Notes under the pieces: model-generated
The model's database searches: none
What the model was told of the DNA's origin: nothing
Seen by the model: only the letters and a program-made list of their open reading frames with translations
Shown: positions 1 to 64,000 of the stretch, piece after piece
Numbering within the stretch: the stretch's first letter is position 1
How the letters are laid out: each line of letters opens with the position of its first letter
NCBI GenBank assembly: GCA_021740785.1
Contig: JAIOZI010000008.1
Coordinates: 1 to 64,000 of the forward strand
Reading direction: 5' to 3'
DNA length: 64,000 nucleotides
From: Melioribacteraceae bacterium
GTDB lineage: Bacteria > Bacteroidota > Ignavibacteria > Ignavibacteriales > Melioribacteraceae
Program-made: the position numbers and the translations under genes

Positions 1-141
1 GTAAGATCTACAAAAGCCTACCGCCCGTGGAAACTACACTATTACGAAACATATAAGACAAGAAGTGAAGCATATAGGAGAGAAATGTTTTTCAAAACTG
101 TTGAAGGAAGGAAATGGCTTGAAGAACGGGGAATTATTTAA
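1..141 (+). CDS. GIY-YIG family nuclease, C-terminal fragment (5' end outside window)
   Basis: Frame 1 is open from the first base and gives 46 residues before a TAA stop. It contains RPWKLHYYETYKTRSEAYRRE and then FFKTVEGRKWLEERGII. This is the usual tail of small stand-alone GIY-YIG (UvrC/Slx1-like) nucleases, where a K/R-x-REk...K...gr.wl pattern follows the domain. The catalytic GIY...YIG part and the catalytic Arg and Glu lie upstream of the window, so activity cannot be judged. Such genes are often found as small mobile or repeated units. Here the stop is followed by a tRNA-tail-like sequence and a hairpin. Family assignment from a short tail only. Confidence 0.6.
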   Translation, partial: VRSTKAYRPWKLHYYETYKTRSEAYRREMFFKTVEGRKWLEERGII

Positions 142-280
142 CAGAATAGAAAGTTGTTGAATACGGATATCTTGTATAGCGAAGTGAATCCAATTTGAAG
201 ACCGTTAAGAGTGTTCGACACGAATGTAAAAACCTCACAAGCCCTTCCGGGGTTCTGCCACAGGCATCCCTGCGGGAGAA

Positions 281-331
281 TCCCTGACTCTCCGCTCAAA
301 GTTCGGTTACGTTTTGTAATCGAACTTTTTT
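281..331 (+). terminator. Rho-independent terminator after a tRNA-tail-like sequence
   Basis: A 12-bp stem (299-310 with 316-327, one G-T pair, loop GTTTT) is followed by a run of T at 328-331. Just upstream, 281-294 reads TCCCTGACTCTCCG, which resembles the T-arm and acceptor 3' half of a tRNA-Ser. No complete tRNA can be folded here. It probably ends transcription of whatever precedes it. The same 14 bases occur on the minus strand at 10964-10977. Confidence 0.65.
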
Positions 332-602
332 GTTTTAAAGTGATATCTCAGATTCCTTAAATTCAAGTTAAGGGCTCTGATCAATTCGGACCTCCTTTTA
401 TTTTGTAGCTGAATTCATTTTCTTTTCCAGAGATGACTTTAACTCCGACGAGTACTATCCTGCTTCGGTTTATTTATACTTTGATCTACTGCATAAGTGG
501 TTTTGCTTCTTTCTTGATTCTGATAAGCGCCGGTGAGTATTTATTTGTTAGAAGTGAAAAAGAGATTAGTTAACGTGGTACCAATATGGTTCTTATACTT
601 AG

Positions 603-737
603 ATACTTGATCTTCTAAAAGTTAGGATTACGAAAAAACCAACCAAATGCCCAAACTGCGGTTCTAAAAGTATAGCAAGAATTCACTATGTTTTATCGAA
701 GCACAACAAAAAACTACAGAGAAGATGGATTAAGTAA
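603..737 (+). pseudogene. Zinc-ribbon protein remnant
   Basis: An open frame from 603 (after a TAG) to the TAA at 735 contains KCPNCGSKSIARIHY followed by a basic tail. One CxxC half of a zinc ribbon is visible, the second CxxC pair is absent, and no ATG, GTG or TTG start exists in the frame. It resembles the N-terminal ribbon of transposase-associated or hypothetical zinc proteins. It is most simply read as a decayed fragment. The rest of 142-827 shows no other gene I can support. Confidence 0.35.
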
Positions 738-827
738 GATTACTCTGGTGGGCTGTTACGATCTTATCATTGGTACATAATTCGAGGCAGGTAACTACAA
801 ATATTATAGGGTTTACTAAAAAGTTGT

Positions 828-1571
828 CTAATTGTTTTTGAAGAGTTGGTCCTTATATCTGCGGCTCATTTGAACTTTTTCGCCGGTTGAAAGAATAATT
901 ACATAATCACCATGTGACCAAGGCTGCATTTCCTTTATTCTTTCAACATTCACAATAAATGATCGGTGAACTCTATAAAATATTTTTGGATTCAGAGAAG
1001 ATACAATATTATTCATTGTTTCTCTAATAAGATAATTACCTTTATCACAGTGCAGACTGACATATTTTTCTTCAGCAGAAATGTAATTTATTTCGGAAGT
1101 GTTAATAAAGAAATATTTTGATCCGTGATTCACTAAGATTCTTTCAAGGTATTGCTCATTCTTCCTGATTTCCTCAATTATCATTTTTACGTTATCAGTT
1201 TTATCCTGTTTGATTTTTTGCTGGTCTTTTGCACGATAAAATGATTTGAAAAATCGTTCTTTATCAAACGGTTTTAGAAGGTAATCGGCAGCATGAATTT
1301 CAAAAGCATTTATGGCATACTGATCATAAGCCGTTACAAATATTACCGTAGGCATGCTTTCAATCCCTATTTCTTCTATTACGCCAAAACCGTCTATTCC
1401 AGGCATTTGAATATCAAGTAATACCAGGTCGGGAGATTTATCTCGAATATTATCAATAGCCTCTTTCCCGTTTGCAGCTTCAAAAATGATTATTTCTTCA
1501 TCTAATTCTTTAAGAAAGGAAATGAGTTTTTTCCTTGCAGGTTGTTCGTCATCAACAATAAGTATTTTCAT
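828..1571 (-). CDS. LytTR-family response regulator
   Basis: Two-domain transcriptional regulator of the LytR/AlgR class, 247 residues, which is the usual length. The N-terminal receiver domain (about 1-120) has the acidic pair D7/D8, the phospho-acceptor D53 in LLDIQMPG, T80 and K100 in LLKPF. The C-terminal LytTR DNA-binding domain (about 145-245) has the family pattern RILVNHGSKYFF...I.YISAEEKYV...HRSFIVN. It is phosphorylated by a partner kinase and binds direct repeats about two helical turns apart. Its ATG overlaps the stop of the kinase gene by one base (TAATG), so the two are translationally coupled. The divergent acyltransferase and TonB-receptor genes are the most likely nearby targets. 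Confidence 0.93.
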   Translation of the reverse strand: MKILIVDDEQPARKKLISFLKELDEEIIIFEAANGKEAIDNIRDKSPDLVLLDIQMPGIDGFGVIEEIGIESMPTVIFVTAYDQYAINAFEIHAADYLLKPFDKERFFKSFYRAKDQQKIKQDKTDNVKMIIEEIRKNEQYLERILVNHGSKYFFINTSEINYISAEEKYVSLHCDKGNYLIRETMNNIVSSLNPKIFYRVHRSFIVNVERIKEMQPWSHGDYVIILSTGEKVQMSRRYKDQLFKNN

Positions 1572-2695
1572 TAAATCTCCTCCTGTTCGGAATAGGGAAT
1601 TTCAATATTTAAAAGCAAGCCACCTTCCTCCAAATTCTCCCACGTGAAGCTATGTTGATCTCCGTATAGTTTTTCCAACCGCTCAATCGTGTTGGATAGC
1701 CCAACCCCGCTGCCAACTACTTTTTGAAATTCAAGATGTATTCCAGGTCCATTATCCTTTATTTGAATAATAAGTTTATCATTCAATTTTTTTGTAGTAA
1801 GTAAGATTGAAGTTTCAGAAAGGTTTTCCATTGCATGTTTGATTGAGTTTTCCACCAGGGGTTGAAGGATAAAACTAGGTACAAGTGAATTTTTAGTATT
1901 CTTAGCAATATCTATTTGAATATTCAATTTATCTTTAAAGCGTGCTTTCATGATTTCGGTATACAGGCCTAATATTTCCATTTCTTTTCCTAGGTTGTTC
2001 AATCCTTTCTCAGAACTGCTTAATGTTATTCGCAGGAGATCACTTAAGGAGGCCATCATCTTATCAGCTGCCTCAATATCATCATACATCGTTGATGATA
2101 TCATATTTAACGTATTAAAAAGGAAATGAGGGTTAAGCTGCATCTTTAGAGTTTCAAGACGCGCTCTTGTTAGTTTTTCTTCTAACAGTAAAGTCTTTAG
2201 CCGTTGTGCTTCTTTTTCTTTATTTATTTTAATTAATGTAAAAACAGCAAACACTGCCCAGAATAAAATAAATTGTTTTAAATACTCCATTAATATTCTA
2301 AAGGGGATATATCCGTAATCATAATGCCCAAATCCGATAGCAGGATAAATGTATGATCGTGAAATATACATCATAGTGGTGTGTGTTAAACCGACGATAA
2401 TCGAAAAAATTAAATAGAGCGGGATCATTCTTAATAAATTATCCTTCTGCATAGGAAACTTCTTGAAGAAGGCTAAAATTGCCGGGATCAATAAACAGAA
2501 TGTAAAAACTCCGCTGAATTCATCAATAAGAGGAATGACGATTATATAGTAAATCTGCTCTGGATTTAGAGAATTATATCTTTCTGCCAATTCTGCGGAT
2601 ATATTTATAGACGCACTCCACAAAGCCATTACTGTGGCAATTAAAAAAAATCCGAGAAAAAGCTTTAGTTTGTTGCTGCCTTCAAATAGATTCAT
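1571..2695 (-). CDS. Sensor histidine kinase, LytS/YehU type (His_kinase family)
   Basis: Inner-membrane sensor kinase of 374 residues and partner of the downstream LytTR regulator. Four hydrophobic segments (about 11-33, 51-78, 90-113, 138-156) are followed by a short coiled linker. The phospho-acceptor box QLNPHFLFNTLNMISS has H190. The ATPase part shows ILQPLVENSIKHA (N box), DNGPGI (G1) and GSGVGLSNTIERLE (G2). No extracellular sensor domain is visible, so the signal is probably sensed in the membrane. It is the first gene of a two-gene operon; its stop overlaps the next start. The 305-bp gap upstream separates it from a divergent operon. Confidence 0.92.
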   Translation of the reverse strand: MNLFEGSNKLKLFLGFFLIATVMALWSASINISAELAERYNSLNPEQIYYIIVIPLIDEFSGVFTFCLLIPAILAFFKKFPMQKDNLLRMIPLYLIFSIIVGLTHTTMMYISRSYIYPAIGFGHYDYGYIPFRILMEYLKQFILFWAVFAVFTLIKINKEKEAQRLKTLLLEEKLTRARLETLKMQLNPHFLFNTLNMISSTMYDDIEAADKMMASLSDLLRITLSSSEKGLNNLGKEMEILGLYTEIMKARFKDKLNIQIDIAKNTKNSLVPSFILQPLVENSIKHAMENLSETSILLTTKKLNDKLIIQIKDNGPGIHLEFQKVVGSGVGLSNTIERLEKLYGDQHSFTWENLEEGGLLLNIEIPYSEQEEI

Positions 2696-2900
2696 AATAT
2701 AATCTCTTGTCCCATTGATAATTTATTCATTTTTCAAATTAAATATCAGGCTTTTGTTTCGAATAATCATTCCTTTTGGCATAGAACGGATTTTAAAGGG
2801 TACAAATGGGACAAATATCCAAACAATATAATCAATCTAATACCACGTCACTTATTTGGCGTTCTTTATAAAAAAAATTAATGCAGTGATTACTTTCCCA

Positions 2901-2932
2901 CTCATGGACATTAATTCGCCGCTCATGACAAA
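2901..2932. promoter_or_regulatory. Candidate LytTR-type direct repeat in the divergent promoter region
   Basis: CTCATG occurs at 2901 and again at 2922, a 21-bp period (two helical turns), which matches the spacing LytTR regulators usually need. It lies 70-100 bp upstream of the acyltransferase start and between that gene and the two-component operon. Only six to seven bases match, so this is a suggestion. I see nothing else in the 2696-3000 gap that I can name. Confidence 0.3.
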
Positions 2933-3000
2933 CCATGTCAAATTTTAAAACCCGTACGATATTTTTACCGTCACAAGAGCACAACAAACGGAGAATTAAA

Positions 3001-4224
3001 ATGGAACAAACAATACGTAGACATGACATTGACTGGTTAAGGGTGTTAGCATTCTATCTTCTAATATTCTTCCATGTAGGGATGGTTTTTGTCCCATGGG
3101 AATTTCATATCAAGAATTCTGAAACCGTAAGCTGGATCGAAAATTTGATGCTTTGGTCCAACCAGTGGCGGCTACCTTTATTATTTTTGATTTCAGGAAT
3201 TGTACTGTTCTACTCAATGGGAAAAAGGTCCGGAAAAGCTTTCTTCGCTGAGCGAAGTCAAAGACTTGCGATTCCTTTAGTATTCGGAATGCTAGTCGTA
3301 ATTCCTCCTCAAATTTATTTTGAAAGATTATTTAACGGTGCTCATTATGCTAATTATTGGGAATTTTGGGAAACGGTTTTCAATTTCGTTGCATATCCGA
3401 GAGGAAGTTTGAGTTGGCATCACTTGTGGTATGTGCTATATATATTAATTTATTCAATTGTTGCATTCCCAATTTTTAAATATTTACGAGGCGATAAGTC
3501 GCTAAAGTTTAAAAACCGTATTTCTAATGTTCTGAAAAAATATCCAAGTGCTATTTATCTAATTTGTGTTCCTCTATATTTCTTTTACATATATCTTGCG
3601 GATATTTTCCCAACTACAAATGATTTTATACGCGATTGGTACAAGCACAGCATTTATTTCACTCTTTTTCTTGCCGGATTTCTCATATCATCCGTTGATG
3701 GATTTTGGGATGCAATTGTGCAAAAACGTAAGAACTCATTAATCATGGGATTAGGTAGTGGAATCGTTTTAATGGTCTTTATTTGGGGAGAAACTTTCGA
3801 GATACTGTACCAGAAATATTTTTGGTTCGTCTATATCTACGGTGTATTTAAGTGGATGGCGATTGCAGTTTGGCTTTTAGCAATTCTTGGTTATGGAAAA
3901 GTACTGCTAAACAAACCTAGCAAGGCGCTCTCGTATGCTAATGAATCTGTTTATCCACTGTATATACTTCATCAAACAGTTGAGCTAATATTCGCATATT
4001 ATATAGTTCAATTGGACTGGGGAGTACTTCCGAAATTTGCTTTGCTTGTCTTCATAACATTTGGAGTAAGCTTGGTACTCTATGAATTAATTATTAAGCG
4101 TTACAATATCACACGATTGTTTTTTGGTATGAAGATGAAACAAAAACAATTGCTGATTTCTACAAACAAATTCAGGAATGCAGACGATATTTTGTTGACG
4201 AATCAGGTTAACATTGAAAATTAG
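3001..4224 (+). CDS. Membrane acyltransferase, family 3
   Basis: Polytopic inner-membrane acyltransferase (Acyl_transf_3/OafA-like), about 407 residues. The family hallmark is at the N-terminus: RRHDIDWLRVLAFYLLIFFHVG, with the catalytic-type His in the second half of the first membrane helix. About ten hydrophobic helices follow, ending with LYILHQTVE. These enzymes O-acylate sugars or glucans of the envelope; the acceptor cannot be read here. The frame is open from 2935, but the ATG at 3001 is preferred: it has GGAGAA seven bases upstream and begins exactly where homology begins. A TonB-dependent receptor starts 19 bp downstream, so the two probably form an operon. Confidence 0.88.
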   Translation: MEQTIRRHDIDWLRVLAFYLLIFFHVGMVFVPWEFHIKNSETVSWIENLMLWSNQWRLPLLFLISGIVLFYSMGKRSGKAFFAERSQRLAIPLVFGMLVVIPPQIYFERLFNGAHYANYWEFWETVFNFVAYPRGSLSWHHLWYVLYILIYSIVAFPIFKYLRGDKSLKFKNRISNVLKKYPSAIYLICVPLYFFYIYLADIFPTTNDFIRDWYKHSIYFTLFLAGFLISSVDGFWDAIVQKRKNSLIMGLGSGIVLMVFIWGETFEILYQKYFWFVYIYGVFKWMAIAVWLLAILGYGKVLLNKPSKALSYANESVYPLYILHQTVELIFAYYIVQLDWGVLPKFALLVFITFGVSLVLYELIIKRYNITRLFFGMKMKQKQLLISTNKFRNADDILLTNQVNIEN

Positions 4225-4243
4225 ATAGATTTAAGGGGGAACA

Positions 4244-6745
4244 ATGAAAACAATAAAAAAATATTTGATAACAGTTTTAGTTCTTGTTTCAGCATGTAGT
4301 CTCTTTGCTCAAACAGGAGTTATTAACGGAAGAGTAACCGAACGATCGACTAAGGAGGCTTTGGTTGCGGCAAATATTTTAGTCATAGAACTCGATAATG
4401 TTGGAACAGCTACTGATATGGACGGTAAGTTTCTTATTCGTGTTCCGGTGGGGAGCTATTCAGTCCGAATTAGTCTAATTGGCTTTTCAACAGTTGTGAA
4501 GACAGACGTAATTGTAAAAACTGACAGCGAAGTATTTCTGGATATTCCGCTGAGTGAAACATCTTTGGAGATAGGTTCAGTTGAAGTTACTGCGGATTAC
4601 TTTGACAAAACAATTCTGGAAAATAATTTAAGCACTATTTCTCTTGGAGTTGAAGAAATCAAAAGGTCGCCTGGTTCTCTTGCTGATTATCAAAGAATTC
4701 TACAATCAATTGCCGGAGTTTCCTTTTCCAACGATCAAACCAATGAATTACTTGTTCGCGGTGGTTCACCGAATGAAAATCTTACTGTGTTTGACGGAAT
4801 GGAACTTCACTCAACAAATCACTATCCCAACGAGTTTAATTCCGGCGGACCGATAAATATGATTAATGTAAGTCTGGTTCAGGACATTCAATTTTCACTT
4901 GGCGGGTTTATTTCGAAATACGGTGACAAAATGTCCTCTGTAATGAGCGTTACTACAAGGGAAGGTACTAGGAATAAGAATCTTACCGGACAAACAAACT
5001 TAACAATGGCTGGAGTTGGTGCGATACTCGAAGGAAATATTAATAGCGGGAAAGGCTCCTGGTTATTTTCAGCTAGAAAAAGCTACATTGACTTAATAGC
5101 CGGTTCAATCGGTTTAACAGCAATTCCGAAATATTATGATTCTCAATTTAAGGTTGTGTACGATTTGTCTTCCAATCATAAAATTTCGATGTCTGGTATC
5201 TATGGAAATGATAAAATCACTTTTGACGGAGTTCCCGATTATTCATATGAATCAAAGAAAAATGTGACAGATTCAATTTATGTTGAGCAAGTGGATGCTA
5301 AGCAAAGTCAGTGGGCAACAGGGTTTTCCTTAAATAGCCTTTGGTCAAATAGCCTTTATTCCATAATCACTCTGTATGGAAATAATTATCACAATGATGT
5401 GGATGTAAATCTCGATTATACCCAAAGATCATTTGATAAAAATGGCGATCTCTCACACAGTAAATTTATGTTGCGAAATACAGCCTATAAAAATATTAGT
5501 GATAATTATGAATTGGCACTCAAAGCTGAGTTTGGCTGGAATATTTCCAAATTCAACAAACTTGATTTTGGCGCTTCAGTTAAATTCGGTGGTTACAAAC
5601 AAACTGCTGATATTGCTTCTGATACTACGAGATATGATTTGAATAAGGATGGACTATTTGATCAAACTGTGATTAATCCTTCATCTCAACTGAACTATGA
5701 CCTAAAGTTATTTGAGCAAACCAAAAGCTACGCATATGTGAATAATACCCTAGAGCTATTAGACAGACGTCTAATCTTAAACTTTGGCATTAGATACGAT
5801 TATTTTACATATAGTAAAGCGGGGAATTTTAGTCCAAGACTTTCATTGTCATATTATCTTAATCCCGCGATTACCAGTATCAACTTTGCGTATGGTGAAT
5901 ATTATCAAACCCAAAACTATCCAACTTACGGAGATCGCTATCAAAGTGGAATAAATAAATCTGTTGAAAACAGTCATTCTAGACACTTTGTACTCGGGCT
6001 TGAACACATAATAAGTGATGGGTTAAAATTCACTGTTGAAGGATATTATAAAAAATATTCAAACCTTCCGGTTAGAGAGGAGTTCATTAATTTCGGAGAT
6101 AAAACATTCCGTTCGCAGAAAATACTAAACGTTGGTAACCAAGATATTTATGGTATTGATTTTCAACTTCAGCAAAAACTTGTGAAAGATCTATACGGTA
6201 CTATTAGTTTCTCCAGAATGTGGACGAATTTTGAAGACCCAAGAATTGGAATGGAAGGGAAGAATATTACTTCAGAATATGATTTCCCATATTCATTCAC
6301 GGTAATTGTTGGGAAGCGATTTAAGGATTTAAGAGAGAACTCAAAAGATTGGCCATTTTATTTGAAGTACCCAAGTTATTTATTGCCTCTTTCCGACGAT
6401 ATGGAAATTAGTTTAAAATGGAGATATGCCAGCGGTAAGCCCTATACACGAAAAGAGTACTCGCCTTATATACAGAATAGAGTCGGGAGTATAACTTGGA
6501 CAGAAGGTTCCTGGTTTGATTCAAATGAAATTAATGGTGAAAGATATCCCGATTATCACAGATTAGATTTAGGATTCAGCAGCCGTTACAATTTCTCCAA
6601 TTGGAATTTAGTAGTAACTCTTTCAATCCAAAATCTGTATAACAGGCAAAACATAGCAGCATACCAGTATAACTCCGATGGTACGATAGATAATTTATAT
6701 CAGTTTTCTCTTTTACCTGTTCTGGGTGTTGAGGTGGAATTTTAG
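4244..6745 (+). CDS. TonB-dependent outer-membrane receptor with carboxypeptidase-like N-terminal domain
   Basis: Outer-membrane gated channel, 833 residues. It begins with a signal peptide (MKTIKKYLITVLVLVSACS, cut near LFAQ), then a CarboxypepD_reg-like domain (about 24-110: GRVTERSTKEALVAANI...VGTATDMDGKF). The plug follows (about 125-235, with LRVLQ-like pattern ILQSIAGVSF, LLVRGGSPNENLTVFDGMELH), then a beta barrel ending in VLGVEVEF with the terminal aromatic expected for barrel assembly. AGGGGG precedes the ATG. There is no SusD partner next to it. It probably follows the acyltransferase in one transcript and may be controlled by the LytTR pair. The transported ligand is unknown. Confidence 0.9.
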   Translation: MKTIKKYLITVLVLVSACSLFAQTGVINGRVTERSTKEALVAANILVIELDNVGTATDMDGKFLIRVPVGSYSVRISLIGFSTVVKTDVIVKTDSEVFLDIPLSETSLEIGSVEVTADYFDKTILENNLSTISLGVEEIKRSPGSLADYQRILQSIAGVSFSNDQTNELLVRGGSPNENLTVFDGMELHSTNHYPNEFNSGGPINMINVSLVQDIQFSLGGFISKYGDKMSSVMSVTTREGTRNKNLTGQTNLTMAGVGAILEGNINSGKGSWLFSARKSYIDLIAGSIGLTAIPKYYDSQFKVVYDLSSNHKISMSGIYGNDKITFDGVPDYSYESKKNVTDSIYVEQVDAKQSQWATGFSLNSLWSNSLYSIITLYGNNYHNDVDVNLDYTQRSFDKNGDLSHSKFMLRNTAYKNISDNYELALKAEFGWNISKFNKLDFGASVKFGGYKQTADIASDTTRYDLNKDGLFDQTVINPSSQLNYDLKLFEQTKSYAYVNNTLELLDRRLILNFGIRYDYFTYSKAGNFSPRLSLSYYLNPAITSINFAYGEYYQTQNYPTYGDRYQSGINKSVENSHSRHFVLGLEHIISDGLKFTVEGYYKKYSNLPVREEFINFGDKTFRSQKILNVGNQDIYGIDFQLQQKLVKDLYGTISFSRMWTNFEDPRIGMEGKNITSEYDFPYSFTVIVGKRFKDLRENSKDWPFYLKYPSYLLPLSDDMEISLKWRYASGKPYTRKEYSPYIQNRVGSITWTEGSWFDSNEINGERYPDYHRLDLGFSSRYNFSNWNLVVTLSIQNLYNRQNIAAYQYNSDGTIDNLYQFSLLPVLGVEVEF

Positions 6746-6851
6746 AATGTCTATGAAAATTTTGCAATGATTATGAAACAGTGGATAAAAAATGAGAGAA
6801 GGAGAAAATCACTTGAGTGCTGTAGTCTTTAGTTGTATTTGGAAATAACTT

Positions 6852-6943
6852 GGACACTTTTTGGTCATAACATTCAAAAAAGCTTTGAAAATAAGCTAAA
6901 AACGAAAAAATTATGGAAATGCGTAGCCTCCCTATCTCTCCGC
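6852..6943. repeat. 92-bp direct repeat, copy A
   Basis: Aligns without gaps to 7002-7093 with 16 mismatches by my count (about 83% identity). The most conserved parts are CACTTTTTGGTCAT, AAAAGCTTTGAAAA and TATGGAAATGCGTAGCCTCC. It ends in CTCTCCGC, like a tRNA-Ser 3' end, and is followed by a hairpin terminator. A third, partial copy of the first 19 bases may lie near 7200. The surrounding gap 6746-7458 has no gene I can support. It may be debris of repeated integration. Confidence 0.6.
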
Positions 6944-6950
6944 ATAATGA

Positions 6951-6985
6951 AAAGTTCGAAAATGCTTTGTTTTCGGACTTTTTTT
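6951..6985 (+). terminator. Rho-independent terminator between the repeat copies
   Basis: A 12-bp stem (6951-6962 with 6970-6981, one G-T pair, 7-base loop) runs into a T tract to 6985. The stem begins AAAGTTCG, as does the terminator at 299-331, and both are preceded by CTCTCCGC. It may be the original terminator of a tRNA-Ser-like unit. Confidence 0.6.
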
Positions 6986-7001
6986 GTATCCAATAATTGA
7001 T

Positions 7002-7093
7002 GGTCACTTTTTGGTCATCACTTCTCAAAAAGCTTTGAAAACGGGCTAAAAACGCAATAAATATGGAAATGCGTAGCCTCCATGACTCTCCAC
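7002..7093. repeat. 92-bp direct repeat, copy B
   Basis: Second copy of the 6852-6943 repeat, starting 150 bp downstream of it. It ends in GACTCTCCAC, again tRNA-tail-like. Thirty bases further on, a short T-rich run (about 7141-7148) follows a weak hairpin. The rest of the sequence up to the ettA start at 7459 is AT-rich without a recognisable gene. Confidence 0.6.
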
Positions 7094-7458
7094 CTAGATA
7101 ATTAAAATCTCAATTACAGCGAAATTAAGCCGTTATGGAGGTTTTTTTGTGCCCAGTTGTAATTTGTAGTGGCTGTAGACGTACTTATTTGACCTACTTA
7201 GGTCATTTTTTGGACATCAAATTTTCTGCAATAATAAAATGATATTTTCTGAAATATTTAACTCTCAGCCACCCGACTAGTTTGTTCCTACTTTCTTGCT
7301 ACTAAAATCTTTTCATAACTATACCAATTCTACATACCAACGCTTGATAATGTGAATAAACTAATCTCATTAACCATATACAAAAAGGGTTGCATGTCAG
7401 ATATGGAAATTCATTATGTTTGTTTACAAAATAAAAATTAATTGATAATGGAGATTCA

Positions 7459-9141
7459 ATGAGCGTTGAAGCAAATAAAATCATTTATTCTATGATTGGT
7501 GTAAGTAAGTATCACGATAAAAAACCAATATTAAAAGATATCTACCTTTCATATTTCTATGGTGCCAAGATTGGAGTTTTAGGATTAAACGGTTCTGGAA
7601 AAAGTTCTTTACTAAAAATATTAGCGGGAGTAGATAAAGATTTTAATGGAGAAACTGCAGTCTCGCCCGGTTACACAATTGGTTATTTAGAACAGGAACC
7701 AGTGCTTGATGAATCAAAAACAGTAAAGGGAACAGTTGAGGAAGCTGTTAAAGAAGTTCTTGATGTTATGAAAGAATATGACGAAATAAATGCGAAATTT
7801 GCAGAAGAAATGACAGACGATGAAATGAATGATTTACTTGAAAAACAAGGTAAGGTTCAAGATAAGCTAGATGCTATGGGTGCTTGGGATATTGATTCAA
7901 AACTTCAAATGGCAATGGATGCATTAAATTGTCCTCCCGGTGATACACCTGTTAAGGTACTTTCTGGTGGCGAAAAAAGACGCGTTGCTTTGTGCAGATT
8001 GCTTCTTCAAAAACCCGATATTTTACTTCTGGATGAACCAACAAATCACCTCGACGCTGAGACTGTTGCTTGGTTGGAAGCAGAACTAAACCGCTATCCC
8101 GGGACAATTATAGCCGTAACTCATGATAGATATTTCTTAGATAATGTTGCCGGTTGGATTCTTGAACTTGACCGTGGTGAAGGAATTCCCTGGAAAGGTA
8201 ATTATTCTTCTTGGTTAGAACAAAAGCAAAATCGCCTTGCTCAAGAGGGAAAAAAAGAAACTGAAAAGCAAAAAACCTTGAAAAGAGAGTTAGAGTGGAT
8301 TAGAATGTCACCGAAGGGAAGACATGCAAAATCAAAAGCTAGAATTACATCTTATGAAGAAATGTTAAAAGAAGAAAATGAAAAAGCTCAGAAGGAAATA
8401 GAACTTTATATACCTGCTGGACCTCGATTAGGAAATGTTGTTATAGAAGCGCAAAACGTTTCTAAAGCTTATGGCGATAAACTTCTTTTCGAAAATCTAA
8501 ATTTTGCACTTCCTCCGGGTGGAATTGTTGGTGTTATTGGTCCAAACGGGGCTGGTAAAACTACTTTATTTAAAATGATCTCTGCAAAAGAAGAAGCAGA
8601 TTCCGGTTCTTTTAGAATTGGAGAAACTGTAAAACTTGCTTATTTAGACCAAAGTAGAGAATCTTTAGACCCGGAAAAAACAGTCTGGCAGCAAATTTCA
8701 GAAGGGGCTGATGTAATTCAATTAGGCAATAAACAAGTAAACTCTAGAGCATATGTTGGTCAGTTCAATTTTGGCGGTGGAGATCAGCAGAAAAAAGTTG
8801 GAGTACTTTCCGGAGGAGAAAGAAATAGAGTTCATCTTGCATTAATGTTAAAAGCCGGTGCAAATGTTATTCTTCTTGATGAACCTACAAATGATTTGGA
8901 TGTTAACACAATGCGTGCTTTAGAAGAGGGACTTTTAAACTTTGCCGGCTGCGCAGTTGTTATTAGTCACGACAGGTGGTTCTTGGATAGAATTTGCACG
9001 CACATTTTAGCGTTTGAAGGTAATAGTCAAGTAGTATGGTTTGAAGGAAATTTTTCCGATTACGAGGAAAATAAAAGAGAAAGAATTGGCAAAGATGCAG
9101 ATATTCCTAAAAGAATTAAATACAAAAAACTTACTCGATAA
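7459..9141 (+). CDS. ettA: Energy-dependent translational throttle protein EttA (ABC-F ATPase)
   Basis: Cytoplasmic ABC-F protein of 560 residues (E. coli EttA is 555) that binds the ribosomal E site and gates entry into elongation according to ATP/ADP. Two ABC domains lack membrane segments. Domain 1 has Walker A at about 42-49 (GLNGSGKSS), signature LSGGE at 168-172 and LLLDEPTNHLD. Domain 2 has GPNGAGKTT, LSGGERNRV and LLDEPTNDLD. Between them lies the P-site tRNA interaction motif region with the basic MSPKGRHAKSKAR stretch typical of EttA. The ATG follows GGAGA at good distance. It appears to be a housekeeping gene unconnected with the sugar locus. Confidence 0.95.
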   Translation: MSVEANKIIYSMIGVSKYHDKKPILKDIYLSYFYGAKIGVLGLNGSGKSSLLKILAGVDKDFNGETAVSPGYTIGYLEQEPVLDESKTVKGTVEEAVKEVLDVMKEYDEINAKFAEEMTDDEMNDLLEKQGKVQDKLDAMGAWDIDSKLQMAMDALNCPPGDTPVKVLSGGEKRRVALCRLLLQKPDILLLDEPTNHLDAETVAWLEAELNRYPGTIIAVTHDRYFLDNVAGWILELDRGEGIPWKGNYSSWLEQKQNRLAQEGKKETEKQKTLKRELEWIRMSPKGRHAKSKARITSYEEMLKEENEKAQKEIELYIPAGPRLGNVVIEAQNVSKAYGDKLLFENLNFALPPGGIVGVIGPNGAGKTTLFKMISAKEEADSGSFRIGETVKLAYLDQSRESLDPEKTVWQQISEGADVIQLGNKQVNSRAYVGQFNFGGGDQQKKVGVLSGGERNRVHLALMLKAGANVILLDEPTNDLDVNTMRALEEGLLNFAGCAVVISHDRWFLDRICTHILAFEGNSQVVWFEGNFSDYEENKRERIGKDADIPKRIKYKKLTR

Positions 9142-9381
9142 TCTTAAAATTCTATGGGAATTATTAGATCTTCCGGGAATAGATCAGTTACCAAGTATTC
9201 AATGCAAGCTAACAAACCAAAGCTCAATAAGTCTTAAGAAACATAACAACGCTTATGAGAATCTTTAAAGGCACTTATTGAGTTTATATTCCTCGACGGC
9301 TAAGCGATTAAACACCCTGAAAATCTATCTGATCTCTTAGCAAAAAAGTAACTATTTTTCATTTTTATAAACGAGCAGCAC

Positions 9382-10821
9382 ATGATTAATCAATTAGATA
9401 TACTTAAAAAATATTTTGGTTACACTTCATTCAGAGGTGAGCAGGAAAATATAATTAATAGATTAATTTCTGATAAAGGTCACTCACTTGTTTTAATGCC
9501 GACCGGCGGTGGAAAATCTCTTTGCTATCAGATACCTGCATTAATATTTGAGGGAGGCACAATTGTTATTAGTCCTTTAATTGCTCTCATGCAAGATCAG
9601 GTTGACGCATTAAAGAAGAAAAACATACCGGCTGAATTTATTAACTCAACTGTTAACCCGGCACAAAGAAAAGAACGATTACTAAAATTTGTCGATGGAA
9701 AAGTTAAACTCCTTTACGTAACTCCCGAAAGATTTAGAAAAACAGAATTTGTTGAAGAGATAAAAAAGACAAAAATTTCTCTGCTTGCCGTTGATGAAGC
9801 ACACTGCATATCGGAATGGGGGCATGATTTTCGTCCCGATTATTCGCGTATAGCTGAATTTAGAGATATGATGGGGAATCCATTAACAATTGCGTTAACA
9901 GCTACGGCAACCCGTGAAGTTCAGAAGGATATCATTAATAAACTTGGATTGAAGAATGATGAAATTAAATTGTTCCATCAGGGAATACAGCGACCCAATC
10001 TAAGACTTGATACAGCAGATATTTTTGAAGAAAAAGATTCCTTCGAAGAAATTTATAAAGTGCTTGATAAGTACAAAGGTCCCGGTATAATTTATTTTTC
10101 TCTTATTAAAACACTTGAATATTTCTCCCAGAAGATCGGCGATAAAGGATACAAGCATGGAATTTATCACGGCAAGTTGGAAGCAAGGAAAAGAAAACAA
10201 ACTCAGCGTGATTTTTTATCGGGAAAAGAAAATTTGATTTTAGCTACAAATGCTTTCGGTATGGGAATAGATAAACCCGATATACGATTTGTGCTTCATG
10301 CCGAAGTCCCCGGCTCAATTGAATCTTACTATCAAGAAATAGGGCGGGCGGGACGTGATGGAAAAGACTCTCTATGTAAGCTGCTTTACAATCAGCAGGA
10401 TCTCTACACTCAAATGCAATTTATTAAATGGTCTAATCCGAATGCCGAATACTATGCACGTGTTTATGATATTTTGAAAAATGATTTGGAAGCAGTTAAT
10501 TCTATGGGAGTTGATTACCTCCGCGAACAAATGAGCTTTAAAGATAAAAATGATTTTAGGATTGAAACCGTTCTTTCAATGCTGGACCGTTACGGGGTAA
10601 TAGAGGGAAGTGTGGAAAATAAAAATTTAACTATTGTCGGTGAACTTCCCTGTGAACTTCAAGATGATGAACGGTTGGAAGAGAAACTTTTAAATGATAA
10701 TAAAAAACTTCTCGCTGTAGTAAACTATTTCAAATCAACAGAATGCCGCAGGGTATTTATTTCCGATTATTTCGGATTCCCGGGCGAATCACCTTGCGGA
10801 AATTGTGATGTTTGTGATTGA
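9382..10821 (+). CDS. recQ: RecQ-family ATP-dependent DNA helicase, short form
   Basis: 3'-5' DNA helicase of recombination and repair, 479 residues. Motif I is MPTGGGKSLCYQ (about 39-50), motif II DEAH at 138-141 followed by the RecQ aromatic loop (HCISEWGHDFRPDY), motif V ATNAFGMGIDKPD and motif VI QEIGRAGRDG. The zinc-binding cysteines are at the extreme C-terminus (TECRR...PCGNCDVC). E. coli RecQ has 609 residues. Here the winged-helix RQC and HRDC parts are missing after the zinc domain, so this is the short type found in many Bacteroidota-related genomes. The 240 bp upstream hold only broken frames. Confidence 0.93.
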   Translation: MINQLDILKKYFGYTSFRGEQENIINRLISDKGHSLVLMPTGGGKSLCYQIPALIFEGGTIVISPLIALMQDQVDALKKKNIPAEFINSTVNPAQRKERLLKFVDGKVKLLYVTPERFRKTEFVEEIKKTKISLLAVDEAHCISEWGHDFRPDYSRIAEFRDMMGNPLTIALTATATREVQKDIINKLGLKNDEIKLFHQGIQRPNLRLDTADIFEEKDSFEEIYKVLDKYKGPGIIYFSLIKTLEYFSQKIGDKGYKHGIYHGKLEARKRKQTQRDFLSGKENLILATNAFGMGIDKPDIRFVLHAEVPGSIESYYQEIGRAGRDGKDSLCKLLYNQQDLYTQMQFIKWSNPNAEYYARVYDILKNDLEAVNSMGVDYLREQMSFKDKNDFRIETVLSMLDRYGVIEGSVENKNLTIVGELPCELQDDERLEEKLLNDNKKLLAVVNYFKSTECRRVFISDYFGFPGESPCGNCDVCD

Positions 10822-10907
10822 CATAATATTGAATGCCCACGAAAAATTGTTACTCCCAAAAAATTCATTGGAAATGAATTTTGCCGCAGGCCGCTAATGT
10901 TTCTGAT

Positions 10908-10927
10908 TTTTATTGACAAGTTCCGAT
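10908..10927 (-). repeat. 20-bp inverted repeat, left copy (flanks the Fic gene)
   Basis: This 20-mer is the exact reverse complement of 12806-12825. The two copies enclose the Fic gene at a distance of about 1.9 kb. No transposase is present between them. Confidence 0.6.
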
Positions 10928-10963
10928 AGTGATTGCCATAGTAAATCCAATATGATTTTAGGT

Positions 10964-10977
10964 CGGAGAGTCAGGGA
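10964..10977 (-). repeat. tRNA-tail-like 14-mer, minus-strand copy
   Basis: On the minus strand it reads TCCCTGACTCTCCG, identical to 281-294. It lies just outside the stop of the Fic gene. It could be an attachment-site remnant; no tRNA can be folded around it. Confidence 0.4.
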
Positions 10978-11024
10978 AAGAGCTAAGTAGAAAAAAAATC
11001 ATTTAGTTCTACAAGTATTTTTCT

Positions 11025-12563
11025 TTATGAAAATATATTGTTATATGTATTTTCAATTTCAGAGACTTCTTCATCAGTTAATTGAGCAAATTCTTTTTCC
11101 CTCGCCCTCTTAGAAAGCTTACCTTCGTTTTGCTCCAAAAAGCCGATTAAAAGAGCTACTGTTTTATCCGGCATATCAAACTTATCATCTAAGTTTTGCT
11201 TAAATAAATCATAGTTAATTAGATACAGAACTTCAGCCGGGATTATATTTTTTACAGTATCTTGAACACATTCAAATAAAAATTCAGCTTGCTTAGTAGC
11301 ATCAAAATATCTGTAATAATCTATTGTCTCATTCAGTACTTTGATGTTATTTCTTTCTGTAACATCCCACTCGATTAATTCCAATAATGGCTGTGAGAAC
11401 GACTCAAGTACCTCTCTATAATTTTCAATATGGTTAAGAATTGACGCAGATACGGGAAATATAATACCATGCTGGGTAAACTCCTTCTTAGTTAATATAT
11501 GATGAATCAAGTACCTATGAATTCTACCATTACCATCTTCAAAAGGATGAATGAACACAAATCCGAATGCTATTATTGCAGCAGCAAGAACAGCATTTAG
11601 GTTATCTTTCAGAAGAAGATTATGTGTTGAAATGAGACCATCCAGCAAAATTTCTAAATCCTCATGTCGAGCCGATATATGTTCCGGTATCGGTTCTTGA
11701 GTTACTCTATCATGTTCACCGACAAAGCCGCCTACTTTTCTAAAACCCATATTTACAAAGCGGTCATTTTCAATTACAATTTGTTGTAGTCGAAGCAATT
11801 CATTTTTTGTCAAATTACTTTTTCCCGCTTGACCAATTGCTCTTCCCCAACGCAACGCTCTATTATGTAGTGGTGTTTCGCCTTCTATATTAAAAGATGC
11901 CTTTGAATCTTTCAGTAATAGAAATGCAGATGCTCTAAGAAGAATATCTTTTTTTATTCCCGTTAAGTAATTGTTTTTTTCACTAAGCAAGTCCGATGAT
12001 ATAAAATTTTCCAATTTATCTGTTTTGGTTATCATTGGGCAAAAATCTCTGGTTCCGAGAAGGTTATTTATTATTCTGTGTCTGTTTGATTTTTCTCCCT
12101 CTGAAATTGCATGTTGCTTTTTATCATCTACTAGTAATACATAATTACCTTTTTTGAGGTCATCAATTTCCAACCTACTGCTCAACAACCACTCGTATAG
12201 AAACCATAATTTTCTGTTGTATTTGCTTAAAGGTTCTATTTGAAAAAGGTCTTTTGCTTCAGTTTTTTTGAGTGCCTCAAATAACTTTTTAAGAATCAGC
12301 AAATTCACACCCTCATATTTCAGTGCAAATACTAGTTGCTTATATAGCGTATCCTCAGGTAAATGGCGCGATGTTAATACTTGCCAGTTTTCACTTTTAT
12401 ACTGTCTTTTTTTATCACTTATTATTGTTAAAGTCTCCGGAATAGGAACATTTAAATTATACGAATCAATAATTGCCCCATAACCAACTAAAGTTCCTTC
12501 CTCCGGAGCTATTCTTTCGTGAAAAACACTTATTCTTTGTGAAATATGTTTATTATTCATCAT
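11025..12563 (-). CDS. Fic-domain protein (predicted AMP/nucleotide transferase)
   Basis: Large Fic protein, 512 residues. The Fic core has the complete catalytic motif HPFEDGNGRIHR at 339-350, including the catalytic His and phosphate-binding GNGR. Such proteins transfer AMP or another nucleotide moiety onto target proteins. An inhibitory-helix motif of the (S/T)xxxE(G/N) type is visible upstream of the core as SFNIEG (S223...E227-G228), so it looks like a self-inhibited class II Fic enzyme without a separate antitoxin. The N-terminal 200 residues are not assigned. No antitoxin gene lies beside it. The start is one of two adjacent ATGs with no clear Shine-Dalgarno sequence. Flanking repeats suggest a gained module. 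Confidence 0.9.
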   Translation of the reverse strand: MMNNKHISQRISVFHERIAPEEGTLVGYGAIIDSYNLNVPIPETLTIISDKKRQYKSENWQVLTSRHLPEDTLYKQLVFALKYEGVNLLILKKLFEALKKTEAKDLFQIEPLSKYNRKLWFLYEWLLSSRLEIDDLKKGNYVLLVDDKKQHAISEGEKSNRHRIINNLLGTRDFCPMITKTDKLENFISSDLLSEKNNYLTGIKKDILLRASAFLLLKDSKASFNIEGETPLHNRALRWGRAIGQAGKSNLTKNELLRLQQIVIENDRFVNMGFRKVGGFVGEHDRVTQEPIPEHISARHEDLEILLDGLISTHNLLLKDNLNAVLAAAIIAFGFVFIHPFEDGNGRIHRYLIHHILTKKEFTQHGIIFPVSASILNHIENYREVLESFSQPLLELIEWDVTERNNIKVLNETIDYYRYFDATKQAEFLFECVQDTVKNIIPAEVLYLINYDLFKQNLDDKFDMPDKTVALLIGFLEQNEGKLSKRAREKEFAQLTDEEVSEIENTYNNIFS

Positions 12564-12658
12564 CTAAGGTGAAATATGTTTATAAATATTTAGGTGAAAA
12601 ATCCTTACAATTGGTGATTTTTAGTTAGATTTCAACCCGCTAAGCGAAATATACTTAT
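12539..12658 (-). promoter_or_regulatory. Iteron-like direct repeats over the Fic start and promoter
   Basis: GTGAAATATGTTTAT occurs at 12539-12553 and 12569-12583 (exact, 30-bp period), and a three-mismatch copy is at 12644-12658. The first copy lies inside the first codons of the Fic gene, the others in its promoter. Together they look like operators for a repressor, possibly Fic autoregulation. Confidence 0.5.
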
Positions 12659-12805
12659 TTTACTTAAAAAAATCTTGAAAAAATCAGCTATATTTTTGGC
12701 TCTACTGGAATTTTTGTGGATAAGTAATTAAAGAATTGCAATAACATTGCTGCAGATGATAAAGAAAAAAAAAGTTGCCGCAATAATTAGGATTAGTTTT
12801 GATCA

Positions 12806-12825
12806 ATCGGAACTTGTCAATAAAA
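12806..12825 (+). repeat. 20-bp inverted repeat, right copy
   Basis: ATCGGAACTTGTCAATAAAA, the exact reverse complement of 10908-10927. It lies in the 707-bp gap 12564-13270, which holds no gene I can support: only this repeat, the iterons and an IS21-like end. Confidence 0.6.
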
Positions 12826-12916
12826 CGAAAAAAATAATTATAAAAATCAAAAATCTGAGAACTCTCATGGCTGATTTCCCATGTATTTTTTAAATCGCTA
12901 AATCACTTTTTGAGGT

Positions 12917-12963
12917 GGGGAATAAACTGATCCTATCACTGGGGAATAAAGTGGGCCCTGACA
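12917..12963 (+). mobile_element. Possible IS21-type element end (relic)
   Basis: Two tandem copies of GGGGAATAAA(C/G)TG at 12917 and 12941 are followed by GGCCCTGACA. IS21-family elements carry multiple short repeats of this kind at their ends and finish with CA. No istA or istB frame is found on either side, so this would be a solo remnant. Assignment is from memory of the end structure. Confidence 0.3.
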
Positions 12964-13270
12964 AGCTATGTCGGTTTTATGACAGTAAGAATAGAAATAA
13001 GTTTGTGAATTGGCTAAAAACACACTATTCTCATTGATTGTGCCAAATCCGATGCTCTTCGCTAACCTTCGCTGAATAGGATAGTTTGAACTCTGGTTTT
13101 CTTCTAGCTTCGGTTAGCGTGCTTAGGTAATAAATTTTAAAAATCCCTTTATTTTTACCATATCCTTAATGGATGCATTAAGTGAGTTCAGCGGCATTAA
13201 AATTAAAGCACTATGATTATCTTTTATGTCCGGTTGCTTTAAGATTTTTTAAGAGTATCAAAAACAATCA

Positions 13271-14962
13271 TCATTTCACACTATCTCTGATTTCAAGTAA
13301 ATGCTTCATAATATTATGCATACTGATATTGTTGTTGCGAATCCCAAAACCATCGTATAATTGTTTATACAACTCGTAAAGTTCGGCATACACTTTTTTA
13401 TTTTCCGGATTCGGTAAATATGTTTTACCGATGCCTGTCATTTTGCTTTGTGCAGAAACTAAATCCGGATAACCGCCTGTACTATCGCCGGGAGTTACTG
13501 ATGCAAAAATTGTAGCTCCCAATGCGGGAGTGTGTTCACTTCTTGAAACCATCATTGGTCTTCCTAGAATATCTGCATAAATTTGCATCAACAATTCATT
13601 CTTAACTGCTAAGCCGCCGCAATTTATTACATCGGTTATCTCCACGCCATATTTTTCAATTCTATCGATAATTCTAAGTGCACCGAATGCAGTTGCTTCA
13701 ATCAAAGCTCTATAAATTTCATGCGGCTGAGTGTGCAGCGTTTGACCGAGTATCAATCCTGTCAATCTTACATCGACAAGTGTAGACCTGTTGCCGTTGT
13801 TCCAGTCGAGAGCAAGTAAACCCGATTGTCCCGGTTTCAATTCAGCGGCGTCACTTTCCAAATTCTTAAACTTTTCGTCAACCGAATTCCCGTATTTTTC
13901 AGGTACATGATTATTTACGTACCATAAGAAAATATCTCCGACAGCCGGCTGCCCGGCTTCAATTCCAAAGTATCCATTCATGACTGAGCCGTCCACGATT
14001 CCGGCAACACCCGGAATATCGGCAATCGGTTTGTCATTCGGCTGAATCATTATATCGCATGTGCTGGTTCCTAAAATTTTTATCAGAGTACCGGTTTTAA
14101 TTCCTGCGCCAACGGCTCCCATGTGTGCATCTATTGCGCCGACCTTTACAACAACTTTATCAGAGAGATTTAGTTTTTCCGCCCACTCTTTAGATAGATA
14201 ACCGGCAGTTGTATTTGATGAATATGCTTCATCATAAAGTCTTTCACGCAGCCCTTTAAGATTAGGAGAAAGTTGAATAAGGAATTCTTCATCAGGTAAT
14301 CCGTTCCATTCCTTATTGAACATTGCTTTATGTCCGGCTGCACAAATATTATGTTTAATTTTACGGGTGTCGGTGATTCCGGCTAATTGAGCAGGAAGCC
14401 AATCGGAAATTTCAATAAAACTGTGTGTCGATTTGAAAACTGCCGGATCGTCTTTCGAACATTTTAGTATTTTACTCCAGAACCACTCTGATGAATAAAT
14501 CCCGCCGATCTTCGCTAAGTACTGCGGACGAATTTTTGCAGCAAGTTCTGTAATTTCATTTGCTTCATTGTGACTGGTATGATCTTTCCACAACCAGACC
14601 ATTGCAGATTTGTTGTCACGAAATTCTTCTTTAAAATAAATTGGAGTGCCTGTTTCATCAATAGGCATTACACTGCTCGAAGTAGCACTTACTCCAATCC
14701 CTATTACCAGGTCGCTTGAAAAATTAACGTCTCGATCATTTGCCTTTTTCAGTGCATTATTTATCGATACTTCTATTCCTTCAATATAATCGGCAGGGTT
14801 TTGTCTCGCTAAATTATTATCGTTTGAGTCCGTGATGACTCCGGCTTCACCCGAAGAATAGGGGTGAACATAATTGGCAATTTCTTTTCCGTCGGTAATA
14901 TCAACAATTAATGCGCGGCATGAATTAGTTCCAAAATCTAATCCGATCGTATACTTTCTCAT
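13271..14962 (-). CDS. araB: Ribulokinase (FGGY carbohydrate kinase)
   Basis: FGGY-family kinase of 563 residues, the length of AraB. N-terminal phosphate loop is GLDFGTNSCRALIVD (8-22). The stretch VSATSSSVMPID...MVWLWKDHT followed by GGIYSSEWFWSKIL is specific to ribulokinases. The C-terminal half has GAIDAHMGAVGAGI, NCGGLAVKN and GATIFASVTPGD. It phosphorylates L- or D-ribulose, or a similar ketopentose, at O5. A GAGG box precedes the ATG. No araA or araD lies in the window, so its substrate may come from another isomerase. It is divergent from the ABC ATPase gene, and a LacI-type operator lies between them, so it probably belongs to the regulon. Confidence 0.92.
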   Translation of the reverse strand: MRKYTIGLDFGTNSCRALIVDITDGKEIANYVHPYSSGEAGVITDSNDNNLARQNPADYIEGIEVSINNALKKANDRDVNFSSDLVIGIGVSATSSSVMPIDETGTPIYFKEEFRDNKSAMVWLWKDHTSHNEANEITELAAKIRPQYLAKIGGIYSSEWFWSKILKCSKDDPAVFKSTHSFIEISDWLPAQLAGITDTRKIKHNICAAGHKAMFNKEWNGLPDEEFLIQLSPNLKGLRERLYDEAYSSNTTAGYLSKEWAEKLNLSDKVVVKVGAIDAHMGAVGAGIKTGTLIKILGTSTCDIMIQPNDKPIADIPGVAGIVDGSVMNGYFGIEAGQPAVGDIFLWYVNNHVPEKYGNSVDEKFKNLESDAAELKPGQSGLLALDWNNGNRSTLVDVRLTGLILGQTLHTQPHEIYRALIEATAFGALRIIDRIEKYGVEITDVINCGGLAVKNELLMQIYADILGRPMMVSRSEHTPALGATIFASVTPGDSTGGYPDLVSAQSKMTGIGKTYLPNPENKKVYAELYELYKQLYDGFGIRNNNISMHNIMKHLLEIRDSVK

Positions 14963-15102
14963 AATTATTCCTCGTATTTTTCTTTAATAAAGAAATGCAA
15001 TTAAGTTTATGATCAAAATAAGAAATTCAGTTTAATCCTTTTGATTATTCCGGTTCATTAAACTGCTGCAAAATTTAAATCTACGATTAACCGGGATTCA
15101 CT

Positions 15103-15158
15103 TTGACAAAAAGTTCATATTTTGATTTATCTCAAAATTCTTTATGTTAACGATAACA
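15103..15158 (+). promoter_or_regulatory. Promoter with LacI-type operator, site 1
   Basis: TTGACA (15103-15108) and TTTATC (15126-15131) are 17 bp apart. The palindromic operator TGTTAACGATAACA is at 15145-15158, just downstream, where a repressor would block transcription of the ATPase operon. It also lies upstream of the divergent ribulokinase gene. It differs by one base from the consensus found at sites 3 to 5. Confidence 0.75.
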
Positions 15159-15194
15159 TTTTTTGATTTAATTTTCACTTGAAAAGAGAACAGT

Positions 15195-16298
15195 ATGGAA
15201 AAAGTTAAACTGGTAGATGTAACAAAAGTATATGAAGGCGGAGTTACCGCTGTTAAAAAAGTCAATCTTGAAATTTACGATAAGGAATTTGTTGTACTTG
15301 TCGGTCCATCGGGATGCGGAAAATCAACAACACTTCGAATGATTGCAGGCCTTGAAGAAATTACGGATGGGAAATTATACATCGAAGATAAGTTGGTAAA
15401 CGATGTTTCACCCAAAGACCGGGATATTGCAATGGTCTTTCAAAATTATGCACTTTATCCGCACATGACTGTTTATGAAAATATGGCATTCGGATTAAAA
15501 TTAAGAAAATACAACAAAGAAGAAATTAAACAGCGTGTTGTGGAAGCAGCAAAAATACTGGGCATTGAAGATTATCTCGATAAGAAGCCTCGCGTACTTT
15601 CGGGGGGACAAAGACAGAGAGTGGCTGTTGGAAGAGCGATTGTTAGAAAACCAAAAGTATTTCTATTTGATGAACCGCTCAGCAATCTAGATGCGAAGCT
15701 TCGTGTACAAATGAGAACTGAAATTTCAAAGCTTCACCACAAACTAGGTGCAACTATGATTTATGTTACTCACGATCAGACTGAAGCTATGACGATGGGT
15801 GATAGAATTGTGATAATGAAGGATGGTGTTGTAAATCAAATTGATAATCCGCTAAATCTTTATAATAAGCCGGTTAATAAATTTGTGGCTGGATTTATTG
15901 GAAGTCCGGCAATGAATTTTGTCGACGGGAAAATTATCAAAGAGAATATTCTGAAATTTATTTCTGATGATAATTCTTTGAATATACCTATAGAGAATTC
16001 ATACGAAGATTTACTGAAATCCTATGTTGATAAGGAGATTACTCTAGGTGTTAGACCCGAAGACATTCATGCAGCAGGGGATAATGAACTTGATGTAAAA
16101 AATTGTTATGAAGCAGTTTTAGATGTTGTTGAGCCGATGGGAAATGAAATATTTCTCTATTTTACAATCAACGGGAAAGAAATTATTGCGAGAACCGCAG
16201 CAGTCGATCCTCCAGAACCGGAAACAAAAATGAAGTTCCAGTTCGATCTGAGTAAAGCTCACTTTTTTGATAAATCTACTGAAAAGGCAGTTAAGTAG
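15195..16298 (+). CDS. Carbohydrate ABC transporter ATP-binding protein (MalK/UgpC/MsmK type)
   Basis: Cytoplasmic ATPase of a CUT1 sugar importer, 367 residues. Walker [10 protein letters not shown] is at about 37-45, Q loop in [10 protein letters not shown], signature LSGGQRQRV at 135-143, Walker [14 protein letters not shown], switch His in [10 protein letters not shown]. The C-terminal third carries the regulatory OB/TOBE domain ([20 protein letters not shown]). Its membrane partners are not adjacent: the only permeases of this class in the window are at 46849-49972, under the same operator type, so I infer a shared transporter. It is the first gene of an operon with the GH65 enzyme and phosphoglucomutase. 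MalK-like ATPases may serve several permeases. Confidence 0.93.
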
Positions 16299-16346
16299 AG
16301 AATTTCTCTTCTTTTAATTGTGGTCAACTATAAGAATTTTGGAATA

Positions 16347-18599
16347 ATGAAACTTTATAATTATGAAAACGGATGGATAATTTCCGAAAGGCAATTTTCA
16401 ATTGAAAATAATCCAGCCGTTGAGGGAGCATTTACTCAAGGAAGCGGTTATTTACATATTAGGGGATCATTAGAGGAGCATATAATTGATGCCCCGCAAA
16501 ATGTTTCATACCTGAGAATGCCGGCGAATGTATCTGCTGAAAAATTCAGAACTAATAAATGCAAATGGGGAGCATATATTCCGGGAATATATTGTAAGCA
16601 TCCGACCCTAAATAATGAGCTCATCAATTTACCTTTTGTAATTGGGCTTTCGCCGGTTGTTAACGGAGAAAGGTTCGATTTAACAAAATCGAAAGTTTCA
16701 AATTATTCAAGAAGGTTAAATTTATTCAACGCCGTTCTCACACGTGAATTGATATGGCATACCGAATCCGGCTCCGATGTCAAGTTAGTATTCGAGAGAT
16801 TTGTAAGTTCTTCCAACGAGAACTGTGTTTTTCAATTGCTGGAAATTGAAAGTGCGGATGATATTGAAATTGAAATTGTAGCTGGAATAGACACGGATGT
16901 TCGAACAAACGGATTTGATCATTTTACAAACGTTTCATTTGATCAGCTTGGTACTAATACTATGTCTGCTGTTTTGGAAACAGACGGAAATCATTCAATT
17001 GAGATTGTCTCCGAATTAATAGCTGAAAATGTAAAATGGGAATATCTATTAGGCAAAAGGAAAGCTCAGCTTACCGGTAAGATAAAATTGAATGGCGGTA
17101 ATAATATTCGATTTGAAAAACGGACGTGTTTCACCTCGAGTATCGATTTACAAAAAAGAAATTCAATGCAGACTCTTCAAGAAATTAAGGAGAAGAGTTT
17201 TGATCAATTGATTGATGAACATTCAGCGATTTGGAAGAATAGGTGGGAAAGATCGGATGTCGTTATTGAGGGTGACGATGAAGCACAGGCGGCGATGCGG
17301 TTTTCAATTTATCATCTGCTTCGTGCTCATGCCGGTAATGATTCCCGTGTTGCAATCGATGCAAAAGGTTATGCGGGTGATGCATACTGGGGAAGGTTTT
17401 TTTGGGATACGGAAATGTATTTGCTTCCTTTTTTTTCTTTAACCAATCCTGTTAAAGCAAAAACTCTGACGGATTATCGATTGCAGAGTTTGAAAGGTGC
17501 AATAAAAAATGCCGGTAATTACGGCTATCCCGGAGCTAAATTTGCATGGGAATCGGATGCGGAAGGAAATGAATGCTGCCCTAACTGGCATTATGCAGAT
17601 CATGAGATTCACATAACAGCAGATGTGATTTATGGATTAATGTATTTTTCAAAAATTATTTCCGGTGAAAATTATCTTTTAGAGAATGCATCTGAAACAA
17701 TAATTGAGTCGATAAAATATTTAGTGGAAAGAATCGATTGGTCAAAAGGACTGAATAATCCGCAGATATTGGGGGTAATGGGTCCGGATGAATACAAACC
17801 ATTTGTAAATAATAATTTCTACACAAACTACTTGATTAAGTTTGTGATGAAAAATATCTATTCAAACAAGAAATTATTAGCAAAAATTTCCGATGAAAAA
17901 TTAGTTGAAAAAATCAAGTGCGCAGCCGAATATCTGCCGGTAAGAAAAAATGAAGACGGAGTTTGGATGCAGTGTGATGATTTTGAAAATTTCGAAGAAC
18001 CGCAATTCGAGAATTTTTGGAAAGATAGAACCAAACCATTCGCCTCACAGGTTTCACAAGAGAGAATCTATCGTGTGAAAGCTCTGAAACAAGCTGATGT
18101 TCTTATGGCGATGTTTTTATTTCCCCAAAATTTCTCCATTAATGAAATCGAGAAAGCATACAATTATTATCAGAAATATACTACACATGATTCCTCGCTC
18201 TCATATGGTATTCACTCAATTGCAGCTTCGATATTAGGCAAAAAGGAAGACGCATGGAAGTATTGGGAGTTATGTTCACGTATAGATATTGAAGGAGGTA
18301 CTTCAGAAGGAATCCATATTGCAAATGCCGGTGCGGTTTGGATGGTTTTTGTGTTTGGTTTTGCGGGACTTAATTCTCCAATCTTCTCCGATCATTTACG
18401 GTTTAATCCTTTGCTTCCGAATCAATTGCAGAGTGTTAGTTTCCCGCTGGTTTGGCATGGTCATGATGTTTTTGTTGAGTTAAATCATTCAGCAATGATT
18501 GTTGTAAATAAAAGTTCTGTGGAATTAAAAGTGCAGGTAAATGGCGACATTAAATTGATAAGCAAGAACAGCAGTCAAAAATACTTAATAAAAGAGTAG
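16347..18599 (+). CDS. GH65 family glycoside phosphorylase/hydrolase
   Basis: Cytoplasmic disaccharide phosphorylase-type enzyme, about 750 residues. An N-terminal beta sandwich (NGWIISERQF...GSGYLHIRG) is followed by an (alpha/alpha)6 barrel with GRFFWDTEMYLLPFF and the catalytic acid in VMGPDEYKPFVNNN (Glu482 from this start). The C-terminal beta domain contains GIHIANAGAVWMVFVFGFAG. GH65 members cleave alpha-glucosidic disaccharides such as maltose, kojibiose, nigerose or trehalose with phosphate, releasing beta-glucose 1-phosphate. The next gene, beta-phosphoglucomutase, fits this and favours phosphorolysis. A GTG at 16320 is an alternative start, but the ATG at 16347 has GGA five bases upstream and matches where homologues begin. 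The exact linkage is unknown. Confidence 0.88.
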   Translation: MKLYNYENGWIISERQFSIENNPAVEGAFTQGSGYLHIRGSLEEHIIDAPQNVSYLRMPANVSAEKFRTNKCKWGAYIPGIYCKHPTLNNELINLPFVIGLSPVVNGERFDLTKSKVSNYSRRLNLFNAVLTRELIWHTESGSDVKLVFERFVSSSNENCVFQLLEIESADDIEIEIVAGIDTDVRTNGFDHFTNVSFDQLGTNTMSAVLETDGNHSIEIVSELIAENVKWEYLLGKRKAQLTGKIKLNGGNNIRFEKRTCFTSSIDLQKRNSMQTLQEIKEKSFDQLIDEHSAIWKNRWERSDVVIEGDDEAQAAMRFSIYHLLRAHAGNDSRVAIDAKGYAGDAYWGRFFWDTEMYLLPFFSLTNPVKAKTLTDYRLQSLKGAIKNAGNYGYPGAKFAWESDAEGNECCPNWHYADHEIHITADVIYGLMYFSKIISGENYLLENASETIIESIKYLVERIDWSKGLNNPQILGVMGPDEYKPFVNNNFYTNYLIKFVMKNIYSNKKLLAKISDEKLVEKIKCAAEYLPVRKNEDGVWMQCDDFENFEEPQFENFWKDRTKPFASQVSQERIYRVKALKQADVLMAMFLFPQNFSINEIEKAYNYYQKYTTHDSSLSYGIHSIAASILGKKEDAWKYWELCSRIDIEGGTSEGIHIANAGAVWMVFVFGFAGLNSPIFSDHLRFNPLLPNQLQSVSFPLVWHGHDVFVELNHSAMIVVNKSSVELKVQVNGDIKLISKNSSQKYLIKE

Positions 18600-18608
18600 A
18601 ATTTAAAT

Positions 18609-19253
18609 ATGATAAAAGGCGTTATTTTCGATTTGGATGGAGTCATTGTTTCAACAGATGAATACCATTACCAGGCATGGAAACAGCTTGCAGATGAAGA
18701 GGGGATTGAGTTCGATCGTGAAATTAATAATCAATTACGCGGAGTGAGCAGAATAGAAAGTCTAAAAATCATCTTAAAAAAATCTACAAAAACCTATTCT
18801 GATGAAAAAATTTATGATTTGGCGGAACGAAAGAATAAGTTCTACCGGGTATCTTTGGAATCGTTGGATGAACGAGAACTGCTCCCCGGTGCACTTGAGA
18901 TAATTACTTCACTTAAAACAAAGAAAATTCCTATGGCAATTGCTTCTTCCAGTAAAAATGCAAAAACAATTTTGAAAAAAATAAAATTGACTGAAACATT
19001 CGATGTAGTAACTGATGGAACTGATGTTACAGAAACGAAACCAGATCCGCAGATTTTTTTGATTGCCGCCGAGAGGCTGAGTATTGCACCCGCGGAATGT
19101 TTAGTCGTTGAAGATTCTGAAGCCGGAATTGAAGCGGCTAAAAGAGCCGGTATGAAATACCTGGGCATCGGAACTATTAATTCATTACCGAACGCCGAAT
19201 ACCGTGTTAAAAACCTTTCCGAGATTTCCGTTGATAAACTTCTCTCTTTATAA
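18609..19253 (+). CDS. pgmB: Beta-phosphoglucomutase
   Basis: HAD-superfamily mutase of 214 residues that converts beta-glucose 1-phosphate to glucose 6-phosphate. Motif I is FDLDGVIVSTDEYH with nucleophile D8 and acid D10; the cap has LRGVSRIESLKIIL, the hallmark of the beta-PGM subfamily. Motif II is IASSSKN, motif III K near LKKIKL, and the metal site is VVEDSEAGIEAAKRAGM. It starts 10 bp after the GH65 stop, which pairs the two enzymes into a pathway. It is the last gene of the operon; convergent transcription follows. Confidence 0.94.
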   Translation: MIKGVIFDLDGVIVSTDEYHYQAWKQLADEEGIEFDREINNQLRGVSRIESLKIILKKSTKTYSDEKIYDLAERKNKFYRVSLESLDERELLPGALEIITSLKTKKIPMAIASSSKNAKTILKKIKLTETFDVVTDGTDVTETKPDPQIFLIAAERLSIAPAECLVVEDSEAGIEAAKRAGMKYLGIGTINSLPNAEYRVKNLSEISVDKLLSL

Positions 19254-19289
19254 ATGAGATTGCAAATTTAATTCAACTTTTACAGTAGA

Positions 19290-21617
19290 TTATTTCAACT
19301 GAATTTCATACACCGTATTGTTTACCGCGCCAAATGAGATTTCATTTTCATTAATTAACGAATCAATTTTTTCCCCGTTACATGAAATAATAATGTTATT
19401 GAATTGAGTCTCGAATTTTAACTTAACTGAAATACCGCCGGACTCGCTCGTGAGGTATTCGATACTGAATTGAAATTCTCTGAATTTAATTTTTGATATT
19501 CCGTAAGAGCCGGGCTGCTCATAGAAATCATTCGGCAATGACGGCGCTAGAATAAATTTATTATTTGATGCATCGATCGATTCACGATATCCAATTATAT
19601 TGCGTATAACCAATGCCGGTAGAGTTGCTCCCCAGCCATAGTTTTCACAACCGTTCAGCATTCTTTTGTCCATTTCTTCTGGCCAGAATTCCGTAGCAAC
19701 ACCCGGAATTCGGTAATTATATTTTTCAGGCAGACCGACATTTCTAACACCAACCGGTTTCAAATTGTTGTCCGAGGATCTCTTATAAATCCGATTCCCG
19801 GTTTTATAAATAAGCTCTGAATTTAAATTCAACATTCCCGCATTCCACACCGCCTCTGTGTAAGGGAACATAAACGACGGCCAATCCAGCCAATACTTCG
19901 GATTTTCAACAAAGTATTTTATCATTGGTTTAATCGCTTCAACTTGTTTTTCTTCGGCAACTTTTACGGAGACAGGAAGCAGCATCATTATATCAAAATA
20001 ATCTTTTAGAATAATCGGTTTTTCGGTTCGAGAATCAAAATCTCTAAACCAGCCATCAACAAACATTTTTCTTGTTCTGTTGATTCTATCATCTGCAAGT
20101 TCTTTCCAATATTCGGTATCGTTGTCGGCTCCGGCGATTTTCGAAAACTCAATCATATTGTGAAATGCATTAGCCATCACAGCTTCAACATCAACTGTTC
20201 TAACGTAGGTTGCTGATTTCCCTTCTTCGTTTTCACCAATTAAAAATCTTTTTGAACCATCCTGCCCGGACTCCCAACTGTTATCACAAAAAAACCAGCC
20301 GTCGGTGTCTGTCCTGTTTTTCAGCCACCATTGAAGAAATGATTTCAGATAAGGATAAAGTTTTTTGATCCACTCATCATCTCCATCCCGCAAATAAATT
20401 GATTGAATAACGTGAAACGGAATTCCCCAGGTTGGTGCAGTTCCGCATTCTTCACCGCTTTCTCCAATCATGTTCATGCTTCCGTCTTCTCGCGAACACG
20501 GAACATTAGGCGCCGGTGCGTCTGCGAATGTTCCCAGAATCACTTCTTTTGCCATTTCAATATCAGCAAAACTGTAGCACATCATGTCAAGAGCGGATTC
20601 CCCGAGAACCGATCTCGGTGTAAAAATCTGCATCCCGTCCCAATGATGTTCATATATTCCTGCCGGTTGTCTAATAGTCATTCTCAACGTTTCGAAATCA
20701 TAAACCCAGCCCTGTTTCCAGAAATCACTCCAATCGCCAGTGAGCATAGGCATATTGTTATAAAACTTTTCATCTTCATTTAATTTCTTATTCAATTGAT
20801 CAGCCGAATCTGTCAGCGATGACTTAAATTCTTTCAATGCAGCAATTTGATTGACTCCTCTTGTTAATGAAAGAGTCAACCTTTCCGATTGACCGGGATT
20901 AGCATTTATGTTAAATGAGATAGTATTATAAACTGCTTTATCTGTAATTTCACCTTTATTTTCAGTCGATTGCAAATAATTAGTTCTAACTGCTTCACTC
21001 CACTTATTTTCATCAAAAGTTATATTATGAGACTTACTTTTTTTATCCGAACCCAAAATAAAAACATCACCGTAAGACCAGATTTTGTTTACTAATGCAT
21101 CGTTTTCCTGATCATAATTCCCGAGAATACCGCCGCTGCCCCACCAATTTCGTTCTACAAATCCATATATGTTAGTCGCATGAAGAGTGATTTCATGTTT
21201 CACGCTAGAAATATTTTCGATATCAGCTACACCCATCAGTGAGTTTTCGTTGATCAGATAATATTTTATATCGAATTCAATTCCCCTGAAAGTAAAATTA
21301 TAGCTCATCATATTTTTTGTGTGATATGAAGAATAAAGTTCAATTTTGTTTTGGTGAAAATCATGAAGTTCATGTAAAACAATATCATCGATATTTATAC
21401 TGAGGTGAAGAAAGGATAGATAATTGACATTCCTCAACGCTCCTTCTGCATAAGACCACGGCAGCCGTCTCGCCCAGAATCCAAATCCAATAGGGGGAAC
21501 TGATCGAATAATTCCGCTTCGGTTCAAAACCGCACTGTGATAAGGATTGTCGATGTAACCGTGGGATACATATTTTAATTTAGGATAACTCTTCGGCATA
21601 TTAATTGTCTGACTCAT
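19290..21617 (-). CDS. Six-hairpin glycosidase, MGH1/GH63-like
   Basis: Predicted glycoside hydrolase of about 775 residues with an N-terminal beta domain and an (alpha/alpha)6 barrel. The barrel shows WDGMQIFTPRSVLGESALDMM, ALDMMCYSF and the acidic motif NSWESGQDGSKRF (E452/D456 counted from a GTG three codons upstream), which resembles the ESG-D-S-R motif of GH37/GH63/mannosylglycerate-hydrolase-type enzymes. No signal peptide is seen, so it is probably cytoplasmic. Its substrate cannot be read. Divergent from the ADP-ribosylglycohydrolase gene with a LacI-type operator between. ATG at 21617 chosen over GTG at 21626; neither has a strong ribosome site. Confidence 0.75.
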   Translation of the reverse strand: MSQTINMPKSYPKLKYVSHGYIDNPYHSAVLNRSGIIRSVPPIGFGFWARRLPWSYAEGALRNVNYLSFLHLSINIDDIVLHELHDFHQNKIELYSSYHTKNMMSYNFTFRGIEFDIKYYLINENSLMGVADIENISSVKHEITLHATNIYGFVERNWWGSGGILGNYDQENDALVNKIWSYGDVFILGSDKKSKSHNITFDENKWSEAVRTNYLQSTENKGEITDKAVYNTISFNINANPGQSERLTLSLTRGVNQIAALKEFKSSLTDSADQLNKKLNEDEKFYNNMPMLTGDWSDFWKQGWVYDFETLRMTIRQPAGIYEHHWDGMQIFTPRSVLGESALDMMCYSFADIEMAKEVILGTFADAPAPNVPCSREDGSMNMIGESGEECGTAPTWGIPFHVIQSIYLRDGDDEWIKKLYPYLKSFLQWWLKNRTDTDGWFFCDNSWESGQDGSKRFLIGENEEGKSATYVRTVDVEAVMANAFHNMIEFSKIAGADNDTEYWKELADDRINRTRKMFVDGWFRDFDSRTEKPIILKDYFDIMMLLPVSVKVAEEKQVEAIKPMIKYFVENPKYWLDWPSFMFPYTEAVWNAGMLNLNSELIYKTGNRIYKRSSDNNLKPVGVRNVGLPEKYNYRIPGVATEFWPEEMDKRMLNGCENYGWGATLPALVIRNIIGYRESIDASNNKFILAPSLPNDFYEQPGSYGISKIKFREFQFSIEYLTSESGGISVKLKFETQFNNIIISCNGEKIDSLINENEISFGAVNNTVYEIQLK

Positions 21618-21667
21618 GATTTTCACTTGAAAGTTTATTTATGAATTCGAAAATTTAACGTGATTTA

Positions 21668-21681
21668 TGTTAACGATAACA
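21668..21681. promoter_or_regulatory. LacI-type operator, site 2
   Basis: TGTTAACGATAACA, identical to site 1, in the 142-bp gap between the divergent six-hairpin glycosidase and ADP-ribosylglycohydrolase genes. It can serve both directions. No clear -35/-10 pair was found here. Confidence 0.75.
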
Positions 21682-21759
21682 TTAGTTTTAGATAACTAAA
21701 CATATCAAAAAGTTTTTGTATCACAAAATTGATTATTGATAATATATTTAATAAACGAA

Positions 21760-23052
21760 ATGGATAAAATGAATCTCGAAGAGCTTAAAAAGAAAATGGA
21801 TCTTGCCCATGATTATCTGTCCCTTCTAAATGATTTTGACCCTTCAGCCGACAAGTATGCCGGAAACTTCCTTCAGATAATAGATGATAAATTGGGTGAG
21901 TTTAACACGATTGTTAATGAATGCAAGTCAATTGATGAACCAAATACATTAGAAGGAATAAAATCTTTACGACCTGATTCAAGGCAAATTTTTAATGTAG
22001 AAATTTCGAAAGAGGAGTACCGTGAAAAATTAAGCGCTGCTTTACTTGGACGAATGATCGGATGTACGCTCGGGGCGCCGGTTGAACAATGGTCAATTGA
22101 AAGAATGGAAATGCTTGCTCAAAAGAAAGGACAGTCATTTCCTCTGACGGATTATTGGAAATATATTCCCTTCGAAAATGAAGAACGTTACGGTCTATCA
22201 AAGATGATCGAATATACAAAGGGTGGAATGAAAAGTGTCCCGGCGGATGATGATATTGTCTATACTCTTTTGAACCTGCTTATTTTGGAAGAACATGGAA
22301 TTAACTTCACCACTGAAGATATCTCCAAAGCGTGGTTGAAATATTTACCATATGCATGTACCGCCGAGGAAATTACGCTAAACAATTTACAAAATGGAAT
22401 TTCATGGAGTGAGGCTGGTAATATTAATAATCCTTATATCGAGTGGATTGGTGCTGCAATCAGAGCGGATTCATTTGGGTATGTTGCACCCGGTAAACCG
22501 GAACTCGCAGCTAAAATGGCTTATCATGATGCATATTTGAGTCACAGAAGAAACGGAATCTATGGTGAAATGCTATGGGCAGCAGTGATTTCCGCAGCCT
22601 TTATTGTTGATGATCCTTTGATGGCTGTTGAGATCGGACTTTACGAAATACCGGGTACAAGCCGACTTGCAGAAGCAGTTCGATGGGCATTAGATAATGT
22701 AAATCAAGTCAGTGATTATAATCAAGCGAGGAAATTAATTGATGTGAAATTTCCGGGCATGAGTCAGGTTCACACAATTAATAATGCATGTGCTGTTATT
22801 TTCGGTTTAGCACTCGGCGGTAAAAATTTCACAGCAGTAATCGGGAACACTGTGGCAATCGGTTTGGATAATGACTGCACCGCAGCAACAGCGGGAAGTG
22901 TAATCGGTGCAATATTAGGAAAATCCCGAATTGAGCAGCATTGGTTCGAAAATTTTAACAACAGAATAGTTTCCTATCTTAAAAATGAAAATGAATTTTT
23001 AATTGATAATGTGCTGAATAGATTTGAAAAAGTTGTATTTCATAAAAGGTGA
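21760..23052 (+). CDS. ADP-ribosylglycohydrolase family protein
   Basis: Member of the DraG/ARH fold family, about 430 residues. Metal-binding acidic clusters are present: GRMIGCTLGAPVEQW at the first helix, VPADDDIVYTLL and the C-terminal GLDNDCTAATAGSVIGAILG (DxDxxA type), so a di-metal site is likely intact. The first 90 residues are an unassigned helical extension. Family members remove ADP-ribose or, in sugar loci, may act on N- or O-ribosides or related glycosides. Its place in a glycan regulon argues for a sugar substrate (inference). A TTG at 21736 extends the frame, but the ATG at 21760 is more likely. Confidence 0.82.
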   Translation: MDKMNLEELKKKMDLAHDYLSLLNDFDPSADKYAGNFLQIIDDKLGEFNTIVNECKSIDEPNTLEGIKSLRPDSRQIFNVEISKEEYREKLSAALLGRMIGCTLGAPVEQWSIERMEMLAQKKGQSFPLTDYWKYIPFENEERYGLSKMIEYTKGGMKSVPADDDIVYTLLNLLILEEHGINFTTEDISKAWLKYLPYACTAEEITLNNLQNGISWSEAGNINNPYIEWIGAAIRADSFGYVAPGKPELAAKMAYHDAYLSHRRNGIYGEMLWAAVISAAFIVDDPLMAVEIGLYEIPGTSRLAEAVRWALDNVNQVSDYNQARKLIDVKFPGMSQVHTINNACAVIFGLALGGKNFTAVIGNTVAIGLDNDCTAATAGSVIGAILGKSRIEQHWFENFNNRIVSYLKNENEFLIDNVLNRFEKVVFHKR

Positions 23053-23112
23053 CGGATCATAATAATGCGGTTCACTTTATTTCATCAAAGCGTTGAACAA
23101 TAAAGAATTTAA

Positions 23113-23167
23113 TTGACTTTTTGTTGCTATTTAGTAAAATTAGCAAATGCAATTGTTAACGTTAACA
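23113..23167 (+). promoter_or_regulatory. Promoter with LacI-type operator, site 3 (corrinoid operon)
   Basis: TTGACT (23113-23118), 16-bp spacer, TAAAAT (23135-23140), then the perfect palindrome TGTTAACGTTAACA at 23154-23167, immediately before the corrinoid protein gene. It controls the methyl-transfer and sugar operon that follows. Confidence 0.8.
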
Positions 23168-23181
23168 TAAAGAGAATGAAT

Positions 23182-23853
23182 ATGAACGAAATTTTGGAAA
23201 AAATATCTTATTGTATCGAAAGAGGAAAATCCGATAAGCATGCAAAATTCCCTCCGGATTTAAAAGATCAAGATGGTGTGGTTGAATATACTCAAGCTGC
23301 GCTTGATAACGGGATATCTGCGCAGTCGGTTCTCAACGACGGAATGATGCCCGGAATGAACAAAATAGGTATCAGATTCAGAAACGGAGAAATATATGTT
23401 CCCGATGTATTAATCGCTGCCAAAGCAATGAAAGCTGGGATGCAATTAATTAAACCTTTTTTTCAATCGGGTGAAGCGAAACATAAAGGCAAAATAGTTC
23501 TCGGTACGGTTGCCGGCGACTTGCACGATATAGGTAAGAATCTGGTTGCAATGGTTATGGAAGGCGGCGGCTGGGAAGTAGTTGATATTGGTGTTGATGC
23601 AAATGCACAGAAATTTATTGAAGCTATTGAAAATAATGATGCTAAAGTCGTTGGATTGAGCGCTCTGCTAACAACAACTATGAATAATATGGAAGCAATT
23701 ACGAAAGAAATAAAGTCAAAATTTCCCGAAGTTACAGTTGTAATCGGCGGCGCTCCTGTGACTGAAAAATTTTCTAATTCGATCGGTTCGGATTTTTATT
23801 CGGCTGATCCACAAGGGGCACTCGATTTTCTTAATGAGAAACTGGAAATTTAA
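23182..23853 (+). CDS. Corrinoid (B12-binding) methyltransferase protein, MtaC/MtbC type
   Basis: Small corrinoid carrier of 223 residues that holds a methyl group on cobalt between two methyltransferases. Residues 1-90 form the helical cap domain (LNDGMMPGMNKIGIRFRNGEIYVPDVL). The Rossmann B12 domain follows, with GTVAGDLHDIGKN (D113, His115, Gly118: the DxHxxG cobalt-ligand motif), GLSALLTTTM and VIGGAPVT. It equals the cobalamin module of MetH as a separate protein. First gene of the operon; the next gene starts immediately after its stop. The frame extends to a TTG at 23113 inside the promoter; the ATG at 23182 has AAAGAG at the right distance. Confidence 0.93.
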   Translation: MNEILEKISYCIERGKSDKHAKFPPDLKDQDGVVEYTQAALDNGISAQSVLNDGMMPGMNKIGIRFRNGEIYVPDVLIAAKAMKAGMQLIKPFFQSGEAKHKGKIVLGTVAGDLHDIGKNLVAMVMEGGGWEVVDIGVDANAQKFIEAIENNDAKVVGLSALLTTTMNNMEAITKEIKSKFPEVTVVIGGAPVTEKFSNSIGSDFYSADPQGALDFLNEKLEI

Positions 23854-24585
23854 GTGAAGGATCAAGATAACTGTATATGGATTGGGGGGACGGAGATTGA
23901 GAGTCTTCATAAATTCGATCTGGAACCTTCAGATATAAAAATAAACAAACAATTTCTTTATCAGTCATTGGGCTATCAAAACGAAATTCCTGAACCGGTT
24001 TTAATTGAGATTGATAAGACAATTGATTATCTAAATGCACTTGTTGAAATTCAAGCCGGATTTAAATTAATATCCCCTGAACGTGTAAAATTTCATTCCG
24101 GATATATTTTAATTGATGATGAAAGATTAAATACAAAAGCGATCATCGGAAAGAAACTTGTTGATTCTGAAACCCTTGCCATTTTTGTCGCGACTCTTGG
24201 TTCAAGATTAGAAGAAAAATCAAAAAAGTTAATGTCGGAAGGAGATCTGCTTCAAGGCTACATACTGGATGCAGTTGGGTCGGAGTTAGTTGAGCAAACA
24301 ACCGACTGGCTTCAATTGCAAGTTGAGAATTTATTAAGTGAAAATAATCTGAAAATCACGAATAGGTACAGCCCAGGTTACTGCGGCTGGAACGTAGTTG
24401 ACCAGCAAATCATTTTTTCCTTTTTACCCAAACTATTTTGCGGAATTAAACTTTCGGAAAGTTCATTAATGGTCCCGATTAAATCTGTCAGCGGTGTAAT
24501 CGGAATAGGAAAAAATGTTATTAAGTCAGATTATGAATGTTCAATCTGTGACATGACTAATTGCTCACGAAGAAGGGTGATGTAA
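23854..24585 (+). CDS. MetH activation-domain protein (corrinoid reactivation)
   Basis: A 243-residue stand-alone version of the S-adenosylmethionine-binding activation domain of methionine synthase. The signature RYSPGYCGW is followed by IKLSESSLMVPIKSVSGVIGIG. At the C-terminus, CSICDMTNC gives a CxxCx4C cluster, which members beside corrinoid methyltransferases share. Its likely job is reductive remethylation of the oxidised corrinoid protein encoded just upstream. GTG start directly abuts the previous stop, with GGA eight bases upstream, so translation is coupled. The next gene begins one base after its stop. Confidence 0.88.
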   Translation: MKDQDNCIWIGGTEIESLHKFDLEPSDIKINKQFLYQSLGYQNEIPEPVLIEIDKTIDYLNALVEIQAGFKLISPERVKFHSGYILIDDERLNTKAIIGKKLVDSETLAIFVATLGSRLEEKSKKLMSEGDLLQGYILDAVGSELVEQTTDWLQLQVENLLSENNLKITNRYSPGYCGWNVVDQQIIFSFLPKLFCGIKLSESSLMVPIKSVSGVIGIGKNVIKSDYECSICDMTNCSRRRVM

Positions 24586-24586
24586 A

Positions 24587-25468
24587 ATGAAAAAAATCAC
24601 TAACGCTGTTAAAGAGGGTAAAATTCTTGTCTCCGACGGAGCGTGGGGAACCTTCCTTCAACAGAAAGGATTGAAACCCGGCGAATCGCCTGAACTCTGG
24701 AATCTTACTCACAGAGATGAAGTGAAATCAATTGCAAAAAGTTATATCAATGCCGGGGCTGATATTATTGAAACGAACAGTTTCGGGGGAAGTACATTCA
24801 AGCTGAATCATTTCGGACTGCAGGATAAAACTTGCGAGTTAAGTAAAGCAGCCGCTGAAATTTCGCGTGAAGCCGCAGGTGATAAAATAGTCATGGCATC
24901 TGCAGGTCCTACCGGAAAATTTTTGATGATGGGTGACATAACAGAAGATGAGTTGTACGAATCATTTAAACTGCAGACACAAGGATTTGTAAACGGCGGC
25001 GCTGATGCGGTTATAATTGAAACATTTTATGATTTAGGAGAAGCCGAACAGGCAATAAAAGCAGTGAAAGAGAATAGTGATCTTGAAATAATTTGTTCGT
25101 TTACTTTTGAAAATAGGAGTGGACAATTTAAAACAATGATGGGAACTTCGCCCGCTGAAGCGGCAAAGGCAGCATTAGATTTCGGTGCAGATATTGTCGG
25201 TACCAATTGCGGATTCGGATTTGTGCCTATGGTTGAAATTATAAACCAAATCAGAAGTGTTGTTGATATTCCAATTTTGGTTCAAGCAAACGCCGGGCTG
25301 CCGGAATTGGACGGACAAAACATTGTGTATCCAGAAACGCCGAAATTCGTTGCAAATGTTGTCCCCGATTTAATTACCGCCGGTGCAAATATTATAGGCG
25401 GATGCTGCGGAACGACACCTGATCATATAAAGGCAATTGTAAAAAAGGTTCGTTCTATCAAAGGATGA
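24587..25468 (+). CDS. Homocysteine S-methyltransferase family protein
   Basis: Zinc-dependent methyltransferase, 293 residues, corresponding to the N-terminal homocysteine module of MetH or to BHMT. The zinc cysteines are C208 in GTNCGFG and C273/C274 in GGCCGTTPDH; SDGAWGTFLQ and ADIIETNSFGG mark the N-terminal half. With the two preceding genes it rebuilds MetH without its folate-binding domain. It most likely takes the methyl group from the corrinoid protein and makes methionine. One base separates it from the reactivation gene; the ribokinase remnant starts three bases after its stop. Confidence 0.9.
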   Translation: MKKITNAVKEGKILVSDGAWGTFLQQKGLKPGESPELWNLTHRDEVKSIAKSYINAGADIIETNSFGGSTFKLNHFGLQDKTCELSKAAAEISREAAGDKIVMASAGPTGKFLMMGDITEDELYESFKLQTQGFVNGGADAVIIETFYDLGEAEQAIKAVKENSDLEIICSFTFENRSGQFKTMMGTSPAEAAKAALDFGADIVGTNCGFGFVPMVEIINQIRSVVDIPILVQANAGLPELDGQNIVYPETPKFVANVVPDLITAGANIIGGCCGTTPDHIKAIVKKVRSIKG

Positions 25469-25471
25469 TTA

Positions 25472-25874
25472 ATGATGTCTATGAGAAAAAAAATTATTGT
25501 TGCAGGAAGTACCAATACGGATTTAATAATTAAACTGCCGAATTTGCCCAAACCGGGTGAGACAATAATCGGCTGAAATTTTGATCATTTCCGGAGTAGA
25601 AAATGTAATAATTACAATGGGTGCAAAGGGATGCTATCTAAAGACTAAGCAAATGAGTTCAATGATTCCTACATTTAAAGTTGATGCTGTTGATACAACT
25701 GCGGCAGGAGATGTTTTTAACGGAGCAATAGCAGCGGCATTAGCTGAAGGAATGGAATTACCGGATGCAGCCGTGTTTGCATCAGCCGCCGCGGTAATTT
25801 CGGTTACGAAAATAGGGGCGCAGACCTCAATCCCGAATCAAAATGAAATGAATAATTTTATTAAAAACAGATGA
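25472..25874 (+). pseudogene. rbsK: Ribokinase-family kinase, internally deleted
   Basis: Remnant of a PfkB/ribokinase gene. The first 34 codons (25472-25573) encode a normal N-terminus (KKIIVAGSTNTDLIIKLPNLP, KPGETIIG) and then hit TGA at 25574. The C-terminal part continues in another frame from about 25574 to 25874: GVENVIITMGAKGCYL and the catalytic-loop region DTTAAGDVFNGA. A full-length ribokinase has about 300 residues; about 180 in the middle, including the GGKGxN substrate loop, are gone. The flanking genes are intact and in operon spacing. The upstream stop and lost substrate site mean no active kinase. A separate protein could start inside 25581-25874, but would lack the sugar site. 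Confidence 0.88.
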
Positions 25875-25881
25875 ATCATAA

Positions 25882-26283
25882 ATGAAGAAAAACGGAATAA
25901 TAAACTCACAACTCTCAAGAATTATTGCTCAATTAGGACATAGCGATAAATTGGTTATTTGCGACTGCGGTCTGCCGATACCAAGAAATTCCGAAATCGT
26001 TGACCTTGCTTTAATAAAGGGAATACCGGAATTTATCCCAACTCTAAAAGCGATTCTTGATGAAGTAAAAATTGACGGGGCAACTATTGCTGAGGAAATA
26101 AAGGAAATCAGCAAGCCTCTTTATCAAGAACTAGCTCTTAATTTGGATGGGATAAAATTGCGAACCGTACCTCATGAAGAATTTAAAAAAATGACAAACG
26201 GAAACGGTAATATAATATTTATCCGTACAGGCGAGGCAACTTCGTATGCAAATATTATTTTGGAATGCGGCGTAACATTTTAG
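25882..26283 (+). CDS. rbsD: D-ribose pyranase (sugar mutarotase)
   Basis: RbsD/FucU-family mutarotase of 133 residues; it interconverts pyranose and furanose forms of ribose or related sugars. N-terminal MKKNGIINSQLSRIIAQLGH has the catalytic His20; CDCGLPIP follows. The C-terminal IRTGEATSYANIILECGV is the family end. It sits seven bases after the broken ribokinase, its usual operon partner, so the pair was once a standard rbsK-rbsD arrangement, though here within a corrinoid operon. Cytoplasmic. Confidence 0.93.
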   Translation: MKKNGIINSQLSRIIAQLGHSDKLVICDCGLPIPRNSEIVDLALIKGIPEFIPTLKAILDEVKIDGATIAEEIKEISKPLYQELALNLDGIKLRTVPHEEFKKMTNGNGNIIFIRTGEATSYANIILECGVTF

Positions 26284-26844
<561 letters not shown>

Positions 26845-26846
26845 AG

Positions 26847-28001
26847 ATGACATCAAAAGAAAGATTTTTAAAAGCTTTGAATAGAGAAGTACCGGATAGA
26901 TTACCGGTAACAACACATCATCTTCAGCCTTATTTTTTAGATAATTTCATGGATTGTTTATCTATTGATGAAACATTCGATAAGTTTGGGCTGGATCCGA
27001 TAAATTGGTTTCAAGCATATAAACCTGATGAATCAAAAGGTGAGTATTATGATCCGGATCATATACCCGGATTTCTTGAAGCACGGAGGATAGTCAGCGA
27101 CTCATGGATTATAAAATCGAAAGAACTGCCGAATGATCAGTATAAAACAGTTCGATATAATTTTATCACTCCCGACAAAACGCTTTCGATGGTTCTGCAA
27201 AGTAATGAATACACATCATGGGTTTCGGAAAGATTAATAAAAGAAAAAAAAGATATTGATATCATTGCAAAATTCGCAACAAATCCATTATGTGATGTTG
27301 AAGCAGTTAACCGCGAAGCTGAAAAATACGGTCAGAGAGGAATGATCCGGGGATTAATTAATTTCTTTGATGTCTATGGTCAATCCGGTTGCTGGCAGGA
27401 TGCTGCCGTATTATTCGGAATTGAAAACTTAATAATGGCAACGTTTGATGACTCGGAATGGATTCACAAATTTTTGGAAATTTTATTCGAAAGAAAGAAA
27501 AAGTTTTTAGCTTCATGTAAAGGCGCAAAATATGATCTTCTCGAGCATGGCGGCGGCGATGCTTCTTCAACGGTAATTTCACCGCAGATTTTTGAAGAGT
27601 ATATCGCACCATATGACGGTAAACTTATTGACATCGCACACGAAGCCGGTCAGCGTGTAGTTTATCATACATGCGGGGGAATGATGCCAATATTGGAAAT
27701 TATTGCTGAAATGAAACCTGATGCGATGGAGACTTTTACGCCTAAGGATATGGGCGGAGATACAATTCTTTCCGAGGCAAAAAAACGTATCGGTGATAAA
27801 GTATGCATGATCGGCGGGTTTGATCAATTTCATTTCTTTAAGAATTGCGAACCTGAAGATACAAGAAAAGCTGTTAGGGAATGCTTTGATGCAGCGGGCG
27901 GAAATGGTGGTTATATACTTTCACCATCCGATCATTTTTTTGAAGCCGACCCGGAATTGCTATTTGCGTTTGCTGATGAAGCTCGGAAATGTACTTATTA
28001 A
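26847..28001 (+). CDS. UroD-fold corrinoid methyltransferase paralogue 1
   Basis: Uroporphyrinogen-decarboxylase-fold protein of 384 residues. It starts with MTSKERFLKALNREVPDRLPV, the typical opening of the methyltransferase branch. A HxCG motif is present (H274, C276, in VVYHTCGGM). The third zinc ligand of MtaA-type enzymes is not there: the C-terminal loop reads LSPSDHFFE, leaving H363 as a possible substitute. Its position beside a corrinoid protein argues for methyl transfer, not haem synthesis. It could be the subunit that removes the methyl group from the substrate. Starts two bases after the isomerase stop. Confidence 0.82.
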   Translation: MTSKERFLKALNREVPDRLPVTTHHLQPYFLDNFMDCLSIDETFDKFGLDPINWFQAYKPDESKGEYYDPDHIPGFLEARRIVSDSWIIKSKELPNDQYKTVRYNFITPDKTLSMVLQSNEYTSWVSERLIKEKKDIDIIAKFATNPLCDVEAVNREAEKYGQRGMIRGLINFFDVYGQSGCWQDAAVLFGIENLIMATFDDSEWIHKFLEILFERKKKFLASCKGAKYDLLEHGGGDASSTVISPQIFEEYIAPYDGKLIDIAHEAGQRVVYHTCGGMMPILEIIAEMKPDAMETFTPKDMGGDTILSEAKKRIGDKVCMIGGFDQFHFFKNCEPEDTRKAVRECFDAAGGNGGYILSPSDHFFEADPELLFAFADEARKCTY

Positions 28002-28028
28002 AATAAATATCTAACTGGGGAGGTATTG

Positions 28029-29186
28029 ATGAGTAAGGTAATCGAAATCGATGTTTCAGTTGAGGAACTGGAAAGAAGAAAAGAGCGGATAAGAAAGACG
28101 AAAAATTTTGAAACACCCGATCGTGTAGCTGTTATACCGGCTATTGCGCATAGGTTTTTAATTCCTAAGGTTGGCGGCAGTTTTAAAAATTATTATGCGA
28201 ACCCTGAGGTTATGCTGCACACTCAAATACTTGCACAGAAATGGCTGATGGAGAATATTAAAACGGATGCACACTCAATAACCGGTGCCTGGGTAGGAGC
28301 TTGGACGGATTTTCAGAACACTTACGAAGCGGGAAGTTTGGGATGCAATGTTATTTTTCAAGATGATGATATTCCATGGGTTGGTCCCGGATGGATAAAG
28401 GATGAAAATGATATGATAAAGCTGGAACAAATCGATTTTATACACAGCGGTATCAATGCAAAGCAATTACTTTACCGCGAGAGAATGATGATGGCAGCAG
28501 ATAAATACCCGGTGAAATTTCGGGACGGTGAAATATTTTTCCCGGGTGAAAATCCATCGCTAACTCACACATCATCATCCGGAGTATTTGGTATAGCCGG
28601 TGATTTAATGGGTCAAACTGAAGTTTTTACTGCAGTTTATGAACGACCTGATTTTGTAAAGGAATTATTGAAAATTATAACCGAAAAATTAATTGAGTAT
28701 TTCGATTTCTGTTGGGAAATTGAAAAACTTCCAGTTCCAAAAGATTTTGGTTGGACTGATGATTTAGCAGTGTCGCTTTCACCGGAGCAATTTGTTGATA
28801 TCGTTCTTCCCTTTGAAAAACAATTGAGAGATAATTTCGACGGATATGCAAGTTTGCATATGTGCGGTAAATCAGATCATCTTCTTGAAATATTTCGTGA
28901 TGATCTGCGGATACATGAGCTTCAAGGTTTTGGTTATCAGGTTGATCTTGATTTAATAGGTAAAGTGATGGGCGGTAAGGTTGTGCTAATCGGCAATGTT
29001 GATCCAATGCTGATTCATTCCGGGAAACCGGATGAGGTTAAATCCGCAGTAAAAAATGTTATTGAAAAACTTGGACATTATCGCGGACTAATTATTCAAG
29101 ACGGAAATAATATTCCTCCCGGATCACCTTTGGAAAACATTAATGCAATGATGGAAGCTGCTGAAGAATTTGGAAGATATGATTAA
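28029..29186 (+). CDS. UroD-fold corrinoid methyltransferase paralogue 2
   Basis: 385-residue UroD-fold protein. HxCG is conserved (H277, C279 in SLHMCGKSDH), followed by VLIGNVDPMLI. The third-cysteine loop reads QDGNNIPPGSP instead of SxGCDVP, so one zinc ligand is changed. The N-terminal half has a distinct Trp-rich stretch (AWVGAWTDF, PWVGPGW) that could form a substrate pocket. ATG at 28029 chosen: GGGAGG lies six bases upstream. The TTG at 28026 is only one codon longer. Operon spacing to both neighbours is short. Role in O-demethylation inferred from context. Confidence 0.82.
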   Translation: MSKVIEIDVSVEELERRKERIRKTKNFETPDRVAVIPAIAHRFLIPKVGGSFKNYYANPEVMLHTQILAQKWLMENIKTDAHSITGAWVGAWTDFQNTYEAGSLGCNVIFQDDDIPWVGPGWIKDENDMIKLEQIDFIHSGINAKQLLYRERMMMAADKYPVKFRDGEIFFPGENPSLTHTSSSGVFGIAGDLMGQTEVFTAVYERPDFVKELLKIITEKLIEYFDFCWEIEKLPVPKDFGWTDDLAVSLSPEQFVDIVLPFEKQLRDNFDGYASLHMCGKSDHLLEIFRDDLRIHELQGFGYQVDLDLIGKVMGGKVVLIGNVDPMLIHSGKPDEVKSAVKNVIEKLGHYRGLIIQDGNNIPPGSPLENINAMMEAAEEFGRYD

Positions 29187-29197
29187 TTGGAGAATTG

Positions 29198-30316
29198 ATG
29201 ATTGAAGAAAAGAAACTTTTTCTGGAGAAACTCTGGAATCTTGAAAATTCTGATAGACCCTGCTTTATTATTGGAGATTTAGGACCAAAAGTAAAAGGTG
29301 GAAAGGCTATAAAAAATGCTCTCTTCTCAACAGAAGGAAGTGTGAGCGTCAAAGAACGTTTACTTGATCCTGATAAATACCTTGAAGCTCAACTCGATGA
29401 AATTGAACAGCAAAAAAGTCTGAAAGGGGAATACGTCCCGGCATTATGCCCAAGTCTTGGTGTAATTACATTCCCCTCAGCATTCGGATGTGAAGTGATT
29501 TGGTGGGAAAATGATTTCCCTGCGGTAAAACCTTTAGAAGAAGATTTCGATATTTCGGACTTACCGGATCCCAAACTTACTGATGGTGTACTCGGAAGAA
29601 TTCTCGATTATACTAAGTTGTTTTTATCAAAGACAGATGGGAAAATTCCAATTAGGTTGACCGATATCCAAGGTCCCCTTGATAATGCTGCGATGATATT
29701 AGGACCAAATAATTTTCTGATGAAACTTCACACAGATCCGAATTCTGTGCACGTTTTGATGAAAAAAGTCACTGACTTAATGATAAATTATATAAAAGAA
29801 TTTCGTGCAGTTGTAAAGCAAAACGGCGGCGAATTTGTTCCCGCAATGTTCCATCCTTGGATGCCCGACGGTTCGGGTATATCAATCTCAAATGATGAAT
29901 GTGTGATGATAAGTCCGGAAATGCATGATGAATTTCACGTACCCTATTTGAACCAAATAAGTGAAGAGTTCGGTGGAATTTACATACACTCATGCGGAGA
30001 TTGGACGCATCAATTTACAAGTTATGACAATATTTATAATTTGGTCGGTGTTGAATTCGGCGCCAGTGAAGCTCCTTACGATAAAGTACTCGATCATTTT
30101 AACGGTAAAATCGTTACAGCTTGCAGAGTTGGATTTAATCGCGATATTAAATTTACCGGTATGAATGATTTTGTCTCCAAAATTATTTCCACAGCTAAAA
30201 CAACCAAAGGCTTATTTATTAATGTCGATATTACCAACGGAATCACAGAAGAGCCTTGGGAAGAAACCGATTTAGAGCAGATCTATTCTTTAATTTATAA
30301 TTCAAAATCAGAATAA
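29198..30316 (+). CDS. UroD-fold corrinoid methyltransferase paralogue 3
   Basis: 372-residue UroD-fold protein. HxCG is conserved (H264, C266 in YIHSCGDWTHQ). The next strand reads KIVTACRVGFNRD, and no Cys is found in the C-terminal loop, so it is the most divergent of the four paralogues. LCPSLGVITFPSAFG and PAMFHPWMPDGSG are not in the other copies and may be substrate-specific. GGAG precedes the ATG at 29198 by five bases. It follows paralogue 2 by 11 bp and precedes GH31 by six. Function is inferred from fold and location only. Confidence 0.78.
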   Translation: MIEEKKLFLEKLWNLENSDRPCFIIGDLGPKVKGGKAIKNALFSTEGSVSVKERLLDPDKYLEAQLDEIEQQKSLKGEYVPALCPSLGVITFPSAFGCEVIWWENDFPAVKPLEEDFDISDLPDPKLTDGVLGRILDYTKLFLSKTDGKIPIRLTDIQGPLDNAAMILGPNNFLMKLHTDPNSVHVLMKKVTDLMINYIKEFRAVVKQNGGEFVPAMFHPWMPDGSGISISNDECVMISPEMHDEFHVPYLNQISEEFGGIYIHSCGDWTHQFTSYDNIYNLVGVEFGASEAPYDKVLDHFNGKIVTACRVGFNRDIKFTGMNDFVSKIISTAKTTKGLFINVDITNGITEEPWEETDLEQIYSLIYNSKSE

Positions 30317-30322
30317 GTTTTT

Positions 30323-32689
30323 ATGAATCAACCAGTAAATGCCCCGGAAGAATTCGAATGGATAAGTAGTCTCATTGATTGGAATGAGAAAGATAAACGA
30401 ATCGATTTAACTGTTGAAACAAATAAAGCGAACAAGTTCATTATAAGCTTCTCGAATTATGATGATGAAATCATCCGGTATACGATTAGTACATCAGGGG
30501 AAATTAAATCATTCCGTAACGAAATGCTGGTCATTGATAAAAATGATTTTAAGAAGATAAATATACGTGAAAGTGAAGATCAACTGATTTTAAATTTCGG
30601 GGTTTATAGTTTTGCTATAACAAAGAAGAAATTTGATTTGAGGTTAAGCGGAGATAATAATGATTTCATCTGCGGCAGCAACCCTTTGGATGTGGATGGT
30701 TTGGGCAGACCGTTTGTTAAACAGTTCGGAATTACAAAAAGTGAAAGCGGTATAAAAATTAATCAGTCTTTTCATCTTAGGCAGGACGAGCATATTTTTG
30801 GCTTAGGAGAAAAGTTCACAAGATTGAACAAAGTCGGGCAGAAAATTATTTCATGGACCCAAGATGCATTCGGTTCAACGAGTGAGAGATCTCATAAAAA
30901 CATTCCTTTCATGTGGAGTACAAAAGGATACGGTTTATTTGTCAATAATTCTTCCAGAATTAATTGGGATCTTGGAGTAACTTCCTGTCAATCTTATTCG
31001 ATAGAAGTTGAAGATAATTATTATGATGTTTTTATTATTCCTGGTAAATCCCCGGCAAAAATAATAAAGAATTACAGTCATTTGACCGGTGTTGCACCGG
31101 TTTTACCCAAATGGAGTTTCGGTCTTTGGATTTCATCCGGAGGAACATACAGGGATCAAGAATCTATTGAAAAATTGATCGACGGTTTGTTGCTGAATGA
31201 TATAGCTGCAGATGTTGTTCACATCGATCCCTGGTGGATGAATTGGCGTAAATATTGTGATTTCAAATGGAATTGTGAAGCTTTCCCTGCACTTGAAAAA
31301 TTTATCGAAAAATGTAAATCTCTCGGTTTGAAAATTTGTTTGTGGGAACACCCCTACATTTCAATAGAGAGCGAGCTTTTTAATATCGGAGTAGAGAAAA
31401 ACTACTTCCTTAAGAAACCGGATGGAAATGTTTACGTTATCGATTACGGATTATCACTGGCGCCGCGACCGGACGGTAATGTAAGGATTGCGGATAAAAC
31501 TGAGTCGTGGAATGCTCCGGTTGCAATTGTTGATTTTACAAATCCCAAGGCTTCCGATTGGTACAAAGAATTACACCGACCTGTTTTGAAGATGGGTGTG
31601 GATATTTTTAAAACTGATTTTGGTGAGGATATTCCCGCTGATGCAATATTTTACAATGGTGAAACAGGCAGCACAATGCATAATCTTTATCCGTTGTTGT
31701 ATAATAAAGTTGTGTCGGAAGTGACAAAAGAGTTTGTAGAAAATGGTATTGTTTGGAGCAGAGCTGGAACTGCAGGTAATCAGCGATACCCCGTTTGCTG
31801 GTCGGGAGATCCCGCTTCTGATTTCGAAAGTTTAGCATGTACAATTCGCGGCGGCTTGTCGATAGGAATGAGCGGAGTTCCGTTTTGGAGCCATGATATA
31901 GGGGGATATAGAGGAATACCATCAGATGTTGTCTACACAAGGTGGGCGCAATTCGGATTACTATCATCGCACAGCCGGATGCATGGCGATAGCCCGAGAG
32001 AACCATGGTATTTTAACTCGCGAACATTAGCTATTGTACGTGAATTCATCAAAATTAGATATGAACTATTTCCATATTTGTATCATACGGCAATGCAGGC
32101 TAGTAGAACCGGTATGCCTGTTATAAGAGCAATGCCGCTTGCATTTCCGGATGATCTTAATTGTTATGATAAAGACCTGCAATACATGTTGGGTGATTAT
32201 TTACTAATTGCACCGGTTTATAATGAATCCGGTAAACGACATGTTTATTTGCCTGAAGGTGATTGGATAAATTTTTGGACAAATGATAAGTTAACCGGAA
32301 ACAGAAACATTTTTACTGAATCAACTTTAGACAAGATTCCTATTTTTATAAAAGCGGATTCAATCATTCCAAAGATGAATTTCTCTTCCCGAATTCCTGA
32401 ACATCTTTGCAATCCAATAATTTTTGAAATCTATCCGACAAGTGAAGGCGAACTCGAATTCTATGAGAAGGAAGGTAATTCAAAAATTAAGTTCAGCTTA
32501 CATGAAGAACTTAAGATAGATTTTAAATCTGATATAAGTAGAAAAATGATTTTTAGATTAATCACAACTAAAAATTTTTCAAGAGTAGTTAGTGATAAAA
32601 AGGAAGAGATAGAATTGAAAAGAAATATTACCGGTTTCGAGATTAAAATTCCCGGAAAGCAAAATAATATTTCTTTACAAGTTCAGTAA
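30323..32689 (+). CDS. GH31 alpha-glycosidase, alpha-xylosidase (YicI)-like
   Basis: 788-residue retaining alpha-glycosidase. An N-terminal beta domain is followed by a (beta/alpha)8 barrel with nucleophile D432 in GVDIFKTDFGED and acid/base D496 in VCWSGDPASDFESL; GVPFWSHDIGGY follows. The KTDFGE-IP context is the one of E. coli YicI alpha-xylosidase, unlike the DMNE context of alpha-glucosidases. There is no signal peptide, so it acts in the cytoplasm on imported oligosaccharides. It is the last gene of the corrinoid operon (six bases after paralogue 3). Convergent with the next gene, with only a 20-bp gap. Sure of family, fairly sure of xylosidase type. Confidence 0.9.
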   Translation: MNQPVNAPEEFEWISSLIDWNEKDKRIDLTVETNKANKFIISFSNYDDEIIRYTISTSGEIKSFRNEMLVIDKNDFKKINIRESEDQLILNFGVYSFAITKKKFDLRLSGDNNDFICGSNPLDVDGLGRPFVKQFGITKSESGIKINQSFHLRQDEHIFGLGEKFTRLNKVGQKIISWTQDAFGSTSERSHKNIPFMWSTKGYGLFVNNSSRINWDLGVTSCQSYSIEVEDNYYDVFIIPGKSPAKIIKNYSHLTGVAPVLPKWSFGLWISSGGTYRDQESIEKLIDGLLLNDIAADVVHIDPWWMNWRKYCDFKWNCEAFPALEKFIEKCKSLGLKICLWEHPYISIESELFNIGVEKNYFLKKPDGNVYVIDYGLSLAPRPDGNVRIADKTESWNAPVAIVDFTNPKASDWYKELHRPVLKMGVDIFKTDFGEDIPADAIFYNGETGSTMHNLYPLLYNKVVSEVTKEFVENGIVWSRAGTAGNQRYPVCWSGDPASDFESLACTIRGGLSIGMSGVPFWSHDIGGYRGIPSDVVYTRWAQFGLLSSHSRMHGDSPREPWYFNSRTLAIVREFIKIRYELFPYLYHTAMQASRTGMPVIRAMPLAFPDDLNCYDKDLQYMLGDYLLIAPVYNESGKRHVYLPEGDWINFWTNDKLTGNRNIFTESTLDKIPIFIKADSIIPKMNFSSRIPEHLCNPIIFEIYPTSEGELEFYEKEGNSKIKFSLHEELKIDFKSDISRKMIFRLITTKNFSRVVSDKKEEIELKRNITGFEIKIPGKQNNISLQVQ

Positions 32690-32709
32690 TTGTTCAATCA
32701 ACTCCCCAT

Positions 32710-33723
32710 TTAATTCTTCGTTGAATTGAAATCTTCCAACGCTTTATAAAATGCTCTAATATTTTCCTCGGGAATATGCGGCGGTACATCACATCCGCTG
32801 GATAATATATAATTTTTATATTCAGAAGTTTTGTTCAGTAATTCAATTGTTGCATTGTAAACGGTCTGTTCATCAGCCATCTTAAAAATATTTACCGGAT
32901 CAATGTTACCCATAACGAGTTTTGAATTGTCAATAACCTTCAACGCATTCGTAATTTCACATGCATTCCCAAAATGGAAAGCCCCTGCGCCGGTTAACTC
33001 TATTTCTTTAAGTAAATTGTTTGTATTGCCGCAGTTGTGATAGACAATTAAAAAATTCTCGTCTTGAATTTCATCTACAATGGTTTTTATAAAAGTTGAG
33101 GAAAAAATTTTGCAATCACCTGGTGACAACATTCCCGCAGCAGGTTCTGCGATTACAATTCCGTTCACACCTGTTTCTTTAAATGCTTTGATGTACTTTA
33201 TCAAAAAAGATGTGATTTTTTCCAATAGCATTTCTATTTCTTCAGAATTTATTAATAGAGCAACCATGAGTTCGGAGAAATCAAATAACCTGCCCGCTAA
33301 ACTGAATGGACCGATACAACCTGCAAGCACGGGTTTATCACTGATATTTTTAGCTGCCAATTCAGCCGCACGTAAATATTCCGGCAGCCGTCCGCTGCTT
33401 AAATCCGGAATTGTCAATTCTGTAATTTCATTAATATCGGAAATCAATCTACCATGTACGGTTGGGATTTCATCTTTACTAAATACGATTTCTGATCCAA
33501 ATGCTTCAGCTTCGATCGATAGATCCATTATCATTGCAGCCGCTGCGGATGGATATTTATCCGATAAAATTTTAATCGCGCAGTACTGAATTTCACCATC
33601 GGTTACAGCATCTAATACATTTTTATCAATTTGCTCAATACCGGGATGAGTCATAATTGGTATAGCTGCTGTTTTATTGCTTGTCAATAAATCATTCTTC
33701 CAGTCGGTCATATTAAATATCAT
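32710..33723 (-). CDS. UroD-fold methylcobamide:thiol methyltransferase (MtaA/MtbA-like), paralogue 4
   Basis: 337-residue UroD-fold protein with all three zinc ligands of MtaA/MtbA-type methyltransferases: H229 and C231 in VYHNCGN and C311 in LSSGCDVPPHIPEENI; MGNIDPV is also typical. Zinc in these enzymes activates a thiol acceptor, so this copy is the best candidate for the methylcobamide:thiol step, in parallel with the homocysteine methyltransferase at 24587. It is encoded on the opposite strand to the other three paralogues, in an operon with GH2, GH38 and the symporter. Its start lies nine bases after the GH2 stop; no clear Shine-Dalgarno. Confidence 0.85.
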   Translation of the reverse strand: MIFNMTDWKNDLLTSNKTAAIPIMTHPGIEQIDKNVLDAVTDGEIQYCAIKILSDKYPSAAAAMIMDLSIEAEAFGSEIVFSKDEIPTVHGRLISDINEITELTIPDLSSGRLPEYLRAAELAAKNISDKPVLAGCIGPFSLAGRLFDFSELMVALLINSEEIEMLLEKITSFLIKYIKAFKETGVNGIVIAEPAAGMLSPGDCKIFSSTFIKTIVDEIQDENFLIVYHNCGNTNNLLKEIELTGAGAFHFGNACEITNALKVIDNSKLVMGNIDPVNIFKMADEQTVYNATIELLNKTSEYKNYILSSGCDVPPHIPEENIRAFYKALEDFNSTKN

Positions 33724-33732
33724 AATTCACAT

Positions 33733-36700
33733 TCATTTTTTCTTCAAGTAATTGATTGCATTAAGTAAAATCTTTTTGGCGACAAGTGATTGTATTCCAC
33801 CGCCTTTACCTGTTAATCCGGGCAGGGTATAAAAAACAATTTCCCCTTCTCCCAAGGTTGTAGTGAATCCACCGATTCCAATATTGCGATCATGATCTCT
33901 CCCGAAACCGATAAATGCATCAACATTATCACCATCCAGGAGTAAACCATCCGAGCCGCTAACTGATGTTTGGTAATAACTTTTCATTGCCTGGTTGACC
34001 GGTAATCCTTTCATCAATGGATGATCTTTAACAAAATACCACGCGCCCATCCAAGATGCTCTTACACTTCCAACATGTCCCAAATAATTATAAGCACCGA
34101 AATCCCCAATTTTTTTTGCATAAGCATCCGAGGCTTCCGGTCCTTCCGGTAATACAAGCATTGGTGTGCCGTTCTTCACTTTTTCAATAACCTGATCAGT
34201 AAGATTTATATTTGCCTCATATTTTGTCCAGGTGAGTCCCTCTTTATCTGTATAAGGCTCACCGCCGCAGTTGATCGCAATTACAGTGTCACCCGCTTCA
34301 ATTTTGAATGCGCTGAATTTGCCGTAATTCACAGTACGTTTTGGAATGGTTATTTTTATACTTCCGTTTGTATTTTCAATCTCAAAAGTTCTCTCAATAG
34401 CTTTGTTCTTTCCACCTGCTGTTTTATAAATATCAAAATCTTCTAGAACCGTTTTCCCGTTTATTGCAACATCGAACACTCTTGCTTTAGGTCCGCTTAA
34501 AGTTACCTCGGCAAATAGTAAAGTTACTTTTGCAGGTCCCTGAGGAATATCTGTAAAAACATATTCCAGGTTTTTATCATATCCCCAGCTTTCAGTTAAG
34601 AACAGTTCATCATTTTCAGTATTTTCAATCTCGACCGGCTCTACGATGGATTTCCATCCGTAAAGCAATTGTGATGAGATAAGGATTACATCATAGTCTT
34701 CGTCATCTTTGTACTTTTTTGCGTCAATGTTCGGGAGCGTGTTGAGATGATCAATGAATTCGGCATCGTAACAAATTACACCGGTTTTGATCTTTTCATC
34801 GAGTTCTGAATTTAAATCCAATACTAAAAATTTTTCAATCGATTTTAATCTATCGTTATCATCAATTTTAAGAATCACACTGTACCTGCCTGGCTGATCA
34901 AACACCGGAAGTTTGTAATTCATTTCGATTGGATAAACAAAAACATCTTTTTCTTTCAACGGGATTGAAAAATTTTCCATTTTAATTTTTTCGTTTCCAG
35001 GCGTTATCAATTCAAGCGATAGTGTTTTACCTGCATTGGCTGTTGTTTCATTAAGCAGATAAATATCAATAACCGGCGAAGTTGCGTTTTCATACACCAA
35101 GGTTTTTGATTTTATCACCGGTCTGATTAATGAAAACCGATTTTTCAATAAATCAGGATCACCTTTAAATCCACGGAGATTATCAAGCAAACCGGAATGA
35201 TTTTCAATTACAGTCGATTCCCAACCACTAATTACCAAGAAGTCATTTGCTTCGGCTAAACGAGCGGTTTCGATAACACGCCCCCAAAAGTCATAACTCT
35301 TATCACCAATATCTAAAAACAAATCTTCTGCCGTAGGGAAGGCATCCCGGAATTTCCATTTATCGAGGAAACTATCATAAGCCGATAGAATTTCTTTATG
35401 CTCTTCGAGATCGTAACTGTCTCCGCCGGATTCTTCAATTTCTCTTATCATTCTTGAATGATTATCCGGAACAGCGGCACCGAGCATTTCACCCCAGGTA
35501 ACAATTTCTTTTGTATTATCGGAAAAATGTGTGAACTCCGAATTTGATTTATACATATCATCCTTCCAAACTCCGGGTCCGCCTACCGTATGCTGATCCC
35601 ACCATCCTGAGTACCCGTCACCTTTATCGTAATAAACCGTTGTGTCATAAGGAGCCATCCAAACTTGGTTGTGCGGGGGAATACCGGATTTCAGCATAAC
35701 AACTCTGCTCGGATCTTCGTTATGCATTTTCCTGATCAAATTAAAAATGCGGGGATTTCTTAAATCGGGATTAATTTCATTTTGAATCCCGTATAATATT
35801 AATGAAGGGTGACTTCGGTGATCTTTAATCATTCGAATTAATTTCTCTTCCATATATTTTTCGGCAAAGGTTTTTGCTTCACCATTTTTACCGGAGATAT
35901 CAATTGATCCTTCCGGTGAAGCTGTATAAAGTGTAAATTCCTTGCCGAGTGCAGATTGTCCTCCGCCCGGTTCCATATAACGTAATAGACCTAACTGATC
36001 CTGTGCATCTAGTACTTCAGTCTTGCCAATATTTCTGTGAAATTGAATACAATTCATTCCAAACCTCTTTGCAGCCATCACTTCACGCTCTGCAAATTCA
36101 GTCGAAGGAAATAACCCGTTTAAGCCCCAGTATCCCCATGAGATTGCTGAAATTAATCTAATCCTTTTTCCATTTAATTTAAGAACAGCATTTTCACCAA
36201 TTCCCTCTGCGGTAAATGATCTAAAACCAAATACAGTTGATGATGTTTCTTTAAATTCCTTAGAAATTTTTTCAGGTTGGATTATTACTTTTATTACATA
36301 CAAGTTTGGTGAATCAATATCCCATAATTTTGCATCCTGGTAAATTAACTCCGTCTCAAATTTCTTAGTGTTTCCCTTCTCAATAAAAAAGGAAATGCTT
36401 TGTGTTTTTAAAACTTCATGAAGATTTTCTGAATCATAAATCTCAAATGTTACCAGTCCTTTCATATTTGCATCAGTTGTATTAACTAATGAAACATGCG
36501 GATAAACCTTTTCAGGCTGAGGTGAATTTGCAACCCATAGATCATCAATATATAATTTTTCATGTGAGGTTAATGTAAGTCCGCGGTCCAGACCACCAAA
36601 TCCGTGACCGAAATGAAATTCATAATCTCCCCATTTGTGCATCTTTGTATCAACCCAATCCATTTCTCCGCCCGGATTTGTAATTCTTATTGCCAGCAGA

Positions 36701-37227
36701 TTCTTTTCACCCGGCTTTGCGGCAGTTGTAATATCGCAAGTAAATGAGGTTTCTGTAATTAAGTTATACCCAACCAGTTTTTCATTTAGATAAACTTCAG
36801 CTCTCTGTCTCGCACCGCGGATATTTAAATTTATTATCTTACCATTATATTTCTCGGGGATCTCAATCTCTTTCCACCACCAGGAAACTCCTTTATAATT
36901 TCCGTTTTTAACCTGGCTATCCTCATTTTCAAAGTAATATTCGTTATCATATTCTCTGAAACCAAATTCGCCCCAAAAGTGCTGTTCAACTGTTGAGGGG
37001 AGCGATATAATTTTGCCGGTATTATTATTTAAAACTTCCCATCCACCGGTAGGTTCGTTTACCGGAAGCTCTTCAAGTTCAAATTCGCCGGGTAGATAAA
37101 GTTCATCGTTTTCCCACTCAGTCGAAGTATCTGTCCACAGCCGCCAATCATTATCTGAAATTTCGGTTATTACCTGAGCATTAAGTTGCAACGCAAAAAT
37201 TAAAGATGATATACAAATCCGTTTCAT
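33733..37227 (-). CDS. GH2-family glycoside hydrolase with malectin-like domain, secreted
   Basis: Exported GH2-type enzyme, about 1164 residues. A signal peptide (MKRICISSLIFALQLNA) is followed by the sugar-binding and immunoglobulin-like GH2 domains, then the barrel with acid/base Glu in LYGIQNEINPD (E484 from this start). A candidate nucleophile lies in EIVTWGEMLG. Around residues 900-1010 a malectin-like carbohydrate-binding domain is inserted (LLFAEVTLSGPKARVFDVAINGKTV). The final part resembles a glutamine-amidotransferase-like beta-galactosidase trimerisation fold. Family includes beta-galactosidases, -mannosidases and -glucuronidases; specificity unknown. ATG at 37227 chosen over 37239 because of GGTGA and the signal peptide. 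Confidence 0.85.
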   Translation of the reverse strand: MKRICISSLIFALQLNAQVITEISDNDWRLWTDTSTEWENDELYLPGEFELEELPVNEPTGGWEVLNNNTGKIISLPSTVEQHFWGEFGFREYDNEYYFENEDSQVKNGNYKGVSWWWKEIEIPEKYNGKIINLNIRGARQRAEVYLNEKLVGYNLITETSFTCDITTAAKPGEKNLLAIRITNPGGEMDWVDTKMHKWGDYEFHFGHGFGGLDRGLTLTSHEKLYIDDLWVANSPQPEKVYPHVSLVNTTDANMKGLVTFEIYDSENLHEVLKTQSISFFIEKGNTKKFETELIYQDAKLWDIDSPNLYVIKVIIQPEKISKEFKETSSTVFGFRSFTAEGIGENAVLKLNGKRIRLISAISWGYWGLNGLFPSTEFAEREVMAAKRFGMNCIQFHRNIGKTEVLDAQDQLGLLRYMEPGGGQSALGKEFTLYTASPEGSIDISGKNGEAKTFAEKYMEEKLIRMIKDHRSHPSLILYGIQNEINPDLRNPRIFNLIRKMHNEDPSRVVMLKSGIPPHNQVWMAPYDTTVYYDKGDGYSGWWDQHTVGGPGVWKDDMYKSNSEFTHFSDNTKEIVTWGEMLGAAVPDNHSRMIREIEESGGDSYDLEEHKEILSAYDSFLDKWKFRDAFPTAEDLFLDIGDKSYDFWGRVIETARLAEANDFLVISGWESTVIENHSGLLDNLRGFKGDPDLLKNRFSLIRPVIKSKTLVYENATSPVIDIYLLNETTANAGKTLSLELITPGNEKIKMENFSIPLKEKDVFVYPIEMNYKLPVFDQPGRYSVILKIDDNDRLKSIEKFLVLDLNSELDEKIKTGVICYDAEFIDHLNTLPNIDAKKYKDDEDYDVILISSQLLYGWKSIVEPVEIENTENDELFLTESWGYDKNLEYVFTDIPQGPAKVTLLFAEVTLSGPKARVFDVAINGKTVLEDFDIYKTAGGKNKAIERTFEIENTNGSIKITIPKRTVNYGKFSAFKIEAGDTVIAINCGGEPYTDKEGLTWTKYEANINLTDQVIEKVKNGTPMLVLPEGPEASDAYAKKIGDFGAYNYLGHVGSVRASWMGAWYFVKDHPLMKGLPVNQAMKSYYQTSVSGSDGLLLDGDNVDAFIGFGRDHDRNIGIGGFTTTLGEGEIVFYTLPGLTGKGGGIQSLVAKKILLNAINYLKKK

Positions 37228-37359
37228 AATATTCACCATTTTATTTTATTCCCAAATATTTATTTAACCACGGTAAGATAGAAAAATCAATTACGCTTTA
37301 ACTAAGTTCGATTTATCCTTAACTCAAACTGCAAGCTCCAGTCTAACGAATTTCAACCT

Positions 37360-39753
37360 TCATTTCTCATTGATAAGATTTACGATTTGATGATTGCTGT
37401 TTTTTTCAATTCTCAGTGTTTTGATTTCCAGTGGCTTGAAACTAAGCTTAATCACTTTATCCAAACCAGCGATTTTTATTGTTGATCTCGTTTTGATGTT
37501 TGCGTTTTCCTGAAGGCGCACTATTAAGGCGTTATTATCCTCCGACTTTTTAAAAGCGAGCATTCTTATATTAGAAGGGGATATCGAAATTCTTGACTCG
37601 TTATATTTATCACCTATCGGAAGATGCGAATAAGTTGCTGCCGGATTATTTATCAAATCCGCAAAGGCACTGATATGTTTTTGAACATAATCCGATTCAC
37701 CGGGAATAACTAAAAAAGTAAAATCATGTACCCCTTGATCAGATCGATTGAGTTCATCGGACTCAGCAAATTTTTGTCCATGCTCATGGCAATAAACCGG
37801 ACTCCTAAGTGCCGATAGCCGAACTTCACCATTTTTATAATCAAATCCGTGAGTGCCGTCATTTATAATTCCCAGTGAATGTTCTCTGCCGTCCAATTTT
37901 CCGTTGATGATAAGCCATCTTCCGTGAACATGCTCTTCGCCATCAGCCGGTCTTTCAATTATTCCGCCGGGAACTTCACATAAAATTTTATCTGAGATTA
38001 ATTTAGTTGGAATTGATAATTTCAACCTGTCGGCTTCATTCCAGTGTACTCTTACTTTTACTTGGATGAGGGGAATAGATGAGTACAGAATGTATTTTAT
38101 AATGACTTTACTCTTGCTATAAGTTAGTATTGTTTCAATAATTTTTCGGACTTTACCTTCTTCAATTACTTTTGAATCTACCGATTGGAATTTCCCGATC
38201 ATGTTTCGGAATTTCCACAAACCGGTTCCCCAGGAGTCCCCATTATCTTTAACTACTATTGGCTGGAATAGATTTCCACTTAATAAATTATGATCTTCAA
38301 AAAAAAGTTTATTGATGAATCCATCCTTAGAAAAATTAACAAAGGATTTAAATTCTGAATCCTCATTTGACCTTTCACCTTCAACAGGTTTGATGTAATA
38401 ATGATAAGCGCCCGCTCCGTTCATTTCATCAACAAAACTTATTTTTCTTCTCCAATGATTGAACGGTAATTTTGCTTCGGGCCATTCTTCCTGGCATTCT
38501 ATTTCTGTTCCGTCCAATCTAAATAATTTCACATGCCACTTGCCGTACCATTTGGGGCGGTGTGAAATCATGAATTCGCATTCAACTGGTAGCATCCCCT
38601 TAATTGGATTAGGATTTATGACAGTCAACGGAATTTCATGATTGTATTTTTTCCCGCGGTTAAAATTAACAGCAGCTTTTAGTTTTATTTGTCTTGATTC
38701 ATGAATCACATTCCCATATAAATTTAACGCATCCTTCTCTGCGGGCTCAGTACATGTTCCGGGCAAAATATCATGAAAATCATTAAACAAATGATTTTCC
38801 CAAATCTGCCGCATCGCATTATTTTCATATTTGGTTTTGTTCAGCCACCAATCAAATGTTGAGAATAATTCACTTTGCGATACTTCGGCAAAACTTTTTA
38901 AAGCTCCTCTTTTGATTCGAGAAAGAGAAGTGTAACAACCAACAAAGATTCTTTGAATATCTCCATGATGCAAGGGAGTTGATTTATGAATGGATTTAAA
39001 TGCATTATATAAATTCTCGGTAGAACTATGAATAATCTTCACTCGTTTTTCTTTTCTTTGAATTTCTTTGATCAGTTTCAAATCATCTCTTGTCGCTCCA
39101 CCGCCATGATCCCCAATACCCCAAAACACCGGAACATCACGATTAAGCTTGAGAGCTAAATCAGTCGCTTCACTTATTCTCTCAGCTAAGTTATCATATT
39201 CTGTGTGATAGAGACCAACTTCAATTCGATAGCTTAAAACCTCGGAACCGTCAGCACCTTTCCATCTGTATAGATTTGAAGGTAATTCAATATCCTCGGA
39301 TTGAGGTCTCATGTGAATATAGAATTTATATCCGGCTTGATTCAATATTTGCGGCAGCCCCCCGCTGTGCCCAAATGAATCAAAGTTATATGCAACTTCA
39401 GGCTCTGCATTGAAATTTTCTCTGAAAAATTTCCGACCGTAAAGTATCTGTCTGATTATAGATTCGGTTTGAGGTAAATTTACATCCGGCTGAAGGAACC
39501 ACCCGCCGCTGATAATCCATCTTTTATTATTTACAAGTTCTTTAATTTCCTTGAATAATGTTGGCTCATATTTCTTAACCCACTTATATAAAACTGCCTC
39601 ATTATGATTAAAAATAAAGTCTTTATTCTCGTTCAATAAATCGACAGTAATACGAAATGTAGATAAAGTTTCTGCACATCCTTCTTCCCATTGCCACTGC
39701 CAAACCGGATCAAGGTGCGCATTACATATTAAATGAATTTTAGGAGTTTTCAC
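37360..39753 (-). CDS. GH38 alpha-mannosidase
   Basis: 797-residue retaining alpha-mannosidase, probably cytoplasmic (no signal peptide). Zinc/catalytic site: HLDPVWQW (H13, D15) and the nucleophile D125 in AYNFDSFGHSGGLP, with H129. The HEHGQ-type and all-beta C-terminal regions are present. It cleaves alpha-mannosides such as 1,2-, 1,3- or 1,6-linked mannose, or 2-O-mannosylglycerate in some members. With the D-lyxose/mannose-type isomerase it suggests a mannose-containing substrate. It is in the minus-strand operon, five bases after the symporter stop; a gap of about 130 bp follows before GH2. Confidence 0.93.
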   Translation of the reverse strand: MKTPKIHLICNAHLDPVWQWQWEEGCAETLSTFRITVDLLNENKDFIFNHNEAVLYKWVKKYEPTLFKEIKELVNNKRWIISGGWFLQPDVNLPQTESIIRQILYGRKFFRENFNAEPEVAYNFDSFGHSGGLPQILNQAGYKFYIHMRPQSEDIELPSNLYRWKGADGSEVLSYRIEVGLYHTEYDNLAERISEATDLALKLNRDVPVFWGIGDHGGGATRDDLKLIKEIQRKEKRVKIIHSSTENLYNAFKSIHKSTPLHHGDIQRIFVGCYTSLSRIKRGALKSFAEVSQSELFSTFDWWLNKTKYENNAMRQIWENHLFNDFHDILPGTCTEPAEKDALNLYGNVIHESRQIKLKAAVNFNRGKKYNHEIPLTVINPNPIKGMLPVECEFMISHRPKWYGKWHVKLFRLDGTEIECQEEWPEAKLPFNHWRRKISFVDEMNGAGAYHYYIKPVEGERSNEDSEFKSFVNFSKDGFINKLFFEDHNLLSGNLFQPIVVKDNGDSWGTGLWKFRNMIGKFQSVDSKVIEEGKVRKIIETILTYSKSKVIIKYILYSSIPLIQVKVRVHWNEADRLKLSIPTKLISDKILCEVPGGIIERPADGEEHVHGRWLIINGKLDGREHSLGIINDGTHGFDYKNGEVRLSALRSPVYCHEHGQKFAESDELNRSDQGVHDFTFLVIPGESDYVQKHISAFADLINNPAATYSHLPIGDKYNESRISISPSNIRMLAFKKSEDNNALIVRLQENANIKTRSTIKIAGLDKVIKLSFKPLEIKTLRIEKNSNHQIVNLINEK

Positions 39754-39758
39754 TTTAA

Positions 39759-41519
39759 TTAAACCTCGTCTTTTGCCGGAAGATTTTTATACCAAGTAAA
39801 ATATAGCGCTATTGCAAGTACGACAATAGTAGCAGACCATGCGTAAACTTTATCCCATTGTCTCATGAATGCATAAAAGGGTACTAATGCTAATGATAAC
39901 TGAAATACTGCCGTCAGTAATCCGTTAAGCATATCAATTTGGGGCATCTTATCATTTGCGGGTACGAGACCTCTTCTAACTGCTTCTTCCTTTATTGGTT
40001 TCCAAAAACCGAAAGGTCTTATCCTGCTGTAAAAGTTAACTAAAATATCAGTATCAGTTGGTTCGTGAACAAATCCGACTATTAAACAAATAATTAAACT
40101 GACAATTGTATCAACCGCTAAAGTTTCGGCTGAACCCCAGTCCGGGAAAATTAATTTTTGCAGAAGTATAAAAACAGCCGTAAGTCCCATTCCCCAGACG
40201 AAAGCTTTTGCACTGAATCTCCACCAGTGCCATCTCATGGTTGACGGTACAAGAATCATAGTGACAATAACAAAAATCATAACTTCCCAAGCAGATATAA
40301 TACTATCGAACGCGAGGCTGAATATGAAAGCAAATAGCAGAGCCAGCATTGATGCAAACTGACCGATTCTCACCAATTTTTTCTCGTTCATTTTTTTTGC
40401 GATGTATCTTTTAAGAAAATCATTCACTACAACAGAACTGGTCACATTTATCATAGCATCAAGGGTAGACATAAGTGCAGCCAGCAGAACAGCAAGGAAC
40501 AGCCCCCTAATTCCGGTCGGCAAATTTGTAAGTACGAGCGGCATTATTTTTTCAGCATCAAAAGAAGTTTCAACTCCGATATAATAAATCCCGAGAACAA
40601 GAAAAGCGCATCCTAAAATCCATCTTAAGGTATAACCTACAGTCCACATTCCGCCGGCAAGAGCGGCATCACGCGGGCTGCGTGCGGTAAGGAAAAATTG
40701 AAAATCCCAGACATTCGGTCCGGCTAAAACTCTAAAGATAAGCCAGGAAAATCCAGCCATTAATATTGGTCCAAAGAAATAAAAGTGATGATAACTCTCC
40801 GGGGTATTATCAAGATAAGAGGGCCATAGTGTCCATGAAATTTCGAGCGAACTCCACTCCGCAACCTTTGAAGTCATTAAGTCCGCACCCGCATCATTTT
40901 GAAATACAATAAAGGTTAGAATTACAGCCCCGACTGCAATTAGGACAGTCTGCAGCATATCTGTTAATATAACTCCGAAAAATCCGGCAAGTGTCACATA
41001 AATTCCGACAATAGAAAAAACGATTAATGTTGCCTGCCATCGTTCAAGCGGAAGAAATTCCTCGGCAAACTTACCAATTCCGACTGCGATAAACATCAAG
41101 TTAAAAATCATTAAAACCAGCAGAAAAACAGCCGCAGCAATACGTGCTTTTTCTGCATCTTTATTATCACCGAAACGAGTTTGATTCCATTCGGCAAATG
41201 TCATTACACCCGATCGGCGGATCCACTTAGCTTGAAATGCCATGTAGAATGCTATTATGAACCACCCCCAAAAAATATGGGTCATCCAAATACCTTTCAT
41301 TCCCAAATAAAACAGAGCGCCAACCATCGCCATTGTTCCACCGATATCGATATAACTTGAACAGCCCGATAAACCAAGCATCCACCAAGGGACATTTCTG
41401 CCTGCGAGATAATAACCGTCTAAGTGTGCCGTAGCTCTTTTTTGTACCCAGAAACCGATAATTGCGACTAATGCAAGATATCCAAAAATTATAACGAGAT
41501 CAGCGACGTCTAAATTCAT
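39759..41519 (-). CDS. Sodium:solute symporter (SSS family)
   Basis: 586-residue inner-membrane symporter with about 14 hydrophobic helices. The opening YLAGRNVPWWMLGLSG is the SSS family signature at helix 1; the middle has GFFGVILTDMLQTVLIAVGA and the later AALMSTLDAMINVTSSVVVNDF matches the sodium-site helix. Members of this SGLT-like branch import sugars or other small solutes with sodium. First gene of a minus-strand operon that continues with GH38, GH2 and the MtaA-like protein, behind a promoter overlapped by LacI-type site 4. It gives the locus a second uptake route besides the ABC transporter, perhaps for monosaccharides. Confidence 0.92.
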   Translation of the reverse strand: MNLDVADLVIIFGYLALVAIIGFWVQKRATAHLDGYYLAGRNVPWWMLGLSGCSSYIDIGGTMAMVGALFYLGMKGIWMTHIFWGWFIIAFYMAFQAKWIRRSGVMTFAEWNQTRFGDNKDAEKARIAAAVFLLVLMIFNLMFIAVGIGKFAEEFLPLERWQATLIVFSIVGIYVTLAGFFGVILTDMLQTVLIAVGAVILTFIVFQNDAGADLMTSKVAEWSSLEISWTLWPSYLDNTPESYHHFYFFGPILMAGFSWLIFRVLAGPNVWDFQFFLTARSPRDAALAGGMWTVGYTLRWILGCAFLVLGIYYIGVETSFDAEKIMPLVLTNLPTGIRGLFLAVLLAALMSTLDAMINVTSSVVVNDFLKRYIAKKMNEKKLVRIGQFASMLALLFAFIFSLAFDSIISAWEVMIFVIVTMILVPSTMRWHWWRFSAKAFVWGMGLTAVFILLQKLIFPDWGSAETLAVDTIVSLIICLIVGFVHEPTDTDILVNFYSRIRPFGFWKPIKEEAVRRGLVPANDKMPQIDMLNGLLTAVFQLSLALVPFYAFMRQWDKVYAWSATIVVLAIALYFTWYKNLPAKDEV

Positions 41520-41570
41520 TAAAGTTCTCCAGAAGCAACTGTTGAAATATCAGGAAATTTCTTATATTTA

Positions 41571-41613
41571 TGTTAACGTTAACAATAATAATAAAAGTAG
41601 ATTTGATTCACAA
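41571..41613 (-). promoter_or_regulatory. Promoter with LacI-type operator, site 4
   Basis: On the minus strand, TTGTGA (41613-41608), 17-bp spacer, TATTAT (41590-41585), and directly next to it the perfect palindrome TGTTAACGTTAACA (41571-41584). It controls the symporter operon. Being between divergent genes, it may also affect the six-hairpin glycosidase at 41718. Confidence 0.8.
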
Positions 41614-41717
41614 GACCTATGCGTATTAATTTAGTATAAATTTTTGTTCCGTTTCGAAAAATAAAGAGTTCGTTTGAGGAAGTGAATTATTAAAATAAAT
41701 TTATTTTGGAGTGATTA

Positions 41718-43952
41718 ATGAACAAGAAAACAAATATTTCAAAGTATCTCGTACGAAAGGATAAGTGGTATTTGGGCGGTGGAGATAAACTTTTATGGGC
41801 GCCTCCTTTTCCACAATGGCTTGATTATCCGGGCTGCTGGGATAGAATTCAATACTATAATATGGCAATCGAAACCGGCTATACTTGGACAATACTTGAT
41901 AAAGAAAGTAAAGAGATCAAACTGAACTTTAAGGATAGAACTTGGTATCCCAGTAAGTTAATCTCTGAATTTGCCACAGATGGATTGGAAATAACCGAAT
42001 CACGTGCGATGCTTCGTAATGATGTTTTAGCATCAGAAATTATGATTAGAAATAAAACTAATTCGGTGAAAAATCTTTCATTTATTCTTTGGACTGTTCA
42101 CGATCATAAAGTTAAATCGGGAAGCGGCTGGTTATCTAATGTTAAGGTTAATGATGGAATTATTTCATTTACAAAAAATGTAAATGATTCGAAACGACCA
42201 TTAACAAAGTTTGGCTGTGCTTTGGGAATTAGTAAAAAAGCGAAATCCACTACGATAAATTCGAGTCAAGGAGGCAATTTACAGCCGCATTACAAATTCA
42301 CTCCTTTCCCGGAAAAATTTATTAATGGATCACTCCCCAATGAAATAAAAGTTAAAGGAATGGAAGATGGTGTAATTTACTTGGGAATTCATACTGAGTT
42401 AATAATTAAGCCAAATTCAACTCAAAAAATAAACGCCGGTTTTTCCGCCGGTACAAATTCTAAGACAGCAGTTGAACAGCTCAAAAATTCTATTAAAAAA
42501 GATATCGTTAAAGACAGCGATGAAAACTGGCAGAAAATATTTAATGGTGTTCCGTACTTCGAATGCAGTGATGATTATATAGATAGATATTATTGGTACA
42601 GGTGGTATGGATTGAGATTGTTTACAATCTACGGCGGTGAAGGAAATTATAAATATCCTGCTGTCTGTGAGGGTTTGGGAAATTTCCGGGCGCCGATCAC
42701 CTATAGCGCAATGTGCCACATGCTGGAGACGAGATGGATGAAAAATCCGGAAGTGGCTGAAGGCAGTTTGTTAAATTTTATTAGTAATCAACGTGAGGAT
42801 GGCGGATTTAGAGGCTATATCGATTTTAATGTTTACCGACAGGAGTTTTTCTATCACGGTAATTGGGGAAATTCCGTTAATGAAGTTTATAATGTTTTTA
42901 ATGATAAAAAATATTTGGAAAAAATATACCCGGGCTTGAAAAAGTACGCAGACTATTTTGATAAACAAAGAGATAAGGAAAACAGCGGACTCTATGATAT
43001 AGAGAATCATTATGAAACGGGACAGGAATATATGCACCGTTATATTGCAGTTTCAAAAGACGCCGATAAAGATCACTGGGGTGATGTATTCAGATTAAAA
43101 GGTGTCGATGTAACAATTTATATCTATGAATTGAAAAAAGTATTAGCGAGAATTGCCGGGATACTTGGTAAAAGTAAAAAGGAAGAAAATAATTGGATCA
43201 GCGGTACTGAAAAAACCAAGCATGCAGTCCTGAATGAAATGTGGGATAAAAGAGATGAGATGTTTTATGATATAAATCCCTTTACTAAAAAGAGAACAAA
43301 AGTTAAAGCTGCTGTTTGCTTCTATCCGTATTTCACTGATATTGTTGATGATTCTCATCTGCCGGGATTGAAAAAACATCTGCTGAACCCAAATGAATTT
43401 TGGACTGAATGGCCTGTTGCTTCTTCGAGTATTGATGATAAATATTATTCATCCGATGCGGAATGGAAAGAACAGAGAATGAACTGCCCGTGGAACGGCA
43501 GAGTTTGGCCAATGACCAATAGTCATATTGCCGAAGCGCTTGCTGTTTCCGCAATTAGATTTAATGATGAGGAATTATTTTCCAAGAGTGTTGAGTTTAT
43601 GAATAAATTCATCCGAATGATGTTTTATGATCAGGATCCTAACCGCCCAAATTGTTATGAACATTATAATCCTAACAACGCAATTCCAAGTATTTATAGG
43701 GGTGTTGATGATTATCAACATTCGTGGGTTGTTGATCTGATTATGAAATATGTCGGCGGAATTCAGCCAAAAGAAAACTCTATCGTGATCAATCCATTTC
43801 CGTTTGAGATGAATCATTTCGTTTTAGATGAAATATTTATTCGCGGACGAAAAATAAAAGTGGAACGAAAAAATAAATCATTTACGGTCACCGTTGATTC
43901 AAAAGAAAAGCACGTTTCAAAAATCGGGAAACAAATAATTATAAACCTTTGA
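41718..43952 (+). CDS. Six-hairpin glycosidase, MGH1/trehalase-like
   Basis: 744-residue predicted glycoside hydrolase. An N-terminal beta domain (about 1-270) precedes an (alpha/alpha)6 barrel containing YYWYRWYGLRLFTIYGG, GNWGNSVNEV and the acidic motif NHYETGQEYMHRY (E433), then PWNGRVWPMTNSHIAEAL. A second catalytic acid cannot be fixed. It is a distant relative of the enzyme at 19290 but not a close copy. No signal peptide, so probably cytoplasmic. It is followed by the fusion protein 13 bp downstream and shares the control region with the symporter. GGAG precedes the ATG. Substrate unknown. Confidence 0.72.
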   Translation: MNKKTNISKYLVRKDKWYLGGGDKLLWAPPFPQWLDYPGCWDRIQYYNMAIETGYTWTILDKESKEIKLNFKDRTWYPSKLISEFATDGLEITESRAMLRNDVLASEIMIRNKTNSVKNLSFILWTVHDHKVKSGSGWLSNVKVNDGIISFTKNVNDSKRPLTKFGCALGISKKAKSTTINSSQGGNLQPHYKFTPFPEKFINGSLPNEIKVKGMEDGVIYLGIHTELIIKPNSTQKINAGFSAGTNSKTAVEQLKNSIKKDIVKDSDENWQKIFNGVPYFECSDDYIDRYYWYRWYGLRLFTIYGGEGNYKYPAVCEGLGNFRAPITYSAMCHMLETRWMKNPEVAEGSLLNFISNQREDGGFRGYIDFNVYRQEFFYHGNWGNSVNEVYNVFNDKKYLEKIYPGLKKYADYFDKQRDKENSGLYDIENHYETGQEYMHRYIAVSKDADKDHWGDVFRLKGVDVTIYIYELKKVLARIAGILGKSKKEENNWISGTEKTKHAVLNEMWDKRDEMFYDINPFTKKRTKVKAAVCFYPYFTDIVDDSHLPGLKKHLLNPNEFWTEWPVASSSIDDKYYSSDAEWKEQRMNCPWNGRVWPMTNSHIAEALAVSAIRFNDEELFSKSVEFMNKFIRMMFYDQDPNRPNCYEHYNPNNAIPSIYRGVDDYQHSWVVDLIMKYVGGIQPKENSIVINPFPFEMNHFVLDEIFIRGRKIKVERKNKSFTVTVDSKEKHVSKIGKQIIINL

Positions 43953-43965
43953 CGAGAAAAATAAA

Positions 43966-46746
43966 ATGAAAAAAATTATATTTTTATTCGTAACTATAAT
44001 AGTCAGCGCAACTGCATTCGCTCAATCTATTTTGGAATTTGATTACCGGGTTGATGAAAACGGAAACATAATATTTGATGTGATTCAAAATGACGGTAAA
44101 ATTGAGACATCACCAATTAACTTTTTTTCATTGTTATTAAATGATCGACTCATAAATTCTTCTGCTGCGAAAACTGAAACGGATGGAAACGAAGTGCACG
44201 CAGTATTTTCCGAAGGACTCGCAGTTGTGATAAATAATGTTAAAGATGAAAGCAGGGGAAAAGCCTTCGAGGTTATTTTTTCCAATCAAACTGATACGGA
44301 ATTGAAACTAGCAAACATTGTACCTTTCGGAGTAAATGATAAATATGTTTTTATAACTGCAGACGGACCTGAAGACGGTGTTAATTATTTATCCCGTTCA
44401 AAATTATTCCGCCCGGGTGTCGGTCCGGTTGGCGTAGTCTTACCTGATAATCTCTGGCACCTTGGATTTTGCAGTGTTGAATTGAACGATGGAATTTCGG
44501 TTACGGCAATTGCTCGCCGGGGTGAATCGGAAAATTCTGATGTTAGAAGATGGTACACAAAGTTAAAAGAAGACGGCTTCGTTAAATACAAGTTCTATAT
44601 TGAAGTACACGAGGGAGATTGGAAGTCGGGACTTAAGATAATGTTTCAAGACCGATGGCTGTATGATTTAGAGGAATTCGATAATTCCTTATTCGAGCGT
44701 AAAGATCTTGAATGGGTTCGCCATGATTATGTGATGACAATTCAAATGGCATGGGACCAAGCGTATCACGATGCTCTTGAAAACAAATACTATTTTGAGG
44801 ATATCTTGGAGGATGCTGAGCCTCTTTTCGGGGGTTACGATTCATATCAACTTTGGCCTACCTGGCCTCGATTGGGGTTAGATCAGCGGAATCAATTTGA
44901 TCTTTATCGAGATTTGCCCGGTGGTATTGAGGAGATAAAACGTCAGGTCGATTATGCTCACAGTAAGGATGTAAAATATTTTATCGCTTACAATCCATGG
45001 GATGCGAGTACCAGGAAAGAAGATCATTTGAAAGGGATGGCGGATTTAATAAGAGATACCGATGCAGATGGTGTAATACTTGATACGCGCGGGGAATCCA
45101 GCGCCGAATTACAAGAAGCAGCAGATGCGGTTAAGGAAGGTATTGTGATGTATAGTGAGGGAATGGCGATTCCTAAACACATGCCCGGTATTGTTTCGGG
45201 TCGAGTTCATGATGCAATTTACATGCCGCCGCCGGTCAATATGAATAAATATATCAAACCGGAATTTGCAATATTTCGAGTGCTTCAGCCGAAGGACGGA
45301 CATATTCATCGTGAAATAGGAGTTTCTTTCTTCAATGGTTACGGAGTTGAGATTAACATCATGAGAGCAGGCAGACCTCATTGGCTGGAGGCAGAATATA
45401 AATATCTCGGCAGAACCACAAAAATACTGCGCGAAAATACCGATAATTTTTTAAGCCGTGATTGGGAACCTTTGATTGAATCAAAGAAAGATAGCATTTG
45501 GGTAAACAAGTGGCCATCCGATGATAAAGTTATTTATACTATTTATGGCTTAATTCCAGAAGGATTTGATTCACCGTTATTTGAGGTAGAGCCTGAAGAT
45601 GATTTTCATTATGTAAGTTTATGGAATCATGAAGAATTAGTTCCGGAGGAAGTTAACGGCAAATTCTATGTAAAGTCCAGTACGGAAGCGTTTAATGAAT
45701 CTTGGCTGGGAACTAGAAAAGAAGGCAGTGTAGATTGTATTGCTCAACTGCCCAAACTTCTGGATGTTAAACTTGATGGAGATTCATTAAAATTTGGTTC
45801 TAAAAAGGGAAGTGAAATCCTGATTTGGTCCGGCAGTACGGAATACAGCAACTCACCGCAAAAATTTGATATCGATTATAAAACAATTTCTTTAATGGAA
45901 TATTTCCCGAAGAAAGAGGAGAAATTCATTGTTCAACTGTTTGATAACGGGAAATTATTGGATGAAAGAATTGTTGATATTGGATTGGGAGCACCTCGGT
46001 TAATAAGCAGGATTGAAAGAACCGAACCTGCCGAAACAACTCCCGAAGGAATGGTTAAAGTAACCGGGGGCGAATATATTTTTATGATGGAACCGACTGA
46101 GGATCCAAACCCAGTGGTATTTTATCCTGATTATTCGAGTCCGAGAAATATAAATATAAAAACGTTCTATATGGATAAATATCCCGTTACTAATCAGCAG
46201 TATTATGAGTTTATGCAAGAATCCGGTTATCAGCCTGCAGATAAATCTAATTTCCTTGCACATTGGGAAAACAGAAAGCCGCCTGTTGGCAAAGAAAATC
46301 ACCCGGTGATAAATGTTAACATGGATGATGCAAAAGCTTATGCTGAATGGGCGGGGAAGAGACTTCCGACAAGTATAGAATGGCAGTATGCTGCTCAAGG
46401 TACTGATGAACGTATTTACCCATGGGGAAATGAGTTTGATTCTGATAAGTGTAATGACGGATTAAACCATACAACCCCGGTTGATGCATACCCTGAAGGC
46501 GCTAGTCCGTTTGGGGTGGAAGACATGGTGGGTAATGTATGGCAGCTAACAAATGATATTTATGATAATGCCAGTTACTATTTCGGGATACTTCGAGGCG
46601 GAAGTTATTATAATCCCTCTTCATCGATCTGGTATGTTGTGGGTGGAGCATGGCCGGTTACAAAGCATCAAATGCTGCTTTTGGTCGGACCCGGCTTCGA
46701 TCGAAATGCAACTGTTGGCTTTCGATGCGTTAAAGATGCACAATAA
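43966..46746 (+). CDS. Barrel-type putative glycosidase fused to an FGE-sulfatase-like domain
   Basis: 926-residue secreted protein (signal peptide MKKIIFLFVTIIVSATAFAQ). Residues about 20-240 look like a beta domain, 240-500 a TIM barrel (FIAYNPWDAS, TDADGVILDTRGES, IVMYSEG) that resembles glycosidase-like barrels, with D and E residues at the strand ends. The C-terminal 235 residues form an FGE-sulfatase/SUMF1-like domain (VKVTGGEYIFM...MDKYPVTNQQYYEFM...RLPTSIEWQYAAQG...MVGNVWQLT...TVGFRCV). The two active-site cysteines of real formylglycine-generating enzymes are not seen, and no sulfatase is in the window, so the domain probably binds ligands or acts structurally. Confidence 0.75.
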   Translation: MKKIIFLFVTIIVSATAFAQSILEFDYRVDENGNIIFDVIQNDGKIETSPINFFSLLLNDRLINSSAAKTETDGNEVHAVFSEGLAVVINNVKDESRGKAFEVIFSNQTDTELKLANIVPFGVNDKYVFITADGPEDGVNYLSRSKLFRPGVGPVGVVLPDNLWHLGFCSVELNDGISVTAIARRGESENSDVRRWYTKLKEDGFVKYKFYIEVHEGDWKSGLKIMFQDRWLYDLEEFDNSLFERKDLEWVRHDYVMTIQMAWDQAYHDALENKYYFEDILEDAEPLFGGYDSYQLWPTWPRLGLDQRNQFDLYRDLPGGIEEIKRQVDYAHSKDVKYFIAYNPWDASTRKEDHLKGMADLIRDTDADGVILDTRGESSAELQEAADAVKEGIVMYSEGMAIPKHMPGIVSGRVHDAIYMPPPVNMNKYIKPEFAIFRVLQPKDGHIHREIGVSFFNGYGVEINIMRAGRPHWLEAEYKYLGRTTKILRENTDNFLSRDWEPLIESKKDSIWVNKWPSDDKVIYTIYGLIPEGFDSPLFEVEPEDDFHYVSLWNHEELVPEEVNGKFYVKSSTEAFNESWLGTRKEGSVDCIAQLPKLLDVKLDGDSLKFGSKKGSEILIWSGSTEYSNSPQKFDIDYKTISLMEYFPKKEEKFIVQLFDNGKLLDERIVDIGLGAPRLISRIERTEPAETTPEGMVKVTGGEYIFMMEPTEDPNPVVFYPDYSSPRNINIKTFYMDKYPVTNQQYYEFMQESGYQPADKSNFLAHWENRKPPVGKENHPVINVNMDDAKAYAEWAGKRLPTSIEWQYAAQGTDERIYPWGNEFDSDKCNDGLNHTTPVDAYPEGASPFGVEDMVGNVWQLTNDIYDNASYYFGILRGGSYYNPSSSIWYVVGGAWPVTKHQMLLLVGPGFDRNATVGFRCVKDAQ

Positions 46747-46774
46747 ATTTGTTTTAAAAATCCCTTGAAAATAT

Positions 46775-46833
46775 TTGACTTTATTTCAGGATTTACTAAA
46801 TTTCTTTTTGAAAAAATATTGTTAACGTTAACA
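46775..46833 (+). promoter_or_regulatory. Promoter with LacI-type operator, site 5 (ABC importer operon)
   Basis: TTGACT (46775-46780), 16-bp spacer, TAAATT (46797-46802), then the perfect palindrome TGTTAACGTTAACA (46820-46833), 16 bp before the start of the binding-protein/permease fusion. Confidence 0.78.
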
Positions 46834-46848
46834 TAGAAGAAACGTAAT

Positions 46849-49149
46849 TTGAAAATTATAAAAGCGATATTACTTCTAATATTATTATTTGCCTCTGTTC
46901 TTATTGCTCAGAACGATGAAAAAATAACGTTACGCGTGTTCAATTGGGCTGGAATTTTTGAAATGCCTCTTACTCAAGAGGTAGTTGACGAGTACATGAG
47001 GCGGAACCCGAATATCGATATACTTTTTCAACCCACCCCAGATGATCAGTATGAAAATAAAATTTTAACTTCGCTTGCAGCCGGGGAACCTCCTGATGTA
47101 TTCCTTTTGGATTCGAAATCTGTTCCTTCTTTCACAAATAAAAAAGTTCTCCTAGATCTCAATCAATATGTGGATGAACTCGGAATTGATACAAGTCAGT
47201 GGTTTAAAAATGTAACCGATATAGCCAGAAGAGATACAGGGCTTTATGCATTCCCAAAAGGTTTCACTCCAATGGTTATCTATTATAATAAGAAACTTTT
47301 TGATGCCGAGGGAATTAATTATCCTTCATCTGATTGGAACTGGGATGATTTTTTAGAAATTGCGAAAAGATTAACAAAAGATTTAGATGGCGACGGCAAG
47401 GTTGATCAATTCGGTACAACCTTTACAAATTATTTTTATAATTGGATACCGTGGATTTGGTCGGCTGGTGCAGATGTTGTGAGTCCCGACGGAAAAAAAG
47501 CAACCGGGTATTTAAACTCACCCGAAACCGAAGAAGCTTTTCAATTTTTAATCGATTTGAGAAATAAGTACGGAGTTGCACCTGATGTAGGAACATGGGC
47601 GCAATCCGGTAAGACAGGAATGACAAGGGCTTTGTTCTTGAACAATAGATTGGGAATGATCTTGGACGGGCATTGGAGAATTCCTGGAATGATTCAATAT
47701 ATTGATCCTGATCATCCGGATTATGATCCGAATCACAGTCTGGATTTGGGAATAGTCGGTATTCCTCATGGACCGACCGGGAAAAAAGTTAATGTGATGT
47801 ATGAAGGCGGCTGGTGTGTTCCTAAAAATACAAAACACCCGGTTGAAGCAGTTAAACTTGCTGCTTTTATGGCAGGGGAATTTGCAAACAGGGTAAGTGC
47901 CGGATCTCAATTGGAAATTTCCACCAATATTAAAGTCGCAAAAGAAATTGCGGAAGAGGATAAATTCGGATTTGAGGAAGTCTTTTTAGGCGAAGTTCCT
48001 TATTGCAGACAGCCGTGGGGTTCAAGAGTCGAAAGGTTTAGTGAGATTGAAAGAATTCTCCAGGATGCAGTTGATGAGGTTATGCTGAATGACAAGCCAA
48101 TGCATTCCACTATGACTCAGTATGCTGAACGAATCGATGAAAAGCTAGAGCAGATAAGTAGTCATTCCCATTATGAATTTAAGCAATTGGAAGAACATAC
48201 TGAAATCATTCATTTTCTTATTGCTGTTGCTTTAGGTGTTTTCTTGATAATGCTTATTCTTTATTATAAAGCAAAAGGGAAAGATAAAAGAAATACCAAA
48301 ACCGGAATTCTGTTTCTTACACCCTCGCTCATCCATCTTACTGTTTTTATTTTTACTCCAATCGTATTTTCAGCCTATTTAAGTTTTCACCGCTGGGATA
48401 TTGTAGTCCCGGATAAGCCTTTTGTTGGTCTCGATAATTTTAAAGAAATTCTATCCGACCCCACTTTTTGGAATGCATTTAAGAATACATTCATTTACAC
48501 GCTAAATGTTCCGATTACGATGGTAATATCGTTATCGGTTGCACTCATGATGCATAAGAAATTAAAAGGTATTGGATTTTTAAGAACCTTATATTTTCTC
48601 CCTAGTGTAACATCGTTCGTTGCAATATCGTTGGTTTGGATGTGGATTTATCACCCTTCATTCGGGGTTGCAAATTTTATTTTGAGTATTTTAGGAATAC
48701 CTCCACTCGAGTGGTTGAACAGCACGCAGACTGCAATGATTTCGGTGATTGTTTTCTCGGTTTGGCTGAACCTTGGTTATCAAATGGTTATTTTTCTAGC
48801 CGGGTTACAGGGCATTCCAGATGAATTATATGAAGTAGCACGAATTGACGGCGCTTCCCCATGGCGGCAATTTTGGAATGTAACAGTGCCGTTGTTAAAA
48901 CCTACTACCTTTTTTATTATGGTTACTTCGTTTATCGGGTCATTTCAAATATTTACGACAATTTATGTTATGACTCAAGGAGGACCTGTTGGGGCGACTG
49001 ATGTATTCGTCTATCATATTTATGATGCTGCCTGGAATCAATTGAGAATGGGATATGCTTCGGCGATGTCCTGGATTTTATTTTTTATAATATTGTTAGC
49101 AACTTGGCTGCAATTCAAATTTGGTGGTAAGAATGTTGAATACAACTAA
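46849..49149 (+). CDS. ABC sugar importer: substrate-binding protein fused to permease
   Basis: 766-residue fusion of two normally separate parts of a CUT1 importer. A signal sequence (up to LIAQ, about residue 20) is followed by a family-1 solute-binding protein (about 25-435: LRVFNWAG, SLAAGEPPDVFLLDS, ALFLNNRLGMILDGHWR). A membrane anchor runs from about 455 to 476, then a MalF/UgpA-type permease with LTPSLIHLTVFIFTPIVFSA and the EAA loop YEVARIDGASPWRQFW. The binding domain would face the periplasm, tethered to its own channel. TTG start. The next permease gene overlaps the end by 17 bases. The matching ATPase is probably that at 15195. Sequence is continuous, with no frameshift between the parts. 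Confidence 0.93.
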   Translation: MKIIKAILLLILLFASVLIAQNDEKITLRVFNWAGIFEMPLTQEVVDEYMRRNPNIDILFQPTPDDQYENKILTSLAAGEPPDVFLLDSKSVPSFTNKKVLLDLNQYVDELGIDTSQWFKNVTDIARRDTGLYAFPKGFTPMVIYYNKKLFDAEGINYPSSDWNWDDFLEIAKRLTKDLDGDGKVDQFGTTFTNYFYNWIPWIWSAGADVVSPDGKKATGYLNSPETEEAFQFLIDLRNKYGVAPDVGTWAQSGKTGMTRALFLNNRLGMILDGHWRIPGMIQYIDPDHPDYDPNHSLDLGIVGIPHGPTGKKVNVMYEGGWCVPKNTKHPVEAVKLAAFMAGEFANRVSAGSQLEISTNIKVAKEIAEEDKFGFEEVFLGEVPYCRQPWGSRVERFSEIERILQDAVDEVMLNDKPMHSTMTQYAERIDEKLEQISSHSHYEFKQLEEHTEIIHFLIAVALGVFLIMLILYYKAKGKDKRNTKTGILFLTPSLIHLTVFIFTPIVFSAYLSFHRWDIVVPDKPFVGLDNFKEILSDPTFWNAFKNTFIYTLNVPITMVISLSVALMMHKKLKGIGFLRTLYFLPSVTSFVAISLVWMWIYHPSFGVANFILSILGIPPLEWLNSTQTAMISVIVFSVWLNLGYQMVIFLAGLQGIPDELYEVARIDGASPWRQFWNVTVPLLKPTTFFIMVTSFIGSFQIFTTIYVMTQGGPVGATDVFVYHIYDAAWNQLRMGYASAMSWILFFIILLATWLQFKFGGKNVEYN

Positions 49150-49972
49150 AATTTGGAAAAAGTTTGGATCAATATTAGTATATTCAGCGTTGATACTTCT
49201 GGCTCTTTCAATGCTGCTTCCCTTTATTTGGATGCTGAGTACTTCTCTTATGGGCGAACTAGAAGTATATAGCTTTCCTCCAAAATTTATTCCATCTGAA
49301 TGGAAATGGGAAAATTTTGCGGAGGCGATGACGCTTCAGCCGTTCGGCAGATATTTTTTAAATTCTGCAATTGTTTCAACAGTTGTAGTTATTGGTCAAA
49401 TGGTTTTTTGTTCAATGGCGGCTTATGCATTTGCCCGCTTAAAATTTTACGGGCATAATAAAGTTTTCGCAGTATATTTAGCTACAATGATGATCCCGGC
49501 AATTGTTACAATTATTCCGGCTTTTTTAATAATTAATACATTTGGATGGATGAATACTTATTGGGCGTTGTTTTCTCCGACTTTATCCAGTGTCTGGGGC
49601 ATTTTTCTGTTAAGACAATTCTTCCAGACTATTCCAAAGGATTTGGAAGATGCGGCTAGAATTGACGGTGCATCGGAAATAAGGATTTTTTGGACAATAA
49701 TTCTGCCATTGTCCAAACCGGCATTAGCTGTAATTGGAATCTTTAGTTTTATGACTAGCTGGAAAGATTTCTTATGGCCGTTGATTGTAACCAATAGAAC
49801 AGACATGCGAACAGTTGAAGTAGGTATTTCAAATTTCAGCAACCTCTACTCAACAGATTGGCCTCATCAAATGGCTGCGGCTGTTATCGTTCTGGTACCA
49901 ATAATAATTGTATTTATTATTGCGCAGAGACATTTTGTAAGAGGAATTACATTTAGCGGAATTAAAGGTTGA
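49133..49972 (+). CDS. Carbohydrate ABC transporter permease (MalG/UgpE type)
   Basis: 279-residue inner-membrane permease, the second half of the importer. Six hydrophobic segments; FIWMLSTSLMGELEVYSFPPKFIPSEWKWENF is the typical CUT1 opening, and the EAA loop is LEDAARIDGASEIRIFW, which contacts the ATPase. The C-terminal GITFSGIKG is the MalG-type end. Its start is inside the fusion gene, giving translational coupling; TTG at 49121 is a longer alternative, but GGTGG precedes the ATG at 49133. The LacI regulator follows after 25 bp. Confidence 0.93.
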   Translation: MLNTTKIWKKFGSILVYSALILLALSMLLPFIWMLSTSLMGELEVYSFPPKFIPSEWKWENFAEAMTLQPFGRYFLNSAIVSTVVVIGQMVFCSMAAYAFARLKFYGHNKVFAVYLATMMIPAIVTIIPAFLIINTFGWMNTYWALFSPTLSSVWGIFLLRQFFQTIPKDLEDAARIDGASEIRIFWTIILPLSKPALAVIGIFSFMTSWKDFLWPLIVTNRTDMRTVEVGISNFSNLYSTDWPHQMAAAVIVLVPIIIVFIIAQRHFVRGITFSGIKG

Positions 49973-49997
49973 TTTATAAATTTATACAGGTAAAATA

Positions 49998-51032
49998 TTG
50001 TCACCCAAAAGAGTAACTATAAAAACAATAGCAAAGGAAGTGGGGATGTCTATAATGACAGTTTCCCGCGCTTTAAATAATAACTCCAATGTAAATGATC
50101 AAACAAAGACAAAAGTGCAGCAAGTTGCTAAAAAGATGGGATATATCCCTAACCATATTGCAAAAAGTCTTGTTCAGAGAAAAACCTTTACAATAGGAGT
50201 TGTAGTTCCGGAAATTGCACATTCCTTTTTCCAGGAAGTTATTAGGGGAATTGAGGAAATTGCATATGACGCCGGGTATCATATTATTCTAACACACTCG
50301 GCGGAAAGTTTCCAGAGAGAACAACTTTGTCTTGAGACGCTTCTTTCCAAAAGAGTCGATGGGATATTGCTCTCAGTAGCTGAAACCGTTACTGACTTTA
50401 AGATATATAAAGAATTGATAAGATTAAAAATGCCTATGGTTTTTTATGATCGGGGTATAAATGACATAGGAATAAGTACTGTAGGTATTGACGGAACAAA
50501 GGCGGCTGAAATTTTAACTGAACATCTTATTGGTCTGGGATATATGAAAATTGCGCATTTAGCCGGACCATTACATCTCTCAATAGGCGCTAACAGGCGC
50601 CAGGGATATCTCAATGCACTAAAGAGACATAAAATTAGAGCCAAGAAAAGTTATATAGTTGAAGCGGGATTGAAAGAAAAACAAGGTTACGAGGGGATGA
50701 AAAAATTATTGAATCAAACAAAAAAGAATCCCCCGAGAGCGGTCGTGGCTGTGAATGATCCTAGTGCCTTTGGAGCAATCGATGCAATAAAAGAGGCTGG
50801 GCTAAGAGTACCCGAAGATATTGCAATTGTTGGTTTTGCGGATGATATTCGTTCACAGTTGATAGAAGTGCCTCTGACAACCGTCCGGCAGCCTGCCTAT
50901 GAAGTTGGAAAAGTTGCGGCGGATAAACTGATAAAACACATAGAATCGAAGACAGAAGCAGTCGAAGATCTCGTTTTAAATACAGAACTGATTGTCCGAA
51001 AATCATGCGGATGGTCTAAAAAGAAAAATTAA
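49998..51032 (+). CDS. LacI-family transcriptional regulator of the locus
   Basis: 344-residue repressor. The helix-turn-helix is at residues 6-28 (VTIKTIAKEVGMSIMTVSRALNNN), followed by the hinge (GYIPNHIAKSLVQR) and a periplasmic-binding-protein-like effector domain (TFTIGVVVPEIAHSFFQE, GIDGTKAAEILTEHL, LTTVRQPAYEVGKVAADKL). It is the only LacI protein in the window and the natural ligand of the seven palindromes with the central CG that LacI-family sites show. Effector is presumably a sugar of the pathway. It probably shares a transcript with the importer behind site 5, so it is autoregulated. TTG start. Confidence 0.93.
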   Translation: MSPKRVTIKTIAKEVGMSIMTVSRALNNNSNVNDQTKTKVQQVAKKMGYIPNHIAKSLVQRKTFTIGVVVPEIAHSFFQEVIRGIEEIAYDAGYHIILTHSAESFQREQLCLETLLSKRVDGILLSVAETVTDFKIYKELIRLKMPMVFYDRGINDIGISTVGIDGTKAAEILTEHLIGLGYMKIAHLAGPLHLSIGANRRQGYLNALKRHKIRAKKSYIVEAGLKEKQGYEGMKKLLNQTKKNPPRAVVAVNDPSAFGAIDAIKEAGLRVPEDIAIVGFADDIRSQLIEVPLTTVRQPAYEVGKVAADKLIKHIESKTEAVEDLVLNTELIVRKSCGWSKKKN

Positions 51033-51073
51033 AAATAAAATCGGATTTTAAAATAAATCTATTCGTTTTTGGG

Positions 51074-51170
51074 TTGACTATTTGAAAAAAATCAATTATT
51101 ATGATAACGTTAACATAAATAATTGACGTAAAAATACAAATATTTTTATTAACGGATGTTAACGTTATCA
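51074..51170 (+). promoter_or_regulatory. Promoter with two LacI-type operators, sites 6 and 7
   Basis: TTGACT (51074-51079), 17-bp spacer, TATTAT (51097-51102). Operator TGATAACGTTAACA at 51102-51115 overlaps the last -10 base, and TGTTAACGTTATCA at 51157-51170 lies 55 bp further. The pair could bind one regulator cooperatively. A 194-bp leader to the LamG gene follows; the rest of 51033-51363 shows no gene. Confidence 0.82.
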
Positions 51171-51363
51171 TATAAGTTTTTAGATGAGTTGTTTATGAGT
51201 TTACAAAAATTAAATACAGCCATTCCAGAATTCTCATCTACTGGTCAGAACTTTTATGAAGTTCCCTCACAACCAATAATTCCGGCCGATAAAATACGAA
51301 CTCATTTTAATCCTAATACAAATGTCTTAATCAATTATTTATCAATCAACAAGGAGTGCTGCA

Positions 51364-53475
51364 ATGCGTACTTTTACCACCGTTAAGTGTTTAATCTTAG
51401 TATTATCACTTTTCCTTATTACCTCTCCTATCTTAGCACAGGAGGAAATTGGCGGTCCATACGAAAATGATGCAAATACAAGAATGTTACTGCATTTCGA
51501 TGGGGACCTGACCAATGAGTCTGACTTTTCAGACGATGGAATTGGAAATGGTGATTATTCATTTTTCCCAACTTCTGCATTAGCTACATTGGGTAGTAGT
51601 ATTTATTTTAACAATGATGCGGTATCTGATTCACAATACGTTCATGTTCCTGATAATGATAATCTTGATCTCACTGGTAGTTTTACAGTTGAAGGCTGGA
51701 TTAACGTTTTCACATTTGGTGAGTCAGGAAGTGATCACAGATGGGTTCCTCGCCTATGTATCAAAACCGGCGATGAGGCTTTTTGGCGCCCGAACTGGTG
51801 GGTGGAACTTTGGGGCGATAACCGATGGTTCCAAACCGGTTTCCATACCGCTGACCAAAATAACTGGCCGGCTGTAACCTCAGCTGCAAATATTATGACT
51901 CCGGGTGAATGGGTTCATTTAACCTTTATCCGAGATGATGAACGAAAAATTCTTGTTCAGATGGTTCATGGAGTTGACGGCGACGGCGAACTTTACATGA
52001 AATGGTTCGGTACAATGTCGTATGCTAATCTTCCGGTAACAACTCCAATCGTAACAGCTCAAGATGTTCATATGGGCTGGGCAGGCGGCGGCAGTGGCGA
52101 CTCATGGTTAGACGGTTTTATTGATGAAGTTAGAATCAGTGATATCGTTAGAGATTTTGCAGTCCCGCCGGTAATCACTTATTTGAGTGAAGTTGGAAAT
52201 CAAAATGCATCGGTAACAGAATATCCTGTTTCTGCTTATGCATTTCCATTCCATTCAGGCGGTTCAATTTCATCAGCAGTTTTAAGTTATTCAATTGATG
52301 ACGGCGCTACATGGACAGAGATGGCTATGACAGTTGGTTCTGGTGATACTTTAGCAGCTTCAATTCCTCAGCAATCAACCGGATCAATTATTCATTATTA
52401 TTTGACTGTTGAAGATGATAGAGGTCAAGTTTCCCAATACCCTGAAGAAGGAAATGCCCCAAAATCATTTGGTATCTATGAACCCAATACTCAAATCCTA
52501 AGCCTTGATTTTGAGCAAAACTTAACTGATGCTTCACCTTACTCACAGACAGTTGATTATTTTGCAGGACCTTTCTACAGTGATGACGCAATGGTCGGAA
52601 CATATTCATATGAATTCCCTGAAGTTGAAGATTCTGCATATTTATCAGTTGATTCTCCATTCTTAACCGCTGAAGAATTTGCTCTCGATTTCTGGTTCAA
52701 ATTCGAAAAAGATACAATTTTACCGTACATCAGAATGATTATCCGCTCAGCCAGCGGAAACCACGTTGATCAAAACTACTATATCAGAACGGAAGAAAAT
52801 GGTCAGCTTTCAGCTAGGTATCAAGTTGATCCTGATTTTGAAGATAGAACAAAAGCTGATGTGGCTTTATTGAGTCAGCCTGGTCTAGTTGAGCCTTACA
52901 AATGGTATAATGTACAGTTTGAAAGAAGTGATTCCTTAGCAGTATTTAAAGTGTTCGATGAAGACGGCAACCTTCTGGCAAAAGATTTTGACGATGAAGA
53001 TATTCATCTTAATCCGCCAAGACCTGGTGTAACTCCTCTGAGAATCGGCTGGGCTGGAAACGAATGGGAAGGTATTGTAAGAAAATTTGACGGTAAAATG
53101 GACGGACTTCAGATTTGGAACTATGCTGCTCTGAATATGGATACCTCAGGTGTTGTTGTCGGTGTTGAAGATCAAAAATTAAGCGATGCTATTCCTGAAA
53201 GATTTGCATTGGAACAGAACTATCCGAATCCATTCAATCCTACTACTACAATTAAATTTGCAATTCCTCAAACAGGAAATGTAAATCTAGCTGTATATGA
53301 TATTTTAGGAAGAAAAGTTAGATCACTGGTTAATGATGTAAGATCAGCCGGTGAATATCAAGTTACTTGGAACGGAAAGAATGATATTGGTGCAAATGTA
53401 ACAAGTGGCGTATATTTTTATCGTATAGAAACTGTTGATAATGTGCAGACGATGAAAATGATGTTGTTGAGATAA
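51364..53475 (+). CDS. Secreted LamG-domain protein with C-terminal sorting/FlgD-like domain
   Basis: 703-residue exported protein. A signal peptide (ending PILAQ) is followed by two concanavalin-A-like LamG domains (about 40-265: HVPDNDNLDLTGSFTVEGWI; about 375-600: LSVDSPFLTAEEFALDFWF) with a small beta domain between. The C-terminus has FALEQNYPNPFNPTTT, LAVYDILGRKV and GVYFYRIE, the FlgD-like/type IX secretion sorting domain of Ignavibacteria-like genomes. It probably binds glycans at the cell surface. First gene of the outer-membrane operon, behind two LacI operators, and separated from the next gene by a stable hairpin. Confidence 0.88.
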   Translation: MRTFTTVKCLILVLSLFLITSPILAQEEIGGPYENDANTRMLLHFDGDLTNESDFSDDGIGNGDYSFFPTSALATLGSSIYFNNDAVSDSQYVHVPDNDNLDLTGSFTVEGWINVFTFGESGSDHRWVPRLCIKTGDEAFWRPNWWVELWGDNRWFQTGFHTADQNNWPAVTSAANIMTPGEWVHLTFIRDDERKILVQMVHGVDGDGELYMKWFGTMSYANLPVTTPIVTAQDVHMGWAGGGSGDSWLDGFIDEVRISDIVRDFAVPPVITYLSEVGNQNASVTEYPVSAYAFPFHSGGSISSAVLSYSIDDGATWTEMAMTVGSGDTLAASIPQQSTGSIIHYYLTVEDDRGQVSQYPEEGNAPKSFGIYEPNTQILSLDFEQNLTDASPYSQTVDYFAGPFYSDDAMVGTYSYEFPEVEDSAYLSVDSPFLTAEEFALDFWFKFEKDTILPYIRMIIRSASGNHVDQNYYIRTEENGQLSARYQVDPDFEDRTKADVALLSQPGLVEPYKWYNVQFERSDSLAVFKVFDEDGNLLAKDFDDEDIHLNPPRPGVTPLRIGWAGNEWEGIVRKFDGKMDGLQIWNYAALNMDTSGVVVGVEDQKLSDAIPERFALEQNYPNPFNPTTTIKFAIPQTGNVNLAVYDILGRKVRSLVNDVRSAGEYQVTWNGKNDIGANVTSGVYFYRIETVDNVQTMKMMLLR

Positions 53476-53484
53476 TGAACATGG

Positions 53485-53513
53485 GGTAGATGGAGATATA
53501 TTCTCCATCTACC
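53485..53513 (+). terminator. 12-bp perfect hairpin between two operon genes
   Basis: GGTAGATGGAGA (53485-53496) pairs fully with 53502-53513, with a 5-base loop. TTATTT follows, so a true T tract is weak. It may be a partial terminator or a 3' stabiliser that raises the amount of the LamG protein relative to the genes downstream. Confidence 0.6.
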
Positions 53514-53544
53514 TTATTTAAAAAAGATATCAGGGTGAATTGGT

Positions 53545-54372
53545 ATGTTGAATAAATTTATTTTTAAACCTGTCTTATTGATCTTGTTGATAACAATTGG
53601 AATTTTTATTACTTCCTGTGAAACAGGGGTTGAAGACTCGCCTGAACCGGGAATTTTAAGAATTTCCCTTCAAGCAGATCCCAATGATACATATGCAGTA
53701 AATAGAAGCGACACATTTTCTGTATTTACTCCTTACCAGATCAATTTCAATATCAACACTTTTCAGGGTGCGGCGTTTCAAGATGACAACTTTGCCGTCC
53801 TCTATCGATCAATTCAAAGCTATCAGCAGGAAGATTCTGTTCTAAACATCGTTGAATTTGATTTTTCAAAATTGCGGCAAAATGTAATTCTTGCAGATAC
53901 AATCATCAGTACAACTGTTAAAAAAATTGCCGATAGTGTGAGAAACGGGAAATGGTCGCTCGATCAAATTGAAGATCCTAAAGTAGCTTCATTTGTTGAT
54001 ATCGTTGTTAAAAGGCAGAAAGGAATTATTGGCGTTCCGGAAACAACAGATCTATTTAAAGTATTTACTTTATTTGAATCGTTCATACCGCCCGGTGATT
54101 ATAACAAGGTGAGATTTGGTATAGGACCACCTACAAACGAAGCACAGAATCGCGTTCATTTAGAGGAAATTGACGGAAAACAATTAAATGTTCCTCTTCA
54201 ATTGCCTGAAGGCGAGCCGCTGTTATTAGAATTTGAAGTGGACTATAAAATTGAAGCCGGTAAAAAAACCCAACTAACATTTTATTTGAGTCCTTTTAAG
54301 TCCATTTCCAGGTATAGAGATAGTTATCATTTTGGTCGAGAAATCAAATACGTTGGAGTTGAATATTTTTAG
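53545..54372 (+). CDS. Lipoprotein of unknown function
   Basis: 275-residue lipoprotein. A hydrophobic signal ends in the lipobox FITSC (Cys25), so it is anchored in a membrane, probably the outer one. The rest is beta-rich, with no family I recognise. It is the second gene of the operon whose fourth gene is the TonB receptor, in the position where a SusD-type protein would usually be found. It has no tetratricopeptide-like helices as SusD would. The next lipoprotein starts 35 bp downstream. Confidence 0.8.
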   Translation: MLNKFIFKPVLLILLITIGIFITSCETGVEDSPEPGILRISLQADPNDTYAVNRSDTFSVFTPYQINFNINTFQGAAFQDDNFAVLYRSIQSYQQEDSVLNIVEFDFSKLRQNVILADTIISTTVKKIADSVRNGKWSLDQIEDPKVASFVDIVVKRQKGIIGVPETTDLFKVFTLFESFIPPGDYNKVRFGIGPPTNEAQNRVHLEEIDGKQLNVPLQLPEGEPLLLEFEVDYKIEAGKKTQLTFYLSPFKSISRYRDSYHFGREIKYVGVEYF

Positions 54373-54407
54373 TGAAATCAAATTGAATTGATTATAGGTC
54401 AAAAGTC

Positions 54408-55865
54408 ATGAGCAGAAAAAAAGTTTTATTATCATTTATATTAACCGTTTTGTTAATTCTGATTACGAATTCTTGCGAGCGTCCGACAAATCCGGAAAAT
54501 GCTAATCAGTCACCTAATACAACTATGGCAAATATACCAAGAGAAAACGATACACTATTTGCTCTAGTTACCTTGCATTGGGATGGTGAAGATTTTGACG
54601 GATTTATCTCGGGATATCAATATCGTTACATCACATATTATCTGACAACGGGCGACTCAGTTGTTCAAGATTGGAAAGATACAAAAGAAACGAGTTTAAC
54701 AATTCCTTTCCGTTCTGACGATGAATTGAATAAGCAGCGATTTCAAGTTAGATCTGTTGATGACAAAGGAACTGTGGATCCTGCGCCGGCAGAAAAGATT
54801 TTTTACACTATTCAAACAATCTTTCCTACAACTCAAATTTTACATCCCCAAAATAATAGGACATATTTCGTACGGGAAGAAGTTTCTGACTGGTGGCCCG
54901 GGATAGAATTGGAATACAGCGGTTTTGATCAAGACGGTGAAATAATTGAATTCGGATGGACTGTTGATGGAAGGGATACAACTTGGACTACGGATACGGT
55001 TGTTGTAATCACACCAGATTTATTAGCTTCACCCATCGAAGGTGAACATACAATAACAGTTACATCCAGAGATAATACAAATCTTATTGATCCATTTGGT
55101 AAAACTATTACTATTAATTTGATAAGTCCAAGCCTGGGCGATGATATACTTGTAATCGATGCTACAACTGAATCCAACTTCCCTGGTGGCTTAACCACTA
55201 GACCAAGTGATGCTGTTGTTGATTCATTTTATGCTAAGATATTCCCAGGAAGTGTACAGTGGGATTTAGGAAAAGATGGATTTCCACCGGTTCCGGAACT
55301 AGGTAAGTACAGTCTTGTCGTTTGGCATTCGGATGATCTTCCTTCTTCAGAACCGCATGTAATCGGCGAATATACTGATCAGATTTCCGATTACCTTAAT
55401 GTCGGCGGTAATATTATAATTGGCGGATGGAGAATATTAAAATCGTTCTTATGGACGGAAGATTTTCCAATTTCATTTCCTTCAAGTCATTTCGTGAATG
55501 AATATCTTCACATCGTTAATGTAAATGAAACCCCATTATTCGGCGACTTTACCGGTGCAGCCGGGCTATCCGGTTTGTATAGCGATTTTGAAGTCGACCC
55601 CGATAAATTAGCCGGATTCCCTTACTTTGGAAAATTAGGACAGATCAATTACATCACTTTACCTGCTGGTTTTACAGATGGTATTTACTTTTATCAAAAT
55701 GCTGATGACAGTCCTTATTATGAATATAGAGGCGAAACAGTCGGGCTTCGTTATTATGGAACAAGTTTCCAGGCGACAATATTAGGATTTCCGATGTATT
55801 TCTTAAAAGATGAAGATGCAGTAATAATGGCCCAGGAAATTTTATCCGAAATGGGAATAAAATAG
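54408..55865 (+). CDS. Lipoprotein with fibronectin-like and amidotransferase-like C-terminal domains
   Basis: 485-residue lipoprotein (lipobox ITNSC, Cys23). Residues about 35-230 look like two fibronectin-type repeats (TLHWDGEDFDGFISGYQYRY; IELEYSGFDQDGEIIEFGWTVDG). The second half (DDILVIDATT...LVVWHSDDLPS...ISDYLNVGGNIIIGGWR) resembles the class I glutamine-amidotransferase-like fold, without a catalytic Cys I can point to. It probably works at the outer membrane with the TonB receptor 12 bp downstream. Function unknown. Confidence 0.78.
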   Translation: MSRKKVLLSFILTVLLILITNSCERPTNPENANQSPNTTMANIPRENDTLFALVTLHWDGEDFDGFISGYQYRYITYYLTTGDSVVQDWKDTKETSLTIPFRSDDELNKQRFQVRSVDDKGTVDPAPAEKIFYTIQTIFPTTQILHPQNNRTYFVREEVSDWWPGIELEYSGFDQDGEIIEFGWTVDGRDTTWTTDTVVVITPDLLASPIEGEHTITVTSRDNTNLIDPFGKTITINLISPSLGDDILVIDATTESNFPGGLTTRPSDAVVDSFYAKIFPGSVQWDLGKDGFPPVPELGKYSLVVWHSDDLPSSEPHVIGEYTDQISDYLNVGGNIIIGGWRILKSFLWTEDFPISFPSSHFVNEYLHIVNVNETPLFGDFTGAAGLSGLYSDFEVDPDKLAGFPYFGKLGQINYITLPAGFTDGIYFYQNADDSPYYEYRGETVGLRYYGTSFQATILGFPMYFLKDEDAVIMAQEILSEMGIK

Positions 55866-55877
55866 AGAGTATTTAAA

Positions 55878-58664
55878 ATGAAAAGGAGTGACTTCTCTGT
55901 GAAAACGTTAAAGTTTCTATTTGTCTCACTAATTCTTGTTTTATCTTTTAACCCGGATGCATTGGCTCAAAGCAGGGGAAAAATAAGAGGAACCGTAATT
56001 GAGCAGGAAACCGGTGAGCCATTACCAGGTGTTAATGTTATGCTGATTGGAACAAATCTTGGCGCTACTACAGATATAGATGGTACCTATTACATTATCG
56101 GTGTTCCGGCAAACGAATACGATCTAAAAGCTACTTTCATCGGATATCACCAGGTAACCGTTCAAGGTGTTCGAGTTAAGACAGATTTAACGACTGAAAT
56201 TAATATTGAACTTGTTTCTACATCAATCGAAATGCCTGAAGTAACAGTAACTGCTCAAACAAAATTAGTTCAGAGAGACATAACATCAACTAGAAAAACT
56301 GTAACAAAGGAAACAATCAAAGATATTCCAGGATTGGAATCCAGTGCTGATGTGTTCAGACTTCAGGGGGGAACGTTTGTTAGTCAAGTTCCGCAAAGGA
56401 TTGATCTAGAAGGTGGTCAGCAGTTACAAGTTAGAGATGAAAGTGTTAAAGATGTACATATTAGAGGCGGTCGCGGTGGTGAAATTTTATTTATGATTGA
56501 TGGTGTTCCGGTTAACCATCCTCTTTACGGCGGTAGAAGCGTTTTGGATTTGAACGTGGTTGCTGTTGAGCAAATAGAACTTTTAACGGGAGCATTTAGT
56601 GCCGAATACGGTCAAGCACAGTCCGGAGTTGTCAATATTACAACTAGGACTGGTAGTGCGAAAATGAAAGCCGGACTTGAATATAAAACTGACGAAGTGG
56701 GTTTTCTAAGCAACAGTTACGGCACACAATACGGTTCAATTTATCTCGGTGGTCCCGAGTTGTTATCTACATATGTTCTACCTGCAATTGGTATCGACCT
56801 TCCGGGTGAATTTTACTATTTCTTTACAATGAATGCTGAGCTAACTAATACAGCATACAATAATCATCGAACCAGAGATCAATTTTCTCTATTTGGACTT
56901 GATGTTGACGGTAAGCAAAAAAACACAAAAAATATGACAGCCAAGTTGAATTGGGATATGACCCGTGATATTAGAACAACGTTCAGTTTTAACGGTGCAT
57001 GGTTGGATTGGAGTGATTTTCATTGGTCATGGCGTGATTACCCGAATAATACTCCATCAAGTACACGTGATAATATTAACATAAACGCTATGATGAATCA
57101 TGTTCTTTCGCAGAATGCATTTTATTCGCTCAACTTGGGCTACCTGGGAATAAAATATAAAAGCAATTATTTCGGTATGAATCCAAGAGATTTTTGGGTT
57201 ATTGGTTCCGATTCTGTTTACACAACCGTTAAGCCTCCGCAGGTAGATCCTTTAACCAATTTTTATAATGATGAAGGAGTGCAGACAATCTGGCGTAATG
57301 ACGAAACTCATACCTTTACACTAAAGGCGGATTTTACATGGCAGTTCCACAGTGAACATTTATTAAAAGCCGGAATTGAAACACAATATAATGATATCAA
57401 TTATATCGATATCCAAGACGGCGCTTATAAACTTTCCAATTATGGTGAATATAGATTTAACGACGCGGCTCAAGTTCCAGCACCTCCAGGACCTTTTAAA
57501 GAATTCGGTCAAACCAGGTGGGTCTTTCATGTTTATCCCTTAATCGGGGGTTTCTATCTACAAGAAAAATTTGAGAAAGAATTCATTGTGCTTAATGCAG
57601 GTATCAGAGCAGATTGGGTTTATCTTGGAAAGACTATTGATGGTCAAGGTTGGAGAGATCAATGGGAACGTGCAACTGGTTTCAATTCTGACTGGGATCT
57701 ATTTAAAATGAAATTCAGTCCTCGGTTCGGAATATCATTCCCGATACTTGAACAAACTGTAATATTCTTCTCCTATGGACATTTTAATCAGTTGCCTGAA
57801 TTAACAACATTCTACCGTGATCCTTACAGCGGTGGATTTACAGGAAATCCAAAACTAGATTATGAGCAGACAATTCTTTATGAGTTCGGATTTACACATC
57901 AATTATTCAATCACTGGGCAATTGACGTAAAAAGTTATGCGAAAGATATTTCAGGTCAGGTCGGTACAACCGGATTACAATCCGCTGGCGGCGTACCTGT
58001 ATCATTATATGATAATGTCGGATATGCACGAGCTCGAGGTTTAGAGTTCGAAGTAACAAAAGGATATTCGAATTTTACTTCCGGTAAAGTAACTTATACG
58101 GTTCAATGGGCAAACGGTTATTCATCTTCACAGTTTGATGACTACATAAGATCACAAAATGATTTCCCGAAACCGATAAGAGAAAGAAGATTGGGCTGGG
58201 ATATTCGTCATCAGATTATTGCACAGGTCACTCTCGCTTCACCCGAAAACATGCCGATGAATATTTTCGGACTTGAACTGCCCGATGACTGGAACCTTAC
58301 TTTTATAACCAATTTTTATTCCGGTCAACCTTATACTCCCGGAACAACTGATCCGGCAGAGCAGCAGAAACTCGAGAATACTTCAACCGGACCGGTGACG
58401 ACTACCACTGATATAAAATTTCAGAAGGGATTTAATATCTTCGGAACAAAATTGTCTTTCGTTGTAGATGTTTTCAACTTATTTGATCAGAATAACGTGA
58501 CTATGAACGGATTTAATGTTTGGACGGGCGAACCATTTAAATATGGAGATCTTGAATCGCCTTCAAGTAAATACTATGACTGGTACAGAATGGTTTCACT
58601 CAGAAATCCAATGCAGTATTCAACTGGTAGATATGTTAAAATGGGATTCAGATGGGATTTCTAG
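55878..58664 (+). CDS. TonB-dependent outer-membrane receptor
   Basis: 928-residue receptor. Signal peptide ends PDALAQ; a CarboxypepD_reg-like domain (about 33-115: GKIRGTVIEQETGEPLPGVNV) precedes the plug (about 135-260, VHIRGGRGGEILFMIDGVPV) and a barrel ending in MGFRWDF. AAAAGGAG precedes the ATG. Its place between two lipoproteins and two surface-sorted proteins suggests the import of a large ligand, presumably glycan fragments for the enzymes of this locus. No SusD gene is present in the operon. No sign of truncation. Confidence 0.92.
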   Translation: MKRSDFSVKTLKFLFVSLILVLSFNPDALAQSRGKIRGTVIEQETGEPLPGVNVMLIGTNLGATTDIDGTYYIIGVPANEYDLKATFIGYHQVTVQGVRVKTDLTTEINIELVSTSIEMPEVTVTAQTKLVQRDITSTRKTVTKETIKDIPGLESSADVFRLQGGTFVSQVPQRIDLEGGQQLQVRDESVKDVHIRGGRGGEILFMIDGVPVNHPLYGGRSVLDLNVVAVEQIELLTGAFSAEYGQAQSGVVNITTRTGSAKMKAGLEYKTDEVGFLSNSYGTQYGSIYLGGPELLSTYVLPAIGIDLPGEFYYFFTMNAELTNTAYNNHRTRDQFSLFGLDVDGKQKNTKNMTAKLNWDMTRDIRTTFSFNGAWLDWSDFHWSWRDYPNNTPSSTRDNININAMMNHVLSQNAFYSLNLGYLGIKYKSNYFGMNPRDFWVIGSDSVYTTVKPPQVDPLTNFYNDEGVQTIWRNDETHTFTLKADFTWQFHSEHLLKAGIETQYNDINYIDIQDGAYKLSNYGEYRFNDAAQVPAPPGPFKEFGQTRWVFHVYPLIGGFYLQEKFEKEFIVLNAGIRADWVYLGKTIDGQGWRDQWERATGFNSDWDLFKMKFSPRFGISFPILEQTVIFFSYGHFNQLPELTTFYRDPYSGGFTGNPKLDYEQTILYEFGFTHQLFNHWAIDVKSYAKDISGQVGTTGLQSAGGVPVSLYDNVGYARARGLEFEVTKGYSNFTSGKVTYTVQWANGYSSSQFDDYIRSQNDFPKPIRERRLGWDIRHQIIAQVTLASPENMPMNIFGLELPDDWNLTFITNFYSGQPYTPGTTDPAEQQKLENTSTGPVTTTTDIKFQKGFNIFGTKLSFVVDVFNLFDQNNVTMNGFNVWTGEPFKYGDLESPSSKYYDWYRMVSLRNPMQYSTGRYVKMGFRWDF

Positions 58665-58688
58665 AGTTTTTAGAAAAAGGAATGATAA

Positions 58689-60482
58689 ATGAAATTTAGA
58701 TTTATATATATAGTATCAATATTATTTCTTACTGCAATCTTAACTTTTGCTCAGGAAGCAAATTTTGATTGGGGACTTCATGACGTCGGAAATATTCGTC
58801 AAGTAGTAACGAATAGAGGCGGTCTGAATGCGAAATCGGATAACAGTTTCGATTTTCCCGGACTGATAAATACCGAGTATCCGCCGAACAGCGCAGTTGA
58901 GCATATAACCAATATCGGATTATATCTCGGCGCTTACATGAATGGCGAAAGATCAGTGACTTTAACCGATGGTGAAGGCGGGCAAATTCATGAATGTTTC
59001 CCATCAGCCGAACCTTGGGATACTGTTTGGGAAGTTGGTAAGAGAGAAGTTGTTGATATACCTTACTGGCAGGGCTATACGGGAATTTCGGACCAAGATT
59101 TTGTTTGTAAATATGATGATTATGGTCCAGTTAGTTTAACTATTCCGGATCACAGACCATTATATGCGGATATTGTGCAGACCACTTATGCCTGGGCATC
59201 AGCGCCGCTGGATCAAACAATAATAGTAACATATTATATTACACCAACACGCTACGATTGGACGAGAGTTTTTGCAGGCGTCTATATGAATGGAAATACC
59301 GGGTATATAAAAAATGGTAATGAATACGCGCTGGATGATGAATCTTATTTCCGTGCACCTTATAGATTGATGGCATGTCGTGATGTTAAAGGCGGCGTCG
59401 ACGGTCAGGGTACCCCTATTGGTTTAAGATTTTTCCCAACTCCCAATAACAGCAGTTTGAAAGAATCATTTGTTTGGTGGAATGGCGGCAGAGAAGGAGC
59501 ACCTCCAACCGATTTAGAAAAATATCTAGTAATGTCTTCGGGAAATATTAAAGAAGATCAGGTGAGTACCGGTGACGGAACTAAATCATTGACGTCTTAC
59601 GGACCATATGACACTGTTAAGGTTGGTGATACTTTAAAGTTATCATTTGCTCTGATTGTTGCTGATGATGAAAGAGATTTAATCGAAAGAGCAGAATTTA
59701 TAGCACAAATCAGAGCAAGAAACTATAAGGTCCCTTCTCCGCCTCCGTCACCCGAGGTTAAAATTACTTCGATTGATAAAGGAATTGAAATTTATTTTGA
59801 TCAAACGGGTAACCCGGATAATCCTGAGAATTATACAGACCCGGATCGTGCAGACGGAATTACTAAACCTTTTGAAGGGTATAGGATTTATAAAAGTACC
59901 GAAAGTAACTCCGGTCCATGGACTTTACTTGCTCAATACGATGTGATTAACGATTACGGAATGAATACAGGTTTACCTGATCCAAAAGAATTTGTAGACA
60001 AAGGGCTGCTGAATAATATCGAATATTTTTATACAATTACATCATTTACTAGGCCTGATGAAACTATTGAATTTCCTGAACTTGAATCGAGTAAAACAAA
60101 TAATAGCAAAACCGCAATACCTGGCACACCTCCACCGGAAACCGTGGGTAAAGTTGCCGTTGTTCCGAATCCATATCGGGGAGATGTTGCATACCAGAAT
60201 TATAGTCCTCCATGGGAACGACCACCGAGCGGAAGAATTTGGATGGAACAGGACAGGAGGATTCAGTTCATAAATTTACCGTCACGCTGCGAAATTAAGA
60301 TTTATACTCTAGCAGGCGATCTGGTATATGAGATTCATCATGATGATCCTAACCGCGGTTATGAAGATTGGAACCTGACATCAAGAGTTGGACAGGCAAT
60401 TGCATCAGGTATATATCTATACACCGTTGAAGATTTGACAAATGGAAATGTTCAAGTAGACAAGTTTATTATCATCAAATAA
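58689..60482 (+). CDS. Secreted protein with C-terminal sorting domain, paralogue a
   Basis: 597-residue exported protein. Signal peptide ends AILTFAQ. The N-terminal 350 residues are beta-rich and not assigned (opening NFDWGLHDVGNIRQVVTN). From about residue 370 a fibronectin-like part (FEGYRIYKSTESNSGPWTLLAQYDV) and the sorting/FlgD-like domain follow (VVPNPYRGDVAY, KIYTLAGDLVYEI, GIYLYTVED). It is 24 bp behind the TonB receptor and is a clear paralogue of the next gene. It probably ends up on the cell surface. Ligand unknown. Confidence 0.82.
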   Translation: MKFRFIYIVSILFLTAILTFAQEANFDWGLHDVGNIRQVVTNRGGLNAKSDNSFDFPGLINTEYPPNSAVEHITNIGLYLGAYMNGERSVTLTDGEGGQIHECFPSAEPWDTVWEVGKREVVDIPYWQGYTGISDQDFVCKYDDYGPVSLTIPDHRPLYADIVQTTYAWASAPLDQTIIVTYYITPTRYDWTRVFAGVYMNGNTGYIKNGNEYALDDESYFRAPYRLMACRDVKGGVDGQGTPIGLRFFPTPNNSSLKESFVWWNGGREGAPPTDLEKYLVMSSGNIKEDQVSTGDGTKSLTSYGPYDTVKVGDTLKLSFALIVADDERDLIERAEFIAQIRARNYKVPSPPPSPEVKITSIDKGIEIYFDQTGNPDNPENYTDPDRADGITKPFEGYRIYKSTESNSGPWTLLAQYDVINDYGMNTGLPDPKEFVDKGLLNNIEYFYTITSFTRPDETIEFPELESSKTNNSKTAIPGTPPPETVGKVAVVPNPYRGDVAYQNYSPPWERPPSGRIWMEQDRRIQFINLPSRCEIKIYTLAGDLVYEIHHDDPNRGYEDWNLTSRVGQAIASGIYLYTVEDLTNGNVQVDKFIIIK

Positions 60483-60491
60483 AATACTGAT

Positions 60492-62279
60492 ATGAAAAAA
60501 ACATTTACATATTCTACCTTACTGATTTTATTAATTCTGCCGCCTAAGTTTTTTCCTCAGGAAACAACTCTTGATTGGGCTTTGCACGATGTAGGTAATG
60601 TTAGGCAATTAGTAACTAATATGGGAGCATTATGGCGGGCATCAACAAGTTACCCGGGATTGATTTATTCCGAATATCCCCGCAACAGTTTTGAAGAACA
60701 TGTTGGCGAGGGGGGAATATGGGTTGGTGCAATATCCGGCAGAGATACGCTTGTTTCCGTTACAACCGGCTGGGCTCCGGCTTTTGAATTTTTCCCAACC
60801 GCCGAACCATGGGATACGATTTGGGCTGTCAACAGAGGGGATACGGTAGATATTCCCTATTGGTCGAATTATGTCGGAATTTCTGATCAGGATCTCGTTA
60901 CTAAATACAGTGATTATAACGTAACAAATATTGTGAATCATAATCCGTTATACGTTGATGTTATTCAGCAAAGTTTTGCATGGGGTTCTAACCCGGTGGA
61001 TAATTTTATTGTTTTCAACTTTAAAGTGATAGCAACAGAAAACAATTTAAAAGATGTATGGATTGCATACTGGTTGGATGGTAACGTTGGTTATAGAGGT
61101 GAAGGCTGGTCTTTTGCATTGGATGATTATTCGGTTTACTACAGAGATAAAAAATTAGGAGTTGCAATCGATGCTCCCGGTGGAGCTGATAAAACGGCAA
61201 TCAGTCCAATGGGTGTAAGAGTATTTCCGCCAAAAAATGTGGATGAAGATTCGTTGAAATGGACATTCAATTGGTATCCCGGTCAAGGTCTGGGCTCTCC
61301 TGCAAGTGAAGATAGAGACAGATATCTTGAAATGTCAACCGGTGAAATAATGGAAAACCAAGATCCTTCATTTGCAATCGGCTCTCAATTTATTGTTGCA
61401 TTCGGAGGAGTGGATTTAGCGGTTGGAGATACTTTAGAGTTTTCTGTCGGGGCGGTATTCGGTGAAGGAATTGAAGGAATGATGGAAAACTTGGAATACA
61501 TGGAATGGTTGGTTGGTCAAGATTTTAGAGTGCCGAGTCCGCCCCCTCCTCCTCCATTAAGAGTTGAAACAAGAAATAAGGAAATATCTCTAAAGTGGGA
61601 TGCACAGCCGGGTGATATTGACCCCGAAACATATAAAGATCCTTATCGTGCCGATTCCGTTGATCAGCCGTTCGAAGGTTACCGGGTTTATAAAAGTACA
61701 CAGGGAGCTTCAGGTCCGTGGACACTGTTAGCTGAATATGATGTTGTAAATAATATCGGTTATAATGATGGCTTACAGCATGAATATATCGACAGGGGAT
61801 TGTTGAATAATATTGAATATTATTATGCCGTAACCGCATTTTCAAAAGAAGATACAGTGCTGAATTTTCCTTCACAAGAGTCCAGCATCTTTAAAAGTTC
61901 AAGAGAAATAATTCCGGGAACAGAACCTCCTTCAACAGTAGGGCAAGTTGCAGTAGTTCCGAATCCATACAGGGGTGATATTGCTTATCATACATATAAT
62001 CCTCCGTGGGAGCGTCCCGATCAAACACGTGATATTTGGATGGAGCAGGATAGAAGGATTCAATTTATCAATCTGCCCCAAAATTGTGAAATTAAGGTTT
62101 ATACATTAGCCGGTGATCTTGTAGAAACTTTATATCATAATGATGCAAACAGAGGATATGAAGATTGGAATCTAACTTCAAGAGTTGGACAAGCGATTTC
62201 AAGCGGTATATATTTATTTACTGTTGAAGATAAACTAAACGGAAATGTACAAGTAGGAAAATTTGTTGTAATAAAATAA
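60492..62279 (+). CDS. Secreted protein with C-terminal sorting domain, paralogue b
   Basis: 595-residue paralogue of the preceding gene, alike from end to end: TLDWALHDVGNVRQLVTN near the start, YPRNSFEEHV, PFEGYRVYKSTQGASGPWTLLAEYDVV, then VAVVPNPYRGDIAYHTY and VYTLAGDLVE. Signal peptide MKKTFTYSTLLILLILPPKFF. Starts 9 bp after paralogue a, so it is a tandem duplication inside the operon, and the two have clearly diverged in the N-terminal half. May bind related but different ligands, or form a complex with the receptor. Confidence 0.82.
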   Translation: MKKTFTYSTLLILLILPPKFFPQETTLDWALHDVGNVRQLVTNMGALWRASTSYPGLIYSEYPRNSFEEHVGEGGIWVGAISGRDTLVSVTTGWAPAFEFFPTAEPWDTIWAVNRGDTVDIPYWSNYVGISDQDLVTKYSDYNVTNIVNHNPLYVDVIQQSFAWGSNPVDNFIVFNFKVIATENNLKDVWIAYWLDGNVGYRGEGWSFALDDYSVYYRDKKLGVAIDAPGGADKTAISPMGVRVFPPKNVDEDSLKWTFNWYPGQGLGSPASEDRDRYLEMSTGEIMENQDPSFAIGSQFIVAFGGVDLAVGDTLEFSVGAVFGEGIEGMMENLEYMEWLVGQDFRVPSPPPPPPLRVETRNKEISLKWDAQPGDIDPETYKDPYRADSVDQPFEGYRVYKSTQGASGPWTLLAEYDVVNNIGYNDGLQHEYIDRGLLNNIEYYYAVTAFSKEDTVLNFPSQESSIFKSSREIIPGTEPPSTVGQVAVVPNPYRGDIAYHTYNPPWERPDQTRDIWMEQDRRIQFINLPQNCEIKVYTLAGDLVETLYHNDANRGYEDWNLTSRVGQAISSGIYLFTVEDKLNGNVQVGKFVVIK

Positions 62280-62314
62280 AAGATTTATAAGAAACTCAAA
62301 CTCGGGTAGAATTT

Positions 62315-63235
62315 ATGTTAAAGAGAATATTTATTGCGTTAGTTTTTCTGCCGATTCTATTAACGGCTCAGTATGAAAGACCCGGCAGTACGGACGGACA
62401 ATTTTTAAAAATAGGTGTTAGTCCTCGTGGTACTGCAATGGCTGATGCTTATATTTCCGCGGTTACCGGTGCAGAAGGTACATATTATAATTCGGCTGCA
62501 CTTGCGAGAATCCAAGGAACAAATGCCGTGTTTAATCATACAGTATGGTTTGCAGGTATAAACCATGAATTCGCCGCAATCGCTCATAATTTTGGTGATG
62601 TTGGCGCGTTCGGTTTATCTGTAATCGGTCTATACACAGATGAGATGCTGGTAAGAACCCCTCTACAGCCCGATGGAACCGGTGAGACTTTCTATTCCGG
62701 AAACTATAAGATCGGTCTAACTTACTCAAGGTATTTTACCGATCGAGTTACAGTTGGAATATCTTTTAGTTATATAGATATGACCCTCTACAAGGATTTC
62801 GGTGCGAGCGCAGTTTCTCTGGATATTGCAGCAATGTATACTGCTGACTTTCGTGATTTCAAATTTGCAATGCAGATCTCGAATTTCGGTTCCGATATTA
62901 CCTATGTTAACGAGGCATATCCGCTTCCGACAAATTTCACATTCGGAGCAAGTATGAACGCTCTTGAGTTTGATGATAATGATTTACTCATGACCTTCTC
63001 AGCAACAAAACCAAACGACGGCTCCCCGCTTGTTCAGGTTGGTATGGAATGGAACTATGATCATCTATTTTTCATTCGAGGCGGATATAGGTTGAATCAT
63101 GATGTTGCAACATTCTCTTTCGGCGGCGGTGTTAATTATATGATACAAGGCATTGATCTGAATGTAGATTATTCTTACAGCGATTATAATTTATTAGGAG
63201 TTTCTCATAGGTTTGGACTTGGAATCACACTTTAA
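62315..63235 (+). CDS. PorV/PorQ-like outer-membrane protein
   Basis: 306-residue beta-barrel outer-membrane protein of the PorV/PorQ (UPF0164) class. Signal peptide ends LLTAQ; the N-terminus FLKIGVSPRGTAMADAYISAVTGAEGTYYNSAALARI is the family signature, and the end YNLLGVSHRFGLGITL is barrel-like. PorV-type proteins act with type IX secretion in shuttling sorted proteins. Its place after two such proteins suggests a dedicated copy for this operon. Starts 35 bp after paralogue b. Confidence 0.88.
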   Translation: MLKRIFIALVFLPILLTAQYERPGSTDGQFLKIGVSPRGTAMADAYISAVTGAEGTYYNSAALARIQGTNAVFNHTVWFAGINHEFAAIAHNFGDVGAFGLSVIGLYTDEMLVRTPLQPDGTGETFYSGNYKIGLTYSRYFTDRVTVGISFSYIDMTLYKDFGASAVSLDIAAMYTADFRDFKFAMQISNFGSDITYVNEAYPLPTNFTFGASMNALEFDDNDLLMTFSATKPNDGSPLVQVGMEWNYDHLFFIRGGYRLNHDVATFSFGGGVNYMIQGIDLNVDYSYSDYNLLGVSHRFGLGITL

Positions 63236-63250
63236 AATAAAAATGATAAT

Positions 63251-64000
63251 ATGAACTACATTAATAATAAAATATTTACTAAAAGTGCGGTGATTTTTAT
63301 CGCACTTTTTTTTTCACTCAGCCATGCGCAAGATTCTCTTTATTATAAGACTTTCGTTAAAAATGCTGATGGTTCAGTCTGCAGATCGGTACCGCCGAAT
63401 GCAAGCTATACTGCTTTCATTAATAATGATTTAAGTCGAGTACTAACGGAAAACAATCCGAGACGAGATCCGACTGCAAACGGTCACATTGATGGGAATG
63501 CCAGCGGTTTGGTTGGAATAGACTTGGCAAACTTTTCATCTCCCAAGATTGAAACCGGCGATACACTTTATTTCCGATTCACTGATCTCTCAACCGGGCA
63601 GCAGAATATTTTGGTTGACGGACCGCTTACGATTACATATCCCTTTTTTGTTTTCCCTAAAAATCTTCAATTGCTTACCGTGGATTTACCGGCAAAACCT
63701 GATAATCTGTATCTTGAAAAAGATTCATTAAACGGCAATCGAGTTATTACATGGGACGAAATTCCGAATGGTAATTTTTGGATTTACAGAAGAGATAATA
63801 GAGATACAATTCATACCGGGCAGTCAAGAAATCAGTATGAATTAATAGCTCAAGATATAACTGAAAATATTTTCATTGATAATTCCGCGGAAGAAAATGG
63901 TGAATATGGTTATATCGTTTATAATGTTAATGAAGAAGGTATATTCAGTTCCCATTCTGAAGAAGTAAACGAAATACCACTGCCTTCATTCGGTGATGAC
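63251..64000 (+). CDS. Secreted protein of unknown function, 3' end outside window
   Basis: Open frame from ATG 63251 to the window end, 250 codons so far. Signal peptide NKIFTKSAVIFIALFFSLSHAQ, then an invasin/fibronectin-like beta-rich start (NADGSVCRSVPPNASYTAFI) and a fibronectin-like repeat (KPDNLYLEKDSLNGNRVITWDE...FWIYRR). The remainder, perhaps another sorting domain, is missing. It starts 15 bp after the PorV-like gene, but a terminator-like hairpin overlaps its signal-peptide codons, so its link to the operon is uncertain. No strong Shine-Dalgarno. Confidence 0.75.
   Translation, partial: MNYINNKIFTKSAVIFIALFFSLSHAQDSLYYKTFVKNADGSVCRSVPPNASYTAFINNDLSRVLTENNPRRDPTANGHIDGNASGLVGIDLANFSSPKIETGDTLYFRFTDLSTGQQNILVDGPLTITYPFFVFPKNLQLLTVDLPAKPDNLYLEKDSLNGNRVITWDEIPNGNFWIYRRDNRDTIHTGQSRNQYELIAQDITENIFIDNSAEENGEYGYIVYNVNEEGIFSSHSEEVNEIPLPSFGDD
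63281..63314 (+). terminator. Terminator-like hairpin inside the signal-peptide codons
   Basis: AAAAGTGCG (63281-63289) pairs perfectly with CGCACTTTT (63301-63309), with an 11-base loop, and the T run continues to 63314. It lies 46 bp after the PorV-like stop, where an operon terminator would be expected, and at the same time within codons 11-22 of the next gene. Confidence 0.6.

Follow-up and report, generated by a model that had tools for sequence, protein, structure and literature searches.

A putative folate-free corrinoid methyltransferase module that may couple sugar O-demethylation to methionine synthesis in Melioribacteraceae

What is the role of three adjacent genes that encode, as separate proteins, counterparts of the cobalamin, activation and homocysteine modules of methionine synthase (MetH)? 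These genes lie in a stretch of 64,000 nucleotides (hereafter the window) from a Melioribacteraceae bacterium that feeds on sugars of plants and microbes, where a first-pass annotation placed the three modules at 23182-25468 and read them as a split MetH. Pfam matches agree with the module assignments, and the coordinates are correct (Table 1). Taken together, the sequence evidence makes it probable that the genes belong to a modular, folate-free methyltransferase system, in which O-demethylation of sugars would be coupled to methionine synthesis by a route other than folate.

Table 1. Features of the proposed methyltransferase module and its surroundings in the window
Feature	Position	Strand	Evidence
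LacI-type palindromic operator (predicted), TGTTAACGTTAACA	23154-23167	.	perfect palindrome just before the corr start
corr, corrinoid (cobalamin-binding) methyl-carrier protein	23182-23853	+	PF02310 (E 1e-27) and PF02607 (E 3e-19); DxHxxG
act, stand-alone MetH-type reactivation (AdoMet-binding) protein	23854-24585	+	PF02965 (E 3e-9); sequence-level match to 1J6R (E 4e-13); extra SPGYC and C-terminal CxxC-x4-C
bhmt, homocysteine S-methyltransferase, proposed methyl acceptor enzyme	24587-25468	+	PF02574 (E 7e-70); zinc cysteines
Broken ribokinase gene	25475-25871	+	two frames encode residues 1-44 and 206-305 only; found by tblastn with the intact L070 and L046 relatives
D-ribose pyranase RbsD	25882-26283	+	NCBIfam PRK11797 equivalog, above cut-off
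Cupin sugar isomerase, D-lyxose isomerase family	26299-26844	+	PF07385 (E 1e-9)
uroA, UroD-family methyltransferase, candidate O-demethylase	26847-28001	+	PF01208; metal-site His-Cys-Asp
uroB, UroD-family methyltransferase	28026-29186	+	PF01208 (E 5e-29); His-Cys-Asn/Ser
uroC, UroD-family protein	29195-30316	+	PF01208 (E 3e-17); His-Cys-Val
GH31 glycoside hydrolase, at the end of the probable operon	30323-32689	+	PF01055 (E 1e-85)
uroD, MtbA/MtaA-like UroD protein, convergent to the operon	32710-33723	-	PF01208 (E 8e-54); complete His-Cys-Cys zinc site
LacI-family regulator, likely to bind the operator sites	49998-51032	+	PF00356 and PF13377

Three MetH-like genes beside an intact metH

The three genes are tightly packed, with no bases between corr and act and a single base between act and bhmt. 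The start of corr was set at ATG 23182, since the mechanical open reading frame from TTG 23113 adds 23 amino acids that are absent in relatives. The DxHxxG motif of the corr protein is kept in 76 of 76 homologues. Its best NCBIfam match is an MtgC-type corrinoid protein (197 bits, compared with 133 for metH), and catabolic corrinoid proteins of the MtgC/MtbC type outscore MetH in the comparison. Another small B12-binding protein of the same genome (L060, G000:C85:6040-6696) is 22% identical to corr and has an unrelated neighbourhood. The zinc cysteines of bhmt (NC and GGCC) are conserved in all 51 homologues, and a phylogenetic tree places the window protein in a corr-linked clade of homocysteine transferases. 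The proposed acceptor enzyme is a PF02574 protein, with no match to the MetE-type catalytic domain PF01717.

The genome (4.85 Mb, 99.9% complete) also contains a separate full-length metH, the presence of which had been left to be checked; it is intact, encodes 1233 amino acids with all four domains and lies at C13:38143-41730. The first-pass annotation was right that the pterin-binding module is missing and that no folate methyltransferase lies nearby: a profile search found no PF00809 gene within the 64-kb window, genome-wide this domain occurs only in folP and the intact metH, and the whole genome has no MtrH (PF02007). Other carriers of the module resemble it, with PF00809 genes limited to folP and MetH in 17 of 17 module-bearing genomes scanned. 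MetH-kind activation and homocysteine domains were also present in all 18 module-bearing genomes tested, encoded either in one long frame or, for a few genomes (e.g. G039, G255 and G373), apparently as two pieces.

Since folP and the 1233-residue metH account for the pterin-binding genes of this genome, the trio is an extra module, neither the housekeeping methionine synthase nor a broken-up copy of metH. The intact metH led us to reject the trio as the cell's methionine synthase and, together with the closer kinship of corr to MtgC-type proteins, as a cut-up metH. The notion of a split MetH therefore had to be given up, as metH is retained, corr is nearer to the MtgC/MtbC type, and act carries a cysteine motif that MetH lacks. 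The trio looks instead like a modular methyltransferase system of catabolism in which homocysteine is the acceptor.

The assignment of the activation module was also supported by structure prediction. The act model (pLDDT 92) resembles 1J6R, the MetH activation protein of Thermotoga, with a Z score of 21.1 and MetH reactivation domains with Z scores of 17-19. The protein retains RxxxGY, the AdoMet motif of MetH. In addition, SPGYC and a C-terminal CxxC-C are present in 95 of 95 act homologues, giving four invariant cysteines (C177, C229, C232 and C237 in the window protein) that are missing from the corresponding positions of MetH from the same genome and may form a metal site (Fe-S or zinc). 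No RACE activase (PF14574) is encoded in this genome, and 19 of 20 module-bearing genomes likewise lack it. Because the genome has no RACE, act is the likely corrinoid reactivator and probably does the RamA/RACE-type job in this organism.

Sugar genes and UroD-family donors

A probable operon runs unbroken from the trio to position 32689, and the gaps following the trio are 2 to 24 bases long. The ribokinase gene of this operon has lost its middle part (about residues 45-205) and its frame is broken; intact relatives are found in the related loci L046 and L070. The cupin isomerase has partners in the same two loci (64% identity in L046, 62% in L070), and L040 encodes partners of uroB (74% identity) and uroC (65%) as well as a GH31 protein at the equivalent place (55%).

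A scan of the window for sites within two mismatches of TGTTAACGTTAACA revealed seven, compared with 0.39 expected, and none of 100 shuffles reached this number. The seven palindromes (0-1 mismatch; 15145, 21668, 23154, 41571, 46820, 51102 and 51157) stand before or between genes for a sugar ABC transporter, GH65 and other glycosidases, suggesting a sugar regulon that extends across most of the window. A copy with one mismatch is located just upstream of corr-act-bhmt in L067, from another Melioribacter. The ADP-ribosylglycohydrolase gene at 21736-23052 was dropped as a candidate part of the module, as related loci showed no partner for it and it has its own operator at 21668. Farther upstream, the minus strand encodes a Fic/DOC family protein (11025-12563).

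The predicted structure of uroA (pLDDT 84) matches UroD and MtbA with Z scores of 24-26. Since CdmB was absent among the fold matches listed, uroA was placed within the UroD superfamily by tree and motifs only. None of the scanned window genes matched the MttB donor family (PF06253). O-demethylases of the UroD family are established (OdmB, VdmB, MtvB and MtoB; PMC13222342), and the residue pattern of the metal site separates O- from S-methyltransferases in this family (Kountz and Balskus, PMC10418091). Tree and residues show that the UroD proteins linked to GH115 form one clade with a His-Asp-Gly site, while His-Cys-Asp is found in seven of seven members of the uroA clade, the window uroB has His-Cys-Asn, and His-Cys-Cys is present in all 11 members of the clade of uroD, a protein that also matches 4AY7 (E 9e-15). 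By the published rule, the His-Asp-Gly and His-Cys-Asp clades would be O-type and uroD thiol-type. In five other loci (L040, L046, L069, L070 and L082), genes of the uroA clade stand with ribokinase, RbsD or the cupin isomerase, and this company makes an O-methyl pentose of the ribose kind the favoured substrate for the window.

A second group of sugar genes is found in relatives. GH115 enzymes release (4-O-methyl)glucuronate from xylan, and few methylated sugars are commoner in plant biomass than 4-O-methylglucuronic acid. A GH115 gene precedes the module in four Melioribacteraceae, including the cultured Melioribacter roseus. The gene order is GH115, GH43, corr, bhmt, act, UroD in L050, L052, L057 (from M. 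roseus) and L092, with an additional GH10 in front in L052 and L057. The order is GH115-GH10-corr-bhmt-act-UroD in L083 and GH115-GH43-corr-bhmt-UroD in L147. Across 20 genomes, four of the seven GH115 genes lie within about 5 kb of corr. Because the module follows GH115 in these relatives, O-methyl sugars are likely methyl donors. The earlier suggestion that a catabolic methyl source is coupled to methionine gains indirect support from the GH115 genes beside the module in relatives and from the sugar-type operator in front of it in the window. GH115 itself is absent from the window genome, to which the link with xylan cannot be transferred directly, and xylan was rejected as the window's own substrate. 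The genome paper on M. roseus reports a cluster for xylan (Mros2087-2093), one member of which is a GH10 with CBM4/9, and leaves methyltransferases unmentioned (PMC3534657). No description of 4-O-methylglucuronate in connection with corrinoid or anaerobic demethylation was found in the open-access literature, where absence is not proof. UroD proteins of the uroD class (MtbA-like, with the full His-Cys-Cys site) occur as the second UroD in the xylan-type loci L057, L122 and L147.

Recurrence and exchange of donor and acceptor genes

Among 395 genomes sampled evenly from the phylum, a close act protein was detected in about 20 and a close homocysteine transferase in 16, all of them within those 20 (Fisher p 4e-25, uncorrected for kinship). 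A genome scan produced 80 named loci, which according to record titles extend beyond Bacteroidota and Ignavibacteria to Fibrobacter, Spirochaetales, Calditrichota and others. Among the 59 named loci with both corr and act, 26 have bhmt, 13 have a pterin-binding gene, usually followed by MTHFR, and none has both (p 2e-4). A UroD or MtaB donor gene lies within 10 kb in 19 of the 26 bhmt-type loci, and in most cases it is UroD. In L078 from a Bacteroidales bacterium (7005-10690), a bona fide, full-length MtaB is located directly before corr-bhmt-act, which represents a possible route from methanol (or another methyl compound) to methionine.

Since bhmt and pterin-binding genes occupy 26 and 13 loci and never the same one, and donors are of the UroD or MtaB type, donor and acceptor genes appear to be interchangeable parts fitted onto a core of corr and act. 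The same recurrent donors and mutually exclusive acceptors back, by inference, the first-pass proposal that UroD-fold proteins replace the folate module. Clusters with the order corr, pterin-binding gene, MTHFR (with DUF5981) and act, often followed by an FGGY sugar kinase, were observed in L102, L103, L112, L114, L117, L118, L140, L144 and L146. They are probably a THF-accepting sister of the module, with THF as the acceptor in some relatives.

Other variants were seen as well. UroD proteins of about 540 amino acids with an extra C-terminal part are present in L080, L088, L098, L123, L125 and L138, followed by bhmt and/or a CobW-family protein beside act, the latter being a possible metal insertion partner. 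PhyH-family genes (2-oxoglutarate oxygenase-like) are inserted into the corr/act clusters of L046, L053, L101 and L127.

Proposed pathway, alternatives and known systems

From these gene arrangements, we infer the following reactions, substrate and direction of methyl flow. The uroA enzyme, helped by uroB and uroC, would transfer the methyl group of an O-methylated sugar, in the window probably a ribose-like methylated pentose, to the Co(I) corrinoid protein, and the demethylated sugar would enter catabolism. In bhmt, a zinc-bound homocysteine thiolate would take the methyl group from methyl-Co(III), producing methionine. Corrinoid oxidized to Co(II) would be re-armed by act using AdoMet and an electron, and a LacI-type repressor would switch the operon on with the sugar.

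A broader version of this proposal hangs in the balance. It holds that such sugar O-demethylation is widespread, with methyl groups of 4-O-methylglucuronate (GH115 loci, including that of M. roseus) and of O-methyl pentoses (uroA/rbs loci) passing via UroD and corrinoid to methionine without folate, that donor and acceptor modules are interchangeable, and that act represents a new class of ATP-independent activators combining a MetH reactivation domain with a four-cysteine metal site. If this is true, these bacteria obtain from hemicellulose not only sugar but also the methyl groups of methionine, with no need for folate in the transfer, and corrinoid methyl transfer works as a kit with swappable donors (UroD, MtaB) and acceptors (homocysteine, THF) and a MetH-type activator replacing the ATP-driven RACE. 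The conserved cluster in the cultured M. roseus makes this reading directly testable.

Several points count against the coupling of sugar demethylation to methionine. The intact metH makes the module dispensable for methionine synthesis, the small demand for methionine could hardly absorb bulk demethylation unless the cell exported methionine, and the window ribokinase is broken. The main weakness for the window itself is that the nearest relatives of its uroABC block (L040, L046, L047 and L070) have no bhmt adjoining the block, and that free-standing bhmt homologues in G263, G093 and G240 fall outside the corr-linked clade in the tree.

Such blocks without a neighbouring bhmt (L040, L046 and L070) would also fit a scheme in which UroD proteins perform both halves of the transfer, one demethylating the sugar and another methylating tetrahydrofolate as an unrecognized UroD-type folate methyltransferase, with bhmt reduced to AdoMet supply for reactivation or to a minor branch. 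Kountz and Balskus left open that an Mlp might be an undiscovered folate methyltransferase (PMC10418091), and related loci do exchange bhmt for a pterin-binding gene, usually with MTHFR. However, loci in which THF is the apparent acceptor contain a dedicated PF00809 gene, which never occurs together with bhmt, and there is neither a spare PF00809 gene nor an MtrH gene in the window genome. We consider this scheme unlikely.

It is improbable, too, that the methyl groups come from a methyl-sulfur or methyl-selenium compound (methylthioribose or another derivative of MTA, or dimethyl sulfide) and that the module is a system of anaerobic methionine or sulfur salvage. Salvage of this kind was proposed for type 1 mlp clusters (PMC10418091), the operon contains ribose genes, and uroD has the His-Cys-Cys site typical of thiol methyltransferases. 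Yet uroD, the only one of the four with the full site, lies outside the operon, and uroA, uroB and uroC all lack it; none of the window genes scanned was recognized as an MTA/MTR salvage gene, and relatives of the module occupy xylan loci with GH115. Finally, a back-up methionine synthase that uses any methylated corrinoid protein when folate is short, with the sugar genes as incidental neighbours, would have sufficient domains for methylcobalamin:homocysteine transfer and a parallel in core synthases without a folate domain (PMC7857596), but it is very improbable given the operator common to the trio and the sugar transport and glycosidase genes, the tight operon with UroD and sugar genes, and the recurrence beside GH115, GH10 and GH43.

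For the preferred reading, sugar demethylation feeding methionine synthesis, precedents exist for each part (UroD O-demethylases, MtgBCDE and core methionine synthases) and none for their combination in the open-access literature searched. Compared with a split MetH, the trio has PF02574 with zinc cysteines, a cobalamin domain with DxHxxG and an AdoMet-binding reactivation domain; it has no PF00809 methyl-THF domain and does not replace the full-length MetH of the genome. The MesA-MesD core methionine synthases also make methionine without a folate domain, and a corrinoid methyl donor was proposed for most of them (PMC7857596). However, they are MetE-type enzymes, whereas the window acceptor has the BHMT/MetH homocysteine fold (PF02574) and catabolic donors. 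TM0269 from Thermotoga maritima (1J6R) is, like act, a stand-alone reactivation domain of the same fold, but it is annotated as serving methionine synthase, whereas the act family has four invariant cysteines and is found beside catabolic corrinoid genes.

Type 1 mlp clusters likewise pair a corrinoid protein with several UroD-family genes and lack a folate methyltransferase (PMC10418091). They have their own RACE and His-Cys-Cys enzymes and concern methyl-Se/S (PMC10418091), in contrast to the MetH-type activator, homocysteine transferase and mainly non-HCC UroD proteins of the window (HCD in uroA, HCN in uroB, HCV in uroC). The UroD-type demethylases (OdmB, VdmB, MtvB, MtoB and CdmBCA) share the pairing of a UroD-fold methyltransferase I with a small corrinoid protein (PMC13222342). 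In these systems, methyl groups from aryl methyl ethers or chloromethane pass to a pterin carrier via methyltransferase II, and the activase is ATP-dependent (PMC13222342), whereas the window module has a homocysteine acceptor, neither RACE nor a methyltransferase II to THF, and a sugar context.

MtgBCDE of Ruegeria pomeroyi, a methionine synthase in split form, also acts as a glycine betaine demethylase (PMC12478193). As proposed for the window module, its corrinoid, donor and homocysteine subunits are separate, and catabolic demethylation and methionine synthesis meet on one corrinoid protein. Its donor is MttB-like and its pterin subunit MtgD is essential for methionine (PMC12478193), whereas the window module combines a UroD-like donor and no pterin subunit with a MetH-type reactivation domain and a normal metH alongside.
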